DNA of 64,000 nt from NCBI GenBank assembly GCA_031272485.1, contig JAISTV010000015.1, forward strand, positions 1-64,000, in the 5' to 3' direction. The notes under the pieces were generated by a model. It saw only the letters and a list, made by a program, of their open reading frames with translations. It ran no database searches and was not told the origin of the DNA. Source of the stretch: Eubacteriales Family XIII. Incertae Sedis bacterium. GTDB lineage: Bacteria; Bacillota; Clostridia; Peptostreptococcales; Anaerovoracaceae. The position numbers and the translations under genes were made by a program. This document shows positions 1 through 64,000 of this stretch, piece after piece; position 1 is the stretch's first letter, and every line of letters begins with the position of its first letter.

Positions 1-450
1 GAGTCCCTTATCCACCTGACTGCCGAAGTCGAGCGTGTATCCACGGCCGTCTATAGTGAGCGCCGCTGTACGCGCCGTAAACAGACCGTTGTCGCTGTCC
101 GTCTTGGAACCCGTATAAGTTATGTTGTTTTTGAAGTAGATGGTGTGGATGCTCTGGTCGTTATATGCGGCCTTGAACTGGTCCCACGTGCTTACCTCGG
201 CTTCGCCCGCGGCGAGCACCCCTATGCTCCCCATGGGCATAATGCCAACAGGCGCAGGCTCTTCTTCTGCCTGTGCCTCGTCTTCGTCTATGGCCTCCTG
301 CGTGGCAGTATCCGTGACCGCCGCGGAAGTGGGTTCTTCCGGTTCCGCGTGTGACAGCAGCGGGAGCGGACTTACTACGGAAGTCAGTAAGGCCAGTGTG
401 AGCACCAGCGCAATCCACTCGTTTATCTTTCTCCTCTTGCTACCTAACAT
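1..450 (-). CDS. N-terminal fragment of a secreted/surface protein (truncated by left window edge), related to the N-terminus of the giant protein at 1210-19389
   Basis: Reverse-strand reading from ATG at 450 (RBS AGGAGGGG upstream): MLGSKRRKINEWIALVLTLALLTSVVSPLPLLSHAEPEEPTSAAVTDTATQEAIDEDEAQAEEEPAPVGIMPMGSIGVLAAGEAEVSTWDQFKAAYNDQSIHTIYFKNNITYTGSKTDSDNGLFTARTAALTIDGRGYTLDFGSQVDKGL; signal peptide; open to the edge; WDQFKAAYND...IYFKNNIT resembles WDDLRQAMADTSVNEIRFTQNIT of the giant protein. Confidence 0.8.
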   Translation of the reverse strand, partial: MLGSKRRKINEWIALVLTLALLTSVVSPLPLLSHAEPEEPTSAAVTDTATQEAIDEDEAQAEEEPAPVGIMPMGSIGVLAAGEAEVSTWDQFKAAYNDQSIHTIYFKNNITYTGSKTDSDNGLFTARTAALTIDGRGYTLDFGSQVDKGL

Positions 451-760
451 TTCTGTTTCCCCTCCTGCCCCGAAAGGCGTTTGCTAAAATTAGTGCCAAT
501 TTCTCTCGATATAATCTGTTAATTCTTAATGTAAAGATTCCGTTTCTCTCAATTATTTTCGAAATTATGCCAAAATGCGGAGCAGCTTCTACTGCCCCCA
601 ATCACACATAAAACCAGGGCGTCACCTTCTGACGCGCTTACATTTTTCCATTCCCGTGAAACCCCCGAACAACGCCGATCAGCGCCCCTCGTGTTCTTTT
701 CCTCTCTATCTCCCGTGTTCAAGACCGCAAAATTCCCTATGTGTCCTGAACGCTTGCTCA

Positions 761-789
761 AATTTATCAAGGTTTTTCCCATCCGTCAA
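761..789 (-). promoter_or_regulatory. Candidate sigma-A promoter for the gene starting at 450 (TTGACG-17-TAAATT)
   Basis: minus-strand TTGACG (789-784), 17-nt spacer, TAAATT (766-761); implies ~300-nt 5' leader. Confidence 0.4.
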
Positions 790-911
790 GTAAAAAAGCT
801 GTAATAAATTTTTCAAACTACCTTAAAAAATTAATTTCTATATCTAATCTACCCGTTTTTCAACGGGTTACGCAGAATTCTTTCAATTCAAAAGTTTATA
901 GGGTTACACTT

Positions 912-990
912 CTGGATTGCCGGACGCCGCCTTTCGGCGGCACTACCGCCAGCGAAGCTGTCGGCACGAGAGGCGAGTCCGGCAATGACG
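912..990. repeat. Imperfect palindromic intergenic repeat (long form), CTGGATTGCCGGA...CGAGTCCGGCAATGACG
   Basis: Outer arms attGCCGGA/TCCGGCaat with nested GCCGCC-TTTC-GGCGGC hairpin; short form at 25863-25893 has the same outer sequences. Confidence 0.6.
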
Positions 991-1013
991 TCTATAGAGT
1001 TTCTACGAAAACG

Positions 1014-1070
1014 TATCGCGGCACTCTTATGTGTGGGCGCGGAGCGCCCACACATAAGAGTGCCGCGATA
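1014..1070. repeat. Perfect 27-bp inverted repeat with 3-nt loop
   Basis: TATCGCGGCACTCTTATGTGTGGGCGC-gga-GCGCCCACACATAAGAGTGCCGCGATA. Confidence 0.9.
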
Positions 1071-1170
1071 TAGTCGGGGGAAGGCTACATCGCGGCTTAG
1101 TGAAGAAGTATTAAGCTGTCTCGGCTTCTCCGCACCTCGATGCGCGGGGAAACCAAATAGGGGGAGTTAT

Positions 1171-1198
1171 CCCGCGGAGCCATAGGGGGCCCCGCGGG
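1171..1198 (-). terminator. Candidate 3' hairpin downstream of the giant gene
   Basis: CCCGCGG ... CCGCGGG inverted repeat just past the stop at 1210; no clear T-tract. Confidence 0.35.
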
Positions 1199-1209
1199 TC
1201 TGTCTTACG

Positions 1210-4200
1210 TTATACCTGCTCCCACTCCTTCTTGTCGGAGTGCAGGGAGATCAGCGCGCCTGCCACCGAGATGATGGCCAGGATGGCCATGACCCAGGTG
1301 TAAGTGCCCAGCAGCGCCATGTCGCCCTTGAAGTTAGATGTTAGCAGCAGTACCGGTACGGCTATGAGGGCCGCCAGCGTAGCCAGCGCTATGCCAATCA
1401 GGTCACGGCTGGACCGCTTCCGGACCACGCCCACCTCGCGGATGGCGTTCTCTTCCTTGCCGCGGCGTACCGCCGAGACGATGAGCATGAGCATGATGAC
1501 CACCGAGAACAGTGCGAACACCAGATCCAGCAGCGACCAGACTCCACCGCTTTCCAGCGGAGGCTCGGGGTCATCAATCCTTACTGCCGGCTCGGTCACG
1601 ATAGCCGTCTCCGTCACTATCGTTTCCGTAATAACGTTATTGGTAACGGTGTTCGTGGTCGGTACGATGATGGTCGGACCCGGTACCGGTATGTAAATCG
1701 GCGGGGCCGGTGTGTCATCGCTTATGGTTGCCGTAGCCTTGAAGGTCACCGTCTGCTTCTCCTGCACCGCGAAGGTTATGGTGAAGACGCCGGCTGCCTT
1801 GCTGTATCCGCCTGCGTTGGCCACCACGACCGGCACGCTCTGACCGAACTTCGGGTTATTCGGATCGGCCACGTAGTACGCTGTCGCCTTCGCGAGGCTT
1901 ATGGCCTCTGCCGCCGTTCCGCTAATCGAGGAGAGCGGCCGTGCGAAGTCTTCCGCGTAGGTTGCGTAATCGTCGTTCGGAGTGAACCCTACCAGAACCG
2001 CCGCCTTGCGGGTCACGGTGTTGTGGTCGGAGTCGGTCACGGTGTAGGTAATCGTGTACACGCCTCTTACCGCGGTGTTCACGGTGTTGTTGTGCGTGAT
2101 GCTCGCGGAGAGTACCTCGCCGTCGTCCTCGTTATCCGTGGCGTAGACACCGTTCATGTACTGGCCTTCGCCCCATACAGAGCCGAGCGCGACTTCCGTG
2201 AGGACCGGTGCGTAGAGCTTGGGCGCCGTGCCGTTGCTCACAAGGACCTCTATGGTCGTCGTGGGTCCGTCCTCGCCGGAAGGCTTGAACGTCGCCAGAT
2301 ACACATCGCCCTCGTTAAACTCGCCGTCCCAGAAGTCCTTACCGTCGGTCTTGCGGACCACCTGGCCCACCAGCTCCGCCGTGCCCATGACAGGCAGGTT
2401 CTTGTCGGTCCTCAGGTACGTCTTGGCGCCTGCGCGATCCACGAACTCACTGCTGAAGCTTCTGAGGTAGCTCAGGGACTTGGCATCCGTGAGGTTCAGG
2501 CGGAAGTTGTTCGCCGAGACGGAGTATTCCGTACCGTTGGCCGGTATGGTGCCGCCTTCGCCGTCGCTGTCATCCACGACCTTGGCCGTAATGATCTTGC
2601 TCACTTCCGGATGACCCGCAACCACGATCTTGGGCTGATACTCGCCTACCACGTTCTTGTAGCCGGCGGTCTCTGCCGTGCTGGCGGAAAGCTCGGTGCC
2701 GTCCATCTTCCACGCACGCGCGTTGGACTTCTCGACAATCTGCTTGCCGGCCTGGCTCGGGGTGACCTCGCTCTTGCCGATCATGAAGCTGTATGCCGAC
2801 AGGATGTAGTTCTCGTCGTATACGAAGCTTCCGTCGTCAATGATGACCACTGCCTTCTCTTCTATCTCGTTTCCGGCATCGTCCGTCACGGAGTAGGTGA
2901 CTTCCACCACGCCCGGTTCGGTCGTATCTATGGTCACATCCGCGGGATCCTCATCGTTGATCTTCACCTGGTCGGTGATATCGCCCGTCTCCGGATCCGT
3001 GGCCGTAACGCCGTCCATGAGGTCCTCGCCAGAGGCTTCCTCGCCCACCGGAATGACTATGGGTTTCGTCACATCCAGCGTAGGCGGCTCGTCGCCCGTG
3101 GCCGTAACGTTAATGGTAACTTCTTTCTCCACACGGTCCTCGCCGTCCGTGAGCGTTATGTGATACAGGCCTACCGTGCCGGCGGACAGCGCGCTGAGCG
3201 CCGGATCCATGGCCTTAATCTTCACGCCCGGATCGGTCAGACTACCGTCCGCGTGGGCTCTTCTCGCGCCCGCGTTCAGGGCCTCAAGCACCTTGGCATT
3301 CGTGTTGAGTGCCTGCGCCTCCGCCTGCGTGAGCGTTATGCTGTTTCCGTATACATACGTCGCGTCGCTCGGGTCTACACCGGTCGGGCCGCTCGTCACG
3401 TCCGCATCCACGATTTCCGCGTTCACGGTCTTCGTAACCGGATCCGGGTAAGCCAGCGTGCTTACGCCGCTCGGGGCCGGGAGATCCGCCGCCGCGATAA
3501 CCGGCTCGTACTGACCCACCTTGGCGCTGTAGCCGTCCAGATCTTCAATGTAGACACCGTCCAGCTCTTCGCCCGTGGCGCCGTCGTAGACCTTGGCATT
3601 GGACTTCGTTATTACGTCGGTCGCCAGCTGATCCGCGTCGGTCGGTATGTCTGCCAGATTCGTTACGAACGAGCTCGCCTCGAGTATGCGCCCGCTGCCG
3701 ATTGTGTACCGGCCGTCGTTCACCACAACCACGCGGGTTCCCGTAACCTCATTACCGTCGTCATCCGTGATGGAGTATTCGATCGGGTAGATGCCCGGGG
3801 TGCTGTAATCTATGTCGCCCGTCTTGACTATCTGGTCTGTAATGTCGCCGTCCTCCGGATCGTAAGCGGACACGTCGCTGTCGTCATACGGCTGGCCTAC
3901 CGGCGTTTCTACCGGCGTGGGCACCGTGAGAATGGGTGCCTGGCCAATGGTGACAGTCGCCTTGATCACGGCCTTGAGGTCGTTATCCGCCAGGCCTACC
4001 GCGCCGAACTGGACGTCGTAGCTGCCTGTGACCGGATTGCCCGCGTCATCGTATGCCGTGAAGCCGCCCTTGTTGACCACGCGCACTTCGCGATCCGGCG
4101 CACTGGGCACCAGCTTGATGATCTGCGCCTTGGACTTGCTGATAAAGTTCTTGTTGCTCTTGGCTATCTCGGCCGCCTCGGACGTGGTCGCTATGAAGTC

Positions 4201-7200
4201 GTATGCTATGAGCGCGTACTGCCCGTCCTTGGTGCCCGGATCGACAACCGTAGCCGCCGTTACCGTGCCGGTTATGCTCTTCGTAGCCGTGTGGCCCGGA
4301 ACGGTCCAGGTGAACCCGTAATCCTTGGCGCTCGGCTGCTTGCCGTAACCTGCCGGCATACTCTCAAGCTTCACTTCCAGCGCGTTGCCCTTCACATCGT
4401 ACGCCTCGGCGTAGCTCAGCGAGCGGACCTGCGATTCCGTACCGTTGACGTTCTGCTGCGCCACCACGAAGCTTCTCGCGCCTATGATCACGTCGTTCTT
4501 GCCGTCGCCGTCCTCGTCCTTAATCACGTACCGGCCGTCGGTTACCACCACCGCGCGCTGCGCCGTAGTCTTGTTCCCGTTGCTATCCGTCACGGAGTAG
4601 TTCACCTTGTAGACGCCAATGTTGTGCTTGTCGATGGGCGTTACCGGCGTAGCCGTAATACTATTCGTGATATTCCCGTCTTCCTGGTCGGTGGCCGTCA
4701 CTTCCGCCCGGAGCTCTGCGCTGGTAGCCAGCTGGCTTGCCGCGGTCTGCTGAATAATCAGCGGCTCCTGCGTGAAGGTTATGGACGGTGCCTCGCCGTT
4801 ATCCACGGATGCCGTAATGGGATACGTGATGTCCGGCTTGCCGCTTATGGCCAGGGTAATCGGGAACTTGCCCGGTTTCTTCTGATAGTAACCGCCGTCG
4901 CTCTTCACGACCACCGCCACCGGCTTACCGAATTCGGGGTTCGGGTCGCCGTTATCCAGCGTCCTGCGCAGGTCAATTGCCATGGCATTGGACTTGGTAA
5001 TGACCTCGGCCTCCGTACCCTGTACGTCATAGAGCTTCATGGAGAAGTCTTCCGCACTGATGGCATAGCCGCTGACAACGGTCCAATTGTCGCCTACGAG
5101 CACCACACCGCCTGTTGTAGTCGTGTTGTAGTCGTTGTCCGTTACGCTGTAGGTTACAAAGGCTGCCGACGTCACGGACGTATCCACCGGCGTGTCATGC
5201 GTGACCTTGTCGGTTATGGTTCCGTCTTCCGCGTCCGTGGCCACCACGCCCTGCATGTAGGACGGCGTCGTGTCATTCTGCGCGCCCTCGGGGAAGATGG
5301 CTCCCAGGGAGACCGTCTTCTCTTCCGGCACATCTATGACCGGCGGATGCGCGTTGCTCACCAGCACCGTCACGGTTATGCTCGTTGCCGGCTCTTCCGT
5401 TACGATGTAGGTCGCCAGATACACGTCGCCCTCGTTGAAGTTGCCTGCCTTGAAGCTTTCGCCACTGCCCTGCTTGACCACGTCACCGGAGAGCGCCGGG
5501 GTACCGGCCTGCAGCAGGTTGGTCGTCGTGCGGTCGTAGCTCTTCACCGCGCTGCGGCTGAGGAACTCATTCGCGTAGGCCGGATCGCCGTAGCCGGCTA
5601 TGGCCTGTGCATCCGTCAGGTTGATGCGGATGTTCGCGCCGAGGATGGCATACTTCGTGCCGTTCTCGCCTTCCTGTCCGCCTTCGCCGCTGCTGTCGTC
5701 GTAGACCTTAACCAGGATGCCCTTGGTCAACGAAGTGTGTCCGCTGATGGAGATTACCGGCTGGTACTCGCCCTTGACGTTCGTGTAGCCTGCCGTCTCC
5801 AGGACAATGGGCGTGGCCGGCGTACCGTCGACCCGCGCGGCCATGGCCTGCGACTTCTCAAGAATCTGCTCTCTCGCCTGGCTCGGCGTGACCTCGGAGA
5901 CACCTATGAGGAAGCTCCTGGCCGAGAGGATGTAATCATTATCGTAGACCACGCTGCCGTCGTCGACCACCACCGCCGTGGTGACCTCCGCCTGGTTGCC
6001 GTCCTCGTCCTCTACGAAATACGTTACCTGATAGATGCCCGGCTCATCGCCCGGAATGTTCGGGATATTCTCGTTCTTGTTCTCATCCGGATTGATGATT
6101 ACCTGATCCGTTATATCGCCTACCTCCGGATCCGTGGCCGAGACGCCGTCCATGAGTTCGTCCTTGGTGAGGTTGCCCTCTTCGTCGGACACCGGAATGA
6201 CCAACGGCTGCGGCACGGTGAGAATCGGCTGTCCGCCTTCGCCCACGTTCACGGTGAGCTCTATCACGGTCGTGCCGTCCTCATCGGACACCTTAATCTT
6301 GTACTGACCCACGTCGCCGTCTTCGAAGCTCTTGCCCGGGGTTACAGGCGTGATGGACACGACCTTGGCGCCCGCATCCTCGATCTCGCCCGTGGGCAGG
6401 ACCTTATCCGCGTGGACCCCGAGGGCATCCAGAATCTTCTCCGGCGTATCGAGCGCCTGCGCCTCGGACGGACGCAGATACTCATCCGGGTCATCGCCTA
6501 TGTTGTTACCATAGACATAGTACTTATCCGTATCGCCGAGTACCGGGGTATCCGGACCCTGCTTAATCACTTCCGCGTCTACCACCTTACCGGTTACGGA
6601 CTTCGTGATAGTCCCGGAAGGCGTATCCACGCCGCTTAATGTAATGTCGTAGCTGCCGACCGCCTTGGTGTAGCCGCCGCGGTTGAGGACCGAGAGAGCG
6701 TCTACCAGCGCCGCCGTCGTGCCGTCGTAGAGTTTGGCCGCCGCGTTGGAGAGAATCTCCGTATCGAGGTAAGCCGTATTCGACGAAACGTCTTCCAACT
6801 TGGTTACGAAGGAGAACGCCTGCAGGATGCGGCCATTGCCCACCTCGTAGCTGCCGTCGTTTACCACGACCACGCGCTGCGCTTCTACCGTCACATCGTC
6901 ATCGTCGGTCAGGCTGTACTTGACCACGTAGATGCCCGGGATGGTCGTCGGCACATCGCCGCCCGTAATCTCCACGTCGTCCACGCCGAAGCTCGGGTCG
7001 TTCGGCACGTAGGCCGTAACGCCGTCTGTCGGGTCGAACGTGCCGCCCTCCTGCACCTCGTACGGTGTGGTCACCGCGAGTACCGGAAGCGGATTCGAGG
7101 TTACCAGCGCCTTGATGGTTATTCTCAGCTCGCTCGCCGGCAGACCTTCCGCGCCGAACGTAATGTTATACGTTGCAGACGTGTCGGTAAATCCGCCGTT

Positions 7201-10200
7201 ATCCGTGACCACCGGGTTCTTATCCGGCACGCCCGGTACGAGCTTGACCACCTCGGCCTTGGCCGCCGTGATTATGGCGCCCGAGACGTTTCCGGAGTTG
7301 AGCATGGTGCGCACTTCCGCTGTGGTCTTCGTGAAGTTGTAACCGATAAGCGCGTACTGGCTGTCCTTGGTGCCCGGGTCTACCTCATCCGCGTTGGTTA
7401 TGGTGCCCACGATACTCTTGGTCGTCGTGTGCCCCGTGGCCGTCCACGTGAAGGTGTAGTCGCCCGCCGGCGCGTGCGCCACATAGCCCGCCGGCATGGT
7501 AACCAGCTTGACCTGGAGGATATCGCCCGCGTTCGGACCGGCTGCCACGTAGGCTTCCGCATAGGACGCGCTTCTGACCTGCGACTCGGAACCATCCACC
7601 TGCGCGCTCTTCATAACGAAGTTCCTCGCGCCGATGATGATGTCGTTTACGCCGTCGCCGTCCTCATCTTCAATTATGTAACGTCCGTCGGTTACGACCA
7701 CGGCGCGCTTGCCGTTCGTCGTGTTCCCGTGGCTGTCCGTTACGCTGTAGTTCACCGTGTAGACGCCTATGTTGTGCGCGTCAATCTGTCCGCCTACCGG
7801 GATGGCCGTGGTGCTCGCAAGCAGGTCGCCGTCCTCCGGATCTATGACGCTCATGCCCTCCTTCAGCTCATCCTGCGTGAGGATGTGGCTTACGGCCGTC
7901 TGTGTCACGATGAGCGGATCCTTGCCGAACGTAATCTCGGCGTTGCTGCCGGAATCCACGGTGCCCGTTATGGTCTTGGCCACTTCCGGCTTCTCCGTAA
8001 CCGCGAAGGTTATGTCGAATTCGCCCGGTGCGCGGTTATAGAATCCGCCGTCGTTCGCCACCTTGACCGGCACCTTCTTGCCGAAGTTCGGGTTGGGCGT
8101 CACGCCGTCATCCAGCGTCGCGCGTACGTCGTACGCTTCCGCCTTGGCCAGCGCTATGGCTTCTGCCTCGTTCCAGCTGACCACATCCGTGATATCCACA
8201 GTGAAGCTCTCTGCCACGATGGCATAACCGCTCGTTATGAACCAGTCACCCACGAAGACCATACCGCCCTTGGTGGTCACGTTGTAGTCGTTATCCTCGA
8301 CCTCGTAGGTTACGAGGCTCGCGGACGTCGTGGACGTATCCACCGGCGTATCATGCGTGACCTTGTCCGTTATCGTGCCGTCTTCCGCGTCCGTGGCCAC
8401 CACGCCCTGCATGTAGGACGGGGTCGTGTCTTCCGAAGCGCCCTCGGGGAAGATGGCCCCGACGGAAACGTTCTTGGCTTCCGGTACGGTCAGCACGGCA
8501 TTGGTTGCATTGGAGACGAGCACATCTATGGTAATGTAGGTCGCCGGCTCTTCCGCCACGCGGAAGGTGGCTTCGTAGACATCGCCTTCAGTGAAGGAGC
8601 CCGCCTTGAAGCTGGTGCCGCTGCCCTTCTTGGTCACGTCGCCTACCAGTTCTATCGTGCCGCCCTGCAGCAGGTTTGCCGTAGCGCGGAGGTAGCTCTT
8701 GGCTGCGCTGCGCGTGATGAACTCGCTCTTGTAGTTCGCATCGCTGTAACCGGCTATGGCTGCCGCGTCAATCAGGTTGATGCGGATGTTGGAGGCAAGG
8801 ATGGAGTACTTGACGCCGTTCTCGCCTTCCTGTCCGCCCGGACCGTCGCTGTCGTCATAGACCTTGGCCAGGATGCCCTTCTCGAGGCTGGTGTGCCCGC
8901 TGATGGTGATTATCGGCTGGTACTCGCCCTTGATATTCGTGTAGCCCGCCGTCTCCTTGACAACCGGGGTAGCCGGCGTGCCATCTACGTGCGCCGCCAT
9001 GGCGTCGGACTTGTCGAGGATCTGGTTCGCCGCGTTGCTCGGGGTTACCTCGCTTACGCCGATCAGGAAGCTTCTGGCCGAGAGGACGTACTCATCATCG
9101 TAGACGAAGCTGCCGTCGTCGACCACCACCGCGGTGGTTACCTGATCCTGGTTGCCATCCGCGTCTTCTATGAAGTAGGTCACCTCATAGATGCCGGGCT
9201 CGTTGGCCGGAATGGTGGGCAGCACTTCGTTCTTGCTGCCGTCCGGATTGATGATTACGTCGTCCGTTACGTCTCCCTCTTCGGGGTCAGTGGCGGAAAC
9301 GCCGTCCATGAGGTCGTCCTTCGTGAGGTTGCCCGCCTCATCCGACACCGGAATGAAGAGCGGCTGCGGCACGGTGAGCTCAGGCGAACCGCCCTGGCTC
9401 ACGTTCACCGTGAGGCTTATGGTCGTCGTGCCGTCCAGGTCGGAGACCACTATGGTGTAGACGCCCAGGTCGCCGTCCGCGAGGACGTTGCCCGGCGTAG
9501 CCGGCGTGATGCTCACGATCTTGACACCCGCGTCGCTGATGGCGCCGCCCGGGGCTACCTTGTCCGCGTGCGCGTCAAGTGCCGCCAGAATCTTGGCATC
9601 CGTATCGAGCTGCTGTGCCTCGGAAGGCCGCAGGCCATCGTCGCCGCTGAGGTTATTGCCGTAGACGAAGTAACGATCTGTCTTCTCCGGATCGGGATTG
9701 TCCGGACCCTGTTTAATCACTTCCGCGTCCACCACCTTGCCGGTGATGTTCTTGGTTATGGTTCCCGCAGGCGTATCCACGCCGTTAATGGTAATAGTAT
9801 AGGTGCCGGTCTGCTTCTTATAGCCGCCGTTGTTGCCCACCGAGAAGGCGTCTACCGGCGCTGCCGTCCTGCCGTCGTAGAGGCGAACGTCCGCGTTGGT
9901 AAGGATATCGGAATTCAGCTGCGCATCTGCAGCAGGTACATCGCTCAGCTTCGTGACGAAGGAGAATGCCTGCAGGATGCGGCCGTTGCCGAGCACGTAG
10001 CTGCCGTCGTTTACCACAACCACGCGGGTGGTCGATGTGGTCGAACCGCCGTTGTCGGTCACGGAGTATTCGAGCTTATAGAGGCCCGGAACCGTAGTGA
10101 CTACGTCGCCCGTTATGGCCACCTTCGTGCTGATATCGCCTTCCTCGGAATCCGTGGCCGTAACACCCGTCATGGGATTAAACGTGCCGTTCTGCGGTAC

Positions 10201-13200
10201 TTCTACCGGGGAGGTCACGTCGAGGACCGGAGCCGGCTTCGTACGAACCACGCCCTTGATGATTACGCGCAGTTCACTGTCCGAAAGACCTTCCGCACCA
10301 AACTGGATGTTGTAGGTGGCTGCCGATGCCGCGAAGCCGCCGTTGTTCACCACGCGAGCGCTCTTGGCGGACGCCGTGGGCACGAGCGGAATGACCTCGG
10401 CCTTGGCCTCGGTTATGAGGGCTGCGGACAGGTTCCCGGAGTTAATCATCTCGGTTGCCTTGGGCAGTAGCACGGAGAAGTCAGACGCGATGAGCGCATA
10501 CTGGCTGTCCTTGGTGCCCGGGTCTACCTCGGTGGCATTCGTAATGATGCCCGTGATGGTCTTCTCGGTCGTATGGCCTGTCACAATCCAGGTGAAGTCA
10601 TAGTTTCCGGCCGGCGCGTTGGCCACATAGCCCGCGGGCATGGCCTTGAGCTTCACAGAGAGGCTTGTGCCGGCCTGCGCGCCCGTGGCCACGTACGCTT
10701 CCGCATAGGAGGCGCTTCTGACCTGGGACTCGCTGCCGTCTACCTGCGAACTCTTGAGCACGAAGTTTCTGGCGCCGATGATAATGTCGTTCTTGCCGTC
10801 GCCGTCCTCATCTTCTATGACGTAGCGCCCGTCGGTGACCACCACCGCGCGGCGTGCCGGCTGCGTATTGCCGTGGCTGTCGGTGACGCTGTAGTCCACC
10901 GTGTATACGTTTATGTTGCGCGCGTCAATCTGCCCGCCCACCGGAATGGCCGAGGTGCTGGCAATCAGGTTGCCGTCCTGCAGATCCGTGACCGTCATGT
11001 TGGCCTTGAGCTCGTCCTGCGTGAGGATGTGGCTCGTAGCCGTCTGCTGCACGATGAGCGGATCCTGCGTGAACGTGATGGTCGGTCCGGTACCGCTGTC
11101 GATCTTACCGAGAATCGTCTTGGTAGCCGCCGGCTCCGCCACGACCGCGAACTTGATGGAGTTTTCTCCTACGGTTCTGCTGTAGTAGCCGCCGTCGTCC
11201 GCTACCTTGACCGGCACTTCCTCGCCGAAGTTCGGGTTCGGGTCGCCGTTCGGCAGTGTCTGTCTGAGGTCTACGGCCTTGGCCTGCGCAAACGCTATGG
11301 CTTCCGCCTCATTCGCGTCTATAACTTCCTCGTATTTCTTCGAGAAGTTGTTCGCCGTAATACCATAGCCGCTCACGACCGTCCAGTCGCCTACGAGTAC
11401 CACGCCCGACTTGGTCACCACATTGTGGTCGTCGTCTTCCACGCGGTACGTCACGCGAATGGCCGCCGTGGTCGAGGTGTCCACAGGCGTATCGTGCGTA
11501 ATGCGATCTGTTATGGTTCCGTCTTCCGCGTCGGTGGCGGACACGCCCTGCATGTAGGACGGGGTCGCGTCATTCTCCGCACCCTCCGGGAAGGTGGCGC
11601 CTATGGCTACCGTCTTGGAGGCCGGGACGTTCAGAACCGGATCGGTGGCGTCGGAGACGAGCACGCTAATGGTTATCTGCGTGGCGGGCTCCTCGGCTAC
11701 CTGGAAGGTGGCCTGGTATACGTCGCCCTCGGTAAAGCCGCCGGCCTTGAAGTCCGTACCGCCGCTCACCTTGGTCACGGCGCCCACGAGCTGCGGGGTG
11801 CCGGCCTGCGGGAGGCTGGAGTCTGCACGCAGGTAGCTCTTGGCCGCGCTGCGCGTGATGAACTCTGCGCTGTAACCCGGGTCGGACATGGCCGCTATGG
11901 ATGCCGCGTCGGTGAGGTTAATGCGAATGTTGGAGGCAAGGATGGAGTACTTGATGCCGTTCTCGCCTTCCTGGCCGCCGGGACCGTCGCTGTCGTCGTA
12001 GACGCGCGCGGTGATTTCCTTCACGAGCGAGGTGTGCCCGTCTATGGTTATCTGCGGCTTGTAGTCGCCCTTGACGTTCGTGTAGCCGGCGGACTCCTTG
12101 ACTACCGGGGTAGCCGGGGTGCCGTCTATCTTGGCCGCCATGGCGCCGGAGCTGGAGATAATCTGCGAGCTGGCCTGTCCGGGCGTGACCTTGCTCACGC
12201 CTATGAGGAAGCTGCGTGCGGAGAGGACATACTGATCGTCGTACACGAAGCTGCCGTCGTCTACCACGACTGCGGTCTTCACGAGCGACTCATTGCCGTC
12301 CTCGTCGGACACGTAGTATTCCACCGGATAGATGCCGGGCTCGTTGGCCGGGATGGTGGGCAGCACTTCGTTGCCGGCGCTGTCCGGGTTGATGACGACC
12401 TGATCCGTAATGTCTCCCTCTTCGGGGTCGGTTGCGGATACGCCGTCCATGAGATCGTCGCGCGGCACCACGCCGGGCGCGGTGGTCGCATCGATCTTGA
12501 GCGGCTGCGGCACGGTAAGGACCGGCTCACCGCCGTTGCCCACGCGGATAATCATCTCCGCCGTGGTCTTCCCGTCCGCGTCGGAAACCCGGACCGTGTA
12601 GAGGCCCACATCGCCGTTCGCCAGGCTCTTGCCCGGAGTCTGCGGCGTAACGGATACTACCTTGGCGCCGGCATCCGTTATGGTACCGGTCGGCGACACC
12701 TTGTCCGCGTGCGCGTCGAGCGCCGCAAGAATCTTGGCATCCGTGTCGAGGGCCTGCGCCTCGGAGGGACGCAGATACTCATCCGGATCGTCGCCAATGT
12801 TGTTGCCGTATACGTAGTACTTGTCCGTTTCTCCCACCGCCGGGGAATCCGGGCCCTGCTTGATCACTTCCGCGTCGACCACCTTGCCGGTGATGTTCTT
12901 GGTTATCGTACCGCTCGGGGTGTCCACGCCGTTGATCACGATACTATACGAACCGACCGCGCTGGAGTAGCCGCCAGCACTTCCCACAGATGTGGCGTCT
13001 ACTTGCGCGCCGGTCGTCCCGTTGTAGAGCCGCGCTCCCGAACGGGTGAGGATTTCACTGGTTATATTGCTCGTTACGTCGGACGCCTTCGTGACGAAGG
13101 AGAAGGCCTGCAGTATGCGGCCCGTGCCGAGCACGTAGCTGCCGTCATTCACGACGAGGATTCTGTCGGCCTCGGACGTATTGTCGTCCGCATCCGTTAC

Positions 13201-16200
13201 GGAGTAATGGATGGGATACAGGCCCGGCACCGCCGGATTGACCGGGTTGACAGCCGCGTAGGTCACGGCGTCTACGGTGAGGGTGGGATCGTCCGGATCG
13301 AGAACCGTAATGCCCTGCTTGGCCACGGTGTCGTTCCAGACCGCGCCCTGCGAAATCTCGTAAGGTGTCTGGACTGCCAGCGCCGCCGGGGTGCCGTTAT
13401 AGACCACGCCCTTGATTATCACGCGCAGCGCTGTATCGGACAGGCCTTCCGCACCGAACTGAATCGGGTAGGTGGCCGCCGTGGCGGAGAACCCGTTGTT
13501 GTTCACTACGCGGGCCGCCTTGTCCGGGGCCACGTCAACGAGCTTGATGACCTGTGCCTGCGCCGCCGAAATGAGGGCCGGGCTGAGGTTGCTCAGCATG
13601 GCTTCCGCCTCGGACTTGCGCCGCATGAAGTCGGACGCTACGAGCGCGTACTGGCTGTCCTTGGTGCCAGGATCCACTTCCGTGGCGTTGGTTATTATGG
13701 CCTTGATCTGCTTATAGGTCGTGTAGCCCTCTACCGTCCAGCGGATGGGATACTCGCCCGCGGCAGGCGCTGCCGTATAGCCGGAAGGCGCGCCGGTCCA
13801 CTTGACCGTGAGCGGGTCACCGTCTATGTCGTAGGCTTCCGCATAGGACGCGGAGCGTGCCTGCGACTCGGTGCCGTCCACCTGGGCGCTCTTCATGACG
13901 TAGTTGCGCGCACCTATAATTATGCCGCCGTTGTCATCCTTATCAACTATGTAGCGACCGTCGGTAACCACGACCGCGCGCGTGGCGGTGGTCTGGTTAT
14001 CGTTGCTGTCCTTGACGGTATATGTGACCTTATACACATTTATATTTAGCTTGTCTATGCTCGCACCGCCCGCCACGGTAGCCGTGGTTTGCGCGAGCAG
14101 GTCACCGTCCACGTCGTCTATGACCGTCATCTTGGCCTTGAGCTCTGCCTGCGTCATAATCTGCGAGGTGGCAGTCTGCGTAACCATGAGCGGCGCCTCG
14201 GTGAAGGTAATCACCGGGCCCAGACCCGCTACGGTCAGCGTTACGTCCGGCGTGTTGTAATCCGGATTCGCGTTGACCAGCAGACGGCCGCGGTTCACAG
14301 CCTTGGTGGGCCATGCCGTACCCTGCTTGACGAGCTTGGCCTTGACAATCATGTACACTTCCGTCCCCTGCGGGAGATCGGCGAGGTACTGCTCTATGGC
14401 ATCGGCGTCAAAGGTGAAGGTTGCGGACGTTCCGCTCTGTACCTTCTGCGCCGCCGTCAGCGGAATCTCCGTCGTGCCGGCATAGACCTTTACGTTCCAG
14501 CCTTCCGTGGGATTCTCCATGAGCGCCAGACCGGCATCCATGAGATCGCGGATTTCTATCTTGTAGAACCCGGAGAGGTTCGACGGGATGTTAAACGCAA
14601 TCTTGTACTCGAGCACCTCATCGAAGTTGCTCACCGTACGCGTGGAGACATAGTTGCCCGATGTCGGGTCTTTTACCTTCTTGTTGAACGAACCCTCGAG
14701 TTCGTCAATGACATCGTCCTTCGGGTTGTTGTAGCCGGAGTCCACCTGTTTCGTCTGTTCGGCCTCGGTGCCCAGGGTTATCGTAATGCCCGTTATCTTG
14801 CCGTTGTAAGGCTTCGTGGTGCGACCCATGGTTCCGGAAGGCACGGCGAACTTGACCCCGTACGTGCCGGCCGGCACATCGAAGTAGTAGGAGCCGTCTA
14901 CCGCGGTATTAACCGCAGAGCCCGTGGCATTGCCGGAAGCGTCGAGCAGTTGGACGGCGAGCCCGGAGATGGGCACTTCGCCCGTGTCGTAGACGCCGTC
15001 ATAGTCCGCGTCCACGAACGCCGTACCGTAGATGCGGCCGGTGTTCGACTCTTCGTTCGGGCCCGCGGTGGGCGGATCGCTCGTGTCATTGTTCACTATC
15101 AGGCGACCGGTGTTCACGACCTTGGTGGGCCAGGCGTTATTCACCTTGACGATCTTGGCTTTGACCGTCAAAGTCAGCGTGGCGCCCTCAAGCGCGGTGA
15201 AGTCGGTATTGTCCGCCAGCTTGTAGGAGACTATCTTCTTGCCGGCGTCCGCACCCGTGCCATCGTAGTACGTGGCCGTGCCGGTAACCGTAATGGTCGA
15301 GAGACCCTTCTTGGCCGTTATGGTGACGTTCTCGTCCACGTTGGTCGTGGCCAGTTCCAGACCCGGATCCATGATGTCGAGGATTACCAGGCTGTTGTAG
15401 CCGGCCGTATTGGACGGGACCTTGAAGTCAATATCATAGGTGAGCACCGCGGTGGAATCCGTGATGGGTCCGTTCGTGCTCTTACTACCTACCTTGACGA
15501 GGTCCTTCTTGAAGGCATCCGGATCGTTCGGGTCGGGCATGGTGGGACTGGTGTAACCGGCGTTGAGGACCTTCTCCAGTTCCAGACCGACCTGATCACG
15601 GTCTATGGTTACGGAATCCGTATAGCCGGTGTTGCCGGCATCGTTATAGACTTTGCCGGCAGTACGATCGCTTGCCGGAATCTTCTTCGTGTAGCCCTTG
15701 TTCGATACGGCCGGCGCCTTGACGGTGTACGCACCCGGGGTCAGGCCCGTGAACGCGTAACTGCCGTCCACCGCGGAGGTCGTGGTGGCCACCTTGGTGT
15801 TCGAAGAATCGTACAGTTCTACGGTCAGACCGGAGAGTCCGGAAGCGCCTTCGGAGCCGTTCTTCTCGCCGTTCTTGTCGTCATCGTTGAACAGCACACC
15901 GGAAATCTTACCCATGACCTCGACTTCGGGATCGGTTGGAACCTCATCCTTCTCATTGTTCAGATACAGTTCCGCGTGGTTGCTTACAGAGGCGCCCAGT
16001 GGGGAGGTAAGGTCAAGATTCGCAACTACATCTATGGTAATTTGCTTGTTCGCCAACTGAGCGACTTTGGCAGGTGTGGTCCACGTTACGATTACTTTCT
16101 TGTCCACATACGTGATGCTGTCGGGCGCAGGTGTTGTGCCGCCCGCTACTCTAACGGTAACATTGCTCAGTGCGTTATCCTTGAGCTTCAGGCCCTGCCC

Positions 16201-19200
16201 CAGATCGTCGATGGCCGTGACCGTCGTGATGTAAGACATATCCGCCGGGAACGTTGCCTGGATGCGGAAAGTGATGTCCTGCTTTACGTCGGAGATAACA
16301 ATCTTCTTGGTTGCGTTGCCGTTCGCGTCTATGATGAACTTATCGAAATCGTGTGCGCCTTCGGACACGGTCACATAGGGCGCGGCCGCGAAGGTGGCGT
16401 CGTGATAGTTCGTGGCGACAAGCGGGTTCTTGTTCCCGTTGCTGTCCTCCAGGACTATGTAGATGCGGTCTCCCTTGTTAAGGGTGACGCTGGAAGGCAC
16501 GGTGTAGCTGAACGTACCACCGCCGCTGCCGTTGGGCGTGAGCGTTCCGTAGACCACGCCGCTGCCATCGGAGATGGGCGCCTGCGTGCCCGGCGTCTGG
16601 CCGTTCGGTACAAGCACCGCGTAGACCTTGACCGCTTCTTCCGAGTTGTACGCTTCGTTGGCCGGATAGGTACCGGTTATGGGCGTCGAACGGCCCACGA
16701 AGTACGTGGAGAGCGGGTCTGTAATGGTCGCCGGATTCGGCGGGGTTACGTCTATGACCGTCACCTCTTCCGTGGTTATGTCGGAAGCACTGGCCATATG
16801 GTTCGTGTTGGCGGTCGGGTCATCCGAGGCGCCGCGCCATGCGGAGGTTACCTTGTACTTGTCGCCCGGCGTGAGGAAGGAGCCCTTGCTGTAGCGCAGG
16901 ACGCCGGCTATGGGCGTGCCCGTCTCCTTCTCCCAGACGTTGTCCGGGTTTATGGAGACAGCGTGCACTTCTTCCGTGGTGCCGTTGGCAAACGTGTGGA
17001 GCATGCGGCCGTAGACTTCACCCGTCCACAGCGGACGGCCGGCGAAGTTCAGACCTTCTGCCACGATACCGGTGGCGCGGACGTACTTATCCGCGTTGGT
17101 TACATCAAGGAGATCCTGGATTTCCGGCGGTGCGTTGTTGCCGGAAATACGGGTGTAGGGCTGCATGCCGTTCGGGCCGAAGCTCGAAGTGCCGGTGTTG
17201 AACGTCGAATCGCTGGAATTTGTCAGGTTCGAAAAGTTCGTGCCGGAGAGCGAGTAGGTTATGTTGGACCAGCTCAGGTACGGGTTACCGCTGACCGGAT
17301 TGTAGGGCTTGCCGTTCTGACCGTTGCCCCAGACCGCGAGGTCGGAGAAGTTGGACGTGAACGTGTTATTGGATCCGGCAATCTCAAATACACGGCCGCC
17401 GCCCGGGTGGTAGTTCGTGAAGTCGTAGTAAAGCGGACGATCCGCGGAGAAGCTGAAGTTGTTGCCCGCGGAGAAGATACCTTCCGTGCTACTGTTTATG
17501 TTGCCGTCTGCCAGGAACACAGCGCCCTGCCCTACGACAATCTTACCGCCGGTGCGGCTGCCGCCGGAAACCGCGGCGCCCTTATCGGCTATGATCTGGA
17601 TGGCGGAGCGATAGCCGCTCACGTCAAACGTGAAGTTGTTTGCGTCAAATTCCACGCCGCCGTTTCTCTCTTCGGTGGAGCTGGTGGCTACCGTTGCGTT
17701 ACCGTAGTTGCGGATGGTTACCACGCCGCCGCTGCTTACGTAGAACGAGTTGTTCGCGCCGGAACCGAAGCGGAGGGCCGCCGGGCTGTAGCTGTTTGTG
17801 CGTCCGTATTTAATGACGTTCAGTTTCGCCTGGTTGGAAACGGTAAAGGTCTGGTTGCCCACGAGGCGGATACGGATGGTTGCGCCGTGGTTGTTGTTCG
17901 CGCCGTAGGATTCTACGTTCAGCTCGGTGCCCACGCCGTCCACGAGGAAATTACCGCCGTCGATCTGCTGGATCATGGCAGGCATACCGGTGTTTTCGTG
18001 AGCGGACACGATGTTGACTTTGGCGCCGCCTGTGATGTTGAATCCGCCTGCGTTCGCAAGCAGGGTGGTTGTACCGCCGTCATCGCCGGTTCCCTGGCCC
18101 TGACCGCGGATGTCGAGGATGGTGCCCTCGCCCGAAACGATGAACTCGGCCGTGGAGCCTGAGCTCGTGCCCGGTTGCATCCACACGACCTGCGTGTTTG
18201 CCGTGCCGGTGCCTTCCAGATAGACCTTGGCGCCGTCCGTTACCTGAATGATGTTTCTCTTGGCGGCTACGGCCGACTGGATGGTGCGGCGGATGCTCTT
18301 AATATGTGCCACGGTGGGCGTTCCGTCGGGCGCGGTGCCCGGGAAGAAGATCTGGTTTGCGTTTATGGCCGTATCGTTGGTCGTGCCGGTGACTGTGGAG
18401 CTGTCCCAGCTGACCGTACCCATGATCTGGACTTTCGCGGCCGGCGCCAGTATGAGACCGGCGGAAGGTGCAAGTGTACCGGTGCCGGACTGGACGTTGA
18501 TAAAGTTCACGGTCCAGTTCGGACCCGCGGAAGCGGACTGGCTGTCGTAGGTTATGTCGCCTGCCTCAACAAACGCGTCATCGCCGCCGTTCGAGCGAAC
18601 GACGGTCATGTTCTGTACGGTAAGTGTGCCGGAAGCACTGTTCTTAATAAGAATACCCGGGCGGTTTACGGTCGTATTCGCGCCGCCGGGTCTGAAATCG
18701 AGGGTATAGCCCATGCCGTTAATGGTCAGGCTGCGGGAGATTTCGGGAAGGTCGTTCGAAGAGGCCGTGCTGCTCGTGCGGGTGATATTCTGCGTGAAGC
18801 GAATCTCATTGACCGAGGTATCGGCCATGGCCTGCCGCAGGTCATCCCAGTTGTCGACCGTAACAATTCCCGGCGCTATAACCACGACAGAAAGAGGTGT
18901 TATGTTTACCTCTTCCTCTTCTGCGGTGCCCTCTATGAGGCCGCCGTAGTAGGTTATATCCGCTGTGACCGGAAAGAGCGGAACCGCGCTCGCGCCGTAG
19001 AAGACCGCATCCGGATTATCCGCCTCCAGGCTCCATCCCTTGAAGGTGTAGCCTTCCGGCGCCACAATCTGTGGAATTTGCTCCACCGGGACGGTGCTGT
19101 AGTCCTCCACCTGTACGGTCCATGTGGTCGCACCGCCCTCGAGGGTAACCCCCTCGGGAAGGACAAATGTGACGGTATGTACCGCCGGCGCTTCTACCGG

Positions 19201-19389
19201 TGGGGCTTCTTCGCCCTCCGCCGGAGTTACGCCTTCTTCAGACGCTGCCTGCTCGCCGCCTTCGGTCGATGGGTCATCGCCGAAGATGCTATACGGGACC
19301 ACCATGGTCATCGTAATAGCAAGGGTTAAGAAAAGCGCGACGGCCTTTCCGAGCAGTGAAAACTTCCCCTTCATTTCCAGTCTGTTCAT
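1210..19389 (-). CDS. Giant (~6,060 aa) secreted, C-terminally membrane-anchored repeat protein: signal peptide, InlB-like segment, beta-helix-like region, fimbrial isopeptide/SdrD-B-like domains, four ~1,048-aa super-repeats of DUF5011-like Ig domains and spacer modules, three C-terminal TM segments
   Basis: Single ORF; start MNRLEMKGKFSLLGKAVALFLTLAITMTMVVPYSIFG at 19389 preferred over the ORF-track start 19428 (GGAG RBS just upstream). Super-repeat landmarks ITFTEAPLMV, ITFTQDPLIV, ITFGKDPLIV, ITFTQEPLII. C-terminus WSLLDLVFALFSVVIMLMLIV...IGIALATLAALIAVPVLLL...WVMAILAIISVAGALISL, no LPXTG. Confidence 0.9.
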   Translation of the reverse strand: MNRLEMKGKFSLLGKAVALFLTLAITMTMVVPYSIFGDDPSTEGGEQAASEEGVTPAEGEEAPPVEAPAVHTVTFVLPEGVTLEGGATTWTVQVEDYSTVPVEQIPQIVAPEGYTFKGWSLEADNPDAVFYGASAVPLFPVTADITYYGGLIEGTAEEEEVNITPLSVVVIAPGIVTVDNWDDLRQAMADTSVNEIRFTQNITRTSSTASSNDLPEISRSLTINGMGYTLDFRPGGANTTVNRPGILIKNSASGTLTVQNMTVVRSNGGDDAFVEAGDITYDSQSASAGPNWTVNFINVQSGTGTLAPSAGLILAPAAKVQIMGTVSWDSSTVTGTTNDTAINANQIFFPGTAPDGTPTVAHIKSIRRTIQSAVAAKRNIIQVTDGAKVYLEGTGTANTQVVWMQPGTSSGSTAEFIVSGEGTILDIRGQGQGTGDDGGTTTLLANAGGFNITGGAKVNIVSAHENTGMPAMIQQIDGGNFLVDGVGTELNVESYGANNNHGATIRIRLVGNQTFTVSNQAKLNVIKYGRTNSYSPAALRFGSGANNSFYVSSGGVVTIRNYGNATVATSSTEERNGGVEFDANNFTFDVSGYRSAIQIIADKGAAVSGGSRTGGKIVVGQGAVFLADGNINSSTEGIFSAGNNFSFSADRPLYYDFTNYHPGGGRVFEIAGSNNTFTSNFSDLAVWGNGQNGKPYNPVSGNPYLSWSNITYSLSGTNFSNLTNSSDSTFNTGTSSFGPNGMQPYTRISGNNAPPEIQDLLDVTNADKYVRATGIVAEGLNFAGRPLWTGEVYGRMLHTFANGTTEEVHAVSINPDNVWEKETGTPIAGVLRYSKGSFLTPGDKYKVTSAWRGASDDPTANTNHMASASDITTEEVTVIDVTPPNPATITDPLSTYFVGRSTPITGTYPANEAYNSEEAVKVYAVLVPNGQTPGTQAPISDGSGVVYGTLTPNGSGGGTFSYTVPSSVTLNKGDRIYIVLEDSNGNKNPLVATNYHDATFAAAPYVTVSEGAHDFDKFIIDANGNATKKIVISDVKQDITFRIQATFPADMSYITTVTAIDDLGQGLKLKDNALSNVTVRVAGGTTPAPDSITYVDKKVIVTWTTPAKVAQLANKQITIDVVANLDLTSPLGASVSNHAELYLNNEKDEVPTDPEVEVMGKISGVLFNDDDKNGEKNGSEGASGLSGLTVELYDSSNTKVATTTSAVDGSYAFTGLTPGAYTVKAPAVSNKGYTKKIPASDRTAGKVYNDAGNTGYTDSVTIDRDQVGLELEKVLNAGYTSPTMPDPNDPDAFKKDLVKVGSKSTNGPITDSTAVLTYDIDFKVPSNTAGYNSLVILDIMDPGLELATTNVDENVTITAKKGLSTITVTGTATYYDGTGADAGKKIVSYKLADNTDFTALEGATLTLTVKAKIVKVNNAWPTKVVNTGRLIVNNDTSDPPTAGPNEESNTGRIYGTAFVDADYDGVYDTGEVPISGLAVQLLDASGNATGSAVNTAVDGSYYFDVPAGTYGVKFAVPSGTMGRTTKPYNGKITGITITLGTEAEQTKQVDSGYNNPKDDVIDELEGSFNKKVKDPTSGNYVSTRTVSNFDEVLEYKIAFNIPSNLSGFYKIEIRDLMDAGLALMENPTEGWNVKVYAGTTEIPLTAAQKVQSGTSATFTFDADAIEQYLADLPQGTEVYMIVKAKLVKQGTAWPTKAVNRGRLLVNANPDYNTPDVTLTVAGLGPVITFTEAPLMVTQTATSQIMTQAELKAKMTVIDDVDGDLLAQTTATVAGGASIDKLNINVYKVTYTVKDSNDNQTTATRAVVVTDGRYIVDKDDNGGIIIGARNYVMKSAQVDGTESQARSASYAEAYDIDGDPLTVKWTGAPSGYTAAPAAGEYPIRWTVEGYTTYKQIKAIITNATEVDPGTKDSQYALVASDFMRRKSEAEAMLSNLSPALISAAQAQVIKLVDVAPDKAARVVNNNGFSATAATYPIQFGAEGLSDTALRVIIKGVVYNGTPAALAVQTPYEISQGAVWNDTVAKQGITVLDPDDPTLTVDAVTYAAVNPVNPAVPGLYPIHYSVTDADDNTSEADRILVVNDGSYVLGTGRILQAFSFVTKASDVTSNITSEILTRSGARLYNGTTGAQVDATSVGSAGGYSSAVGSYSIVINGVDTPSGTITKNITGKVVDAEVIKQGPDSPAVGETDKYYVYGNNIGDDPDEYLRPSEAQALDTDAKILAALDAHADKVSPTGTITDAGAKVVSVTPQTPGKSLANGDVGLYTVRVSDADGKTTAEMIIRVGNGGEPVLTVPQPLKIDATTAPGVVPRDDLMDGVSATDPEEGDITDQVVINPDSAGNEVLPTIPANEPGIYPVEYYVSDEDGNESLVKTAVVVDDGSFVYDDQYVLSARSFLIGVSKVTPGQASSQIISSSGAMAAKIDGTPATPVVKESAGYTNVKGDYKPQITIDGHTSLVKEITARVYDDSDGPGGQEGENGIKYSILASNIRINLTDAASIAAMSDPGYSAEFITRSAAKSYLRADSSLPQAGTPQLVGAVTKVSGGTDFKAGGFTEGDVYQATFQVAEEPATQITISVLVSDATDPVLNVPASKTVAIGATFPEGAENDATPSYMQGVSATDAEDGTITDRITHDTPVDTSTTAAIRVTYRVEDDDHNVVTKSGVVLVGDWTVVSGYGITANNFSKKYEEVIDANEAEAIAFAQAKAVDLRQTLPNGDPNPNFGEEVPVKVADDGGYYSRTVGENSIKFAVVAEPAATKTILGKIDSGTGPTITFTQDPLIVQQTATSHILTQDELKANMTVTDLQDGNLIASTSAIPVGGQIDARNINVYTVDYSVTDSHGNTQPARRAVVVTDGRYVIEDEDGDGKNDIIIGARNFVLKSSQVDGSESQVRSASYAEAYVATGAQAGTSLSVKLKAMPAGYVANAPAGNYDFTWIVTGHTTEKTITGIITNATEVDPGTKDSQYALIASDFSVLLPKATEMINSGNLSAALITEAKAEVIPLVPTASAKSARVVNNGGFAASAATYNIQFGAEGLSDSELRVIIKGVVRTKPAPVLDVTSPVEVPQNGTFNPMTGVTATDSEEGDISTKVAITGDVVTTVPGLYKLEYSVTDNGGSTTSTTRVVVVNDGSYVLGNGRILQAFSFVTKLSDVPAADAQLNSDILTNADVRLYDGRTAAPVDAFSVGNNGGYKKQTGTYTITINGVDTPAGTITKNITGKVVDAEVIKQGPDNPDPEKTDRYFVYGNNLSGDDGLRPSEAQQLDTDAKILAALDAHADKVAPGGAISDAGVKIVSITPATPGNVLADGDLGVYTIVVSDLDGTTTISLTVNVSQGGSPELTVPQPLFIPVSDEAGNLTKDDLMDGVSATDPEEGDVTDDVIINPDGSKNEVLPTIPANEPGIYEVTYFIEDADGNQDQVTTAVVVDDGSFVYDDEYVLSARSFLIGVSEVTPSNAANQILDKSDAMAAHVDGTPATPVVKETAGYTNIKGEYQPIITISGHTSLEKGILAKVYDDSDGPGGQEGENGVKYSILASNIRINLIDAAAIAGYSDANYKSEFITRSAAKSYLRATANLLQGGTIELVGDVTKKGSGTSFKAGSFTEGDVYEATFRVAEEPATYITIDVLVSNATNAVLTVPEAKNVSVGAIFPEGASEDTTPSYMQGVVATDAEDGTITDKVTHDTPVDTSTTSASLVTYEVEDNDYNVTTKGGMVFVGDWFITSGYAIVAESFTVDITDVVSWNEAEAIALAKAEAYDVRATLDDGVTPNPNFGKKVPVKVANDGGFYNRAPGEFDITFAVTEKPEVAKTITGTVDSGSNAEITFGKDPLIVTQTAVSHILTQDELKEGMSVIDPEDGDLLASTTAIPVGGQIDAHNIGVYTVNYSVTDSHGNTTNGKRAVVVTDGRYIIEDEDGDGVNDIIIGARNFVMKSAQVDGSESQVRSASYAEAYVAAGPNAGDILQVKLVTMPAGYVAHAPAGDYTFTWTATGHTTTKSIVGTITNADEVDPGTKDSQYALIGYNFTKTTAEVRTMLNSGNVSGAIITAAKAEVVKLVPGVPDKNPVVTDNGGFTDTSATYNITFGAEGLPASELRITIKALVTSNPLPVLAVTTPYEVQEGGTFDPTDGVTAYVPNDPSFGVDDVEITGGDVPTTIPGIYVVKYSLTDDDDVTVEAQRVVVVNDGSYEVGNGRILQAFSFVTKLEDVSSNTAYLDTEILSNAAAKLYDGTTAALVDALSVLNRGGYTKAVGSYDITLSGVDTPSGTITKSVTGKVVDAEVIKQGPDTPVLGDTDKYYVYGNNIGDDPDEYLRPSEAQALDTPEKILDALGVHADKVLPTGEIEDAGAKVVSITPVTPGKSFEDGDVGQYKIKVSDEDGTTVIELTVNVGEGGQPILTVPQPLVIPVSDEEGNLTKDELMDGVSATDPEVGDITDQVIINPDENKNENIPNIPGDEPGIYQVTYFVEDEDGNQAEVTTAVVVDDGSVVYDNDYILSARSFLIGVSEVTPSQAREQILEKSQAMAARVDGTPATPIVLETAGYTNVKGEYQPVISISGHTSLTKGILVKVYDDSSGEGGQEGENGTKYAILGANIRINLTDAQAIAGYGDPAYANEFLSRSAVKSYDRTTTNLLQAGTPALSGDVVKQGSGESFKAGNFNEGDVYLATYIVTEEPATSITVTVLVSNAHPPVIDVPEEKTVSLGAIFPEGAQNDTTPSYMQGVVATDAEDGTITDKVTHDTPVDTSVTSAAFVTYSVTDNDYNTTTTGGVVLVGDNWTVVSGYAISAEDFSMKLYDVQGTEAEVITKSNAMAIDLRRTLDNGDPNPEFGKPVAVVVKSDGGYYQKKPGKFPITLAISGKPDITYPITASVDNGEAPSITFTQEPLIIQQTAASQLATSAELRAEVTATDQEDGNITNSITATPVTPIDKHNIGVYKVNYSVTDSNGNKTTAQRAVVVTDGRYVIKDEDGDGKNDVIIGARSFVVAQQNVNGTESQVRSLSYAEAYDVKGNALEVKLESMPAGYGKQPSAKDYGFTWTVPGHTATKSITGTVTAATVVDPGTKDGQYALIAYDFIATTSEAAEIAKSNKNFISKSKAQIIKLVPSAPDREVRVVNKGGFTAYDDAGNPVTGSYDVQFGAVGLADNDLKAVIKATVTIGQAPILTVPTPVETPVGQPYDDSDVSAYDPEDGDITDQIVKTGDIDYSTPGIYPIEYSITDDDGNEVTGTRVVVVNDGRYTIGSGRILEASSFVTNLADIPTDADQLATDVITKSNAKVYDGATGEELDGVYIEDLDGYSAKVGQYEPVIAAADLPAPSGVSTLAYPDPVTKTVNAEIVDADVTSGPTGVDPSDATYVYGNSITLTQAEAQALNTNAKVLEALNAGARRAHADGSLTDPGVKIKAMDPALSALSAGTVGLYHITLTDGEDRVEKEVTINVTATGDEPPTLDVTKPIVIPVGEEASGEDLMDGVTATDPETGDITDQVKINDEDPADVTIDTTEPGVVEVTYSVTDDAGNEIEEKAVVIIDDGSFVYDENYILSAYSFMIGKSEVTPSQAGKQIVEKSNARAWKMDGTELSASTAETAGYKNVVGEYQPKIVVAGHPEVSKIITAKVVDDSDGEGGTIPANGTEYSVSANNFRLNLTDAKSLSYLRSFSSEFVDRAGAKTYLRTDKNLPVMGTAELVGQVVRKTDGKDFWDGEFNEGDVYLATFKPSGEDGPTTTIEVLVSNGTAPKLYAPVLTEVALGSVWGEGQYMNGVYATDNEDDGEVLSASITHNNTVNTAVRGVYTITYTVTDSDHNTVTRKAAVLVGFTPNDDYATYAEDFARPLSSISGTAAEAISLAKATAYYVADPNNPKFGQSVPVVVANAGGYSKAAGVFTITFAVQEKQTVTFKATATISDDTPAPPIYIPVPGPTIIVPTTNTVTNNVITETIVTETAIVTEPAVRIDDPEPPLESGGVWSLLDLVFALFSVVIMLMLIVSAVRRGKEENAIREVGVVRKRSSRDLIGIALATLAALIAVPVLLLTSNFKGDMALLGTYTWVMAILAIISVAGALISLHSDKKEWEQV
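4771..14211 (-). repeat. Tandem super-repeat landmarks inside the giant gene; period 3132, 3144 and 3153 bp between the four ITFx starts
   Basis: ITFT/ITFG codons at 14211-14200, 11079-11068, 7935-7924, 4782-4771; the fourth copy continues to ~1700. Confidence 0.9.
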
Positions 19390-19421
19390 TTTTAATACTC
19401 CACATTTCCCCGATATAACGT

Positions 19422-19446
19422 TTCGCAAATAATTGCACTTTGGGGG
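19422..19446 (-). promoter_or_regulatory. Candidate SigI-type promoter of the giant gene (CCCCC-16-CGAA)
   Basis: minus strand GGTCCCCCAAAGTGCAATTATTTGCGAAACG, placed 5' of the re-annotated start at 19389; resembles C-rich -35 / CGWA -10 described for sigma-I promoters. Confidence 0.35.
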
Positions 19447-19494
19447 ACCCCTGCGTGGCGTAACAGATGACTAAACGCGAAAAACTATGCAACG

Positions 19495-19525
19495 AGGCGT
19501 AACCGCCTTTGCAATGCCGTTCTTA
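19495..19525 (-). promoter_or_regulatory. Hairpin-forming segment upstream of the giant gene
   Basis: minus TGCAA-AGGCG-GTTA-CGCCT-cg-TTGCA, 10 bp with 2-nt bulge; outside the putative SigI transcript. Confidence 0.3.
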
Positions 19526-19619
19526 CTGTAATAGTTCTCTCTCTGTTGTACCGATGCCGGATCGCCTCCAACATACCACGTCCATCACGCCAAAAGCAGG
19601 GCCACAGCCCGGCATGCCG

Positions 19620-19796
19620 TGATAGAAAAATAAAAAATAGGTTGTGCTACGTCTACCGATTCTGTGTCGCCACCGGCTGCCCCGGCGCTTTTAGTGGTAG
19701 AAAGAAGTGATAGATTCTCCCACGTCTATCTTTTCTGGCGGCTCCTATATCCCCGAACCACCATGATAGAAATTATATAACCTTTCCCACGTCTGC
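19620..19796. repeat. Three degenerate copies of TGATAGA-(AT-rich)-(C)CACGTCT in the intergenic region upstream of the giant gene
   Basis: gatagaaaaa...gctACGTCTa (19621-19655), tgatagattctccCACGTCTat (19708-19729), tgatagaaattatataacctttccCACGTCTg (19764-19795). Confidence 0.5.
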
Positions 19797-19953
19797 CTCT
19801 CGTTATCTCCCCACTTGATTTGAAGATACACTGACAGCAAAGAGCTATATACTTACATACGTCAATTATGACCGCTTGTTAAGCGCTTGTCAAGTGAAAT
19901 TTTCGAAATATATGACTTTTATTCTCCAGTATAAATACTATTCCTGAAAGGCA

Positions 19954-19987
19954 AAAGGGGTTGCCGGGTATGTCCGGCAACCCCTTT
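19954..19987 (-). terminator. Intrinsic terminator of the CotH-like gene
   Basis: AAAGGGGTTGCCGG-acatac-CCGGCAACCCCTTTT on the minus strand right after the stop at 20001. Confidence 0.85.
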
Positions 19988-20000
19988 ATTAGTTAATTCC

Positions 20001-23000
20001 CTACACGATGGTCAGCGGGCCCCAGTTGTTGGTCTTGAACGCTCTGGCCGTTATGGTGCTTCCGGCCGGGATGGTCTCGCCATTATACACCTTGGCCGCC
20101 GGGTTCGCGCCCGCCTGTCCGGGTATGGCGCCGTTCGCGCCGAGCGGATCCGTGCCGTCCAGCGTGTAGTAAATCACCGTGCCCGCGTTCGGGTTAACCA
20201 GCGTCGTGCCGCCGTCCTTGGGTACCACCACCGGTGCGCTCAGCGTATGGGCCATGCCGTACTTGAGCCACATCTCGAGGCTGTACTGTACGCGGTCCGG
20301 TACCTGTGCCAGCACCTGCTTATTCTTGGCTTCCCACTCGGTTACTATGGTGGGCCGCACGCTCTGGAAGGCCGCATCGAGACGGTAGCTCACAGCAAGC
20401 CTGGCCTGCTCCTCGGAGAGAACCTTGGTGACACTGTCCACGGAGAGCGGTGCGCCCGTCGCGCCGCGCCAGTCGCCGCCGGCCGGCCCGATCATTTCGA
20501 GCACGCGGTCTTTTACGAGCGTCTTGAACTCGAGGTTGCCCGCGGTGGCCAAGGTAGTACTGTCACCGGAGAAGGCCCCGAACATGCCGGCCGGCCCTCT
20601 TCTGGACACCGCATTGCTTACCCACTTGTAACGGTAGGTGCCGCCGCCGCCGGACAGGCTGTGCCCGGCCTTATCGGTGTACCCTGCGTTAAAGAAGGCG
20701 CCATCCGAGTCATTGATGTTAAACATCATCTTCATGCCGCCGGAGCCCACGGAGTTCTGAACCACGCCGTTCATCTCGTTCTCCGTGTCTATGAACATGA
20801 AGAGAATCTGGTTGCGGATGAGGCTATCCACGTCCACATACTGCTTGAACGCCTGGAAGTCCTTGGCCGTAACGGTGGCCTTTATGGTTTTCCAAACCGC
20901 CGCATCGCCGTCGCCCGCCTCCACGATGCCCGTTGCAAAGGAAGCAGAATCCTGGAAGGTGACCTTGGTAAACTCGTCGCTGTCTATGCCGGTGTACGGC
21001 TCAAACGTCTGCGGGCCGAAGTCCTCGCGCATGGTCTTTATGCCCATGTACTTGCCGTTATAGAAGTAGTGCACGTACTGGACGTGGGAGTCGAATATGC
21101 CGGAGAGAGCCGCCAGGCGGCGCACTGCCGTCTCATCGTAGCGCAGGTAACCCAGCCGGTAGACATCCCGCGAGGGGCCGTCCTGGCCTTCGTGCAGCTC
21201 GAGCTTCTTGTACTCGCCGGTGAGCGCCCACGGCTCGCCCGGGAGGGACTCGAAGAACTCGTACTTGGCCTTGCCGGCGCCGTAGTCCTTCTTGAAGCGG
21301 ATGGCTATCCCGGAGTTCCACTGCCTTATGCTTTCCTGGCCGAAACGCTTGACGCCCACAGGGCTGTAGAAGGTCTGATCCGTGCCCGTTCCGCCTACCG
21401 GAATGTACTCGAAGTAGCCCTGAACATAGTCGGAGCCTACCACATGCGAGATTTCCTTTACGTCACTCGAAACGGAGAGAATGGGCAGATCCGCAAGCGC
21501 GGCAGCATACTGTTGGCTGTTGATTATGGTGTCCTTATTGATCCACGCCATGTGCGCGGTATCCTTGACCTCATTCACTAAGTTGTTCTGCAGCACGTAG
21601 GTATTGGCCGTGGTCACGCTCGTGCCGTCCGCCGTTACGGCTACCGCCCGCACCACGCAGGTGGTGGTAATGGGTATGGCATTCGTGTAGGTCAAGCCGT
21701 TCGTGGCCGTAGGCGTGGAACCGTCCAGCGTATAGCGGATGCTGGCGCCCTGCGGGCCGGTCATGGTCAGCGGGAAGCCGGTGGCATACACGCCGCGCGA
21801 ATGGCTGAAGGAAATATCCAGCAGGATGGGCGCGTTGTTGTTCGTATAGCCGTAGCTCTCCGATTCCATAGTGTAAATATCCGCCGAGGCGTCCGGCTTT
21901 CTGGCCGCCGTCTGGTTATAGGGCGTCTCGGAGTACTTAAAGCTGTCTATAACGCGCACCACCGTAGAGGAAGAGGCGCTTGCCTGCTGCGTGAGGAAGA
22001 CCTCCGCCGACTTCTTGAAGTCGAAGCTCAGGTGATCCTTTCCGGCAGCGGTATTGCCGTCCGCGGTCAGAACCGTGTAGCTGTTGGGCGCCAGGAGCAG
22101 CCCGCTGAAGTTGAACGTATCGCCCTTGGTGTTCGTATCGCGCCACAGGCGAATGGTATCGCCCAGAAGGACAAAGGAGCTGTTCGCGTTGTAAATCTCC
22201 ACCCAGTCTTCTTCGTTGCTCTTGGTGCCGGAGGTGGACAGCTCGTTAATGTATACGTTCGAGATCTGGTTCGCGTCGGTAATAATATTTCGGTAAATCC
22301 CGCCGCCCTCCAGCTCGTACTCTATGATGAGCTTGGGCGAATAGCTCGTCCCGCCGTAGTAGACGCTGCCTATGAACGCGTCGCCGTCAAGCATGAAGGC
22401 GAGCGGGTCGCCGGACTGCCAGCCGTAGAAGCGGGCCTCGTCTATGACGTCCGCCAGGTTAGGCGTCTGGACCTTGGAGAGCGAGGTGCGGAAGGACTGC
22501 GCCTGCCAGAGCACCGAACTCTTGGAATAGTTGCGGTTGCTAATGTCGTAGGCCTTGGTTGTGTACTGCGCCGCCTGCTTGCCGGCGCCGGGTACCTCGG
22601 AGCGGATGAGGATGTTCGACATGGCGCCCACCGGGCCGTCCGCATAGGTCGTAAACTCTATGTAGGCGTTGGTTATGGTCGCGTTCTCGGGAATGTATAC
22701 ATTCTGGAAGCGGAACGCGGCTATCTCCCAATACGCTTCTGCGTTACTGGCGGAATAGTAGCCGCCTATCTGCATGCTGTCGTTTATGGCTATCACGTGG
22801 GACGCCGCATACTCCTCGGAGTCATCGCGGTAATCCGTTATGCGATATTCCTTGCGGATGCTCGTATCCCAGACCCCGTTGTCCACCGGGCCGCCGCCGT
22901 AATGATACTTAATCACCAACCTGGCGGCATAGGCCGTCCCGCCGGCATAGACGGAGCCAATGAAATTGTTGCCGTCCAGCATGAAGGCGAGGGACCCGCC

Positions 23001-24344
23001 GCTCTGCCAGCCCGCCAGACGGTTTTCGTCTATTATGGACTGCAGGTTGGGCGTGCGCACCGTGGCGCGCGACGTGCGGAAACTCTCCGCCGTCCAGTCT
23101 ACGTACTTGCGTCCGTAGTTTCTGGCGGATATGTCGCCGGCCGTGGTCTTGTACTGCGCCGGATATCCGAGCTCGGTGCGGATGCGGATGTTGGACACCG
23201 CGCCCGCCGGGCCGTCCGCGTAGGTCGTAAACTCTATGTAGGCGTCGTCAATGGTGGCGTTGGCAGGCAGATTCACGTTCTCAAACCGGAACGCCGCGAT
23301 CTCCTTGTAGGGGTCGGTGAGCGTCCGGGAGTAGTAGCCGCCTATCTGCATGCTGTCTTCTATGGCGATGGCCTTGTTTACGCCGTACTCCTCAGAGTCG
23401 TTGTAGGAGCCGCCTACCGTCGCGTTGTATTCGCCGGTAGAGGTTATGTACGTAATGGACAGCTTGGGCGCGTAGGTGGCGCTGTAGTTCATGGAGCGGA
23501 CCACGAACGGATTGTCCGGGGTGTTGCCCACAATCTTGAAGACGTAGTCCGTCTTGCCCGGGCTGTTTGCAAGCTGGTCACGTACGAGCGCCGAGATGTC
23601 CGGCGTGGTGTAGGCAGAGCCCGCGGAGAGGACGGGCGTGTCAAAGGTGACAGCCTCCGTGCTCCAGGTGCGCGGGTTGTAGTAGGTGGCGACCGGGGCA
23701 CGCAGCGCGCCCAGGTTGCTGGTCTCGCGGTATACGGTCAGGTTCCCTGCGCGCGGTGCTGCGTCCCGCATGGTGAACTTCAGCTCGGCCGAAACGATAA
23801 ACGCGTCTGCAGGCAGCTGGACATCCGCGAAGCGCAGATAGCTGTCAAACAGAAGCGTCGCACTGTACTTACCGTTCAAGTACACGCCCGAGTTCACGGC
23901 GTCCAAATACGTAGCGTTGGCGAACGAGTCGTCCGTGGCCACGCCTATGGCATATTCCTTAGTGACCGTAAAGCCTTCCGGCGTAACGACGGCAGGCACG
24001 GGCTCCGGCTCCGGCTCTTCCGCCGGCGCCTCCACCACATCTACGTCTGTCACCACTACGTCTAAAGCTGTAGAATCCTCGTCAACAGCCGAATCCGAAG
24101 TAGCTGCCTCTCCCGGTGCAGCTATAGCATCCAGCTCTGCAATTTCATCCTCCGTAAGCGCTATGGCATCCGAAGTAACCACTTGATCGCCGTCAAGTAT
24201 TTCACTTGACAGTGCAGCCTCCGACGAAGTTTCATCCTCCGCCAGAATCCCCGTTGGCACAATAAGCATGATACTGAGTAAGCATACAATGAGGTATATG
24301 CCGATTTTTTGCGGCATACGCGCACGTTGAATAGAACCCACCAT
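20001..24344 (-). CDS. Secreted CotH-kinase-like protein with N-terminal DNRLRE-type (carbohydrate-binding-like) domains, lamin-tail domain and chitobiase C-terminal-like domains
   Basis: Signal peptide MVGSIQRARMPQKIGIYLIVCLLSIMLIVPTGILA; repeats SYFYLPTFL-free DNRLRE pattern (LRFADVQLPADAFIVSAELKFTMRDA; NIRIRTELGYPAQY...); lamin-tail VYINELSTSGTKSNEEDWVEIYNANSSFVLLGDTIRLW; CotH-like LPILSVSSDVKEISHVVGSDYVQG...VGVKRFGQESIRQWNSGIAIRFKKDYG; ...GTVIYYTLDGTDP. Confidence 0.8.
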   Translation of the reverse strand: MVGSIQRARMPQKIGIYLIVCLLSIMLIVPTGILAEDETSSEAALSSEILDGDQVVTSDAIALTEDEIAELDAIAAPGEAATSDSAVDEDSTALDVVVTDVDVVEAPAEEPEPEPVPAVVTPEGFTVTKEYAIGVATDDSFANATYLDAVNSGVYLNGKYSATLLFDSYLRFADVQLPADAFIVSAELKFTMRDAAPRAGNLTVYRETSNLGALRAPVATYYNPRTWSTEAVTFDTPVLSAGSAYTTPDISALVRDQLANSPGKTDYVFKIVGNTPDNPFVVRSMNYSATYAPKLSITYITSTGEYNATVGGSYNDSEEYGVNKAIAIEDSMQIGGYYSRTLTDPYKEIAAFRFENVNLPANATIDDAYIEFTTYADGPAGAVSNIRIRTELGYPAQYKTTAGDISARNYGRKYVDWTAESFRTSRATVRTPNLQSIIDENRLAGWQSGGSLAFMLDGNNFIGSVYAGGTAYAARLVIKYHYGGGPVDNGVWDTSIRKEYRITDYRDDSEEYAASHVIAINDSMQIGGYYSASNAEAYWEIAAFRFQNVYIPENATITNAYIEFTTYADGPVGAMSNILIRSEVPGAGKQAAQYTTKAYDISNRNYSKSSVLWQAQSFRTSLSKVQTPNLADVIDEARFYGWQSGDPLAFMLDGDAFIGSVYYGGTSYSPKLIIEYELEGGGIYRNIITDANQISNVYINELSTSGTKSNEEDWVEIYNANSSFVLLGDTIRLWRDTNTKGDTFNFSGLLLAPNSYTVLTADGNTAAGKDHLSFDFKKSAEVFLTQQASASSSTVVRVIDSFKYSETPYNQTAARKPDASADIYTMESESYGYTNNNAPILLDISFSHSRGVYATGFPLTMTGPQGASIRYTLDGSTPTATNGLTYTNAIPITTTCVVRAVAVTADGTSVTTANTYVLQNNLVNEVKDTAHMAWINKDTIINSQQYAAALADLPILSVSSDVKEISHVVGSDYVQGYFEYIPVGGTGTDQTFYSPVGVKRFGQESIRQWNSGIAIRFKKDYGAGKAKYEFFESLPGEPWALTGEYKKLELHEGQDGPSRDVYRLGYLRYDETAVRRLAALSGIFDSHVQYVHYFYNGKYMGIKTMREDFGPQTFEPYTGIDSDEFTKVTFQDSASFATGIVEAGDGDAAVWKTIKATVTAKDFQAFKQYVDVDSLIRNQILFMFIDTENEMNGVVQNSVGSGGMKMMFNINDSDGAFFNAGYTDKAGHSLSGGGGTYRYKWVSNAVSRRGPAGMFGAFSGDSTTLATAGNLEFKTLVKDRVLEMIGPAGGDWRGATGAPLSVDSVTKVLSEEQARLAVSYRLDAAFQSVRPTIVTEWEAKNKQVLAQVPDRVQYSLEMWLKYGMAHTLSAPVVVPKDGGTTLVNPNAGTVIYYTLDGTDPLGANGAIPGQAGANPAAKVYNGETIPAGSTITARAFKTNNWGPLTIV

Positions 24345-24462
24345 GTTTAACACCTGGCCTTTCCCCGACACTACACTATTAATTTGTTCCACGTAGCCTG
24401 AAGCAAAAACTAAAATGCCCACAATTCACTTCAGGTTAAAAGAGCTCCCACTTATATACGGC

Positions 24463-24491
24463 AGAATACGATATCTTCGGTTTTTTGTCAA
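24463..24491 (-). promoter_or_regulatory. sigma-A-type promoter of the CotH-like gene (TTGACA-17-TATTCT)
   Basis: minus TTGACA (24491-24486), 17 nt, TATTCT (24468-24463); ~110-nt leader containing CCTGAAG/CTTCAGG inverted repeat (24397-24435). Confidence 0.6.
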
Positions 24492-24508
24492 GTATTGGCC
24501 CGGGAGGG

Positions 24509-25744
24509 CTAATCCTCCTGGCTGTAGGTCGCGAGGAAGGATTTCAGATGCTGCCCCATGGCGGTAAGCTCGGCCGCTTCCGGCAGGTACACTATGCGGA
24601 AGTGGTCCGGCGTGGGCCAGTTGAAGCCCTTACCCTGCGTGAGCAGCACGTGGTGCTCGTTGAGGAAGTCCAGCACGAATTTTTCGTCGCTGGTTATATG
24701 GAACTTCTCCGCGTCGATTTTCGGGAACATGTAGAACGCCGCCTTGGGGCGCACCACGGAAAGCCCGGGGATCTCATCTATGGCCTTGCAGATGGCTTCT
24801 CTCTGTTCGTAGATGCGGCCGCCCGGCACCGTATACTGCTTACAGTTATACGGGTCGGCGAGGCCCGCTTCTATGACCGACTGCGCAGGCACATTGGCGC
24901 AAAGGCGCATGGAGGCCAGCATATGCACGCCTTCTATGTAGCTCTTCGCAGAGGACTTGTCGCCGGAGAGGCACATCCACCCGCAGCGGAAGCCCGGGAT
25001 CATGTGGCTCTTGGACAGGCCGTTAAACGTGATGACCGGCAGGTCCGGCGCGAGCGCCGCCGCGGAGTAATGCGGCAGGTCGTCCATGACCAAGCGGTCG
25101 TAGATTTCGTCGGAAAAAACGAGGAGGTTGTTTTCGCGCGCCACCTCGAGGATATCCAAGAGCACCTGTTTGGAGTAGTTGGCGCCCGTGGGATTGTTCG
25201 GGTTTATGATGACTATGGCCTTGGTGCGCGGGCCGACCTTCTTCTTTATGTCGTCCAGGTCCGGGTTCCACTCCGCCTGCTCGTCGCACACGTAGTGCAC
25301 CACCTTGGCGCCGGAAAGACGCGAGACGGAAGTCCACAGCGGATAGTCCGGCATGGGGATGAGAATCTCGTCGCCGTCTTCTATGAGGGCCTGCACCGCC
25401 ACGCTGATCATCTCGGAAACGCCGTTTCCGGTGTAGATGTCCTCGTAGGCGAGGTTCGGTATGCCCTTGCTCTCTTCGTATTTGCGGATGGCCTCTATGG
25501 CCCCGGGAATGCCGCGCGAATCCGAGTACGCCTCGGCGCTCAGCATGCTGCTCGTCATGGCGTCTATAATCGCCTGCGGTGCGCGGAAGCCGAACGCCGG
25601 GGGATTGCCCGTGTTCAGCGCGAGAATCTTTATGCCCTCCCGCGCCATTTTGGACGCCTTATCGGCTATGGGCCCTCTGAGCTCATAGCTGATGCGGTCC
25701 AGCTTGTTCGATTTCCGAATCTCCCCACGTTTTTCCCCGGTCAT
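24509..25744 (-). CDS. PLP-dependent aminotransferase class I (AlaA-like)
   Basis: NTGNPPAFGF..., NPNNPTGANYSKQVL, FNGLSKSHMIPGFRCGWM typical of class I aminotransferases. Confidence 0.85.
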   Translation of the reverse strand: MTGEKRGEIRKSNKLDRISYELRGPIADKASKMAREGIKILALNTGNPPAFGFRAPQAIIDAMTSSMLSAEAYSDSRGIPGAIEAIRKYEESKGIPNLAYEDIYTGNGVSEMISVAVQALIEDGDEILIPMPDYPLWTSVSRLSGAKVVHYVCDEQAEWNPDLDDIKKKVGPRTKAIVIINPNNPTGANYSKQVLLDILEVARENNLLVFSDEIYDRLVMDDLPHYSAAALAPDLPVITFNGLSKSHMIPGFRCGWMCLSGDKSSAKSYIEGVHMLASMRLCANVPAQSVIEAGLADPYNCKQYTVPGGRIYEQREAICKAIDEIPGLSVVRPKAAFYMFPKIDAEKFHITSDEKFVLDFLNEHHVLLTQGKGFNWPTPDHFRIVYLPEAAELTAMGQHLKSFLATYSQED

Positions 25745-25862
25745 AATCTCCTCGCTTGTCTCATAACTCAGCTGAATTTATATACCCTAACATTCTATCG
25801 ATTTATCGGAAAATTGCAATAACTTGCGTATTACTTTTTGCTGGAAATCACAGCGAATAGTA

Positions 25863-25893
25863 CTGGATTGCCGGAACGAGTCCGGCAATGACG
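25863..25893. repeat. Short form of the palindromic repeat at 912-990
   Basis: CTGGATTGCCGGAACGAGTCCGGCAATGACG. Confidence 0.65.
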
Positions 25894-25936
25894 GTCGGCA
25901 TTACGCGAACGCGCGCGTCGGGCACATACGAAAAGA

Positions 25937-25956
25937 CCTCGCGACGCGGTGCGAGG
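25937..25956 (-). terminator. Candidate terminator after the rsgI-like gene
   Basis: minus GGGCCTCGC-ACCGCGTC-GCGAGGTCTTTTCG. Confidence 0.6.
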
Positions 25957-25990
25957 CCCTTTCCTTTCCAACTCCTATCCCAAAAGGCCG

Positions 25991-26740
25991 TTATACGATG
26001 ATTACGGGATCCTCCATGGAGACTTCTCCCTGGTCCAGCGCGGAGAGGTGCCCGGTGTTGAGCTTGAGCGCCTCCTCAAACGTGAGACCGCTGGTCTCCC
26101 GCGCCACACGCTGTGCCAGTTTGTACTTGCGCGGCGTTATCCCCAGTAGCAGCGCTTCTGTCTCTTCTTCCGGGGTGCAGATAAGAACCTGCACTTCTAC
26201 TCCCTTATCTCCCAGAAGCTTGGAGCCGGCGACCTCCTGAATGTAGGCCAGTGTGTCCGGATCCTCCGTAACGACCGTAAAAGTTATACTGTCATCCAAA
26301 TCGTAGCCTTGTGCCTCGGCCGTCTCTATGATGCTCGTAGCAACGGTCTGCACATCCCCCGATAAATCCGCCTCCTCGATGAGCGCTATGCCCTCTTCGT
26401 TCAGCGGGGCCACCCCCACGACTTGATTTATGCCGTTCACGGAAAACCGCAGACTCGGATTGATATCTACATACAGCGAATACGCGTCGCGATCCCAGGC
26501 GCCGGCCACCTGTATGGAGCCCAACAGGACCACAAAGCACGCGGCGGCGGCAGCGAATGCCTGCACGACATTGCGCCTGAAAGACCGGCTGCCTGGCCGG
26601 GTGGCCATCCCCCCCGACGGACCCACCCGGACAGTACTGCCGACCATATGAAAATCCTTGCGCGGAATGCGGCAGTAAACCCCATCCTGCGTCAGGACAA
26701 TCGACTTGTTTTTTTCCGTTTTAAGTACAATCCCGTTCAT
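25991..26740 (-). CDS. RsgI-family anti-sigma factor
   Basis: N-terminal RsgI_N-like MNGIVLKTEKNKSIVLTQDGVYCRIPRKD; single TM; YSLYVDINPSLRFSVNGINQVVGVAPLNEEG; adjacent to the SigI-like gene. Confidence 0.8.
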   Translation of the reverse strand: MNGIVLKTEKNKSIVLTQDGVYCRIPRKDFHMVGSTVRVGPSGGMATRPGSRSFRRNVVQAFAAAAACFVVLLGSIQVAGAWDRDAYSLYVDINPSLRFSVNGINQVVGVAPLNEEGIALIEEADLSGDVQTVATSIIETAEAQGYDLDDSITFTVVTEDPDTLAYIQEVAGSKLLGDKGVEVQVLICTPEEETEALLLGITPRKYKLAQRVARETSGLTFEEALKLNTGHLSALDQGEVSMEDPVIIV

Positions 26741-26744
26741 TCCT

Positions 26745-27473
26745 TTAACCGTTCCTCATCCTCGGAACATATTCCGATAAATATTGAAAATCTCCCCGCA
26801 CGATAATCAACATGGATATAACATAAATTCGCGAGCGCTCGACCTTTTTTCGGGGTATTTTCGTTCGCTCCGCTATTTTTCCCACCGGGTAGTATTTTTT
26901 CTTGAAAATGGTCTCCAGGATTTCCGCGTCGCCGCGCGCCATATCTATAATCCGCGCATAGTCCTGCCGCAGGGCCGCGTGCTTGGGCGAGTTCTTCACC
27001 AGCATTTCAAAACTTATGCCGTACTTATCCAACTGCGCGCTAAAGTCCTCAATCTCGTAGGCGAGCATCTCGCTGCGGGACTGCTGTTCGTGCTGCTTTA
27101 AGGACGCGCTGCGAATGGGGGCGGCCTCGTCGAAATCCTCGTTCTCCTCATCGAGGCTTACAGTCGCTTCGAAGTCTTTCCCGTTCCGTCTGAGCTCGTC
27201 GATAATACGGCGCTTGATGACCAGATCCGCGAATGGATAGAAGTGGCCTTTCCCCACACGATACGTCCTTATCGCCTCATAAAAAGCAAGCTGGGCGACA
27301 GAGAACATATTCTCCCGGGCATCCGCGGACGCGCCGGGCGCGTATCGATTCACGCGACTTAAAATGTAGGCCAGGTTGTCCTTGATCAGGTCGTTCGTTT
27401 TTTCATCCGATTGGGAGGCATCGAGGACATGTTGGTCAATGCTGCCAATCGGGTTTTCCTGTGTCGCTCCCAT
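26745..27473 (-). CDS. sigI: RNA polymerase sigma factor, SigI family
   Basis: MGATQENPIGSIDQHVLDASQSDEKTNDLIKDNLAYILSRVNRY...ENMFSVAQLAFYEAIRTYRVGKGHFYPFADLVIKRRIIDELRRNGK...PVGKIAERTKIPRKKVERSRIYVISMLIIVRGDF; start chosen at 27473. Confidence 0.85.
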   Translation of the reverse strand: MGATQENPIGSIDQHVLDASQSDEKTNDLIKDNLAYILSRVNRYAPGASADARENMFSVAQLAFYEAIRTYRVGKGHFYPFADLVIKRRIIDELRRNGKDFEATVSLDEENEDFDEAAPIRSASLKQHEQQSRSEMLAYEIEDFSAQLDKYGISFEMLVKNSPKHAALRQDYARIIDMARGDAEILETIFKKKYYPVGKIAERTKIPRKKVERSRIYVISMLIIVRGDFQYLSEYVPRMRNG

Positions 27474-27528
27474 ATGAAATATTTTACCCCGCTTGCCCTT
27501 TTTCATCAAGTTGGTTATCCTATTATGT

Positions 27529-28716
27529 ATGAAGGGAAGTAGAGTCGAAAACAGGGTTTTATTGAGCGGACGTGTCGCCGCGCTTGTGTTTTTTTTGGTC
27601 CTGTGTCTCGCCATGTCGGGGCTTGCGGGCTGTAAGTCCATACAAAATATCTCCGAAAAGCTCATAGGCGAGGGCCCCACAAAGGAAAACACCCTCAAGG
27701 ATATGAACGCCGTCGTGGATGCCGTAAACGAAGGCCTTCAAGACGGAAAAGAAGAAATCACACTGTTCGTGGCCGTCACAGAGGAGGAAATCAGCGCCAT
27801 TGGCACCTACATGAGCCCGTTTTGGGGGAAAGCCGCGCGCTACTCCATCCTCTCGACATACGACGAGGACGAGAAGAGCGGCGCGAAAATGAAGGTGCGC
27901 ATAGAGCTCGAGCAGTCCGTGAACTACTACGCGTACCAGGCGTACCTGGACCCGGAGTACCCCATGCCCGCGGAGCAGACGCAGGCCACCGAGCTGCTGG
28001 CGGCGCTCAAGGAGGCCATTACGGAAATCTACAGCGGGCAGGACATAAGCTCGGAGTTTGACCAGGTGCTGGCCGCGCACGACTGGCTGGTGAAGAACGT
28101 CAGCTACGGCGAGGACCTGCCGAGCGACTCGCCGCTGAACAGCGCGGCGGGCGCGCTCATAGACCGCGTGACCATGTGCCAGGGATACAGCGAGGCGCTG
28201 CAGCTCATCCTGCTGTGCGCCACGGACGTGCAGACGGACATCGTGGTGGGCAACGCCATGGACCGCGAGAACAACCAGTGGGTGGGCCACGCGTGGAACA
28301 TAATAAACATAGACGGTACGTGGATGCACGTGGACGCCACCTTCGACGATCCCCTCGGTTCGCCGGAAGGCCTCGCGAGCCACTACTATTTCGGGCAGAC
28401 GGACGAGGTCATGCGCAGCAACCACGAGTGGGCGGAAGGATACTGGCCGTCCGCCACGGAGACGGACTTCGCGTTCTACCGCCGGGCGGGGCTGTACGTG
28501 GACGGGCGCAGCGCCTTTGAGCTCACGGTCGACAGCCTGACCGAGCAGTGCGTAACCCACATAGAGCTGGCCGTAATCAACACGGAGCTCACCGAGGACC
28601 GCTTCCAGTTTGTCTACACGGACAATCCCAACGTGGAGACCCTCACCCGCAGCCTCACGGACGTGGCGGGCACCACCATCGTAAACATTACCCCGACTTA
28701 CACCTACTATTACTAA
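27529..28716 (+). CDS. Transglutaminase-like domain lipoprotein
   Basis: Lipobox LAGC; CQGYSEALQLILLCATDVQTDIVVG...HAWNIINIDGTWMHVDATFDDP, with Cys/His/Asp of the transglutaminase superfamily. Confidence 0.85.
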   Translation: MKGSRVENRVLLSGRVAALVFFLVLCLAMSGLAGCKSIQNISEKLIGEGPTKENTLKDMNAVVDAVNEGLQDGKEEITLFVAVTEEEISAIGTYMSPFWGKAARYSILSTYDEDEKSGAKMKVRIELEQSVNYYAYQAYLDPEYPMPAEQTQATELLAALKEAITEIYSGQDISSEFDQVLAAHDWLVKNVSYGEDLPSDSPLNSAAGALIDRVTMCQGYSEALQLILLCATDVQTDIVVGNAMDRENNQWVGHAWNIINIDGTWMHVDATFDDPLGSPEGLASHYYFGQTDEVMRSNHEWAEGYWPSATETDFAFYRRAGLYVDGRSAFELTVDSLTEQCVTHIELAVINTELTEDRFQFVYTDNPNVETLTRSLTDVAGTTIVNITPTYTYYY

Positions 28717-28743
28717 GCGCCGCATGCGGGAAGCGCGCGGCGC
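28717..28743. terminator. Candidate bidirectional terminator between convergent genes
   Basis: GCGCCGC...GCGGCGC followed by CTTGTTGCGTCTTTATT. Confidence 0.4.
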
Positions 28744-28783
28744 CTTGTTGCGTCTTTATTCGCTATGCGTAGGCGCGGCGGGT

Positions 28784-29377
28784 TTAATTGGCCGCCATGC
28801 CCTCCTGTAAAGCTTTTTTATTGACATCCACAAACTTTTCCTTGACGTTCTTCGCTATGATGCCGTCCCAGTCTATGCCGGCCAGGGCCGTGTCGCCCGC
28901 CTCGGACAGCGCGCGGATGGCGGCGCCCAGGAGGACTATGTTCTGCGTCTGCTTGTTTCCGAGCTTCTCGGCTATGGCGTTCGCGTCTATGATGCGCGTG
29001 CGCGCCTTGGCGGAAAGGTCCGCGAGAATGCCCTCTGGATACTTGGCCGCGCCCATGAGGATGGGCACCGAGGGAATCTCGTTGTCGTTGATTATGTAGC
29101 CGCCGCCGGGCTTGAGGAACTCGACCCAGCGCAGCGCCTCCATGACCTCGAAGCTGACGATTACGTCCGCCTCCCCCTTGCCCACTATGGGCGAGTAAAC
29201 CTTGTCTCCGTAACGGATCTGCGTGCTCACGTTTCCGCCGCGCTGCGACATGCCGTGAATCTCCGACATCTTCACATCGTAGCCCGCGGCCACCAGGCCC
29301 TCGGACAGAATCTTGCTCGCGAGGATGGTGCCCTGTCCGCCCACGCCGACCAATAAAATCGCTTTCGTGTTACTCAT
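28784..29377 (-). CDS. iorB: Indolepyruvate oxidoreductase subunit beta
   Basis: AILLVGVGGQGTILASKILSEGLVAAGYDVKMSEIHGMSQRGGNVSTQIRYG; next to iorA. Confidence 0.9.
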   Translation of the reverse strand: MSNTKAILLVGVGGQGTILASKILSEGLVAAGYDVKMSEIHGMSQRGGNVSTQIRYGDKVYSPIVGKGEADVIVSFEVMEALRWVEFLKPGGGYIINDNEIPSVPILMGAAKYPEGILADLSAKARTRIIDANAIAEKLGNKQTQNIVLLGAAIRALSEAGDTALAGIDWDGIIAKNVKEKFVDVNKKALQEGMAAN

Positions 29378-29378
29378 C

Positions 29379-31178
29379 TTACCTCTCCTTTATGGCATCG
29401 AACGGGCAGGTCTGCGCGCACAGCGTGCACCCCGTACACATCTCTTCGTTTATCTCCACGTGGTCGCTGTTATATATGGCCACGCAGCCGGTCTTCGTGC
29501 AGATCTTGCAGTTCTTGCAAAGCTCCTGATCCACGTAGCATTTCGTTCCGAGCGCCTTGTAGCGGTCCACGTCCTCGCCGGTGAGCTTCTTGAGCACGCA
29601 GGGCCACTTGGTAACCACCACCGCCGGGCCGTCCGCCGCGAGCGCCGCGTCTATGGCCGCGTTCGTCTCGTCGAGCTTGAGCGGGTTCACCGTCCAGATG
29701 TTCTCCTTCTTAATGCCTATGGCCTCCACCAGCTTGGGTATGTCTATCTCCGGCGCCACGTCGCCCTGCAGCGTGTAGCCCGTGCCCGGGTTCTCCTGCT
29801 GGCCGGTCATGGCGGTAATCCGGTTGTCTAATATGACGGCAACAATTTTACTGCTGTTGTACGTGACGTTCATCAGGCTGTTCACGCCGGTATGGAAGAA
29901 GGTCGAGTCGCCTATGACCGCCACAATCTTCAGGTCCGAGCCGGACTTGGCCAGCGCCTTGGACGCGCCGTGGCCCGTGCTTATGCTGCCGCCCATGCAG
30001 AACGTGGTGTGCATGGCGGAAAGCGGCGGCGCGGAGCCCAGGGTGTAGCAGCCTATGTCGCCCGTGATGATTATGTCCTTGCGCTTGCTGAGCGCGTAGA
30101 ACAGGCCGCGGTGCGGACAGCCGGCGCACAGAGCGGGCGGCCGCGGAACCGGAGCAAGCTCGCTCGTGAGCGTAGCGGCGGCCTCGCCCGTGACGGACTT
30201 GCGGACTATGTCCGTGTTGAGCTCGTCCCACTCGGGGATTACGGCCTTGCCTATGCAATCTATGCCGGCGGCTTTAATCCTGTCCTCCATGTAGGGGTCC
30301 ACTTCTTCCACCACGTAAAGCTTATCGACTTTACTCGCGAAGTCGCGCACCGTCTCCACGGGCATGGGCCAGGTTATGCCCAGCTTGAGGTAGGAGGCCT
30401 CCTCGCCAAAAACTTCTTTTGCGTACTGGTAGGCTACGCCGGCGGATACCACGCCCACGCGCTCGCTGCCTTCCGCGGGCGTGCCCCACTCGATGCGGTT
30501 TATGCCCGCTTCGAGGGCTTCCTTCTCCGCGAAAGCAAGCTCGTCCTTATAGCGGTCCACGAGGAACGCCCGGCGCACGCGCGCGTTGGCGGGCGTCATG
30601 ACGTACTTCTGTATCTTCTTTTCATAGGGCACGGCGGGTACCGTGACGCGCTCGCCCGTTTCCACGAGGCTCTTGCTGTGGCACACGCGCGTGGTCATGC
30701 GCAGAAGCACGGGCGTATCAAAGCGCTCGGAGAGGCCGAAAGCCAGCTTGGTAAAGGCGAGGCATTCCGCGCTGTCCGCCGGCTCGAGCATGAGGACCTT
30801 GGCCGCCTGCGCGTAGTTGCGGTTGTCCTGTTCGTTCTGCGAACTGTGCAGGCCCGGATCATCGGCGGAGACGAGAACCATCCCGCCCGTCACGCCTGTA
30901 TAGGAAAACGTAAAGAGCGGGTCAGCCGCCACATTGACGCCTACATGTTTCATGGCCGCCAGCGCACGCACGCCCGCCAGAGAAGCGCCTATGGCAGACT
31001 CCAGCGCCACCTTCTCGTTGGGCGCCCACTCCGCGTAGACATCCGGCTTATACAAGGCCAGGTTCTCCAGAATCTCCGTGCTCGGTGTGCCCGGATAGGC
31101 AGACGCGAACTCGAGGCCGGCCTCCCACGCTCCGCGCGCGACCGCCTCATCGCCGGTTAACAACAGTTTCTCACCCAT
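29379..31178 (-). CDS. iorA: Indolepyruvate ferredoxin oxidoreductase subunit alpha
   Basis: TPP-enzyme motifs, GCPHRGLFYAL, C-terminal ferredoxin-like CKNCKICTKTGC...CTGCTLCAQTCPFDAI. Confidence 0.95.
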   Translation of the reverse strand: MGEKLLLTGDEAVARGAWEAGLEFASAYPGTPSTEILENLALYKPDVYAEWAPNEKVALESAIGASLAGVRALAAMKHVGVNVAADPLFTFSYTGVTGGMVLVSADDPGLHSSQNEQDNRNYAQAAKVLMLEPADSAECLAFTKLAFGLSERFDTPVLLRMTTRVCHSKSLVETGERVTVPAVPYEKKIQKYVMTPANARVRRAFLVDRYKDELAFAEKEALEAGINRIEWGTPAEGSERVGVVSAGVAYQYAKEVFGEEASYLKLGITWPMPVETVRDFASKVDKLYVVEEVDPYMEDRIKAAGIDCIGKAVIPEWDELNTDIVRKSVTGEAAATLTSELAPVPRPPALCAGCPHRGLFYALSKRKDIIITGDIGCYTLGSAPPLSAMHTTFCMGGSISTGHGASKALAKSGSDLKIVAVIGDSTFFHTGVNSLMNVTYNSSKIVAVILDNRITAMTGQQENPGTGYTLQGDVAPEIDIPKLVEAIGIKKENIWTVNPLKLDETNAAIDAALAADGPAVVVTKWPCVLKKLTGEDVDRYKALGTKCYVDQELCKNCKICTKTGCVAIYNSDHVEINEEMCTGCTLCAQTCPFDAIKER

Positions 31179-31181
31179 TCT

Positions 31182-32252
31182 TTAATCCTCCTCCGTTTTG
31201 TCCAATAGTTTCAGCTTGTCAATGTATTTCCTTGACATCTCCTCGTCGCCCTCTTCCTCATACAGCTTAATCAGCTCTTTCATGGCGTCCCGCTGCGTGC
31301 CGTTCAGGCGCAATACACGTATAAAGTTTTCCTTGGCCTCGTCGTAGCGGCCGGTGCCGAGGCGCGCCAGGCCTATGTAGTACCACAGCGGCCACCAGTC
31401 CTTATACACGCTCTCCGTGTACGGCAGGAGTATGGCCAGGCCCTCGAACCAGCGCTCGGCGAGCACCGCGTTGTAGCCACGCTCTATCTCCATGGGCACC
31501 GTGAGCTGCTCCATGCGCTGCGCCACTTCCTTCTTCTCCGCGGACTTGTTGCTGCGCAGCATGAAGCGGGTCCAGGCGAGGTGGGCCTTGGTGTACATGC
31601 CCATGTTCAGGTATATGTAGCCGAGGTAGTACCAGCCGTCCGCAAACTGCGGGTACAGCTCTGTGAGCAGCTCGAAGTACGCCAGCGACTCCGCCTTGAA
31701 CGTGCCCACGAACTTCTCGTCCGTGCTCGCGTTGTACAGCGCGCGGCATATGCGCGCATAGCCGTAGATGCTGTCGCGGTCGTCCGGCTTCATGGTGAGC
31801 GCCGCGCGGTAGTGGATGCAGGCGCTCAGCGGGTCGCCGCCGTCCGCCTCCAGCCCCGCCGCCTTGGTAAACAGCTCATAGGCCTTCTTTCCGAGGAACT
31901 GCGTTATGAACGCCATGTACGCCTCCGCGTGCGGAAACGCCGGGTCTATGCCTATAATCTTGGCCATGTTCTCGCAGATTACGCGAATGTCCAGGCCCTT
32001 CTCGCTGCCGAACGCCAGCGTATCCTCCTGGCGCAGCGGCACGGGGATGCCCTTCATGAGCTCCTCAAGCTTGGCCGTGGCCAGATACTCGTCCGAGAAC
32101 TCGTCGAAGAGGAACTCGTCCATGCGCGAGAGCAGCCAGGGGGAAATGCGGTTCGGCCGTGCCGCCAGCTCCCATTCCGCGGCAGGCCTCCCCAGCGCGA
32201 TTTCCCGCACCTCCAGGTCTTTCTTCAGATAAGTGTCTTTTTCGTTCGCCAT
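31182..32252 (-). CDS. Tetratricopeptide-repeat-like protein
   Basis: Repeated helical motifs YFELLTELYPQFADGWYYLGYIYLNMGMYTKAHLAWTRFM; WYYIGLARLGTGRYDEAKENFIRVLRLN. Confidence 0.75.
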   Translation of the reverse strand: MANEKDTYLKKDLEVREIALGRPAAEWELAARPNRISPWLLSRMDEFLFDEFSDEYLATAKLEELMKGIPVPLRQEDTLAFGSEKGLDIRVICENMAKIIGIDPAFPHAEAYMAFITQFLGKKAYELFTKAAGLEADGGDPLSACIHYRAALTMKPDDRDSIYGYARICRALYNASTDEKFVGTFKAESLAYFELLTELYPQFADGWYYLGYIYLNMGMYTKAHLAWTRFMLRSNKSAEKKEVAQRMEQLTVPMEIERGYNAVLAERWFEGLAILLPYTESVYKDWWPLWYYIGLARLGTGRYDEAKENFIRVLRLNGTQRDAMKELIKLYEEEGDEEMSRKYIDKLKLLDKTEED

Positions 32253-32285
32253 GTCATGTCACACCCGCTTCCCTTGGACGGCGCC

Positions 32286-33158
32286 CTACAGCGCCCGGAA
32301 GTACTCGTTCTTCAACAGCTCCTTGTGGCCGCGCACCTCGCGCAGCGCCGCCAGCATCTTCTCCTTGTCCTCCGGCAGATTCCCGCGCAGCGACAGGTAG
32401 TTCGACGCGTGGTTGCTGCGGAACACGCACCGCTTCTCCACATTTATATTCTCGATCATCAGCAGGGTTTCCTCCACCACGGTAAGGGGCGGCAGCAATG
32501 TAAAACGTCCCTGCTCTATCTCTTCGTAGATGGGGGCAGCCGGGTCTATCATGAGGGTGAGAAGCCCCACGTAGGAAGGCTGCGCCGCCGAGATGAGCTC
32601 CCCGGTCTTTATGGCGTGGTCCTCCCAACCGTCCGTGCCGGCCAGGCCCGAGATGAACGTGACCGAAGCCGGTATGCCCGCCGCCTCTATTATCTGAATG
32701 GCCTCGGTAATCTGCGCGGCCGTAGCGCCCTTCTTCACATCCGTGAGCACCTTGTCCGAGCCGGACTCCGCCCCTATGTAGACTATGCCCAGGCCCTCGT
32801 CCTTGAGCCGCTTAAGCGAGTCCACGCCCTTGCGGAGCACGTCCTGCGGCGAGCCGTATATGCCCACGCGCTGACATTCCGGGAAGAGGTAGCGGATGCG
32901 CTGCAGAATCCGGATCAGGTCCGCGTCCTTTAAGACGAGCGCGTCGCCGTCCGCCAGAAACACGCGGTCTATGCGCCGGTACATATGCCGGGCGCCCTCC
33001 AGGTCCTCCAGCACCTCGTCTATCTTCCGCACCCGGAACTGCTTGTCCTTGAACATGCTGCAAAACGTGCAGTCATTGTGCGCGCACCCTATGGTTACCT
33101 GGACGATTAAGCTGTACGCCTCGCTCGGCGGTCTGAAAATGTTTCCTTCGTATCTCAT
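32286..33158 (-). CDS. Radical SAM protein
   Basis: GCAHNDCTFCSMF cluster motif and (beta/alpha) pattern GLGIVYIGAESGSD. Confidence 0.85.
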   Translation of the reverse strand: MRYEGNIFRPPSEAYSLIVQVTIGCAHNDCTFCSMFKDKQFRVRKIDEVLEDLEGARHMYRRIDRVFLADGDALVLKDADLIRILQRIRYLFPECQRVGIYGSPQDVLRKGVDSLKRLKDEGLGIVYIGAESGSDKVLTDVKKGATAAQITEAIQIIEAAGIPASVTFISGLAGTDGWEDHAIKTGELISAAQPSYVGLLTLMIDPAAPIYEEIEQGRFTLLPPLTVVEETLLMIENINVEKRCVFRSNHASNYLSLRGNLPEDKEKMLAALREVRGHKELLKNEYFRAL

Positions 33159-33189
33159 AAATGTTCCTTTACCATAATTTATTTACCGT

Positions 33190-34920
33190 TTACATGCGGT
33201 CCGGCGCCTCCACCCCCAGCAGGCCCAGACCCGTTGCTATGACCTGCCGCGCGGCCGCCACCAGCGCAATCCTGGCCCGGCGCTCCGCCGCGTCCTCCAC
33301 GAGAATCTGCTCATCGTGGTAGAAGCGGTTAAACGCCTGCGCCACGTCTATAATATGCCGCGTCAGGATAGACGGCTCATATTTCTCGCCCGCCTCTTTA
33401 ATTGCCGCCGGAAAAGACCCCAGCAGCTTGACGAGCGGGTACGCGCGGTCGCTCGAAAGGCATTCGCCATTCACCCCGTCCGCGGCCACCGTGTCCGCCT
33501 CCGCGCCCGCCTTGCGCAGAACACTTGCCGCCCGCGCGTGGCTGTACTGGACGTAGGGGCCGGTCTCGCCGTCAAAGTTCAGCACCTTCTCCCAGCGGAA
33601 CACGTAGTCCTTTATGCGGTTGTTGGCCAGCTCGTTGAAGATGACCGCGCCTATGCCTACCTGCCGCGCCGTCTCCTCTATGTCGTCCGTGTTCACGTTC
33701 TTCTCTATGATAATCTCCTTCGTGCGCTCCACCGCGCGGGTGAGCACGTCCTCGAGAAAGACCACGTTGCCGAGGCGCGACTTCATAACGCCGTCCTCCA
33801 GGCTCACGAGGCCGAAGGGTATGTGCACGCAGTCGGCCGCCCACTCGTAGCCCATGAGGCGCAGCACCGTGAACCACTGCGAGAAATGCAGGTTCTGCTG
33901 CGAGGCCACCACGTAGATGTTCTTCGCGAAATCGTACGTCTCCTTGCGGTAGATGGCCGCCGCTATGTCGCGCGTTATGTACAGCGTCGAGCCGTCGCTC
34001 TTGCGAATCATGGCCGGCGGCATGTTATACGCGTCCAGCCGCACAATCTGCGCACCATCCGACTCCTCCAGCAGGCCCTTTTCCGCAAGCTCGTCCGTGA
34101 CGCGCTCCATCTTGTCCGAGTAGAAGCTCTCGCCGTTGTACGAGTCAAACGTTATGCCCAGCATGTCGTAGACCCGCCCGAACTCCTTGAGGCTCTCCTC
34201 GCGGAACCACTGCCAGAGCTTAAGCTCTTCCTCGCTGCCGCGCTCCAGAGCCGCGAACACCTCGCGCGCCTCGTCCTCGAGCGCCGGGTCGCTATCCGCC
34301 TCCTCGTGGAACTTCTTATAGTAGGAAATGAGGCTCTCTATGGGCGCGGCGTTCACCGCCTCCTCGCTGCCCCACTTCCGGTATGCCACGATCATCTTGC
34401 CGAACTGCGTCCCGTAGTCGCCCAGATGGTTTATGCGAATCGTGTCGTAACCCAGGAAGCGATAAATCTTCTCGATGGAATTGCCTATGACCGTGCTGCG
34501 GATGTGGCCTATGTGAAACGGCTTGGCAATGTTGGGGCTGGAGAACTCTACGATTACCGGCCGGCGTTCCGCCACCGTCGCGCTTCCGTAGGCCGCGCCC
34601 GCTTCCAGCACCGCGCCCACCACGTCCCGGGCCACGAGCGCCCGGTCCAGGAAGAAGTTCAGATACGGCCCCTCCGCCTGGATGCGGGAAACGCCCACAG
34701 GCGCCTTCTGCCCAAGCTGCTGCACCAGGTCCGCCGCGATGGCGGGCGGCGCCTTCCGGAGCGCCTTAGCCAGCCGGAAGCACGGAAAGGCATAGTCCCC
34801 CTTCGCGCTGTCCGCCGGTACCTCTATCAAATCCAACACGTCCGCCGCCGAAAGCCCGGCCTCCTCTATGGCCGGAAGCCCCGCAACAACCCCCGCTATC
34901 TCCGCCTGAAAGTCAATCAA
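33190..34920 (-). CDS. argS: Arginyl-tRNA synthetase
   Basis: FSSPNIAKPFHIGHIRSTVIGNSIEKIYRFLGYDTIRINHLGDYGTQFGK; TTG start at 34920 with RBS AGGAGTGGTGAGGAA. Confidence 0.95.
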   Translation of the reverse strand: MIDFQAEIAGVVAGLPAIEEAGLSAADVLDLIEVPADSAKGDYAFPCFRLAKALRKAPPAIAADLVQQLGQKAPVGVSRIQAEGPYLNFFLDRALVARDVVGAVLEAGAAYGSATVAERRPVIVEFSSPNIAKPFHIGHIRSTVIGNSIEKIYRFLGYDTIRINHLGDYGTQFGKMIVAYRKWGSEEAVNAAPIESLISYYKKFHEEADSDPALEDEAREVFAALERGSEEELKLWQWFREESLKEFGRVYDMLGITFDSYNGESFYSDKMERVTDELAEKGLLEESDGAQIVRLDAYNMPPAMIRKSDGSTLYITRDIAAAIYRKETYDFAKNIYVVASQQNLHFSQWFTVLRLMGYEWAADCVHIPFGLVSLEDGVMKSRLGNVVFLEDVLTRAVERTKEIIIEKNVNTDDIEETARQVGIGAVIFNELANNRIKDYVFRWEKVLNFDGETGPYVQYSHARAASVLRKAGAEADTVAADGVNGECLSSDRAYPLVKLLGSFPAAIKEAGEKYEPSILTRHIIDVAQAFNRFYHDEQILVEDAAERRARIALVAAARQVIATGLGLLGVEAPDRM

Positions 34921-35015
34921 TTCCTCACCACTCCTACAAACAAGCAAACCACCGCCAAGCAAGGCGGAAAATCGTACCTTTTATTTTATCACAAAAGCTT
35001 AGTGGGGAACGAGAA

Positions 35016-35217
35016 CTATTCGTCGAAGTCTTCTTTACGGATACCCAGAACCTGCGAAAGCGCAAGGGATACTGCGTGCATTTGTTTGCGGGTTAACGTT
35101 CCTACACGTTTGCCCAATTCTCTGCTGTATACAGTAAGAAGCTTTTCAGTCATAACAAAGCTGTCTTTTTGCAGTCCGTTTGACTTAGTGAAGTGTCCAG
35201 ATTTCACCGCGTTTCAT
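35016..35217 (-). pseudogene. Internally deleted/frameshifted MazF/PemK-like toxin remnant
   Basis: ATG at 35217 reads MKRGEIWTLH* (canonical MazF N-terminus), overlapping the antitoxin stop; shifted frame then reads SNGLQKDSFVMTEKLLTVYSRELGKRVGTLTRKQMHAVSLALSQVLGI, the C-terminal MazF pattern; the central region is missing. Confidence 0.8.
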
Positions 35218-35446
35218 TTATTATCCTCTTAGACATTCTGCTGGCAAATTCAGTGGCGTCTTCCTCACTTTCAAATGCTTCTACACTCTGAACTCTCGGC
35301 AGATAAGGAAAACCGCCTTGCGCGACAAAAGCGGCTACGAACATACGCAAGGCATCCGCAGGCGTTGTTCCTATAGCCTTAGCTATGTTTCGAAACTGAT
35401 TCAGCTGTTCTTGTTCAATACGAGTTGCAAGTTGTACCGTTGCCAT
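35204..35446 (-). CDS. RelB/DinJ-type antitoxin
   Basis: MATVQLATRIEQEQLNQFRNIAKAIGTTPADALRMFVAAFVAQGGFPY. Confidence 0.8.
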   Translation of the reverse strand: MATVQLATRIEQEQLNQFRNIAKAIGTTPADALRMFVAAFVAQGGFPYLPRVQSVEAFESEEDATEFASRMSKRIINETR

Positions 35447-35472
35447 AGCTGCGCAGATCTCCTTTCCGTGTA

Positions 35473-35503
35473 TACTACCATTTTGATATCCTTTGATAGT
35501 ATA
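35473..35503 (-). promoter_or_regulatory. Palindromic operator candidate upstream of the RelB/DinJ-like antitoxin
   Basis: ATACTACC...GATAGTAT imperfect inverted repeat (7/8). Confidence 0.45.
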
Positions 35504-35547
35504 TTACATCAATAGATATCAAAATGCAACCCCTCCCTCGCGCGGCG

Positions 35548-38004
35548 TTACGTCCGGAAGGTTACTACCGTTACGCCGTCGCCGCCTTCTCCGGGGCCGC
35601 CGGGGCGGTAGGTTTTTATGTTCTTGTTTGCGCGGAGCATCTTGCGCAGGCCGTCTCTCAGGATACCGGCGCCGCGGCCGTGCACTATGCTGGCCTCGGT
35701 CAGGCCTGCCAGAAGGGCGTCGTCCAGGTATTTTTCGACCAGCACCCGGGCGGTCTCCAGATCCTCGCCAATGACATTGATGCTGGCGGCTATCTCTTTC
35801 CTTTTCTGTAGCCGGCTGCTGCTTCCCGGCGCCGCGCCGCGGCTGACGGCCGTACGGGCGCCTACCTGCTTCTTTGGTGTGCCACCGTCCCCTACCGCCT
35901 CGAGGTTCTTCAGCGGGGTCCACAGCTTGAGGCTCCCGAGGAGAATCTGCACTTCCTTCTTGTCGTTGGGAAGGGTGAGCACCTCACCCTGTTCATCCGA
36001 ACCCTTGAGGCGCACGCGCTGACCCACCTTGATGTTCTTCGCGGAAAGCGCCGCCCCGCGCGCGGCCGCCTTACCGGCGCCCTTCTCCTCGCGGGAGAAG
36101 TCCTCCTTGAGTGCGCCGAGCAGCTTCTTGTTTTCGTCGAGGCGGCGGTAGTAGTCGCCCCGCGCCGACTGCGCATCCGACGCGCCGCCGCCGGCACGCT
36201 CGGCGAGCTCTTTCGCGTCGTCCAGCAAGGCCTTGAGTTCCGCGCGCACAATCTGCGCGTAGTCCTCGGCGTCTTCTATCTTCTCCGCCGCTGTCTCACG
36301 CGCCTTCTCCAGGACCCGCTCGCGGCTCTCCTCAAACCGGGCGCGCTTCTTCTCGAACGCCGCCTCCCGCGCCTGCACGTCCGCGAGTAGCGCGGCCGCT
36401 TCCTGCCGATCCCGCTCGGCGGTAAGCCGATCCTCCTCCACGCGGCCGATCACGTTTTCGAACGCGAGCGAACCCTCGTCCATGCGCTCCCGCGCGCGGG
36501 CGATAATCTTCTCGTCCAACCCGAGCTTGCGCGAAATCTCAAACGCGTTGGAGCGCCCTGGCGTACCCACGATAAGCCGGTACGTGGGCGAAAGCGTCTC
36601 CACGTCGAACTCCATGGACGCGTTTCTTACCCCTTCCGCGTCCAGCGCGTATTTCTTCAGTTCCGTATAGTGGGTCGTGGAAAGCACGAGGCTCCCGCGT
36701 GCTTTAAGCGCCTCCAAGATGGAGATAGCCAGCGCCGCGCCTTCCGTGGGGTCCGTCCCCGCGCCCAGCTCATCCAGCAGCACCAGCGCGTCCGCGTCCG
36801 CCTCGCCCAGAATCCCCACGAGGTTCTTCATGTGCGCGGAGAACGTGGAGAGGCTCTGCTCTATGCTCTGCTCGTCGCCTATGTCCGCGCAGACGCGAAT
36901 CCCCGCGGGAATCTCCGCACCCACCGCCGGCAGGTGCAGCCCCGCCTGCGCCATGAGCACGAACAGCCCCACCGTCTTGAGCGTAACCGTCTTGCCGCCC
37001 GTGTTGGGCCCGGTGATGACCAGCACCCGGAAGCCCTCGCCCAGCGTGAGGCTTATGGGAACCACCTTCTCCTTATCTATGAGCGGGTGCCTGCCGCCGT
37101 TTATAGAAAGCCGCTGCGCGTCCGCCCCCACCACCGGGCAGACCGCGTCCATGTCCACGCTTAGCTGTCCCTTGGCGAAGATGACATCCAAGGTGACGAG
37201 AAGGTCCTGGTTCAGTCTCATCCCGTGCGCCGAAGCGCCTACGTCCGCGGACAGCTCCGCGAGGATGCGCTGCACCTCTTTGGTCTCCTCCATCATGAGC
37301 TCGCGGAGCTTATTGTTGGCGTCCACCACCGCCTGCGGCTCAATAAAGACGGTCGCGCCGCCCTTGCTCTGGTCATGCACAATGCCCGGCACCCGCGCGC
37401 GATACTCCGCCTTGACGGGTATGCAGTAGCGCCCGTCGCGCAGCGTGACCAGCGCGTCCTGCAGCACATCCGCGTACGCGCGCCCCGTGATAATCTTGTT
37501 CAGACGCTCGCGAATCTGCTCGTTGGCCTGCGCTATGCTGCGCCGGATGCGCTTAAGCTCCGGGCTCGCCGCGTCCGCCATTTCCGTCTCGCTGAGGATG
37601 CAGTCCGAGATGCGCTTGGCCAGCGCGTCGTCCGGCGTGAGCACGCTCACCACGTCGCGGATATGCGGAATCTCCGGCACGTCGGACGTGAGGAACCGCC
37701 TGGCGCGGCTGCAAATAAAAAGGTGCTTCGCGACATCGAGAAGCTCCTTCATGGTTAAAGCGCCGCCCTTTTCCGCAAAGGACAGCGCCTTTCTTATATC
37801 TCCGTATTCGCCGAGCCCTACGCCGCCCTTCCGAAGAATGACCGCCGCCGCCTCGGACGTTTCCGCGAGCCGCTCCCGCATGAGCAGCCCCTCGCGCACG
37901 GGCGCAAGGCCCAGCGCCTCTGCCGCCGCCAGCGCGCCCTGCGTGTGCGCCGCCAGCATCTGCAGAATCTTGCCGTATTCCAGGACGTCCGGTCTTACCG
38001 CCAC
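35548..38004 (-). CDS. mutS2: Endonuclease MutS2
   Basis: VLVITGPNTGGKTVTLKTVGLFVLMAQAGLHLPA Walker A; LLDELGAGTDPTEGAALA; C-terminal Smr domain VHGRGAGILRDGLRKML. Confidence 0.95.
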   Translation of the reverse strand: MAVRPDVLEYGKILQMLAAHTQGALAAAEALGLAPVREGLLMRERLAETSEAAAVILRKGGVGLGEYGDIRKALSFAEKGGALTMKELLDVAKHLFICSRARRFLTSDVPEIPHIRDVVSVLTPDDALAKRISDCILSETEMADAASPELKRIRRSIAQANEQIRERLNKIITGRAYADVLQDALVTLRDGRYCIPVKAEYRARVPGIVHDQSKGGATVFIEPQAVVDANNKLRELMMEETKEVQRILAELSADVGASAHGMRLNQDLLVTLDVIFAKGQLSVDMDAVCPVVGADAQRLSINGGRHPLIDKEKVVPISLTLGEGFRVLVITGPNTGGKTVTLKTVGLFVLMAQAGLHLPAVGAEIPAGIRVCADIGDEQSIEQSLSTFSAHMKNLVGILGEADADALVLLDELGAGTDPTEGAALAISILEALKARGSLVLSTTHYTELKKYALDAEGVRNASMEFDVETLSPTYRLIVGTPGRSNAFEISRKLGLDEKIIARARERMDEGSLAFENVIGRVEEDRLTAERDRQEAAALLADVQAREAAFEKKRARFEESRERVLEKARETAAEKIEDAEDYAQIVRAELKALLDDAKELAERAGGGASDAQSARGDYYRRLDENKKLLGALKEDFSREEKGAGKAAARGAALSAKNIKVGQRVRLKGSDEQGEVLTLPNDKKEVQILLGSLKLWTPLKNLEAVGDGGTPKKQVGARTAVSRGAAPGSSSRLQKRKEIAASINVIGEDLETARVLVEKYLDDALLAGLTEASIVHGRGAGILRDGLRKMLRANKNIKTYRPGGPGEGGDGVTVVTFRT

Positions 38005-38013
38005 GGCGCGCGG

Positions 38014-38634
38014 CTAACCCTCCTGCTTCCGGATCCGATCCAGCTCACCCTTCAGCTGGATGTTCTCCATCTGCAGTTCGAAGAAGTTCCCCTCGAGCTC
38101 CTTGTAGGCGTCTTCCAGATGCCGTCCCTGCTCGTCGGAAATAGCCGCACTCTCCTCGCGCGTCTTGAGCTTCTGCGCGAGTTGCACGAGCTTGCCCTCG
38201 AGGTCCGCAATCTTCTCATCCTTGGTCACAGTCGCCTTGAGCAGGTTGTCGTTCTCTATGGATTTCTCGTTCAGCTTCTGCTGCAGCTTGTCCTTCTGCG
38301 CGAGCGCCGCGGACGTCTCGTCCTTGTACTGCAGGAAGTTCTTCTTGGCGTCCTCCCACAGCTGTGTGTAGTGCGCGATCTCCTTCTGCATCTTGATCTT
38401 TTCCTTGCCGCTGTCCTCGTGCTCGTCCATGAACACGTGGTATTCGTCGGCAATGTTCAGGCAGGCCAGCGTAGCCACTTCGCTCGCCGCACCGCCTATC
38501 GCGCTTCTGCCGATGGTCTGCATGACCTGGTCCACATACGCGGCGAGCTTCTCAATATACTCGCGCGGCTTTTCGCCGGCTATCACGTATTCCTTGTTAT
38601 AGATTTTCACTGTGACCTTGGTAGCGTCGCTCAT
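38014..38634 (-). CDS. zapA: Cell division protein ZapA with extended coiled coil
   Basis: KVTVKIYNKEYVIAGEKPREYIEKLAAYVDQVMQTI...VATLACLNIADEYH. Confidence 0.8.
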   Translation of the reverse strand: MSDATKVTVKIYNKEYVIAGEKPREYIEKLAAYVDQVMQTIGRSAIGGAASEVATLACLNIADEYHVFMDEHEDSGKEKIKMQKEIAHYTQLWEDAKKNFLQYKDETSAALAQKDKLQQKLNEKSIENDNLLKATVTKDEKIADLEGKLVQLAQKLKTREESAAISDEQGRHLEDAYKELEGNFFELQMENIQLKGELDRIRKQEG

Positions 38635-38684
38635 AGTGCTGTTCTCCTTTAACGACTCCCTATCGCTTTACGGAAACTATTCTA

Positions 38685-41102
38685 TCACATTTCACGCAGC
38701 GCCGCGCCGGTATCCGCCGCAAGCCGCGCCACGATTTTCTCGTGCACCGAGGCCACTTCCTCGTCCGTAAGCGTCCGGTCCGGTGCCCGGTAAACCAGCG
38801 AGAACGCCAGGCTCTTCTTGCCCTCCGGAATCTGCTTGCCGCGGTACACGTCGAAGAGCTTCACGCTCTCCAGCAGCGCCCCGCCGCCTTCCGTCACGAT
38901 TTTCTCTATGGTCCCCACCGTGACCGCCTCGTCCGCCAGCAGCGAAATGTCGCGTGTGACCGCCGGGTACTTGTCCAGATGCGTGTAGTCGCGCGCAAGG
39001 TCCGCCTCGGCTATGAGCGTCTCCAGCGCCAGCTCCGCCGCCACCACGCGCGTGTCCAGTCCGAACGTATCCGCCACATCCGGGTGTATTTCTCCGAAGA
39101 GGCCAATGTCCTTGCGTCCGCCATCCCTGCCCGCTACGGACAGCGCCGCACACCGGCCGGGGTGGTAGGTATCCGCGTCCGATACGGCCGTATACTCCGC
39201 GCCGGAAATCCCCAGCCGCGCAAGCAGGAGCGCTATGACGCCCTTCAGCGCGAAGAAGTCCCAGCCCTCGCCGTAGCAACCCAGCGTGAGCAGGAGCCGC
39301 TCGTCGGAGAGCGCGCCTTCCGCGGGCCTGCGGAACGTGTTTCCTATCTCGAATGCCGCCGCTTCCGCGTTGAACTTGTTTGCGTTGCCGGCGAGCACCG
39401 TGAGCATGCCCGGCAGAAGCGTGGTGCGCATGACGCTGTTCTCCTCGCCGAGCGGATTTATGATCCGGATAAAAGCGCGCAGCGGCGAGTCCGCCGGCAA
39501 CTTAATCTGGTCCACCCCCGAAGGCGAGACGAAGCTGTAAGTCTGAATCTCCGAGAGGCCCGCGCCCGTAAGAATCTGCCGGATAACCCCGCGCAGATAC
39601 CACGAATGCGGCATTTCGGAAGGCTCGCTGTCCGGGTGCAGGGTGGTGGCCAGCTTGCCGTACCCGTAAATCCGCGCGATCTCCTCCGTAAAGTCCACCT
39701 CTTCCGTGAGGTCGAGGCGCACGTGCGGCGGCGTAACGTTAAGCACGCCGTCCGCGCCCTCTTCCACTTTCATCTCCAGGCTCTGCAGAATCTTCACCTG
39801 CTCCGCCGCGGAAAGGTCCGTTCCCAGGTACGCGTTCATGCGCGACGGGCGCACGGGAATTGTCAAGCTCTTCGCCTTGACAGGGTAGTTATCCACCACG
39901 CCGGAAAGCACCGTGCCCGCGCCCGTAAGCTCCACCAGCGCGCACACGCGGTCGGCCGCCTCACCGCAGAGGTCCGCGGACACGCCCTTCTCGAACCGCA
40001 CGGAAGCCTCGCTGCGAATCCCGAGCTTCTTGCTGGTCTTGCGAATGCTGTCCGCGTTAAAGTTGGCCGCCTCCACGAGGATCATAGGCGTGTCGCTCTC
40101 GATTTCCGAAAGCAGGCCGCCCATAATGCCGGCCACCGCCGAGCCCTTCTCCGCGTCCTTGATGAGCAGCATATCCGCGCTCATGGTGCGCTCCTGCCCG
40201 TCAAGCGTGGTGAACTTCTCACCTTCCGCCGCCGTATCCACCACAATCTTGGCGCCCGCTATGGTGCGGATGTCGAACGCGTGGATGGGGTGCCCGTACT
40301 CGAGCATGACGTAGTTCGTTATGTCTACGATATTGTTTATGGGGCGCATGCCGGCAAACATGAGCCGGCGCTGCATCCACCACGGACTTTCTTCTATCTT
40401 AATGTCCTTGGCCACGCGCGCCGTATAGCGGTTGCACAGCTCGGGCTTGTTGATAATGACCTCTATGTGCGCCGCCGCCGCGTCCGCCGCGTCTTCCTTC
40501 TTGCACGCCGTGTCCGGATAGCGCAGCGTGCCGCCAAACGTAGCCGCCGCCTCGCGCGCCATGCCGATTATGGAAAGGCAGTCCGGCCGGTTGGGCGTAA
40601 TCTCAAAGTCTATGACCGTCTCGTCCAGCCCCAGCGCCTTAACCAGATCCTCGCCGAGCGTAAACTCGTCCGGCAAAAGCCATATCCCGTCCTTGTGAAG
40701 CATGGGCACGACCTTGTCGTCGAAACCCAGCTCGCCCGCCGAACAGAGCATGCCCTCGCTCTCCACGCCGCGCAGCTTGCCCTTCTTAATCTTTATGCCG
40801 CCCGGCAGCTTGCTGCCGTCCAGCGCCACCGGCACCACGCAGCCCGCCGTCACGTTCGGCGCGCCCGTCACGATTTGCAGCGGCGCCGCCGCGCCCACAT
40901 CGACCGAGCAGATTACGAGGTGGTCCGAATCCTCATGCGGCTTTACGTCCAGCACCCGCCCGACGACCACGCCGGATATGTCCTGCCCGAACGTCTCTAC
41001 GGTCTCGATATTAGAGCCCGACAGGATCATCCCGTCCGCGAACACATCCATTGGCACCGTGATATCCACATATTCTTTTAACCAGCTGATAGGAACTTTC
41101 AT
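38685..41102 (-). CDS. pheT: Phenylalanyl-tRNA synthetase beta subunit
   Basis: MKVPISWLKEYVDI; tRNA-binding and B3/B4/B5/FDX-ACB regions. Confidence 0.95.
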   Translation of the reverse strand: MKVPISWLKEYVDITVPMDVFADGMILSGSNIETVETFGQDISGVVVGRVLDVKPHEDSDHLVICSVDVGAAAPLQIVTGAPNVTAGCVVPVALDGSKLPGGIKIKKGKLRGVESEGMLCSAGELGFDDKVVPMLHKDGIWLLPDEFTLGEDLVKALGLDETVIDFEITPNRPDCLSIIGMAREAAATFGGTLRYPDTACKKEDAADAAAAHIEVIINKPELCNRYTARVAKDIKIEESPWWMQRRLMFAGMRPINNIVDITNYVMLEYGHPIHAFDIRTIAGAKIVVDTAAEGEKFTTLDGQERTMSADMLLIKDAEKGSAVAGIMGGLLSEIESDTPMILVEAANFNADSIRKTSKKLGIRSEASVRFEKGVSADLCGEAADRVCALVELTGAGTVLSGVVDNYPVKAKSLTIPVRPSRMNAYLGTDLSAAEQVKILQSLEMKVEEGADGVLNVTPPHVRLDLTEEVDFTEEIARIYGYGKLATTLHPDSEPSEMPHSWYLRGVIRQILTGAGLSEIQTYSFVSPSGVDQIKLPADSPLRAFIRIINPLGEENSVMRTTLLPGMLTVLAGNANKFNAEAAAFEIGNTFRRPAEGALSDERLLLTLGCYGEGWDFFALKGVIALLLARLGISGAEYTAVSDADTYHPGRCAALSVAGRDGGRKDIGLFGEIHPDVADTFGLDTRVVAAELALETLIAEADLARDYTHLDKYPAVTRDISLLADEAVTVGTIEKIVTEGGGALLESVKLFDVYRGKQIPEGKKSLAFSLVYRAPDRTLTDEEVASVHEKIVARLAADTGAALREM

Positions 41103-41135
41103 CTTCTTTTACTCCTTGCTCTCGTGCGCCTGAGG

Positions 41136-42161
41136 TTATGCGAACTGGCGGATGAACCGCATGTCGTTTTCGTAGAACAGGCGGATGTCGTCTATGCCGT
41201 GCTTGAGCATGGCTATGCGCTCCACGCCCAGCCCGAAGGCAAATCCCGTGTAGCGCTCCGTGTCGAGGCCGCCCACCTTGAGCACGTTCGGATGCACCAT
41301 CCCGCAGCCCAGAATCTCAATCCATCCGCCGCCGCGACACACCCGGCAGCCGGGGTCCGTGCCGCCGCAGAGGAAGCACGAAACGTCCATCTCCGCGCTC
41401 GGCTCCGTGAACGGGAAGAAGTGCGGACGGAAGTTGGTCTGCGTTTGTGAGCCGAACATGAGCTTGGCCCACGTCTCCAGCGTGCCCTTGAGGTCCGCCA
41501 TGGTCACGCCCTCATCCACGAGCAGGCCCTCCACCTGATGGAACACCGGCGAATGCGTGGCGTCCGGCGTGTCCGGCCGAAACACCCGCCCCGGCGAAAT
41601 GACCTTGATGGGCGGCTTGCTCGCCTGCAGCGTCCGCACCTGCACCGGCGAGGTCTGCGTGCGCAGCAGGGTGTCTTCCGTTATGTAGAAGGTGTCCGTC
41701 AGGTCGCGCGAGGGGTGTGTGGGCGCCGCGTTCAGCGCGTCGAAGTTGTTGAACACCGTCTCCACTTCCGGGCCCTCGGTTATGCTGTATCCCATGGACA
41801 TAAAGATGCGGCAGATCTCGTCGAAGGTCTGCGTGATGGGGTGCGTCACGCCGGCCTTGATCTCGCGCCCGGGTTCCGTAACGTCTATGCGCTCCTTCTC
41901 GAACTGCTGCGCCCGTGCCGCCGCCTGCGCGCTGCCTTTGCGTTCCTCGAGCAGCTGCTCGATCTGCGCGCGCACCGCGTTCGCCTCCTGCCCCAGCGTC
42001 TTGCGCTCCTCCGGCGAGAGCTGTCCCATGGACCTAAGAATCGCGGTAAGCTCCCCCTTCTTGCCGAGGTAGCGGATTCTCAGCGCCTCTAACTCCTGCT
42101 CGCCCTGCGCCTTCTCTATGAGCGCCCCGGCCTCAGCCAGTATTTCCTGCGGTTTAGCCAA
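41136..42161 (-). CDS. pheS: Phenylalanyl-tRNA synthetase alpha subunit
   Basis: LLRTQTSPVQVRTLQ, GRVFRPDTPDATHSPVFHQVEGLLVDEGV, GFAFGLGVERIAMLKHGIDDIRLFYENDMRFIRQF; TTG start at 42161 after GAGGAGG RBS. Confidence 0.95.
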   Translation of the reverse strand: MAKPQEILAEAGALIEKAQGEQELEALRIRYLGKKGELTAILRSMGQLSPEERKTLGQEANAVRAQIEQLLEERKGSAQAAARAQQFEKERIDVTEPGREIKAGVTHPITQTFDEICRIFMSMGYSITEGPEVETVFNNFDALNAAPTHPSRDLTDTFYITEDTLLRTQTSPVQVRTLQASKPPIKVISPGRVFRPDTPDATHSPVFHQVEGLLVDEGVTMADLKGTLETWAKLMFGSQTQTNFRPHFFPFTEPSAEMDVSCFLCGGTDPGCRVCRGGGWIEILGCGMVHPNVLKVGGLDTERYTGFAFGLGVERIAMLKHGIDDIRLFYENDMRFIRQFA

Positions 42162-42918
42162 TGTCTTGCCTCCTCTTCTCAAACATAAGAACCGACGCGG
42201 CCACAGCTGCGTTCAGCGACTCGCTGCCCGCCTGCATCGGAATCGTAACTTTTTCCGCGGCGCCGGTAAGCAGCGCCTCCGAAATGCCGCCGCCCTCGTT
42301 TCCCACGAGGAGCGCCACATTTCCCGTTAGGTCTGCCTGCGTGTAAACCACGCCGCCGTCCATGACCGCCGCCACGGGCCGTATGCCCGCCGCCGTAAGC
42401 AGCTCCAGCGCCGCCTGCCCGTCCTCCGCGAAAGTAAGCGGAAGCCGGAAGAGCGCGCCCGCTGCCGCGCGGACCACCTTGTCCGAGTACGGGTCTGCCG
42501 TGCCCTTGACAATGACAGCGCCGGCAAGCCCCGCCGCGTACGCGGACCGCAGTATCGTGCCCACGTTACCGGGGTCCTGCAGCCGGTCCAGGACCACCAC
42601 GCTTCCCGTGGGAAGCGCCGCCTGCTGCGGCATGTCCACCACGGCCACCACGCCCTGCGAATGCACCGTCTCCGCCAGCCTGGAAAACAGCTGCTCCGGG
42701 AGAATGTATCCCCGAGGGCCGTCCGCCACGCCTGCCGCGGCCAGTGCCTCTTCGCTGCGGGCGAACACCTCGCGCACCGTGAGCCCCGCATCCAGCGCCT
42801 CGCCTATCAGCTTGCCGCCTTCCGCCAGAAACGCCCCCGCCTGCTCGCGGCCCTTGCGTGTCTTTAATTTCATAGCCCGCTTAAGCTGCGGATTGCTCGC
42901 CGAGGTAATGTAGTCCAC
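42154..42918 (-). CDS. TrmH/SpoU-family RNA methyltransferase
   Basis: VVVLDRLQDPGNVGTILRSAYAAGLAGAVIVKGTADPYSDKVVRAAAGALFRLP; LLVGNEGGGISEALL; IPMQAGSESLNAAVAASVLMFE. Confidence 0.9.
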   Translation of the reverse strand: MDYITSASNPQLKRAMKLKTRKGREQAGAFLAEGGKLIGEALDAGLTVREVFARSEEALAAAGVADGPRGYILPEQLFSRLAETVHSQGVVAVVDMPQQAALPTGSVVVLDRLQDPGNVGTILRSAYAAGLAGAVIVKGTADPYSDKVVRAAAGALFRLPLTFAEDGQAALELLTAAGIRPVAAVMDGGVVYTQADLTGNVALLVGNEGGGISEALLTGAAEKVTIPMQAGSESLNAAVAASVLMFEKRRQDIG

Positions 42919-42937
42919 GGTCCTCCTTCATTAGAAA

Positions 42938-42962
42938 AGGCGGCATCCCGAAGGCGCCGCCT
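42938..42962 (-). terminator. Intrinsic terminator downstream of ftsZ
   Basis: minus AGGCGGC-gccttcgggat-GCCGCCTTTTCTAAT. Confidence 0.7.
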
Positions 42963-43000
42963 CTTGAAATTTCTTTTCTCTTTATTCTGGCGGCCCGGCG

Positions 43001-44227
43001 CTATTCTCTTTTCAAAAAGTCGGGCACCGTAAAATCGCTCCCGCCGGATTCAAATTCGTCTTCCGCGAGCATGGATTCCTGGAACGGATCGCCCGCCGGC
43101 TCAAACCCGAAGTCGTCTATGACATCCGTTACGGTGAATTCTTCAAACTCGCGCGCGGGCGGCTGCTGCACCGGCTGTGCGACCGGCGCGGGCGCCACGG
43201 GTGCGGGCGCTACCGGCACCACCGGCTGCGGCGCTACATTCGTGCCCACCGGCGGCTGCATGCCCGGCATGGCGCTCTCTTCGAACCCGGTGGCTATGAC
43301 CGTAACCACCATGGTGTCGCCGAGCTCCTCGGTTATGCTGGCGCCGAACACCACGAGTGCGTCGCGGTCCGCCGCCTGCTCTATCTGGTCACCGGCAGAC
43401 GACACATTCAGCAGCGTCAGCCCGGAACCACCGGTAATATTCAGAAGAACCGCTCTGGCGCCCGAGATGGACGTCTCGAGCAGCGGGCTTTCTATGGCGC
43501 CCTTCACAGCCTGGGCCACGCAGTCGTCGCCCGACCCTATGCCTATGCCTATGTGCGCGGTGCCGCGGTTTCCCATGACGGCGCGCACGTCCGCAAAGTC
43601 GCGGTTAATCAGGCCCGGCTTCTGGATGATATCCGTCACCGCCTGCACGCCCTGCTTGAGCACCTCGTTGCCCATGGCCAGCGCCTGGTCCATGGTCGTG
43701 TCTTTATTCGCAATAAGAAGGAGTTTGTCGTTCGGAACCACCACGATGGAGTCCACGAACTTCTTCAGATACCCTATGCCGAGCTCGGCGTTGTCGCGCC
43801 GCTTCTTGCCCTCGAAACTGAACGGCTTGGTCACTATGCCCACCGTCAGGATACCCAGATCCCGCGAGAGCTTCGCGATGATGGGCGCCGCGCCGGTACC
43901 GGTACCGCCCCCCATGCCCGCCGTAATGAACACCATGTCCGCTTCTTTAATGGCGGCCTCAATCTCTTGAATATTCTCTTCCGCCGAAAGTTGTCCCTTT
44001 TCCGGGTTACCGCCTGCACCCAAGCCGCCCGTGACCTTGTCACCTATCTGTATGCGCTGTTCCGCCTTAGAAGCCGCGAGGTCCTGCGCATCCGTGTTAA
44101 CCGCCACATACTGTACGCCCACCAGATCCGCGTCAATCATGCGATTTATAGCGTTCCCACCGGCGCCGCCTATCCCGACAACAATAATCTTTGCAGCTTT
44201 GTTGTCGGCTTGTTCAAATGTTAGCAT
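43001..44227 (-). CDS. ftsZ: Cell division protein FtsZ
   Basis: IIVVGIGGAGGNAINRM; GGGTGTGAAPIIA. Confidence 0.98.
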   Translation of the reverse strand: MLTFEQADNKAAKIIVVGIGGAGGNAINRMIDADLVGVQYVAVNTDAQDLAASKAEQRIQIGDKVTGGLGAGGNPEKGQLSAEENIQEIEAAIKEADMVFITAGMGGGTGTGAAPIIAKLSRDLGILTVGIVTKPFSFEGKKRRDNAELGIGYLKKFVDSIVVVPNDKLLLIANKDTTMDQALAMGNEVLKQGVQAVTDIIQKPGLINRDFADVRAVMGNRGTAHIGIGIGSGDDCVAQAVKGAIESPLLETSISGARAVLLNITGGSGLTLLNVSSAGDQIEQAADRDALVVFGASITEELGDTMVVTVIATGFEESAMPGMQPPVGTNVAPQPVVPVAPAPVAPAPVAQPVQQPPAREFEEFTVTDVIDDFGFEPAGDPFQESMLAEDEFESGGSDFTVPDFLKRE

Positions 44228-44280
44228 TCCCTAGTTCCTCCCAATCTACCCGGCCAAGCAGGTAATCGATTTACCCGTAG

Positions 44281-44289
44281 ATTATATCA
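44281..44289 (-). promoter_or_regulatory. Extended -10 promoter of ftsZ
   Basis: minus TATGATATAATCTACG between the zinc-ribbon gene and ftsZ. Confidence 0.45.
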
Positions 44290-44371
44290 TAGCGACGTAC
44301 ATATTATATATACTTTTTTCGCGCTTCTCTAAATCTTTACATAAAATCCACAAACGCACGCGGACTTTCGC

Positions 44372-45568
44372 TTACCCGACTTTATTGCCGCAACTCGTGC
44401 AGAACCCGGCACCCGGCACCAGCGGCGACCCGCAATTCGTGCAAAACGCCGGCGTCGCTTCCGCCGCAGCCGTCTCTACCGTCTCATTTATGCCGGAAGT
44501 AATGTCCGCGGACGCTTCTTCCGCAGCAGGCGCGGCAGACTGGACCGCCTCCTCGAATCCCCAGCTTACGGACGCAGCCGGCGTTTCCGCTGCCGGCTCT
44601 GCCGGCGTCACAGGCGTATCTACCGGCGTAAAGGCCAGCGTGCTGACCGCCTCTGCAGGCGCGGCGTCAGCCGCATTGTCCACGGGCGCAAATGCCGGGG
44701 TGACGGCTATGGGCGCTGCCACGGGCGCTCCGGGGGGAACGTATCCGGGCGGGATTACGGTCTGGGACTGCGGCGCACCCGTCGGGAAGGACGGGGTATA
44801 CGGCGGGATGGGCGTGCTCGCGGTCGGGTATGTGGGCCCGGCAGGCGCGCCTTCCGCGGTCTTGGCGGTGAGCTTGGTGCCCTTGTTGAGCAGGCGAACC
44901 TGCTCGCCCACAATCCACGCGGTGATAATCGTCAGGAAGTCGGAAATGAGCCAGGCGAAGGAGTACCAGTCGAAACCGTAGCCGTCCACGAGGTCCATGA
45001 TGAAGAAGAACACCGTGTACAGGAAGCTCGCGACCGCGTAGAACAGAATGATGGTCACGAAGCCCATGCTCATGCCGGTGGTGCTGCCCTTGCCGGCGCT
45101 GATAATCGTGATGATGACCGCGAGAATCAGATAGACGGCCACAAGGCACGCGATGACATTCAGCAGGAAACTCAGGAAGGTCGGCAGGTAGAAATAGCTC
45201 GACTCAAAGCCGGTGTAATAGTAGCCGTCCACAAGCCCCATGATGTAGCCGATGAGGTTTACTATGCACACAAAGGCCGGCAGAAGCAGGATGAGCGCTA
45301 TGGGCGAAAAGCCTGCTTTCTTGGATACGGGCAGGAAGCCCACGACGGCAAACGACAGCAGGAACAGCATCTCCAGAATAAACGGCACATGCCCGCCCAT
45401 GTAAAGACCGAGCTTCCCGCTCAGCAGGTACGCACCGGCGTACGAGCCGACGGTGGGGATCTGCGCGTCTATGAACTCCCCCCACAGCCATTTGACGAAA
45501 ATGTCGACCGCCACAACCACGAGCAGGATGCCCGCGTAGACCATTCTCTTTGTTTTAATTGATTTCAT
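44372..45568 (-). CDS. Multi-pass membrane protein with Ala/Pro-rich linker and C-terminal zinc ribbon
   Basis: Several hydrophobic segments, low-complexity PVxxP linker, C-terminus FCTNCGSPLVPGAGFCTSCGNKVG. Confidence 0.8.
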   Translation of the reverse strand: MKSIKTKRMVYAGILLVVVAVDIFVKWLWGEFIDAQIPTVGSYAGAYLLSGKLGLYMGGHVPFILEMLFLLSFAVVGFLPVSKKAGFSPIALILLLPAFVCIVNLIGYIMGLVDGYYYTGFESSYFYLPTFLSFLLNVIACLVAVYLILAVIITIISAGKGSTTGMSMGFVTIILFYAVASFLYTVFFFIMDLVDGYGFDWYSFAWLISDFLTIITAWIVGEQVRLLNKGTKLTAKTAEGAPAGPTYPTASTPIPPYTPSFPTGAPQSQTVIPPGYVPPGAPVAAPIAVTPAFAPVDNAADAAPAEAVSTLAFTPVDTPVTPAEPAAETPAASVSWGFEEAVQSAAPAAEEASADITSGINETVETAAAEATPAFCTNCGSPLVPGAGFCTSCGNKVG

Positions 45569-45747
45569 TTTCCTCTTCTCCCGTCTTCACAGGGTTTCCC
45601 CTGCTTATCTGCTGCATGCAGCAGGCCACGCCACTGCACTTACGCGGAACATCTGCCCTGCGCACTTGACGCGCACAGCAGGCGCCGGCACCCGCTTACC
45701 GCCCCAAACGGCGGACCCTTGAATCTTGACAAAAACGTATATGTGGT

Positions 45748-45776
45748 ATTATCCCAAATTACCGGCCGCTGTGCAA
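45748..45776 (-). promoter_or_regulatory. sigma-A-type promoter of the zinc-ribbon membrane protein gene
   Basis: minus TTGCAC (45776-45771), 17 nt, GATAAT (45753-45748). Confidence 0.5.
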
Positions 45777-45784
45777 GCCACAAC

Positions 45785-46672
45785 CTACAGCTCCGGTGAG
45801 TAGGTGCACGTGGTGGCGCTCACCAGTATCCGGCCCGTATAGATGCCTTTCACCGCCAGGTCGTTTATCACCTTGGCTATGCCGTTCATGTTCTTCGTTA
45901 TGTTCTCGAAGGAGCCGGTAATCTTGAAACTCTCGCTCAGGTAGGCCTCCGCGGAGGTGTCCTTGACCACGAGGCGCGTAATCGGCACGCCCTCCTTCCC
46001 GGCCGCTGCCAGCAGATTCCGCGTGTCCTCGAGCAGCGTCTTCTGCGCCACGTCCAGCAGCACGCCCGCCTGCGTGGAGTTTACCTCTATGCCCTCGACC
46101 AGCGGCAATGCCGGCGCCACATCCGCCTCGGCGAGCAGCACGGCCTCGTCGTCGAGGATGAGCCAGCGCGACTCACAGGCGAGCGCAAAGAGTTCCTTGC
46201 GTTCCGTGACCACTATGTTGATCCGGTGCGGGATGTCGCGATGCATTTCCACCGCCTTGATGTACGGCTGCGTGAGGAGCGTCTTTTCCGCCGCGCCCAG
46301 CTTGGCCTTCCACAGGTTCCCGCCCGTCTCAAGCCCCGACAGGTCGATAATCTGCGCCTCCGAAAAATGGCTGGCGCCCTCCACCTTTATGCCGCGCACT
46401 TCAAACAGCGGCGAGGTGGCTATTACGTACAGTCCGCCCAGGAGGAGCAGGACCAGAACAGTCTTGAGGAATACGTGCTTTTTCTTTCGCGGCTTGCGCA
46501 CCCGGTCCGGCGCGCCTTCCCCGTCTGCCGGCTCCCCGTCCTCCGCGTCGCTGCGCGCCTCGCTCGAGGCCTCGCCGTCCGCCCACTGGCCGCCGGGCAA
46601 ATCCCCGTCCCCTTCGATCCAGTCGCCGAAGTAAATCTTCCGCTCTTCTTCTTCCTGCCAACTGTTTCTCAT
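45785..46672 (-). CDS. ftsQ: FtsQ/DivIB-type cell division protein with POTRA domain
   Basis: Single TM; SPLFEVRGIKVEGASHFSEAQIIDLSGLETGGNLWKA; dcw context. Confidence 0.85.
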   Translation of the reverse strand: MRNSWQEEEERKIYFGDWIEGDGDLPGGQWADGEASSEARSDAEDGEPADGEGAPDRVRKPRKKKHVFLKTVLVLLLLGGLYVIATSPLFEVRGIKVEGASHFSEAQIIDLSGLETGGNLWKAKLGAAEKTLLTQPYIKAVEMHRDIPHRINIVVTERKELFALACESRWLILDDEAVLLAEADVAPALPLVEGIEVNSTQAGVLLDVAQKTLLEDTRNLLAAAGKEGVPITRLVVKDTSAEAYLSESFKITGSFENITKNMNGIAKVINDLAVKGIYTGRILVSATTCTYSPEL

Positions 46673-47769
46673 CTGCCGGCCGCTATATGCTCGTAGATAA
46701 CGTCCACCGCGTCCGGCCGACCGGCCTCCGCCGCCGCCTGCGCCATGCGGTTGAGCGCTTCCTTGTTCGCCTTAAGCCGCATGACCTCATCCGTGAGAAG
46801 CTGCGGCGTGAGCCCCGCCTCCTCTATGATTATGGCCGCGCCCCGGTCCGCCAGCGTCTTGGCGTTGTAGAACTGGTGGTTCCCCGTCACGTTGGGGGAG
46901 GGTATGAGTATCGACGGCTTGCCCACGGCGGCTATCTCCGAGACCGTCAGCGCGCCGGCGCGGGAGATAATCAGATCCGCCGCCGAAAAATACTCGTGAA
47001 TCACCTCGGTGTACTCCATGAGGTGAATCTTCTCGTTTTCCATAACGCCCGCGTCCGTGAGCTTCTGCCGCACATCGTAGTACAGGCGCTTGCCCGTGAT
47101 AAAGTAGACCGTAAAATCATTATGGTCACGCAAACCGATGAGCATGTCGCTCACCACTTCCGCGACCCGGTCCGCCCCCTGGCTGCCGCCGAAAATCAGC
47201 AGCGCCATGTCCTTTTCGTCTATCCCCAGCTTCTCGCGGTAGTGCATAACCCCCGCCGTGAGAAACGCGCGGCGCACGGGATTGCCCGTGACCACCACCT
47301 TGGACGGGGTCTTGAACTGTTCCCGGCTCTCCTCGAATGCCACGAAAATCCGGTCCGCATATTTCTCCGCCAGCTTGTTCGCCAGCCCCGGGATTATGTT
47401 CTGCTCGTGCAGGAACGTGCGGATGCCCTTCTTCTTCGCCTCGCGAATGACCGGCCCGCAGGCGTAGCCGCCCGTTCCCACCACAACATCCGGCTGAAAC
47501 TCCGCCAGAATCTTGCGAATCTGCATCCCCGCCCGCGCGAGGTCCCGCATGACCGCCACATTTTTTATGGGGTTCTTCCGGTCTATGCCGCGAATGTCTA
47601 TGAGCCGGAGCTCGTAGCCGCTGCCCTTGATTATGTCCGTACCCACCTCCCGGCGGGCGCCCACGAACAGAATCTCCGACTCCGGTTTCTTCCTTTTTAT
47701 CTTGTCGGCTATGGCCAGGGCCGGGTACAGATGTCCGCCCGTGGCAGAGCCGGCGAGTAACACGCGCAT
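46669..47769 (-). CDS. murG: UDP-N-acetylglucosamine transferase MurG
   Basis: MRVLLAGSATGGHLYPALAIADKI; FLHEQNIIPGLANKLAEKYADRIFVAFEES; SRAGALTVSEIAAVGKPSILIPSPN. Confidence 0.97.
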   Translation of the reverse strand: MRVLLAGSATGGHLYPALAIADKIKRKKPESEILFVGARREVGTDIIKGSGYELRLIDIRGIDRKNPIKNVAVMRDLARAGMQIRKILAEFQPDVVVGTGGYACGPVIREAKKKGIRTFLHEQNIIPGLANKLAEKYADRIFVAFEESREQFKTPSKVVVTGNPVRRAFLTAGVMHYREKLGIDEKDMALLIFGGSQGADRVAEVVSDMLIGLRDHNDFTVYFITGKRLYYDVRQKLTDAGVMENEKIHLMEYTEVIHEYFSAADLIISRAGALTVSEIAAVGKPSILIPSPNVTGNHQFYNAKTLADRGAAIIIEEAGLTPQLLTDEVMRLKANKEALNRMAQAAAEAGRPDAVDVIYEHIAAGR

Positions 47770-49044
47770 TTATGCCTCCGCTCCTTCGGCCGCGGTATCC
47801 GCCGCCTTCCTGTTCGCCCTTTTCTTCTTCTTGCGCATCTTCCGCTCCTCTGCGAAGTCAATGACATTGTCCTCGCCCGACGCCCGCAGCGCCGCCAAAT
47901 CCGCCCGCGCCGTGTCGCGCGAGATGTTCAGCATAATCCCCATGCTCCCCATAAACAGCAGCATGGCATTCCCGCCGTAACTGATAAACGGCAGCGTAAC
48001 CCCCGTAGGCGGCACCAGGTTGGTGACCACCCCCACGTTCAGTATCACCTGCAGCGCCACCATGATGGTTATCCCGCAGCCCACCAGCATCCGGTGCCGC
48101 GAGGTGGCGTGCAAACTGATCAGCGTGCACCGCCAGATCAGGACCAGGTACAGCAGCAGCAGCACGATGCAGCCCACGAACCCGAACTCCTCGCCTATGA
48201 TCGCGAAGATGTAGTCCGTCTGCGACTCCGGCAGGTACAGCGCCTTGGAAACGCTGCCCCCCAGCCCCGTGCCGAAAACCCCGCCGGCGCCCAGCGCCAG
48301 CAGCGCCTGCACCGTCTGGTAGAACTCGCCCTGCGCGTCCGACCACGGGTCCAGATATCCTATGAGCCGGTGCGCATGCTCGCTTTCCGGATTGGAGACA
48401 ATGAGGAAAAAGACCGCCGCCCCGAGGAGCACAACCACCGCGCCGTTATAGACGATGCGGGTGCCCGCTATGAACATCATGGCCAGCATAATCCCACAGA
48501 GGATGAGCGCCGTAGACAGGTTCGGCTGCTTATAAATAAGGAGGAAGCAGACACCCATAAGCGCCAGCGGCGGCACGTAGCCCACCAGAAACGTCTTGGT
48601 TTTCTTCTCGTATTTCGTGTAGTACCAGGCCACGAACCAGATGGCCGCGAGCTTGGCTATCTCGCCCGGCATAACGGAAACCGGCCCGAGCTTCATGGAG
48701 CGCACCGCGTAGTTGCGCATTTCGCCCAGCGGCGTAAAGAGAAGCCCGAGGAGCGCCACCGCAAACAGCATGAACAGCGGCGCACACCATGCCCATTTTT
48801 CGAAGTTGAAACGGGAGAGCACCACCATGGCCACCAGCCCGAACACAGCCCAGGCTGCGGCACGAACGAGGAAGTAATACGGGTCATTGCCATAGAGCGA
48901 GCTCGTGAGCGCCGTGTAGTAGCTCGCGGAAAAAACCATGCCCACGCCAATTAAGAGCAGCGTCAGCACCACCGCAATCAGCCAGAAGTCTCCGAATACC
49001 CGGGTCCGTCTCAACCTTTCTTTCCCTTCAGTTCCGCGACGCAC
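47770..49044 (-). CDS. ftsW: FtsW/RodA/SpoVE-family lipid II polymerase; likely TTG start at 49014 overlapping the murD stop
   Basis: Ten-TM SEDS protein; LGLLFTPLGEMRNYAVRS; GFVGCIVLLLLYLVLIWR; LPFISYGGNAMLLFMGSMGIMLNISRD. Confidence 0.93.
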   Translation of the reverse strand: MRRGTEGKERLRRTRVFGDFWLIAVVLTLLLIGVGMVFSASYYTALTSSLYGNDPYYFLVRAAAWAVFGLVAMVVLSRFNFEKWAWCAPLFMLFAVALLGLLFTPLGEMRNYAVRSMKLGPVSVMPGEIAKLAAIWFVAWYYTKYEKKTKTFLVGYVPPLALMGVCFLLIYKQPNLSTALILCGIMLAMMFIAGTRIVYNGAVVVLLGAAVFFLIVSNPESEHAHRLIGYLDPWSDAQGEFYQTVQALLALGAGGVFGTGLGGSVSKALYLPESQTDYIFAIIGEEFGFVGCIVLLLLYLVLIWRCTLISLHATSRHRMLVGCGITIMVALQVILNVGVVTNLVPPTGVTLPFISYGGNAMLLFMGSMGIMLNISRDTARADLAALRASGEDNVIDFAEERKMRKKKKRANRKAADTAAEGAEA

Positions 49045-50411
49045 TTCTTGAAGTGTTCGCCGCGCTCCTCAAAACACGTATACATGCCCCAGCTGGCGCA
49101 CGCCGGCGACAGGAGCACCGTGTCGCCCGGCCCGGCGAGCTCGAACCCGAGCCGCACCGCCTCGCCCATTTCCTCCACCATGTAGATGTTCGTAAAACCT
49201 TCTTCCTCCGCCTCGCGCTTGATCTGCGCCGCCGTGGCGCCGAGCAGAATCAGCTGCGAGACCTTCCCGCCGAACCCGCGGATAAACCCGTGGAAGTCCG
49301 AGTGCTTGTCGTAGCCGCCCGCAATCAGCAGGATGTTGGGCGCCGTGGCGTCTATGGCCTTCTGCGAGGCCTCCGGGTTCGTGCCCTTGGAGTCGTTGAC
49401 AAAGCGCACGCCATCTATGGTTCCCGCCGGCTCAAGCCGGTGCGCCACGCCCTTGAACGTAGTGAGCGCCTGCGAGATATACACCGGGTCCACCCCGCCG
49501 CTCCACGCTATGGCCGAAGCCGCCAGCGCGTTCTCCAGGTTGTGCGCGCCGGGGATGAGCAGCTCGTCCACCCCCGCCAGGTCTATCACCTTGCCCTTGG
49601 GTGTCTTTATAATCATGCGCCCGTCACGGGCGAACGCGCCCTGTTTCAGCTCCGTGAGCCTGGAAAACGGCATCTTGCGCGCCTTGGCCTTGGCCGCCAC
49701 CTTGGCCGTGAGCTCGTCGTCCGCGTTGTAGACCAAGTAGTCCTCCTCCGTCTGGCGGGCAAACACCTTGCCCTTCATCTTCGCGTATTCTTCCAGCGTC
49801 CCGTGCCGGTCCAGATGGTCCGGCGTGATATTCAAAATGGCCGAAACGTCCGGCCTAAAGCTCGTGCACGTCTCCAACTGGAAGCTGGAAACCTCCGTCA
49901 CAAACACGCAGTCCGGCCGCGCGTCCAGCACCGAGGAGATGACCGCCGTGCCTATGTTGCCCGTGACCTTGCTGTCCAAGGCCGCCTTGCGGTACATTTC
50001 GCCCGTGAGCGTGGTGGTGGTCGTCTTGCCGTTCGTACCGGTTATCGCCACGAAGGGTCCCTGCGCAATCTCATACGCCAGCTGCAGGTCGCCCGTCATC
50101 CTGGCCCCCTTCGCCAGCCCCGCCTGCACGAGGGGAAGCTGCGGCGAAACGCCCGGGCTCATAACCATGTAGTCCCATGGCTCGTCCGGCACCGCCGCCC
50201 CGTTAAAGAACACCCGCGCGCCGACCTCCTTGATCTTCTTGAAGAACTTGGGGTCTTCCCACTCTATGTCCTTTGCGTCGTAGACCGCTATGTGCGCCCC
50301 CGAGAGCGCCATAAGGTCAAACGCGGCGGTGCCGGACTTGCCGAGCCCCACAATGAGTACATTCTTTCCTTTATATTTCCGCAAACTCGATTTCTGCATC
50401 TTACCCGTCAT
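49011..50411 (-). CDS. murD: UDP-N-acetylmuramoylalanine-D-glutamate ligase
   Basis: VAITGTNGKTTTTTLTGEMY; NITPDHLDRHGTLEEYAKMKGKVF; VLLSPACASWGMYTCFEERGEHFK. Confidence 0.97.
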   Translation of the reverse strand: MTGKMQKSSLRKYKGKNVLIVGLGKSGTAAFDLMALSGAHIAVYDAKDIEWEDPKFFKKIKEVGARVFFNGAAVPDEPWDYMVMSPGVSPQLPLVQAGLAKGARMTGDLQLAYEIAQGPFVAITGTNGKTTTTTLTGEMYRKAALDSKVTGNIGTAVISSVLDARPDCVFVTEVSSFQLETCTSFRPDVSAILNITPDHLDRHGTLEEYAKMKGKVFARQTEEDYLVYNADDELTAKVAAKAKARKMPFSRLTELKQGAFARDGRMIIKTPKGKVIDLAGVDELLIPGAHNLENALAASAIAWSGGVDPVYISQALTTFKGVAHRLEPAGTIDGVRFVNDSKGTNPEASQKAIDATAPNILLIAGGYDKHSDFHGFIRGFGGKVSQLILLGATAAQIKREAEEEGFTNIYMVEEMGEAVRLGFELAGPGDTVLLSPACASWGMYTCFEERGEHFKKCVAELKGKKG

Positions 50412-50447
50412 TCCGGCCGCGCCTCACCCGCCGCCGCTCCTTTCACA

Positions 50448-51533
50448 CTATCCGTTTACCACCGAAGCGTACTTCCACATCATGATGCCCAGCGACGCCG
50501 CGCACAGCACCAGCGTGACCCCTGTAAATACCGACACAACGCGCCGCTCCGGCCAGCCGGTCAGTTCGAAGTGATGATGCAGGGGAGCCATTTTGAAGAA
50601 ACGCTTGCCTTTCGTGGCCTTGAAATACGCTACCTGTATTATATCACTCAATGCTTCGAGGACAAAAATCAGCCCGCACACCGGCAGGAAGAGCTCCATC
50701 TTCACCAGGATGGCCCCCACGGCCAGCCCGCCGCCCAGCGCCAGCGACCCCGTGTCCCCCATGAAAATCCGCGCCGGGTTCCGGTTGAAGAACAGAAAGC
50801 CCAGGCACGCGCCCGCCACGGAGAAGAAGAACATGGCGTCCACCGACCCCGTCAGGATAAGCCCCACCTCGTCCGCGTCCGTCGGGAAACTGGCCAGCGC
50901 CAGAATGGTTATCAGAGGGAAGAACAGCGAGAACACGCTCGTAACCCCAGCCGCCAGACCGTCCAGCCCGTCCGTCAGGTTCACCGCGTTGACCATGGCC
51001 ACCACGATAAACATGATATACGGAATGATGAAATACCCTATGTCCACGCGCGCCCACACGAACGGGATGAGAATCCGCGTCCCCAGGTCCGCCACAAACA
51101 CGTAGTACAGCGCCAGCAGCAGCGAGACGAGGAGCTGAAACGCCATCTTCTGCCGCGCCGTGAGCCCCAGGTTCTGCTTCCGGCTCACCTTGCGGTAGTC
51201 GTCTAAAAATCCGACCATGCCGAACAGGAACACCACCACCAGCATGACCAGCAGGTTCAGCGAGAACGCCTCGGAGAAACCCGCCGAGAATCCCATGGTC
51301 AGCAGCGAAAACACGCAGCCCGCGAGGATGCCCGCCAGTATGGCCACCCCGCCCATGGTCGGCGTGCCGCTCTTCTTCTTGTGCGCCTCGGGCGCCTCGT
51401 CCAATATGGTCTGCGTAGAATGCATCTTTTTTAGGTAAGGGATCAGCCGCCACGTGACCGCCATGGTCACCAGCATGGCCGCCAGCAAGGGCAGCATGGC
51501 CTTCCCCATCAGTTCCAAACCCAGCTTCATCAT
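50448..51533 (-). CDS. mraY: Phospho-N-acetylmuramoyl-pentapeptide transferase
   Basis: DEAPEAHKKKSGTPTMGGVAIL; VNLTDGLDGLAAG; FFNRNPARIFMGDTGSLALGG; MAPLHHHFELTGWPERRVV. Confidence 0.97.
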   Translation of the reverse strand: MMKLGLELMGKAMLPLLAAMLVTMAVTWRLIPYLKKMHSTQTILDEAPEAHKKKSGTPTMGGVAILAGILAGCVFSLLTMGFSAGFSEAFSLNLLVMLVVVFLFGMVGFLDDYRKVSRKQNLGLTARQKMAFQLLVSLLLALYYVFVADLGTRILIPFVWARVDIGYFIIPYIMFIVVAMVNAVNLTDGLDGLAAGVTSVFSLFFPLITILALASFPTDADEVGLILTGSVDAMFFFSVAGACLGFLFFNRNPARIFMGDTGSLALGGGLAVGAILVKMELFLPVCGLIFVLEALSDIIQVAYFKATKGKRFFKMAPLHHHFELTGWPERRVVSVFTGVTLVLCAASLGIMMWKYASVVNG

Positions 51534-52936
51534 GAGAAATCTGCCTCCATAAGTCCGTCCGCGATCTCCCACATCCGCATCGAGTTCGAGCCTTTCAGCA
51601 GGTAGACGTCGCCCGCCTGCCATTCGTCCAGTATCGTTTCCACCGCCGCCGCGTTATCCGCGCAGTATGTCAGCGTGCACGCCACCCGCCCGCACGCCGC
51701 CGCCTCTTCCACGGCCCCGTTATACAGCTCTGCAGCCCCGCTCCCCACTGCTATGAGTCCGTCCACGCCTGCCAGTACCGCCTCGCGTCCCACCTGTCCG
51801 TGCAGCGCCGCGGACGCCGGTCCCAGTTCGTTCATGCCCGCCAGCACCGCGAACTTCCGCCCGCCTGCCAGCGCCATGAGCACCTCTATGCCGCTCCGCA
51901 TGGAGTCCGGGCTCGCGTTGTAGCTGTCGTCAATGATGGTAATACTTCCGTGCTTTATCACCTCGAGCCTGTGCGCCGTGCGCTGCACTTTTTGCACCGC
52001 CTGCGCCACGGCAGCAAGCGGGATGTCTTTCTGCCCGCAGGCCGCCGCCGTCATAGCCGCGTAAAGGGCGTTGTACAGCCCCGCCGCTTCCACACGGAAG
52101 TCCGCCTGCTCCTGCCCGCGAGTGACCGTGAACGACACCGTGCCGTCCCCGTGCGCGCACGCCTCTTCCACCACATAGTCGCAGCGCGCGTCCGTCCCCG
52201 CCGTGAGGATCCGGTAAGGCTGCGGGGAGCCGAAGGCCACGCCCGCCAGCTTCGGGTCGTCCCCGTTTACGATCAGCAGATTCTCCGAACCGAAGTACGT
52301 AACCAGTTCCATCTTGGCGCGGAAGATTCCCTCGTCGTCGGAAAAGTTCTCGCGGTGCGAAAGCCCTATGTTCGAGATGAGGCCCACATCCGGCCGGGCG
52401 ATTTCCACGAGTCGCAGAATCTCCCCGGGGATGTCCATCCCCATCTCCGCGACCAAAACCTCCGTCTGCGCGTCCATGCGAAAAATTGTCAACGGCAGGC
52501 CCAAATGGTTGTTAAAGTTCTTCTCCGTGACCACCGTCCGAAAGCGGGAACCGAACGCCTGCCCCAGCATGTCCTTGAGCGAGGTCTTGCCCACGCTGCC
52601 CGTAACGGCCACCACGAAGGGGTTCACGCGCTCGCGCACATAGGCCGCCAGGTCCTGATAGGCGCGCACCGTGTCCGGCACGCTTACCACCGCGCCCGCA
52701 TAGGCTTCCGGCACGCGGTCCGGCAAAGAAACAACGACGGCTGCGCAGGAGGAGGACGCAGCCGCCGCCAGAAAGTCATGTCCGTCGAACTTTTCCCCGG
52801 GAAGCGCGAAAAAGACGTCTTCCGCGCCCAGACTCCGCGAGTCCGAAGATACGCCGCAAAGCGTCTGTCCTTCCCTGCCGCGCACGAGCGTGCCGCCCGT
52901 GGCATTCACAAGTTCTCTAATCGTAATCTCTATCAT
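51530..52936 (-). CDS. murF: UDP-N-acetylmuramoyl-tripeptide-D-alanyl-D-alanine ligase
   Basis: FVVAVTGSVGKTSLKDMLGQAF; TEKNFNNHLGLPLTIFRM; DDSYNASPDSMRSGIEVLMAL. Confidence 0.95.
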   Translation of the reverse strand: MIEITIRELVNATGGTLVRGREGQTLCGVSSDSRSLGAEDVFFALPGEKFDGHDFLAAAASSSCAAVVVSLPDRVPEAYAGAVVSVPDTVRAYQDLAAYVRERVNPFVVAVTGSVGKTSLKDMLGQAFGSRFRTVVTEKNFNNHLGLPLTIFRMDAQTEVLVAEMGMDIPGEILRLVEIARPDVGLISNIGLSHRENFSDDEGIFRAKMELVTYFGSENLLIVNGDDPKLAGVAFGSPQPYRILTAGTDARCDYVVEEACAHGDGTVSFTVTRGQEQADFRVEAAGLYNALYAAMTAAACGQKDIPLAAVAQAVQKVQRTAHRLEVIKHGSITIIDDSYNASPDSMRSGIEVLMALAGGRKFAVLAGMNELGPASAALHGQVGREAVLAGVDGLIAVGSGAAELYNGAVEEAAACGRVACTLTYCADNAAAVETILDEWQAGDVYLLKGSNSMRMWEIADGLMEADFS

Positions 52937-52984
52937 CACACTCCACGCGCGCCGGCACGCGCCCGCACACAAAGCCTTATTATA

Positions 52985-55105
52985 CTACGGGTCCGCGTAC
53001 AAGAAAACCGTCCCCCCGGGTGAAATCTCCGCGCCCCCTGCCGGCCACTGGCTCGCGACCGTGAACGGCTCTGCGCTGTCGTCCGTCTCCGTCGCGTAGT
53101 AAAGCCCGTAGCTGCCCAGCAAGGCCGCCGCGTCCGTGAGGAGCATGCCCGTCACGTCCGGTACGAGGAGTGCCGCCTCTTCTTCCTGTGCCTTGGCGGT
53201 CTCATACTCGTCTGCCGCCGGCTCCACTGCCGCCGGCGCCGCCGCTTCTGCCCCGGTCTCATACTGCGGCGGAATATTATAGTAGTTCATCAGCTGTTCC
53301 AGGATGGCGCGCATCGTGGGTCCCGCTGTCACCTCTCCATAGTTCTCGCTCTTCGGGTCGCGCACTATGACGAGCACCACATACTGCGGGTCGTCCAGCG
53401 GCAGGATGGATACCACCGACCCGGTGTTGCGCAAAGTGTACGCGCCGTCCACCAGCAGCGGCGCCGTGGCCGTCTTGCTGCCCACCCGGTAGGGGAACTT
53501 CTCCATGTATTCAAAGTCGCCCGTGCCCGCCAGAAAACTGTATGGCTGATACTCCATGATTGCGAGCATCTCCGCCGCCGTCTGCGAGGAGACCACCTGC
53601 CGGCGCACGACCGGCGCGAACTCTTCCACCATATTGCCGCTCTCGTCGGCGTAGCCCTTCACGAGCCGCGGCTGCATGAGCTTGCCGTCGTTGGCGAGCG
53701 CGCCCACCGCCGAGATTATTTCCACGGGCGTTACGCTTATGCCCATGCCAAACGCCATGGTCGCCGCCTCCACCGGTCCCGCCTCGTCTACCGAGTAGAC
53801 CCACGGAGACGCCTCGCCCGGCAGGTCTATGCCCGTGGGCTCGGTCATGCCGAACAGCTCCAGATACTGATAGTAGCGGTCGTAGCCCACCGCCTGCGCC
53901 GCCTGAATCATGGCGGGATTACACGAGTTGGCCACCCCCTGCGTGAGGCTCTCCACCCCGTGCCCGTTCGGGTAGAGATGACACTCTATTGACTTGTCTT
54001 CTACTTCTTCCGCCCCATCGCAATAGAACACCTGCGAGCTTGGATCCGCCACGCCCGTCTCCAGCGCCGCGCTGGCCGTGAGCAGCTTAAACACCGAGCC
54101 CGGCTCGTATAGATTGCTCACCATACCATTGCGCCAGACGTTCTGCATGAGATACTGCGCCTTCTCGGTGCTGTCCATTTCCGTATAGGCCGTGAGCGCT
54201 TCACCCGTTATGGCTACGGGCGTCGCGTACGCGTCGTTCGGGTCGAAATCCGGATACTGGCTCATGGCCAGTATGTCCCCCGTTTTCGCTTCCATTACTA
54301 TGGCCTGCACGTACTCCGGCTCTTCTCTATAGTAGGTTTCCTCCACGATCTGCTCCACGAAGAACTGCACGTTGCTGTCTATGGTGAGCACCACGTTCAG
54401 CCCGTCCTCCTGGCTGTACACCGTGCCGTCCTCGCTCGCGAGCGGGTTGCCCTGGCTGTCCGTGCGCTCTATCACGCGGCCCTTGCTGCCCTGCAGCACA
54501 TCGTCGTACTGCAGCTCTATGCCGTTTAAGCCCACGCCGTCCATGTTCACGTTCCCCAGCACGTGCGCCGCAAGCGCCCCGAAGGGATACTGGCGCGTGG
54601 AATCGTCCTCGAGCTCTATGATGTTCACGAGCTCCGTGTCCTCTATTTCTTCCTTTAAGAGTTGCGCCGCGGTCCGGTTCACGTCCGTGGCGACCAGAAT
54701 CCGGAAGTCATCCGTTTCCGTCCGCTTCGTAAGCGCTGCCGCGTCCAGCGAGAGCGCCGTGGCAAGCGCCCTCACCGCGTCTGCCTTCATGGTCTCCCAG
54801 ACCTCGTCGGAGTACTTCTCCGTGTCGTAGCGCTGCAGGCGCAGATAGACGCGGTAGCTCACCGTGCTCACCGCGAGCTCCTCCCCGTTGCGGTCCAGAA
54901 TTTCGCCGCGCCGCGCGGGAATTATCTCGTCCTTCGTCTGGTTCGTCACGGCGCGCGCCGCGTAGACATCCGTGGCGATTATCTGAATCTGCCCGATACG
55001 GAGGGAGAGTCCGAAAAAGAGCGCCACGATGACCGCGAGCGCGAGCGTCATCCGCTTCTGAACGCTGTTCGGGCCGCCGCCCGTCTCCTGCCTGGGCTTC
55101 TTCAT
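52985..55105 (-). CDS. Class B penicillin-binding protein (FtsI/SpoVD-like) with C-terminal PASTA domain
   Basis: NLYEPGSVFKLLTASAALETG; ANSCNPAMIQAAQAVG; RVGSKTATAPLL; PDVTGMLLTDAAALLGSYGLYY. Confidence 0.92.
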   Translation of the reverse strand: MKKPRQETGGGPNSVQKRMTLALAVIVALFFGLSLRIGQIQIIATDVYAARAVTNQTKDEIIPARRGEILDRNGEELAVSTVSYRVYLRLQRYDTEKYSDEVWETMKADAVRALATALSLDAAALTKRTETDDFRILVATDVNRTAAQLLKEEIEDTELVNIIELEDDSTRQYPFGALAAHVLGNVNMDGVGLNGIELQYDDVLQGSKGRVIERTDSQGNPLASEDGTVYSQEDGLNVVLTIDSNVQFFVEQIVEETYYREEPEYVQAIVMEAKTGDILAMSQYPDFDPNDAYATPVAITGEALTAYTEMDSTEKAQYLMQNVWRNGMVSNLYEPGSVFKLLTASAALETGVADPSSQVFYCDGAEEVEDKSIECHLYPNGHGVESLTQGVANSCNPAMIQAAQAVGYDRYYQYLELFGMTEPTGIDLPGEASPWVYSVDEAGPVEAATMAFGMGISVTPVEIISAVGALANDGKLMQPRLVKGYADESGNMVEEFAPVVRRQVVSSQTAAEMLAIMEYQPYSFLAGTGDFEYMEKFPYRVGSKTATAPLLVDGAYTLRNTGSVVSILPLDDPQYVVLVIVRDPKSENYGEVTAGPTMRAILEQLMNYYNIPPQYETGAEAAAPAAVEPAADEYETAKAQEEEAALLVPDVTGMLLTDAAALLGSYGLYYATETDDSAEPFTVASQWPAGGAEISPGGTVFLYADP

Positions 55106-55638
55106 TCGGCCACACCCGGCTCCGGCAGGCTCGATACATAGATCTTAGCCGCCTCGCTTACGACCGACATGCCCAGCGTCTGCTCGGCCACCTGCTTTAT
55201 GGAAAAGAGATTCTTGTTCTGGTCTATCGCCGTCTTCAGATCCCGTATGTCGCTGTCCACCTGCGATATGCTCTCGTTGGTCTCGTTGATGTGCTTCTGC
55301 AGCTCAGCCTGGTAGACGCGCAGGAAGAGCGTTCCGAAAAGCAGCACCGCCACCACGGTCAGGCACGCTAAGACCCCCGCCCGGTGCGGCGCCTGGAGCG
55401 TGGCCGGAGAAACGACGCGCGAAGGCCTGGGTGCCGGCGCCACAGCCGGCTCTTCCCATTCGTCCTCCCACTCTTCTTCCCAGGGATACGCAGGGGCAGT
55501 AGACGCGCCCGACTGCGCTATGCGACGCTGATAGTAGCCCGTTTGCCGCATGGCCGTGCTCACGCGAAACGACGAACGGGCCGGATACGCCTCGGCGAAC
55601 CGGTATGCCCTGTTCATTTGTTCCGCTGTGCTGCTCAT
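55102..55638 (-). CDS. FtsL-like septum protein
   Basis: Single TM followed by coiled coil YQAELQKHINETNESISQVDSDIRDLKTAIDQ; position between rsmH and PBP. Confidence 0.7.
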   Translation of the reverse strand: MSSTAEQMNRAYRFAEAYPARSSFRVSTAMRQTGYYQRRIAQSGASTAPAYPWEEEWEDEWEEPAVAPAPRPSRVVSPATLQAPHRAGVLACLTVVAVLLFGTLFLRVYQAELQKHINETNESISQVDSDIRDLKTAIDQNKNLFSIKQVAEQTLGMSVVSEAAKIYVSSLPEPGVAE

Positions 55639-55640
55639 GT

Positions 55641-56591
55641 TTACGGACCTTTCTTCTCTAATATGCGCAGTTTCGCGCTGCGCGCGCGCGGGTTCTCACC
55701 CAGTTCCTCCTCACCCGCCGTGACGGGTTTTTTGTTTATCCTCTTCGCATCGCCGGCCGGGCCTTGTGCGGGCAATGGCATGCGCGCGTGCTGCTGTTTC
55801 TTCCCCGGCGTCTCCCTTTCCGCGAACGCATCCTTGACAATGCGGTCCTCGAGGGAGTGAAACGTGATGACGGCCAATCTGCCGCGCGGGGCCAGTGCGT
55901 CTATCCATCTGTCCACGGCCCGGGTGAGTGCTCCCAACTCATCGTTTACTTCTATGCGCAGCGCCTGGAAGGTGCGCTTGGCCGGGTGCGGGCCTTCCCT
56001 TCTGGCCGAGGCCGGGATGGCCGCCTTGATAATCTCCACGAGTTGCGCCGTCGTTTCTATGGGCGCCTTCTTCCGCTCCCGGCAGATGAACTGCGCTATG
56101 CGGGAGGCCCAGCGCTCCTCGCCGTAGCGGCGAATCACGTCTGTGAGCTCTGCCTCGCTGTAGGTAGCCAGTACCTCCGCCGCGTCGGGGACGCCGCTGC
56201 CTGCGTCCATCCGCATGTCGAGCCTGCCTTGGTGCATGTACGAGAAGCCACGCTCCGGGTTATCGAGCTGGTAAGAGCTTACGCCCAGATCCAGAACCCC
56301 TCCGTCAAGCGGCCCCACTTCCGCCGCTGTAAGTATTTCCGTTATTTCTTCAAAGCTTGCCTGCACGAGAATCTTCCTGCAGCTGTAGTCTTTCAGACGT
56401 TCGCCGGCCGCCTGTATGGCTTCCGCGTCCCGGTCTATGCCGAGAAAAACCCCTTGCCCGTTTAGCTTTTCGCAAATCGCTGCCGCGTGGCCGCCGCCGC
56501 CGAGAGTGCCGTCCGCGTATACCCCGTCGGGTTTTACCGCCAGCCCCTCTACGGTTTCCGTCAAGAGGACCGAGGTGTGTGCATACTTCAC
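55641..56591 (-). CDS. rsmH: 16S rRNA (cytosine1402-N4)-methyltransferase
   Basis: YAHTSVLLTETVEGLAVKPDGVYADGTLGGGGHAAAICEKL; RGFSYMHQGRLDMRMD; KRTFQALRIEVNDELGAL. Confidence 0.97.
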   Translation of the reverse strand: MKYAHTSVLLTETVEGLAVKPDGVYADGTLGGGGHAAAICEKLNGQGVFLGIDRDAEAIQAAGERLKDYSCRKILVQASFEEITEILTAAEVGPLDGGVLDLGVSSYQLDNPERGFSYMHQGRLDMRMDAGSGVPDAAEVLATYSEAELTDVIRRYGEERWASRIAQFICRERKKAPIETTAQLVEIIKAAIPASARREGPHPAKRTFQALRIEVNDELGALTRAVDRWIDALAPRGRLAVITFHSLEDRIVKDAFAERETPGKKQQHARMPLPAQGPAGDAKRINKKPVTAGEEELGENPRARSAKLRILEKKGP

Positions 56592-57040
56592 GGCTTCGGC
56601 GTATAGCGCTGCATCTTGCTGCGCAGTTTCTTAGGCCCTGTGGCAATGACCGACTTCATGCGCTCTTCGTGCTTCTTCTTGGACCAGATTTCTATCCGGT
56701 CGGTAAACCCTACGTTCACCATCTCCTTGTTGTCTTCCTTGTCTATGCCGGCATGGTTCATCCACTCCTCCGGAATGGAGATGCGCCCCTGCTTATCCAC
56801 CTTGCACTCACAGATGGAGCTGAGGAAGAAGAACTTCAGATCCGCCGCCTCATCGTCCTCGTCAGGCAGCGAGTCTATGTTCCGCTTTACGTAGTCGTGG
56901 AACTCCTTTTCGGAGAACAGGTAAATGCACGGGTCAAAGCCCTTGACCAGCAAGCACTTCTGGCCGAGGTTATCCCGAAACTTGGCGGGGATTATACACC
57001 GCCCGTTCATGTCTATGGAGTTGGGATAACTACCGTACAT
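56588..57040 (-). CDS. mraZ: MraZ transcriptional regulator
   Basis: NSIDMNGRCIIPAKFRDNLGQKCLLVKGFDPCIYLFSEKEF; DKQGRISIPEEWMNHAGI. Confidence 0.95.
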   Translation of the reverse strand: MYGSYPNSIDMNGRCIIPAKFRDNLGQKCLLVKGFDPCIYLFSEKEFHDYVKRNIDSLPDEDDEAADLKFFFLSSICECKVDKQGRISIPEEWMNHAGIDKEDNKEMVNVGFTDRIEIWSKKKHEERMKSVIATGPKKLRSKMQRYTPKP

Positions 57041-57158
57041 TTCTCACTTTCTCTCCTGCACCTTTTTGGGGTGCACGCACCGGGGGATTCCTTCTGGTAC
57101 CCCTTATTTCCTCTCCATTTTCCTCTTTTTTGTGGCTTCTGGCAACAAAAAACAAGGA

Positions 57159-57178
57159 TTTCCCTCCATTTCACTCCA
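57159..57178 (-). promoter_or_regulatory. Candidate MraZ operator: tandem 10-bp repeats
   Basis: minus TGGAGTGAAA-TGGAGGGAAA upstream of mraZ, followed further downstream by AATGGAGAGGAAATAAGGGG. Confidence 0.5.
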
Positions 57179-57355
57179 AAAAAACGCTTGTTTTTTTCTG
57201 TTGCACATGGATTAAATTTCGATTTCAACACGATATTGTGGGGTACAGGTGTTCGCATACAAGATGTAGTTTGACTTTTTTGATAATTGCGAAATACCCC
57301 CCTTCTTTTCTGCCGTATGCGGTTTATAATGAGAGAAACGGAGGACGCTTTAGAC

Positions 57356-58489
57356 ATGTACAACGAGACCAGACGCGCCGCCTGGGTAGAGGTAGACCTG
57401 GCGGCCATAAGAGAAAACTACCGCGCCATCAAGGCGCTATCGCCCGAGAAGAAAATCATCGGTTGCGTCAAGGCGGACGCCTACGGCCACGGGATAGTCA
57501 AGGTCTCGTGGGAACTCGTCAAGGAGCGCATCGACTACCTGGGGGTGGCCACGCTGCCCGAAGCGGTGGCGCTCAGAAGCGCCGGCATCCGCACGCCCAT
57601 CATCCTGCTGAGCCCCACCCCGCGCGGGAACGTCAAGGACATCCTGGACCTGGCCATCATTCCGCTGGTCACGTCTTTCACCGACGCAAGCCTCCTCTCC
57701 GAAACAGCAGACTGGGCCTACCCGGACAGACGTCCCGAAATTCTATTGGCGGCGGACACGGGCATGGGACGCCTCGGCTTTCTGAACCGCCCCGAGGACC
57801 TGTCGGAGATTGCGCGCATCGCGGCGCTGCCCAACCTCGAAATCATGGGGGCGCTCTCGCACTTCGCAGCCTCGGAAAGCCCCGACCCGTACTACTCGAA
57901 CGCACAGCTCCTCAAGATGGAGGAGTTCCTCGGCAAGCTCGGCGACTACGGCGTAAGCGCGCCCATGAAGACCATGGCCAACAGCGCGGCCATAGTAAAC
58001 TACCCGGACGCGCACTTCGACGCGGTGCGGCCCGGCATAGTCCTGTACGGCCTGTACCCGGGCGAGCAGGTGAGCCGCGAGGCCCTGCCCCTCACGCCCG
58101 CCATGTCCGTCAAGGCGAACATCGCGTTTCTCAAGAAGGTGCCGGCCGGCTTTTCCGTGAGCTACGGCATGACCTTCACCACGCAGCGGGAAAGCCTCAT
58201 AGCCACCCTCCCGCTCGGCTACGCGGACGGCCTGCCGCGCGTGCTCTCCAACAAGGGGCGCGTGATTGTGGGCGGCTGCTATGCGCCCCTCATTGGCACC
58301 ATCTGCATGGACCAGTGCCTGATAGACGTAACGGACGTGCCCGGCGTAGCGGAATACGACGAGGTAACCCTCATGGGTTCCGCAGGCGGACTCACGATAA
58401 GCGCCGACGAGATAGCCGCACTCTGCGGCACCATCTCCTACGAAACCGTTTGCCGCTTCGGCCAACGCCTCCCAAAGGTATACAAGTAA
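57356..58489 (+). CDS. alr: Alanine racemase
   Basis: RRAAWVEVDLAAIRENYRAIKAL...KADAYGHGIVKVSWEL; TGMGRLGF; VRPGIVLYGLYPG; start at 57356 after CGGAGGACG. Confidence 0.95.
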   Translation: MYNETRRAAWVEVDLAAIRENYRAIKALSPEKKIIGCVKADAYGHGIVKVSWELVKERIDYLGVATLPEAVALRSAGIRTPIILLSPTPRGNVKDILDLAIIPLVTSFTDASLLSETADWAYPDRRPEILLAADTGMGRLGFLNRPEDLSEIARIAALPNLEIMGALSHFAASESPDPYYSNAQLLKMEEFLGKLGDYGVSAPMKTMANSAAIVNYPDAHFDAVRPGIVLYGLYPGEQVSREALPLTPAMSVKANIAFLKKVPAGFSVSYGMTFTTQRESLIATLPLGYADGLPRVLSNKGRVIVGGCYAPLIGTICMDQCLIDVTDVPGVAEYDEVTLMGSAGGLTISADEIAALCGTISYETVCRFGQRLPKVYK

Positions 58490-58583
58490 CCCCCGCGAGC
58501 CACGCGTCCACCCTAAAGCGCTTATATGATTTGTGCGTGTACGTTTCTTAAGTACATGCTTGATATGGTGCCCGATTTATGCT

Positions 58584-58627
58584 ACGATAATATACACGTT
58601 AATGTATACGATTGTGAATACTATCGT
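58584..58627 (+). promoter_or_regulatory. Palindromic operator candidate upstream of the Phd/PIN TA pair
   Basis: ACGATAATAT ... ATACTATCGT (9/10) with central GTATAC. Confidence 0.4.
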
Positions 58628-58643
58628 TAAGAAGGAGTGGGAC

Positions 58644-58928
58644 ATGAACTTCTATACTGCGAGAGATTTACGGACTTCCTCCCGGAGTATCTGGGAAGAG
58701 CTTGGGGCATCCGGTGAGGCAGTCATCACGAATAACGGCAAGCCTGCGGCTGTGATAATCGGGGTGCAGGACCAGGATCCGGAAGCGCTTCTGCGCGCGG
58801 TGAGACAGGCACGCGCCATGCTGGCGTTTAATGATATGCGAGCACGAGCCCAGCAAAAAGGCGGAATGACCGAGGAGGAAATATTAGACGAAATATTTGA
58901 TTACAGGTTGGAGAAGAAAGGCAAGTGA
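58644..58928 (+). CDS. Phd/YefM-type antitoxin
   Basis: MNFYTARDLRTSSRSIWEELGASGEAVITNNGKPAAVIIGV; RBS GAAGGAG. Confidence 0.85.
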   Translation: MNFYTARDLRTSSRSIWEELGASGEAVITNNGKPAAVIIGVQDQDPEALLRAVRQARAMLAFNDMRARAQQKGGMTEEEILDEIFDYRLEKKGK

Positions 58929-59317
58929 AACTCATCGTCTTAGATACAAATGTGCTCGTTTCTGCCTTGTGGTCTAAAGATGGAAACCCTGCCCTTGTCA
59001 TGGCACTCGTCTTGAACGGAAGAATAACGCCCTGCTTTGATCACCGCATACTGGAGGAATTCCACGGAGTGTTAACGCGACCACGCTTCGGGTTTTCTGC
59101 CGGAGAGGTAAACGCATTGCTATCATATATACGAACGGAAGGAATGTCTGTAGTCGCGCCGCCCCTTGCTATACAGCTCCCGGATGCTTCAGATAAAATG
59201 TTCCTCGAAGTAGCAACCTGCGTAAACGCCACCTTAATAACCGGAAACCTGAAACACTTCCCCGAGGTGCCCTTCATCCAATCCCCCAAAACCTTCCTGA
59301 AGCAGTGGAATGGATAA
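58925..59317 (+). CDS. PIN-domain toxin (COG1569-like)
   Basis: MKLIVLDTNVLVSALWSKDGNPALVM...DHRILEEFHGVLTRPRFGF...DASDKMFLEVATCVNATLITGNLKHFP; 4-nt overlap with the antitoxin. Confidence 0.9.
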   Translation: MKLIVLDTNVLVSALWSKDGNPALVMALVLNGRITPCFDHRILEEFHGVLTRPRFGFSAGEVNALLSYIRTEGMSVVAPPLAIQLPDASDKMFLEVATCVNATLITGNLKHFPEVPFIQSPKTFLKQWNG

Positions 59318-59379
59318 CGCCGATGGAGTAAAAGCGGTATAATAGGCGTGCAGGTTTTTTTGTACCTTGGAGGAGAAAT

Positions 59380-60471
59380 ATGAAACTGGGAATCGTGGGA
59401 CTTCCGAATGTGGGGAAGAGTACGCTGTTTAATGCCATTACGCGGGCGGGGGCGGAGGCCTCCAATTATCCGTTCTGCACCATAGAGCCGAACGTGGGCG
59501 TGGTGAGCGTGCCGGACGACCGGCTGCGCGTGCTGCACGAGATGTATAACTCGAAGAAGACCATTCACACCACCATAGAGTTTTACGACATAGCCGGGCT
59601 GGTGCGCGGCGCCTCAAAGGGCGAGGGGCTGGGCAACAAGTTCCTCGGCCACATCCGCGAGGTGGCCGCCATAGTCCATGTGGTGCGCTGCTTCGAGGAC
59701 CCGAACGTGGTGCACGTGTCGGGCGCGGCGAATCCCGCCTCGGACATAGAGACCATAAACCTCGAGCTCATCTTCGCGGACCTTGAGCTTCTGGACCGCC
59801 GCATAGAGAAGACCGTAAAGCAGCTCAAGGCGGACAAGTCCGCGCAGAAGGAGCTCGACCTGCTCACGCGCATCAAGCAGACCCTCGAGTCCGGCAAGCC
59901 GGCGCGCACGCTGGAGCTTTCGGCCGACGAGGAGAAATTCGTTAAGAGCTTAGACCTGCTCACCTTTAAGCCGGTCATCTACGCCGCCAATATCTCGGAA
60001 GACGAGGCGGGCGCTTCGCAGGACAATGCCTTCGTGGCGCAGGTCAGAAGCATAGCGGACGCGGAGGGTTCGGACGTAGTGGTCATATCCGCCAAGGTGG
60101 AGGCGGAACTGGCGGAGCTCGACGAGGAGGAGCGCGCGGCATTCATAGAGGAGCTGGGCATAGGCGAGTCCGGATTGGACAAGCTGGTGCGCGCGTCCTA
60201 CCACCTGCTCGACCTCATCTCGTTCCTCACGGCGGGCGAGCCGGAGGTACGGGCATGGACCGTGCGGCGCGGCGCCAAGGCGCCGGAAGCGGCCGGCAAG
60301 ATTCACAGCGACTTTGAGCGCGGCTTCATCCGTGCGGAGACCATAAGCTACGAGAACCTGATTTCCTGCGGGAGCCTGGCGGCCGCGCGGGAAAAGGGAC
60401 TCGTCCGCTCCGAAGGCAAGGAGTACGTGGTCAAGGACGGCGACGTGATTCACTTCCTGTTTAACGTCTAA
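59380..60471 (+). CDS. ychF: Redox-regulated ATPase YchF
   Basis: MKLGIVGLPNVGKSTLFNAITRAGAEASNYPFCTIEPNVGVV; C-terminal TGS-like domain. Confidence 0.97.
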   Translation: MKLGIVGLPNVGKSTLFNAITRAGAEASNYPFCTIEPNVGVVSVPDDRLRVLHEMYNSKKTIHTTIEFYDIAGLVRGASKGEGLGNKFLGHIREVAAIVHVVRCFEDPNVVHVSGAANPASDIETINLELIFADLELLDRRIEKTVKQLKADKSAQKELDLLTRIKQTLESGKPARTLELSADEEKFVKSLDLLTFKPVIYAANISEDEAGASQDNAFVAQVRSIADAEGSDVVVISAKVEAELAELDEEERAAFIEELGIGESGLDKLVRASYHLLDLISFLTAGEPEVRAWTVRRGAKAPEAAGKIHSDFERGFIRAETISYENLISCGSLAAAREKGLVRSEGKEYVVKDGDVIHFLFNV

Positions 60472-61691
60472 GAATCGGAAAGCAGTGCGGCCTGCCGGTA
60501 TTCGTAATACGCGGCGACCAGAGGACGGTAGCCTGCGGCGCGCAAGTCGTCGTAACGCAGGGCACCGTTCTTTTTCGTGTGGCGGCCGGTGGGCAGGTAA
60601 CGCAGATACTGCTGCAGGTAGCCGTCCACCTCGCGCAGCCCGTCCGCCTGCGTCAGGATGGGGAAGAACCAGCGCGACCAGGTGAGGCCGTGCTTCTCGG
60701 CGCCGCCATAGAACTTGCGATTGAACGCGCGGTTCATGGCGCGCAGCGTGCGTTCGGGCGCCGCGCCCTTTCGCGTCTGCCAGCGGTAGAGCGCCCTGGC
60801 CTTCCGGCGAATCCGGGCCTTGATCTTCTCCCGCGTAGCATGCGAAAGGTCTATCTGCCCGTCCTTATACTCGAAGCCAAGGTACTCCCACGCCTCGCCC
60901 GGCGCGGAAATCCGCGTCTTCGCCTGGTTCACGCTAAGCCCCTTCGCGGCAAGCTGCGCGCGCAGAAAGTCCATATGTGCCGTAAGCTGCGCCTCGCTCT
61001 GCGCAAAGAAGAGTATGTCGTCCGAATACCGCGCGTAGAGAATGCCGCGCGCCGCAAACGCCCGGTCCACGTCCGCCAGATACAGGTTTGCCAGAAACGG
61101 CGAGACGGGCGTACCCGCCATGACGCCGTGCGGCTCCGTGATTATTTCTCCTTCGAAGACCGCGCGCGCCTCCCCGAGGTACCGCGCGAAGAACTCGTAG
61201 AGCGGCGGGTCGTCGGAGAAGACGGCCGCAAGCTCCGGCAGTAGCGCCGCGACATCTATGCTGTTGAAGTAGTCGGCCACGTCCACCTTGGCGCACCACA
61301 TGCCACGCACGCCCGGCGTCCCCGTAATCTTGCGGATGGCCGTGTGCGCCCCCGCGCCGGGGCGGAACGAATAGCAGCCGTCCGGCATCCGGTCATCGTA
61401 GCGGTACAGCAGGAACGTAAGCAGCTTGAGCACCGCCATCTCGTCCGGTCTGAAACGATATACAGCGCGCTTGCGTCCGCTGCCCCCCTTGTTGACAAAT
61501 CGCTTTTCGGGCAGGCTCAGAGGCTCGCCCCGCAGGATAGCCTGCACGCAGGGTAAGTATTCCTTCGCAGCGATAAACACGGACAGGCTGTCAAGTTCTT
61601 TCCTTGACAGATGTCCTTTTTCCGTCTTATACGCGAGGTATTCCGACCAGGCGGCCGGCCAGGCAAGTTCGGTGAGAAGGCTTTCGCTCAT
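60468..61691 (-). CDS. Stand-alone reverse transcriptase (YSDD catalytic motif; group II-like, class undetermined)
   Basis: Motifs CAKVDVADYFNSID, GVMAGTPVSPFLANLYLADVD, LYARYSDDILFFA, LSVNQAKTRI, WEYLGFEYKDGQI; C-terminal ~130 aa loosely domain X-like; no HNH. Confidence 0.9.
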   Translation of the reverse strand: MSESLLTELAWPAAWSEYLAYKTEKGHLSRKELDSLSVFIAAKEYLPCVQAILRGEPLSLPEKRFVNKGGSGRKRAVYRFRPDEMAVLKLLTFLLYRYDDRMPDGCYSFRPGAGAHTAIRKITGTPGVRGMWCAKVDVADYFNSIDVAALLPELAAVFSDDPPLYEFFARYLGEARAVFEGEIITEPHGVMAGTPVSPFLANLYLADVDRAFAARGILYARYSDDILFFAQSEAQLTAHMDFLRAQLAAKGLSVNQAKTRISAPGEAWEYLGFEYKDGQIDLSHATREKIKARIRRKARALYRWQTRKGAAPERTLRAMNRAFNRKFYGGAEKHGLTWSRWFFPILTQADGLREVDGYLQQYLRYLPTGRHTKKNGALRYDDLRAAGYRPLVAAYYEYRQAALLSDS

Positions 61692-61703
61692 GGCTAAAAA
61701 AGA

Positions 61704-61831
61704 ATCAGGGGGATTCGCTTTGAAGACAGCATCTGCTGGCACGAGACTGAACAGAGGCGGCCGCCGACAAGGCCATTTGAATGCCGCTGCTTCGCCCCGC
61801 CATCGGCGCGGGAATCCCGCATCCCCCTGAT
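61704..61831 (-). ncRNA. Candidate structured RNA upstream of the RT, closed by an 11-bp inverted repeat
   Basis: minus ATCAGGGGGAT (61831-61821) ... ATCCCCCTGAT (61714-61704) followed by TCTTTTTT; internal hairpins GCGGG-ATT-CCCGC, GGCC-ttgtcggc-GGCC, CAGC-AGAT-GCTG. Confidence 0.5.
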
Positions 61832-61837
61832 ACCTCC

Positions 61838-62332
61838 CTATCCCAGCAGGCGGTTAATCCGCCCCACGACAAAGTCGCGCTTGTTGGGCATGTGCAGGTG
61901 GAAATTGATGAACGGCACGCCGGCGCTCTCGGCCGCGGCCCGCGCGTTTTTCCACGCCATGTTGTTTGTGCGGTTATGCTCGGAGAGCGGGATTACGGCA
62001 ACGATGGCTCCGCCGCTCGCGAGGGCGAAGTCGTAAGGCCGGCCGGTGCCGCCAAGCTGGGCGGGCGAAACGCCTTCGAGCAGCTGGTACTGCGGGAAAG
62101 CCCCGGAGATTACCTCCCGAAAATACGCCACGGTGTGCCCGCCTTCTTCCTCTGCGGGCGCTTGCGGGGCAGCAGGCGGTGCTGCGCCCGGGCCGTACGT
62201 AGCCTGCGCGGGAGCGGAAGCGGCGGCATCCTTGAACCCGCCGGACTCCTGCAGCTTGTCGACCGTCTTGTCTATGGCGTCCGCCAAGCCGGTCTCCTTT
62301 ACGGTCTGCACGATTTTATCAAATAACCCCAT
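61838..62332 (-). CDS. Uncharacterised 164-aa protein upstream of the RT; C-terminal half possibly degenerate PD-(D/E)XK-like
   Basis: MGLFDKIVQTVKETGLADAIDKTVDKL...PYDFALASGGAIVAVIPLSEHNRTNNMAWKNARAAAESAGVPFINFHLHM; RBS GGAGG; start 62332. Confidence 0.7.
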   Translation of the reverse strand: MGLFDKIVQTVKETGLADAIDKTVDKLQESGGFKDAAASAPAQATYGPGAAPPAAPQAPAEEEGGHTVAYFREVISGAFPQYQLLEGVSPAQLGGTGRPYDFALASGGAIVAVIPLSEHNRTNNMAWKNARAAAESAGVPFINFHLHMPNKRDFVVGRINRLLG

Positions 62333-62426
62333 GATAGTTCCTCCACTGCCTCGAAAGAGAAAACGTACCTTAATTATCACAGATGAACAGGCTACGGGCA
62401 AGCAAAAATTCAGACGATAGACATAG

Positions 62427-62930
62427 CTATTTCACGAATTCAGACTGTTTTTCCGGAGCAGCGCGCATGAACGCTGCCACTACCGATGCGTAATAGTGAT
62501 AACTTAACCGACATACTCTGTCCTGCAAAAAATCAAACCGGATATCCCAAGTCTTACATGTAATCTGCATGATGCGACTAATGTTGTTTACGTTAACAGC
62601 TGATGATTTGCTGCTACGGATAATACACCCATCGTTAATCTCGTCAAGTAAGCTGTTTAATGTGACTCCGGATAACGAGATAATACCCGTTTTCGTTATC
62701 AAGGCTAATCGTTTGTCACTTGTAATTTCCGCAAATAGTATGTCTGCAACTTTTACGCGAAAATAACCGCTTTGATGCCGCATTCGCAATTCCGGTTCAC
62801 GAGAAATCTCTATGTCATCCCGATCCATCTCAAATATCAAATGGTTGAACAGTTTAACGAATCTATCATCCATTGACGTAAGGTACTTTGATAAAGCTGC
62901 TTGTTCTTTTTTCGTAAATTGTATAACCAT
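62427..62930 (-). CDS. LytTR-family DNA-binding regulator
   Basis: VADILFAEITSDKRLALITKTGIISLSGVTLNSLLDEINDGCIIRSSKSSAVNVNNISRIMQI matches the LytTR pattern. Confidence 0.7.
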   Translation of the reverse strand: MVIQFTKKEQAALSKYLTSMDDRFVKLFNHLIFEMDRDDIEISREPELRMRHQSGYFRVKVADILFAEITSDKRLALITKTGIISLSGVTLNSLLDEINDGCIIRSSKSSAVNVNNISRIMQITCKTWDIRFDFLQDRVCRLSYHYYASVVAAFMRAAPEKQSEFVK

Positions 62931-63203
62931 CCTTGAAAACCTTCTTTCTAATTCGAATGTATCAATAGAATTATACAGCATATTTGTCTAACTGTGGGCA
63001 TAATAATGTTTTTTTCTACTACGCCTGTAGAATTCATGCCTTGCGATAATGCTGTTAGCATTTGATTATGTTGCTACAACTTCTCAATTCGCAACGTATC
63101 CTTCTGTTAACAAGGAAAAAATCCAAGCTAACAGGAATACACATTTATCGTTTTTTCTATTAGGATAAAGATGTGCACGTGGAAAGCAACCGGGTTATTT
63201 ACT

Positions 63204-63221
63204 GAAATGCTGCAGCATTTC
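63204..63221. promoter_or_regulatory. Perfect 18-bp palindrome in the peptide-gene leader
   Basis: GAAATGCTGCAGCATTTC. Confidence 0.8.
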
Positions 63222-63251
63222 TTTCACGAAAAGAGGAGGTGAGTCGCCACC

Positions 63252-63296
63252 ATCAAAAAACCGTTTAGTTACACAATACTAAGGAGTTACATATGA
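63252..63296 (+). other. Putative 14-aa leader ORF with AUC start
   Basis: AGGAGGTGA then ATC AAA AAA CCG TTT AGT TAC ACA ATA CTA AGG AGT TAC ATA TGA; stop overlaps the ATG at 63293 (ATGA). Confidence 0.3.
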
Positions 63297-63508
63297 CAAA
63301 AACTATTTCAAAAACAGGTATTATCTTTTTGATGTGCGTCGTACTGTTGGCGAGTACTATAAGCAGCGTTTTTGCTGTTGATTCACGTGTTTCTGCCTCA
63401 GGCACATCAACCACTACCGCCGTTATTACTGCAGCAGAGGCGAATGCTTATTCCGGATGGACAAGTGGTCTGAATGAAAAAAAATATCAATCATCTAATA
63501 AAAGTTAG
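63293..63508 (+). CDS. Small secreted peptide precursor (71 aa, ~43 aa mature)
   Basis: Signal peptide MTKTISKTGIIFLMCVVLLASTISSVFA|VDSRVSASG...; RBS AAGGAG. Confidence 0.7.
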   Translation: MTKTISKTGIIFLMCVVLLASTISSVFAVDSRVSASGTSTTTAVITAAEANAYSGWTSGLNEKKYQSSNKS

Positions 63509-64000
63509 CCTTTTCTTCTCTATCGTACTGTTGTTCTTTACATGTGGTGCGATACGATATGCAATTAACTTACATCAATGCAACGTGCAAGCGTTGATTG
63601 TGAAGGACTCGGGCGATTTTCTGCTAACTGATACCTACGATTCGGATAACAGTAGTTTTGGCGACTTCCTCAATTCGCCGTCCGCTTCTGCAATCATGCT
63701 TAACACATATGATAAACTATGCAATAATCCAAATATCGAATACTATGAGCTTGGTTTTCAGCTGTTGTGCTATATAGGCAAGTTTACCGGGTGCAGTTCT
63801 TTTGTCTCCCCCCCGGAACCAACTCTTATAAACCAAAGCGTAAACGGCGAATACATTACTCCTTTGATGAGTATTCAGATAGATCAGGGGTTTCTATTGG
63901 ATAACAAACCATCTTTCCAACCAAGTATTGGCCAGGGCTTCATTGACACCGACTTCTCACTCACTCATAGTCAGATGATACCTGTCCTGCTTGGGGATTC
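63474..64000 (+). CDS. Membrane protein, N-terminal part (truncated by right edge); possibly an FtsX/MacB-like or bacteriocin-associated permease
   Basis: Open frame MKKNINHLIKVSLFFSIVLLFFTCGAIRYAINLHQCNVQALIVKDSGDFLLTDTYDSDNSSFGDFLN... to the edge; overlaps the peptide gene by 35 nt. Confidence 0.65.
   Translation, partial: MKKNINHLIKVSLFFSIVLLFFTCGAIRYAINLHQCNVQALIVKDSGDFLLTDTYDSDNSSFGDFLNSPSASAIMLNTYDKLCNNPNIEYYELGFQLLCYIGKFTGCSSFVSPPEPTLINQSVNGEYITPLMSIQIDQGFLLDNKPSFQPSIGQGFIDTDFSLTHSQMIPVLLGD

Follow-up and report, generated by a model that had tools for sequence, protein, structure and literature searches.

Fibrillar adhesins and fibrillar-adhesin-like proteins (PMC8286594, PMC9210967) are very long, with an adhesive domain at the N-terminus, a tandem stalk and a C-terminal anchor, and the giant bacterial protein analysed in this work is like them in all of these respects. 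In the periscope proteins, such as Rib, SasG and Sgo_0707 (PMC8201768), a rod of tandem folded domains projects the N-terminal domain, which should also be the plan of our protein, and the fold predicted for part of its stalk is nearest to Rib and similar domains. The repeats of periscope proteins are nearly identical in DNA, with 82–100% protein identity in Sgo_0707, and their number varies between strains (PMC8201768). Listeria InlK and the S-layer proteins SbsB and Sap likewise display Ig-like domains, joined into strings, on the cell surface.

Higher-order super-repeats of domains are best known from titin. The 11-domain period of titin fits a periodic partner, the thick filament. In the C-zone of the titin A-band (PMC7427331), super-repeats of 11 domains and ~1,050–1,100 aa, ~44 nm by length, follow one another, two (or three) other beta-sandwich domains come after each Ig domain, and domains at the same position are similar between the repeats. 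The protein described here is organised alike, with a predicted length and predicted sandwich folds.

The giant gene and its domain architecture

The window analysed is a stretch of 64,000 nucleotides (contig C30:1-64000) from a MAG of 1.26 Mb, in 34 contigs and 60% complete. The giant gene lies 1.2 kb from the contig end. Started at the ATG at 19389, with a GGAG 8 nt upstream, it encodes 6,059 aa, in agreement with the surface protein of ~6,060 aa in a preliminary description of this DNA; the frame is open up to a TTG at 19428 (1210..19428, 6,072 codons). From the N- to the C-terminus, we find a putative signal peptide, PF20585, TIGR04226 alternating with SdrD_B, four super-repeat units with 16 PF16403 stretches, a Pro/Thr linker and FILTED (Table 1). 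That is, an adhesive head domain, an Ig-like stalk and a C-terminal anchor follow the signal peptide, which supports the assignment to surface proteins. FILTED scores 51–56.6 bits in the giant protein (curated cut-off of NF052597: 40). Since ten proteins of this genome are above that cut-off, FILTED is a general anchor of the organism. Eight further FILTED-anchored ORFs above the cut-off lie on contigs C8, C9, C15, C18 and C20 of the same partial 1.26-Mb genome.

Table 1 Features of the giant gene and of its surroundings in the window
Feature	Position	Strand	Remarks
Giant surface protein gene	1210..19389	-	6,059 aa from the ATG
Signal peptide, N-terminal	19279..19389	-	Putative, read from the translation: basic N-region, hydrophobic stretch; AVALFLTLAITMTMVV
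Pectate_lyase_5 putative adhesive domain PF20585, protein head	18478..18864	-	E 1.2e-15, aa 189-317
Pilin-type region up to aa ~1739	14212..16326	-	TIGR04226 (RrgB K2N isopeptide D2), 3 stretches, alternating with SdrD_B PF17210, 2 stretches
Super-repeat unit 1	11080..14211	-	1,044 aa, 11 modules
Super-repeat unit 2	7936..11079	-	1,048 aa, 11 modules
Example triplet Ig3-S5-S6 of unit 2 (Ig, Sa, Sb)	8497..9381	-	AlphaFold2 mean pLDDT 96.1
Example spacer S5 of unit 2	8851..9105	-	85 aa; AlphaFold2 mean pLDDT 98.1, predicted Rib/Ig-like fold
Super-repeat unit 3	4783..7935	-	1,051 aa, 11 modules
Super-repeat unit 4	1705..4782	-	~1,026 aa, 11 modules, most diverged
Pro/Thr/Val-rich linker, stalk to anchor	1540..1704	-
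FILTED domain NF052597, C-terminal	1225..1539	-	Hydrophobic, multi-segment; membrane/wall anchor
Secreted protein gene	20001-24422	-	1,473 aa; DNRLRE-like, lamin-tail-like (LTD) and chitobiase C-terminal domains
SigI/RsgI-like sigma and anti-sigma pair	25991-27698	-	RsgI_N, RsgI_M, Sigma70_r2
Reverse transcriptase, UG26 class	60468-61742	-	PADLOC RT_UG26, E 1.5e-150
RT-5 structured RNA	61711-61811	-	RF03026, 50.8 bits
Region of low G+C	62001-64000		G+C 0.44 vs ~0.60 elsewhere

The gene for a secreted protein lies directly upstream of the giant gene, and the SigI/RsgI-like pair is upstream of both surface-protein genes. Regulators of this type control polysaccharide-degrading systems in some Clostridia. 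At the other end of the window, RT-5 overlaps the start of the UG26 reverse transcriptase gene, so a candidate-defence enzyme is paired there with an RNA family of unknown role, and the adjoining region of low G+C may be a mobile or defence island.

Four units of eleven modules form the stalk

The preliminary description had placed ITF landmarks at nt 14211, 11079, 7935 and 4782 with periods of 1044, 1048 and 1051 aa, and all of these values are exact; in the protein, the unit starts are aa 1740, 2784, 3832 and 4883. In the self-comparison that it proposed as a check, identity peaks at offsets of 1,046–1,052 and 2,091–2,100 aa, and BLASTP aligns unit with unit end to end (E=0). Units 1 and 2 are identical at 65% of amino acids, units 1 and 3 at 62%, and units 2 and 3 at 68%, while unit 4 shares 46–49% with the others; at the nucleotide level, the identity is 56–71%.

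Within each unit, the proposed order of Ig-S-S-Ig-S-S-Ig-S-S-Ig-S is confirmed by spacer HMMs for left-out positions, by profile–profile comparison and by four PF16403 (Bact_surface_Ig-like) stretches per unit, and the total stalk contains 44 modules in four units. PF16403 matches exactly 16 stretches of the ORF, 12 of them above the gathering cut-off alone or with their neighbours, and unit 2 as a whole gives an E of 4.2e-28. Four Ig domains per unit are therefore right, but their VVVxDGxY/F ending is not universal: it is exact in nine of the 16, and Ig4 ends in a VLVGDW-type motif.

We have calculated the substitution rates between units by the Nei-Gojobori method. The pS values of 0.50–0.62 agree with the earlier remark that the DNA copies differ at many synonymous positions, and dS is 0.83–1.32, i.e., near saturation, with a dN/dS of 0.30–0.40. 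This low ratio at a dS of 0.8–1.3 supports an old duplication under purifying selection, as had been suggested. Gene conversion between units was also considered and rejected, as no module shows a low pS or a near-identical patch and the divergence is spread over all modules.

The spacers are predicted folded domains of two subfamilies

Seven spacer modules per unit had been counted, and the number holds; they are apparently not mere spacers but folded domains of ~85–118 aa in two subfamilies. We built an HMM from the remaining spacers for each position and scored it on the position left out, where shuffled controls reach at most 13.8 bits. S1, S2, S3, S5 and S7 score 24–56 bits and S6 scores 16–26 bits. 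The 8–15 bits of S4 are not above the control level on the HMM test alone, and in profile–profile comparison S4 matches S2 with 97% and S6 with 95% probability.

The two subfamilies alternate along the unit, with S1, S3, S5 and S7 belonging to Sa and S2, S4 and S6 to Sb. The mean hhalign score is 77 within Sa, 66 within Sb, 34 between them and 7 against Ig domains, and S7 is also similar to S2. In carriers of super-repeats, 170 of the 171 Ig domains with an abutting neighbour have Sa after them. The same holds for all 34 cases in relatives of the same family without super-repeats (G020, G054, G055), whose proteins, from 3,565 aa to 6,374 aa or more in length, share the triplet grammar. Because the spacers are two alternating folded subfamilies, the basic element of the stalk should be the Ig-Sa-Sb triplet, and the 11-module unit equals four triplets minus one spacer.

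A search of 61 spacers against Pfam-A found no convincing family and no Rib, no family being matched by more than one member, and the spacer profile found nothing significant among PDB sequences. In Foldseek, the S5 model is nearest to Rib, InlK and ZmpB inter-domains (TM 0.55–0.66, E above 0.01); compared with Rib folds, the spacer model has a TM of 0.4–0.56, that is, a similarity of fold without a Rib sequence match. The neighbours of the triplet model are InlK, the S-layer proteins SbsB, Sap and EA1, tandem Rib and cadherins, at E values of 1e-5 to 1e-3 that reflect local resemblance. For both models, the closest folds are surface domains of the bead-on-string type. Overall, the models depict the spacer as a Rib/Ig-like sandwich remote from any solved structure, and the spacers as an unnamed and confidently predicted domain family with two subfamilies.

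Two phyla share the block, and its traceable carriers are from termite guts

Relatives were collected by a scan of 84,980 species' genomes and by whole-genome searches. Full-length blocks, i.e., counterparts of the units above, are found in MAGs of Clostridiales Family XIII (Cf509 and Md513 series) and in Actinomycetota MAGs named Actinomycetes, Eggerthellaceae or Coriobacteriia (Nc150, Nt197 and Emb289 series). The latter series denote the guts of Nasutitermes corniger, Neocapritermes taracua and Embiratermes neotenicus (PMC7024585), and Md513 denotes Mastotermes darwiniensis (PMC12483993). All named block carriers with a traceable sample are termite-gut MAGs, and the termite gut is presumably the source habitat of the giant gene's own host as well. 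This host belongs to Family XIII, since G318, G319 and G489, genomes of its family, agree in the places and scores of their matches with the Family XIII records G103, G099 and G104. In one genome (G101), such genes number at least five, and the four complete ones encode 4,848–5,675 aa; another (G100) has one of 7,382 codons, and the same-genus genome G001 shows no match to the giant gene.

The genome of the giant gene contains a second gene of the family on contig C19 (L040:2-4279, plus strand), which is cut by the contig end and encodes a complete block, the last part of a further one and a FILTED C-terminus. On a contig of Clostridium tarantellae (L015), two adjacent ORFs, one with at least 3,070 aa and the other with at least 1,858 aa, consist nearly entirely of Ig-type modules, without spacers.

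According to eleven position-specific models, the 27 full blocks in seven genomes have one order, I1 S1 S2 I2 S3 S4 I3 S5 S6 I4 S7. When models trained on one phylum only were applied to the other, 117 of 118 and 155 of 160 modules (272/278) were assigned to their own position, with a median margin of ~50 bits, and the misses were Ig domains. Most blocks of Coriobacteriia and of G104 have a twelfth domain after S7, which makes four complete triplets; the generic spacer HMM recognises most of these domains, and the giant protein's own blocks have none. Four triplets of three domains would be the simpler ancestral state. A fusion of Sa and Sb in S7 of the giant protein is mostly unsupported, since this S7 aligns along its length to S7 of the 12-module blocks and a weak second match to S8 appears in one unit only; we prefer a simple loss of the twelfth spacer (or its gain elsewhere).

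As for the two ends of the relatives, the PF20585 head is present in seven of ten scanned N-terminal parts, and the C-termini are FILTED or LPXTG-like. Both kinds of C-terminus occur in G101, where loci L060, L061 and L064 combine the same stalk with LPXTG-like PKTGD C-termini and InlB-type repeats, without FILTED, and L062 and L063 have FILTED-like ends.

Possible function of the protein and of its period

Judged from its domains, the protein has the features of fibrillar-adhesin-like proteins, i.e., a distal N-terminal adhesive domain (PF20585), a repetitive stalk and a cell-surface anchor. We put the probability at about 0.78 that it is a giant fibrillar-adhesin-like protein, anchored, with a long stalk of prefabricated blocks and an adhesive head. 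This reading builds on the sequence, order and homology of the modules, their cross-phylum conservation, the repeated duplication of the block and the domain assignments of anchor and head, to which it would add a surface location, a rod shape, an attachment function and lateral transfer. After export, FILTED at the C-terminus would keep the protein on the cell surface, and a rod of 44 Ig-like domains would hold the isopeptide-stiffened domains and the beta-helical (pectate-lyase-like) head at a great distance from the cell. The rod would be nested, from the domain to the Ig-Sa-Sb triplet, from there to the block of 11 domains, and finally to the four blocks. At ~4 nm per ~95-aa domain, the value for Ig/Fn domains of titin (PMC7427331), a block would be ~44 nm long and the repeated rod ~175 nm. 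Wood particles, the gut wall or flagellate protists may be the targets of attachment, though PF20585 is a "putative" adhesive domain in Pfam, which weighs against the adhesin reading.

The period of 11 or 12 domains, on the other hand, may have no function of its own, and we lean slightly towards this view, which is compatible with an adhesin. In-register recombination would yield whole blocks, and the identity of each position would be kept by descent and by purifying selection on folding and domain interfaces. Actually, units 1–3 are as diverged as drifting duplicates (dN/dS 0.3–0.4), G020, G055 and G054 have equally long triplet stalks without the block order, and the block size varies from 11 domains in the giant protein to 12 in most blocks of Coriobacteriia and G104. 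Partial blocks point in the same direction, although they are mostly found at array ends, and an order that both phyla share in each of the 11 positions, at ~40% identity, is more than stalk length alone would need.

In a rather improbable reading, the protein would serve not as an adhesin but as a polymer subunit, secreted or like those of S-layers, or as a giant carbohydrate-active protein whose head acts on plant polysaccharide. The fold of the head is named after pectate lyases, the triplet model resembles SbsB, Sap and EA1, the neighbouring gene encodes a secreted DNRLRE/LTD/chitobiase-C protein, and a SigI/RsgI-like pair lies upstream, all of which would suit such a protein. However, the sole head domain found is Pfam's adhesive version, domain-profile scans of the N-terminal 1,738 aa matched no catalytic family, and single anchored chains with diverged stalk domains are untypical of S-layer subunits.

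A little more doubtful still is a functional period, as in titin, in which each block would provide one binding site or fit a periodic partner. The stalk would then be the ruler or register of a surface assembly in termite-gut bacteria of both phyla, and the block would have been passed between them in working order. Candidate partners, again with small probability, would be a glycan lattice, another surface filament or a neighbouring giant protein of the same cell. It is simpler to assume that the period is kept by block-wise recombination.

Duplication and probable transfer of the block

As the block occurs in other genomes of two phyla, it is older than the giant gene. In the tree of the 27 blocks, units 2 and 3 group with a support of 100/99 and unit 1 joins them with 100/100; units 1–3 are the product of two whole-block tandem duplications in the lineage of the giant gene. 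Unit 4 falls outside them without strong placement, and one clade of all four units is neither shown nor rejected (p-AU 0.35). The block on contig C19 groups with a block of G099 (100/99). Whole-block tandem duplicates are also seen in G100, G101 and G104, and block duplications reach a support of 99–100 in four genomes from both phyla. The block would be a prefabricated stalk segment that already existed when its spread between Coriobacteriia and Family XIII of the Clostridia began in the guts of termites, and stalks would be lengthened by duplication of whole blocks.

The mean identity of blocks is 36–41% between phyla and 39–45% between genera of the giant gene's family. A near-full block is present in five of 351 genomes of this family, in five of 101 relatives of G101 and in three of 300 genomes of that class, and among 399 genomes of the giant gene's phylum in its own genome only. 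As the identity across phyla is close to that between genera and the presence is rare and patchy, lateral transfer of the block between phyla is likely. It should have taken place long ago rather than recently, because the composition has adapted: in their tetranucleotide profiles, the giant genes and the contigs that hold them match the genomes to which they belong. The fit of giant genes and flanks to their genomes also excludes that contamination in binning has produced the occurrence in two phyla, and several genomes of the Coriobacteriia group carry the block.

Old vertical descent with massive loss may look similar if fast-evolving stalks saturate. We consider it unlikely, however, that the stalk predates the split of Bacillota and Actinomycetota and was lost in most lineages. 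The tree allows the blocks of Coriobacteriia to form one of its sides, with a phylum split weakly supported in either direction (60/77) and a transfer direction that the tree does not resolve. Against such descent stand the presence of the block in about 1–5% of the sampled genomes per group, a divergence between phyla like that between genera of one family, and the named traceable carriers, all of which are from termite guts. Finally, collapse or expansion in assembly, the artefact named in advance as a refutation, is excluded for practical purposes in spite of the fragmented MAG and the contig end 1.2 kb from the gene, since the units differ at 29–44% of bases, similar arrays occur in independent genomes, and the longest exact DNA repeat within the ORF is 44 bp (TRF reports no tandem repeat in the ORF; its longest period is 500), which makes such an artefact implausible.

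Comparison with known systems

Compared with fibrillar adhesins, the giant protein is unlike in its stalk, a three-level nested repeat of PF16403 and two unnamed kinds of predicted Rib/Ig-like domain, as well as in its block of 11–12 domains found across phyla and in its FILTED anchor. To InlK, SbsB and Sap, the resemblance is at the level of the fold only, with E values of 1e-5, 11–12% identity and poor global superposition. The protein was rejected as a periscope protein, as its units share 46–68% of amino acids and 56–71% of nucleotides and no exact repeat exceeds 44 bp.

No earlier description of such a super-repeat stalk was found in the literature searched, a coverage outside which most subscription journals lie. 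The nested super-repeat of 11 or 12 domains, its conservation in two phyla and the unnamed spacer family are new, while the fibrillar-adhesin-like plan is known. Since the same block, in the same order, builds giant proteins of another phylum, our results suggest the exchange of an entire prefabricated stalk segment between phyla and its lengthening block by block. They point to an exchange of stalk segments between termite-gut bacteria, and they define an unnamed family of stalk domains.

The closest analogue of this organisation should be the 11-domain super-repeats of titin, by convergence. Homology is not claimed. Titin is eukaryotic and bound to muscle, its order is Ig-Fn-Fn-Ig-Fn-Fn-Fn-Ig-Fn-Fn-Fn, and the domain scans of the giant protein matched neither Fn3 nor I-set. 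With a bacterial stalk that has the same number of domains per period, the question arises whether a periodic partner is required for such an arrangement or recombination alone is enough.
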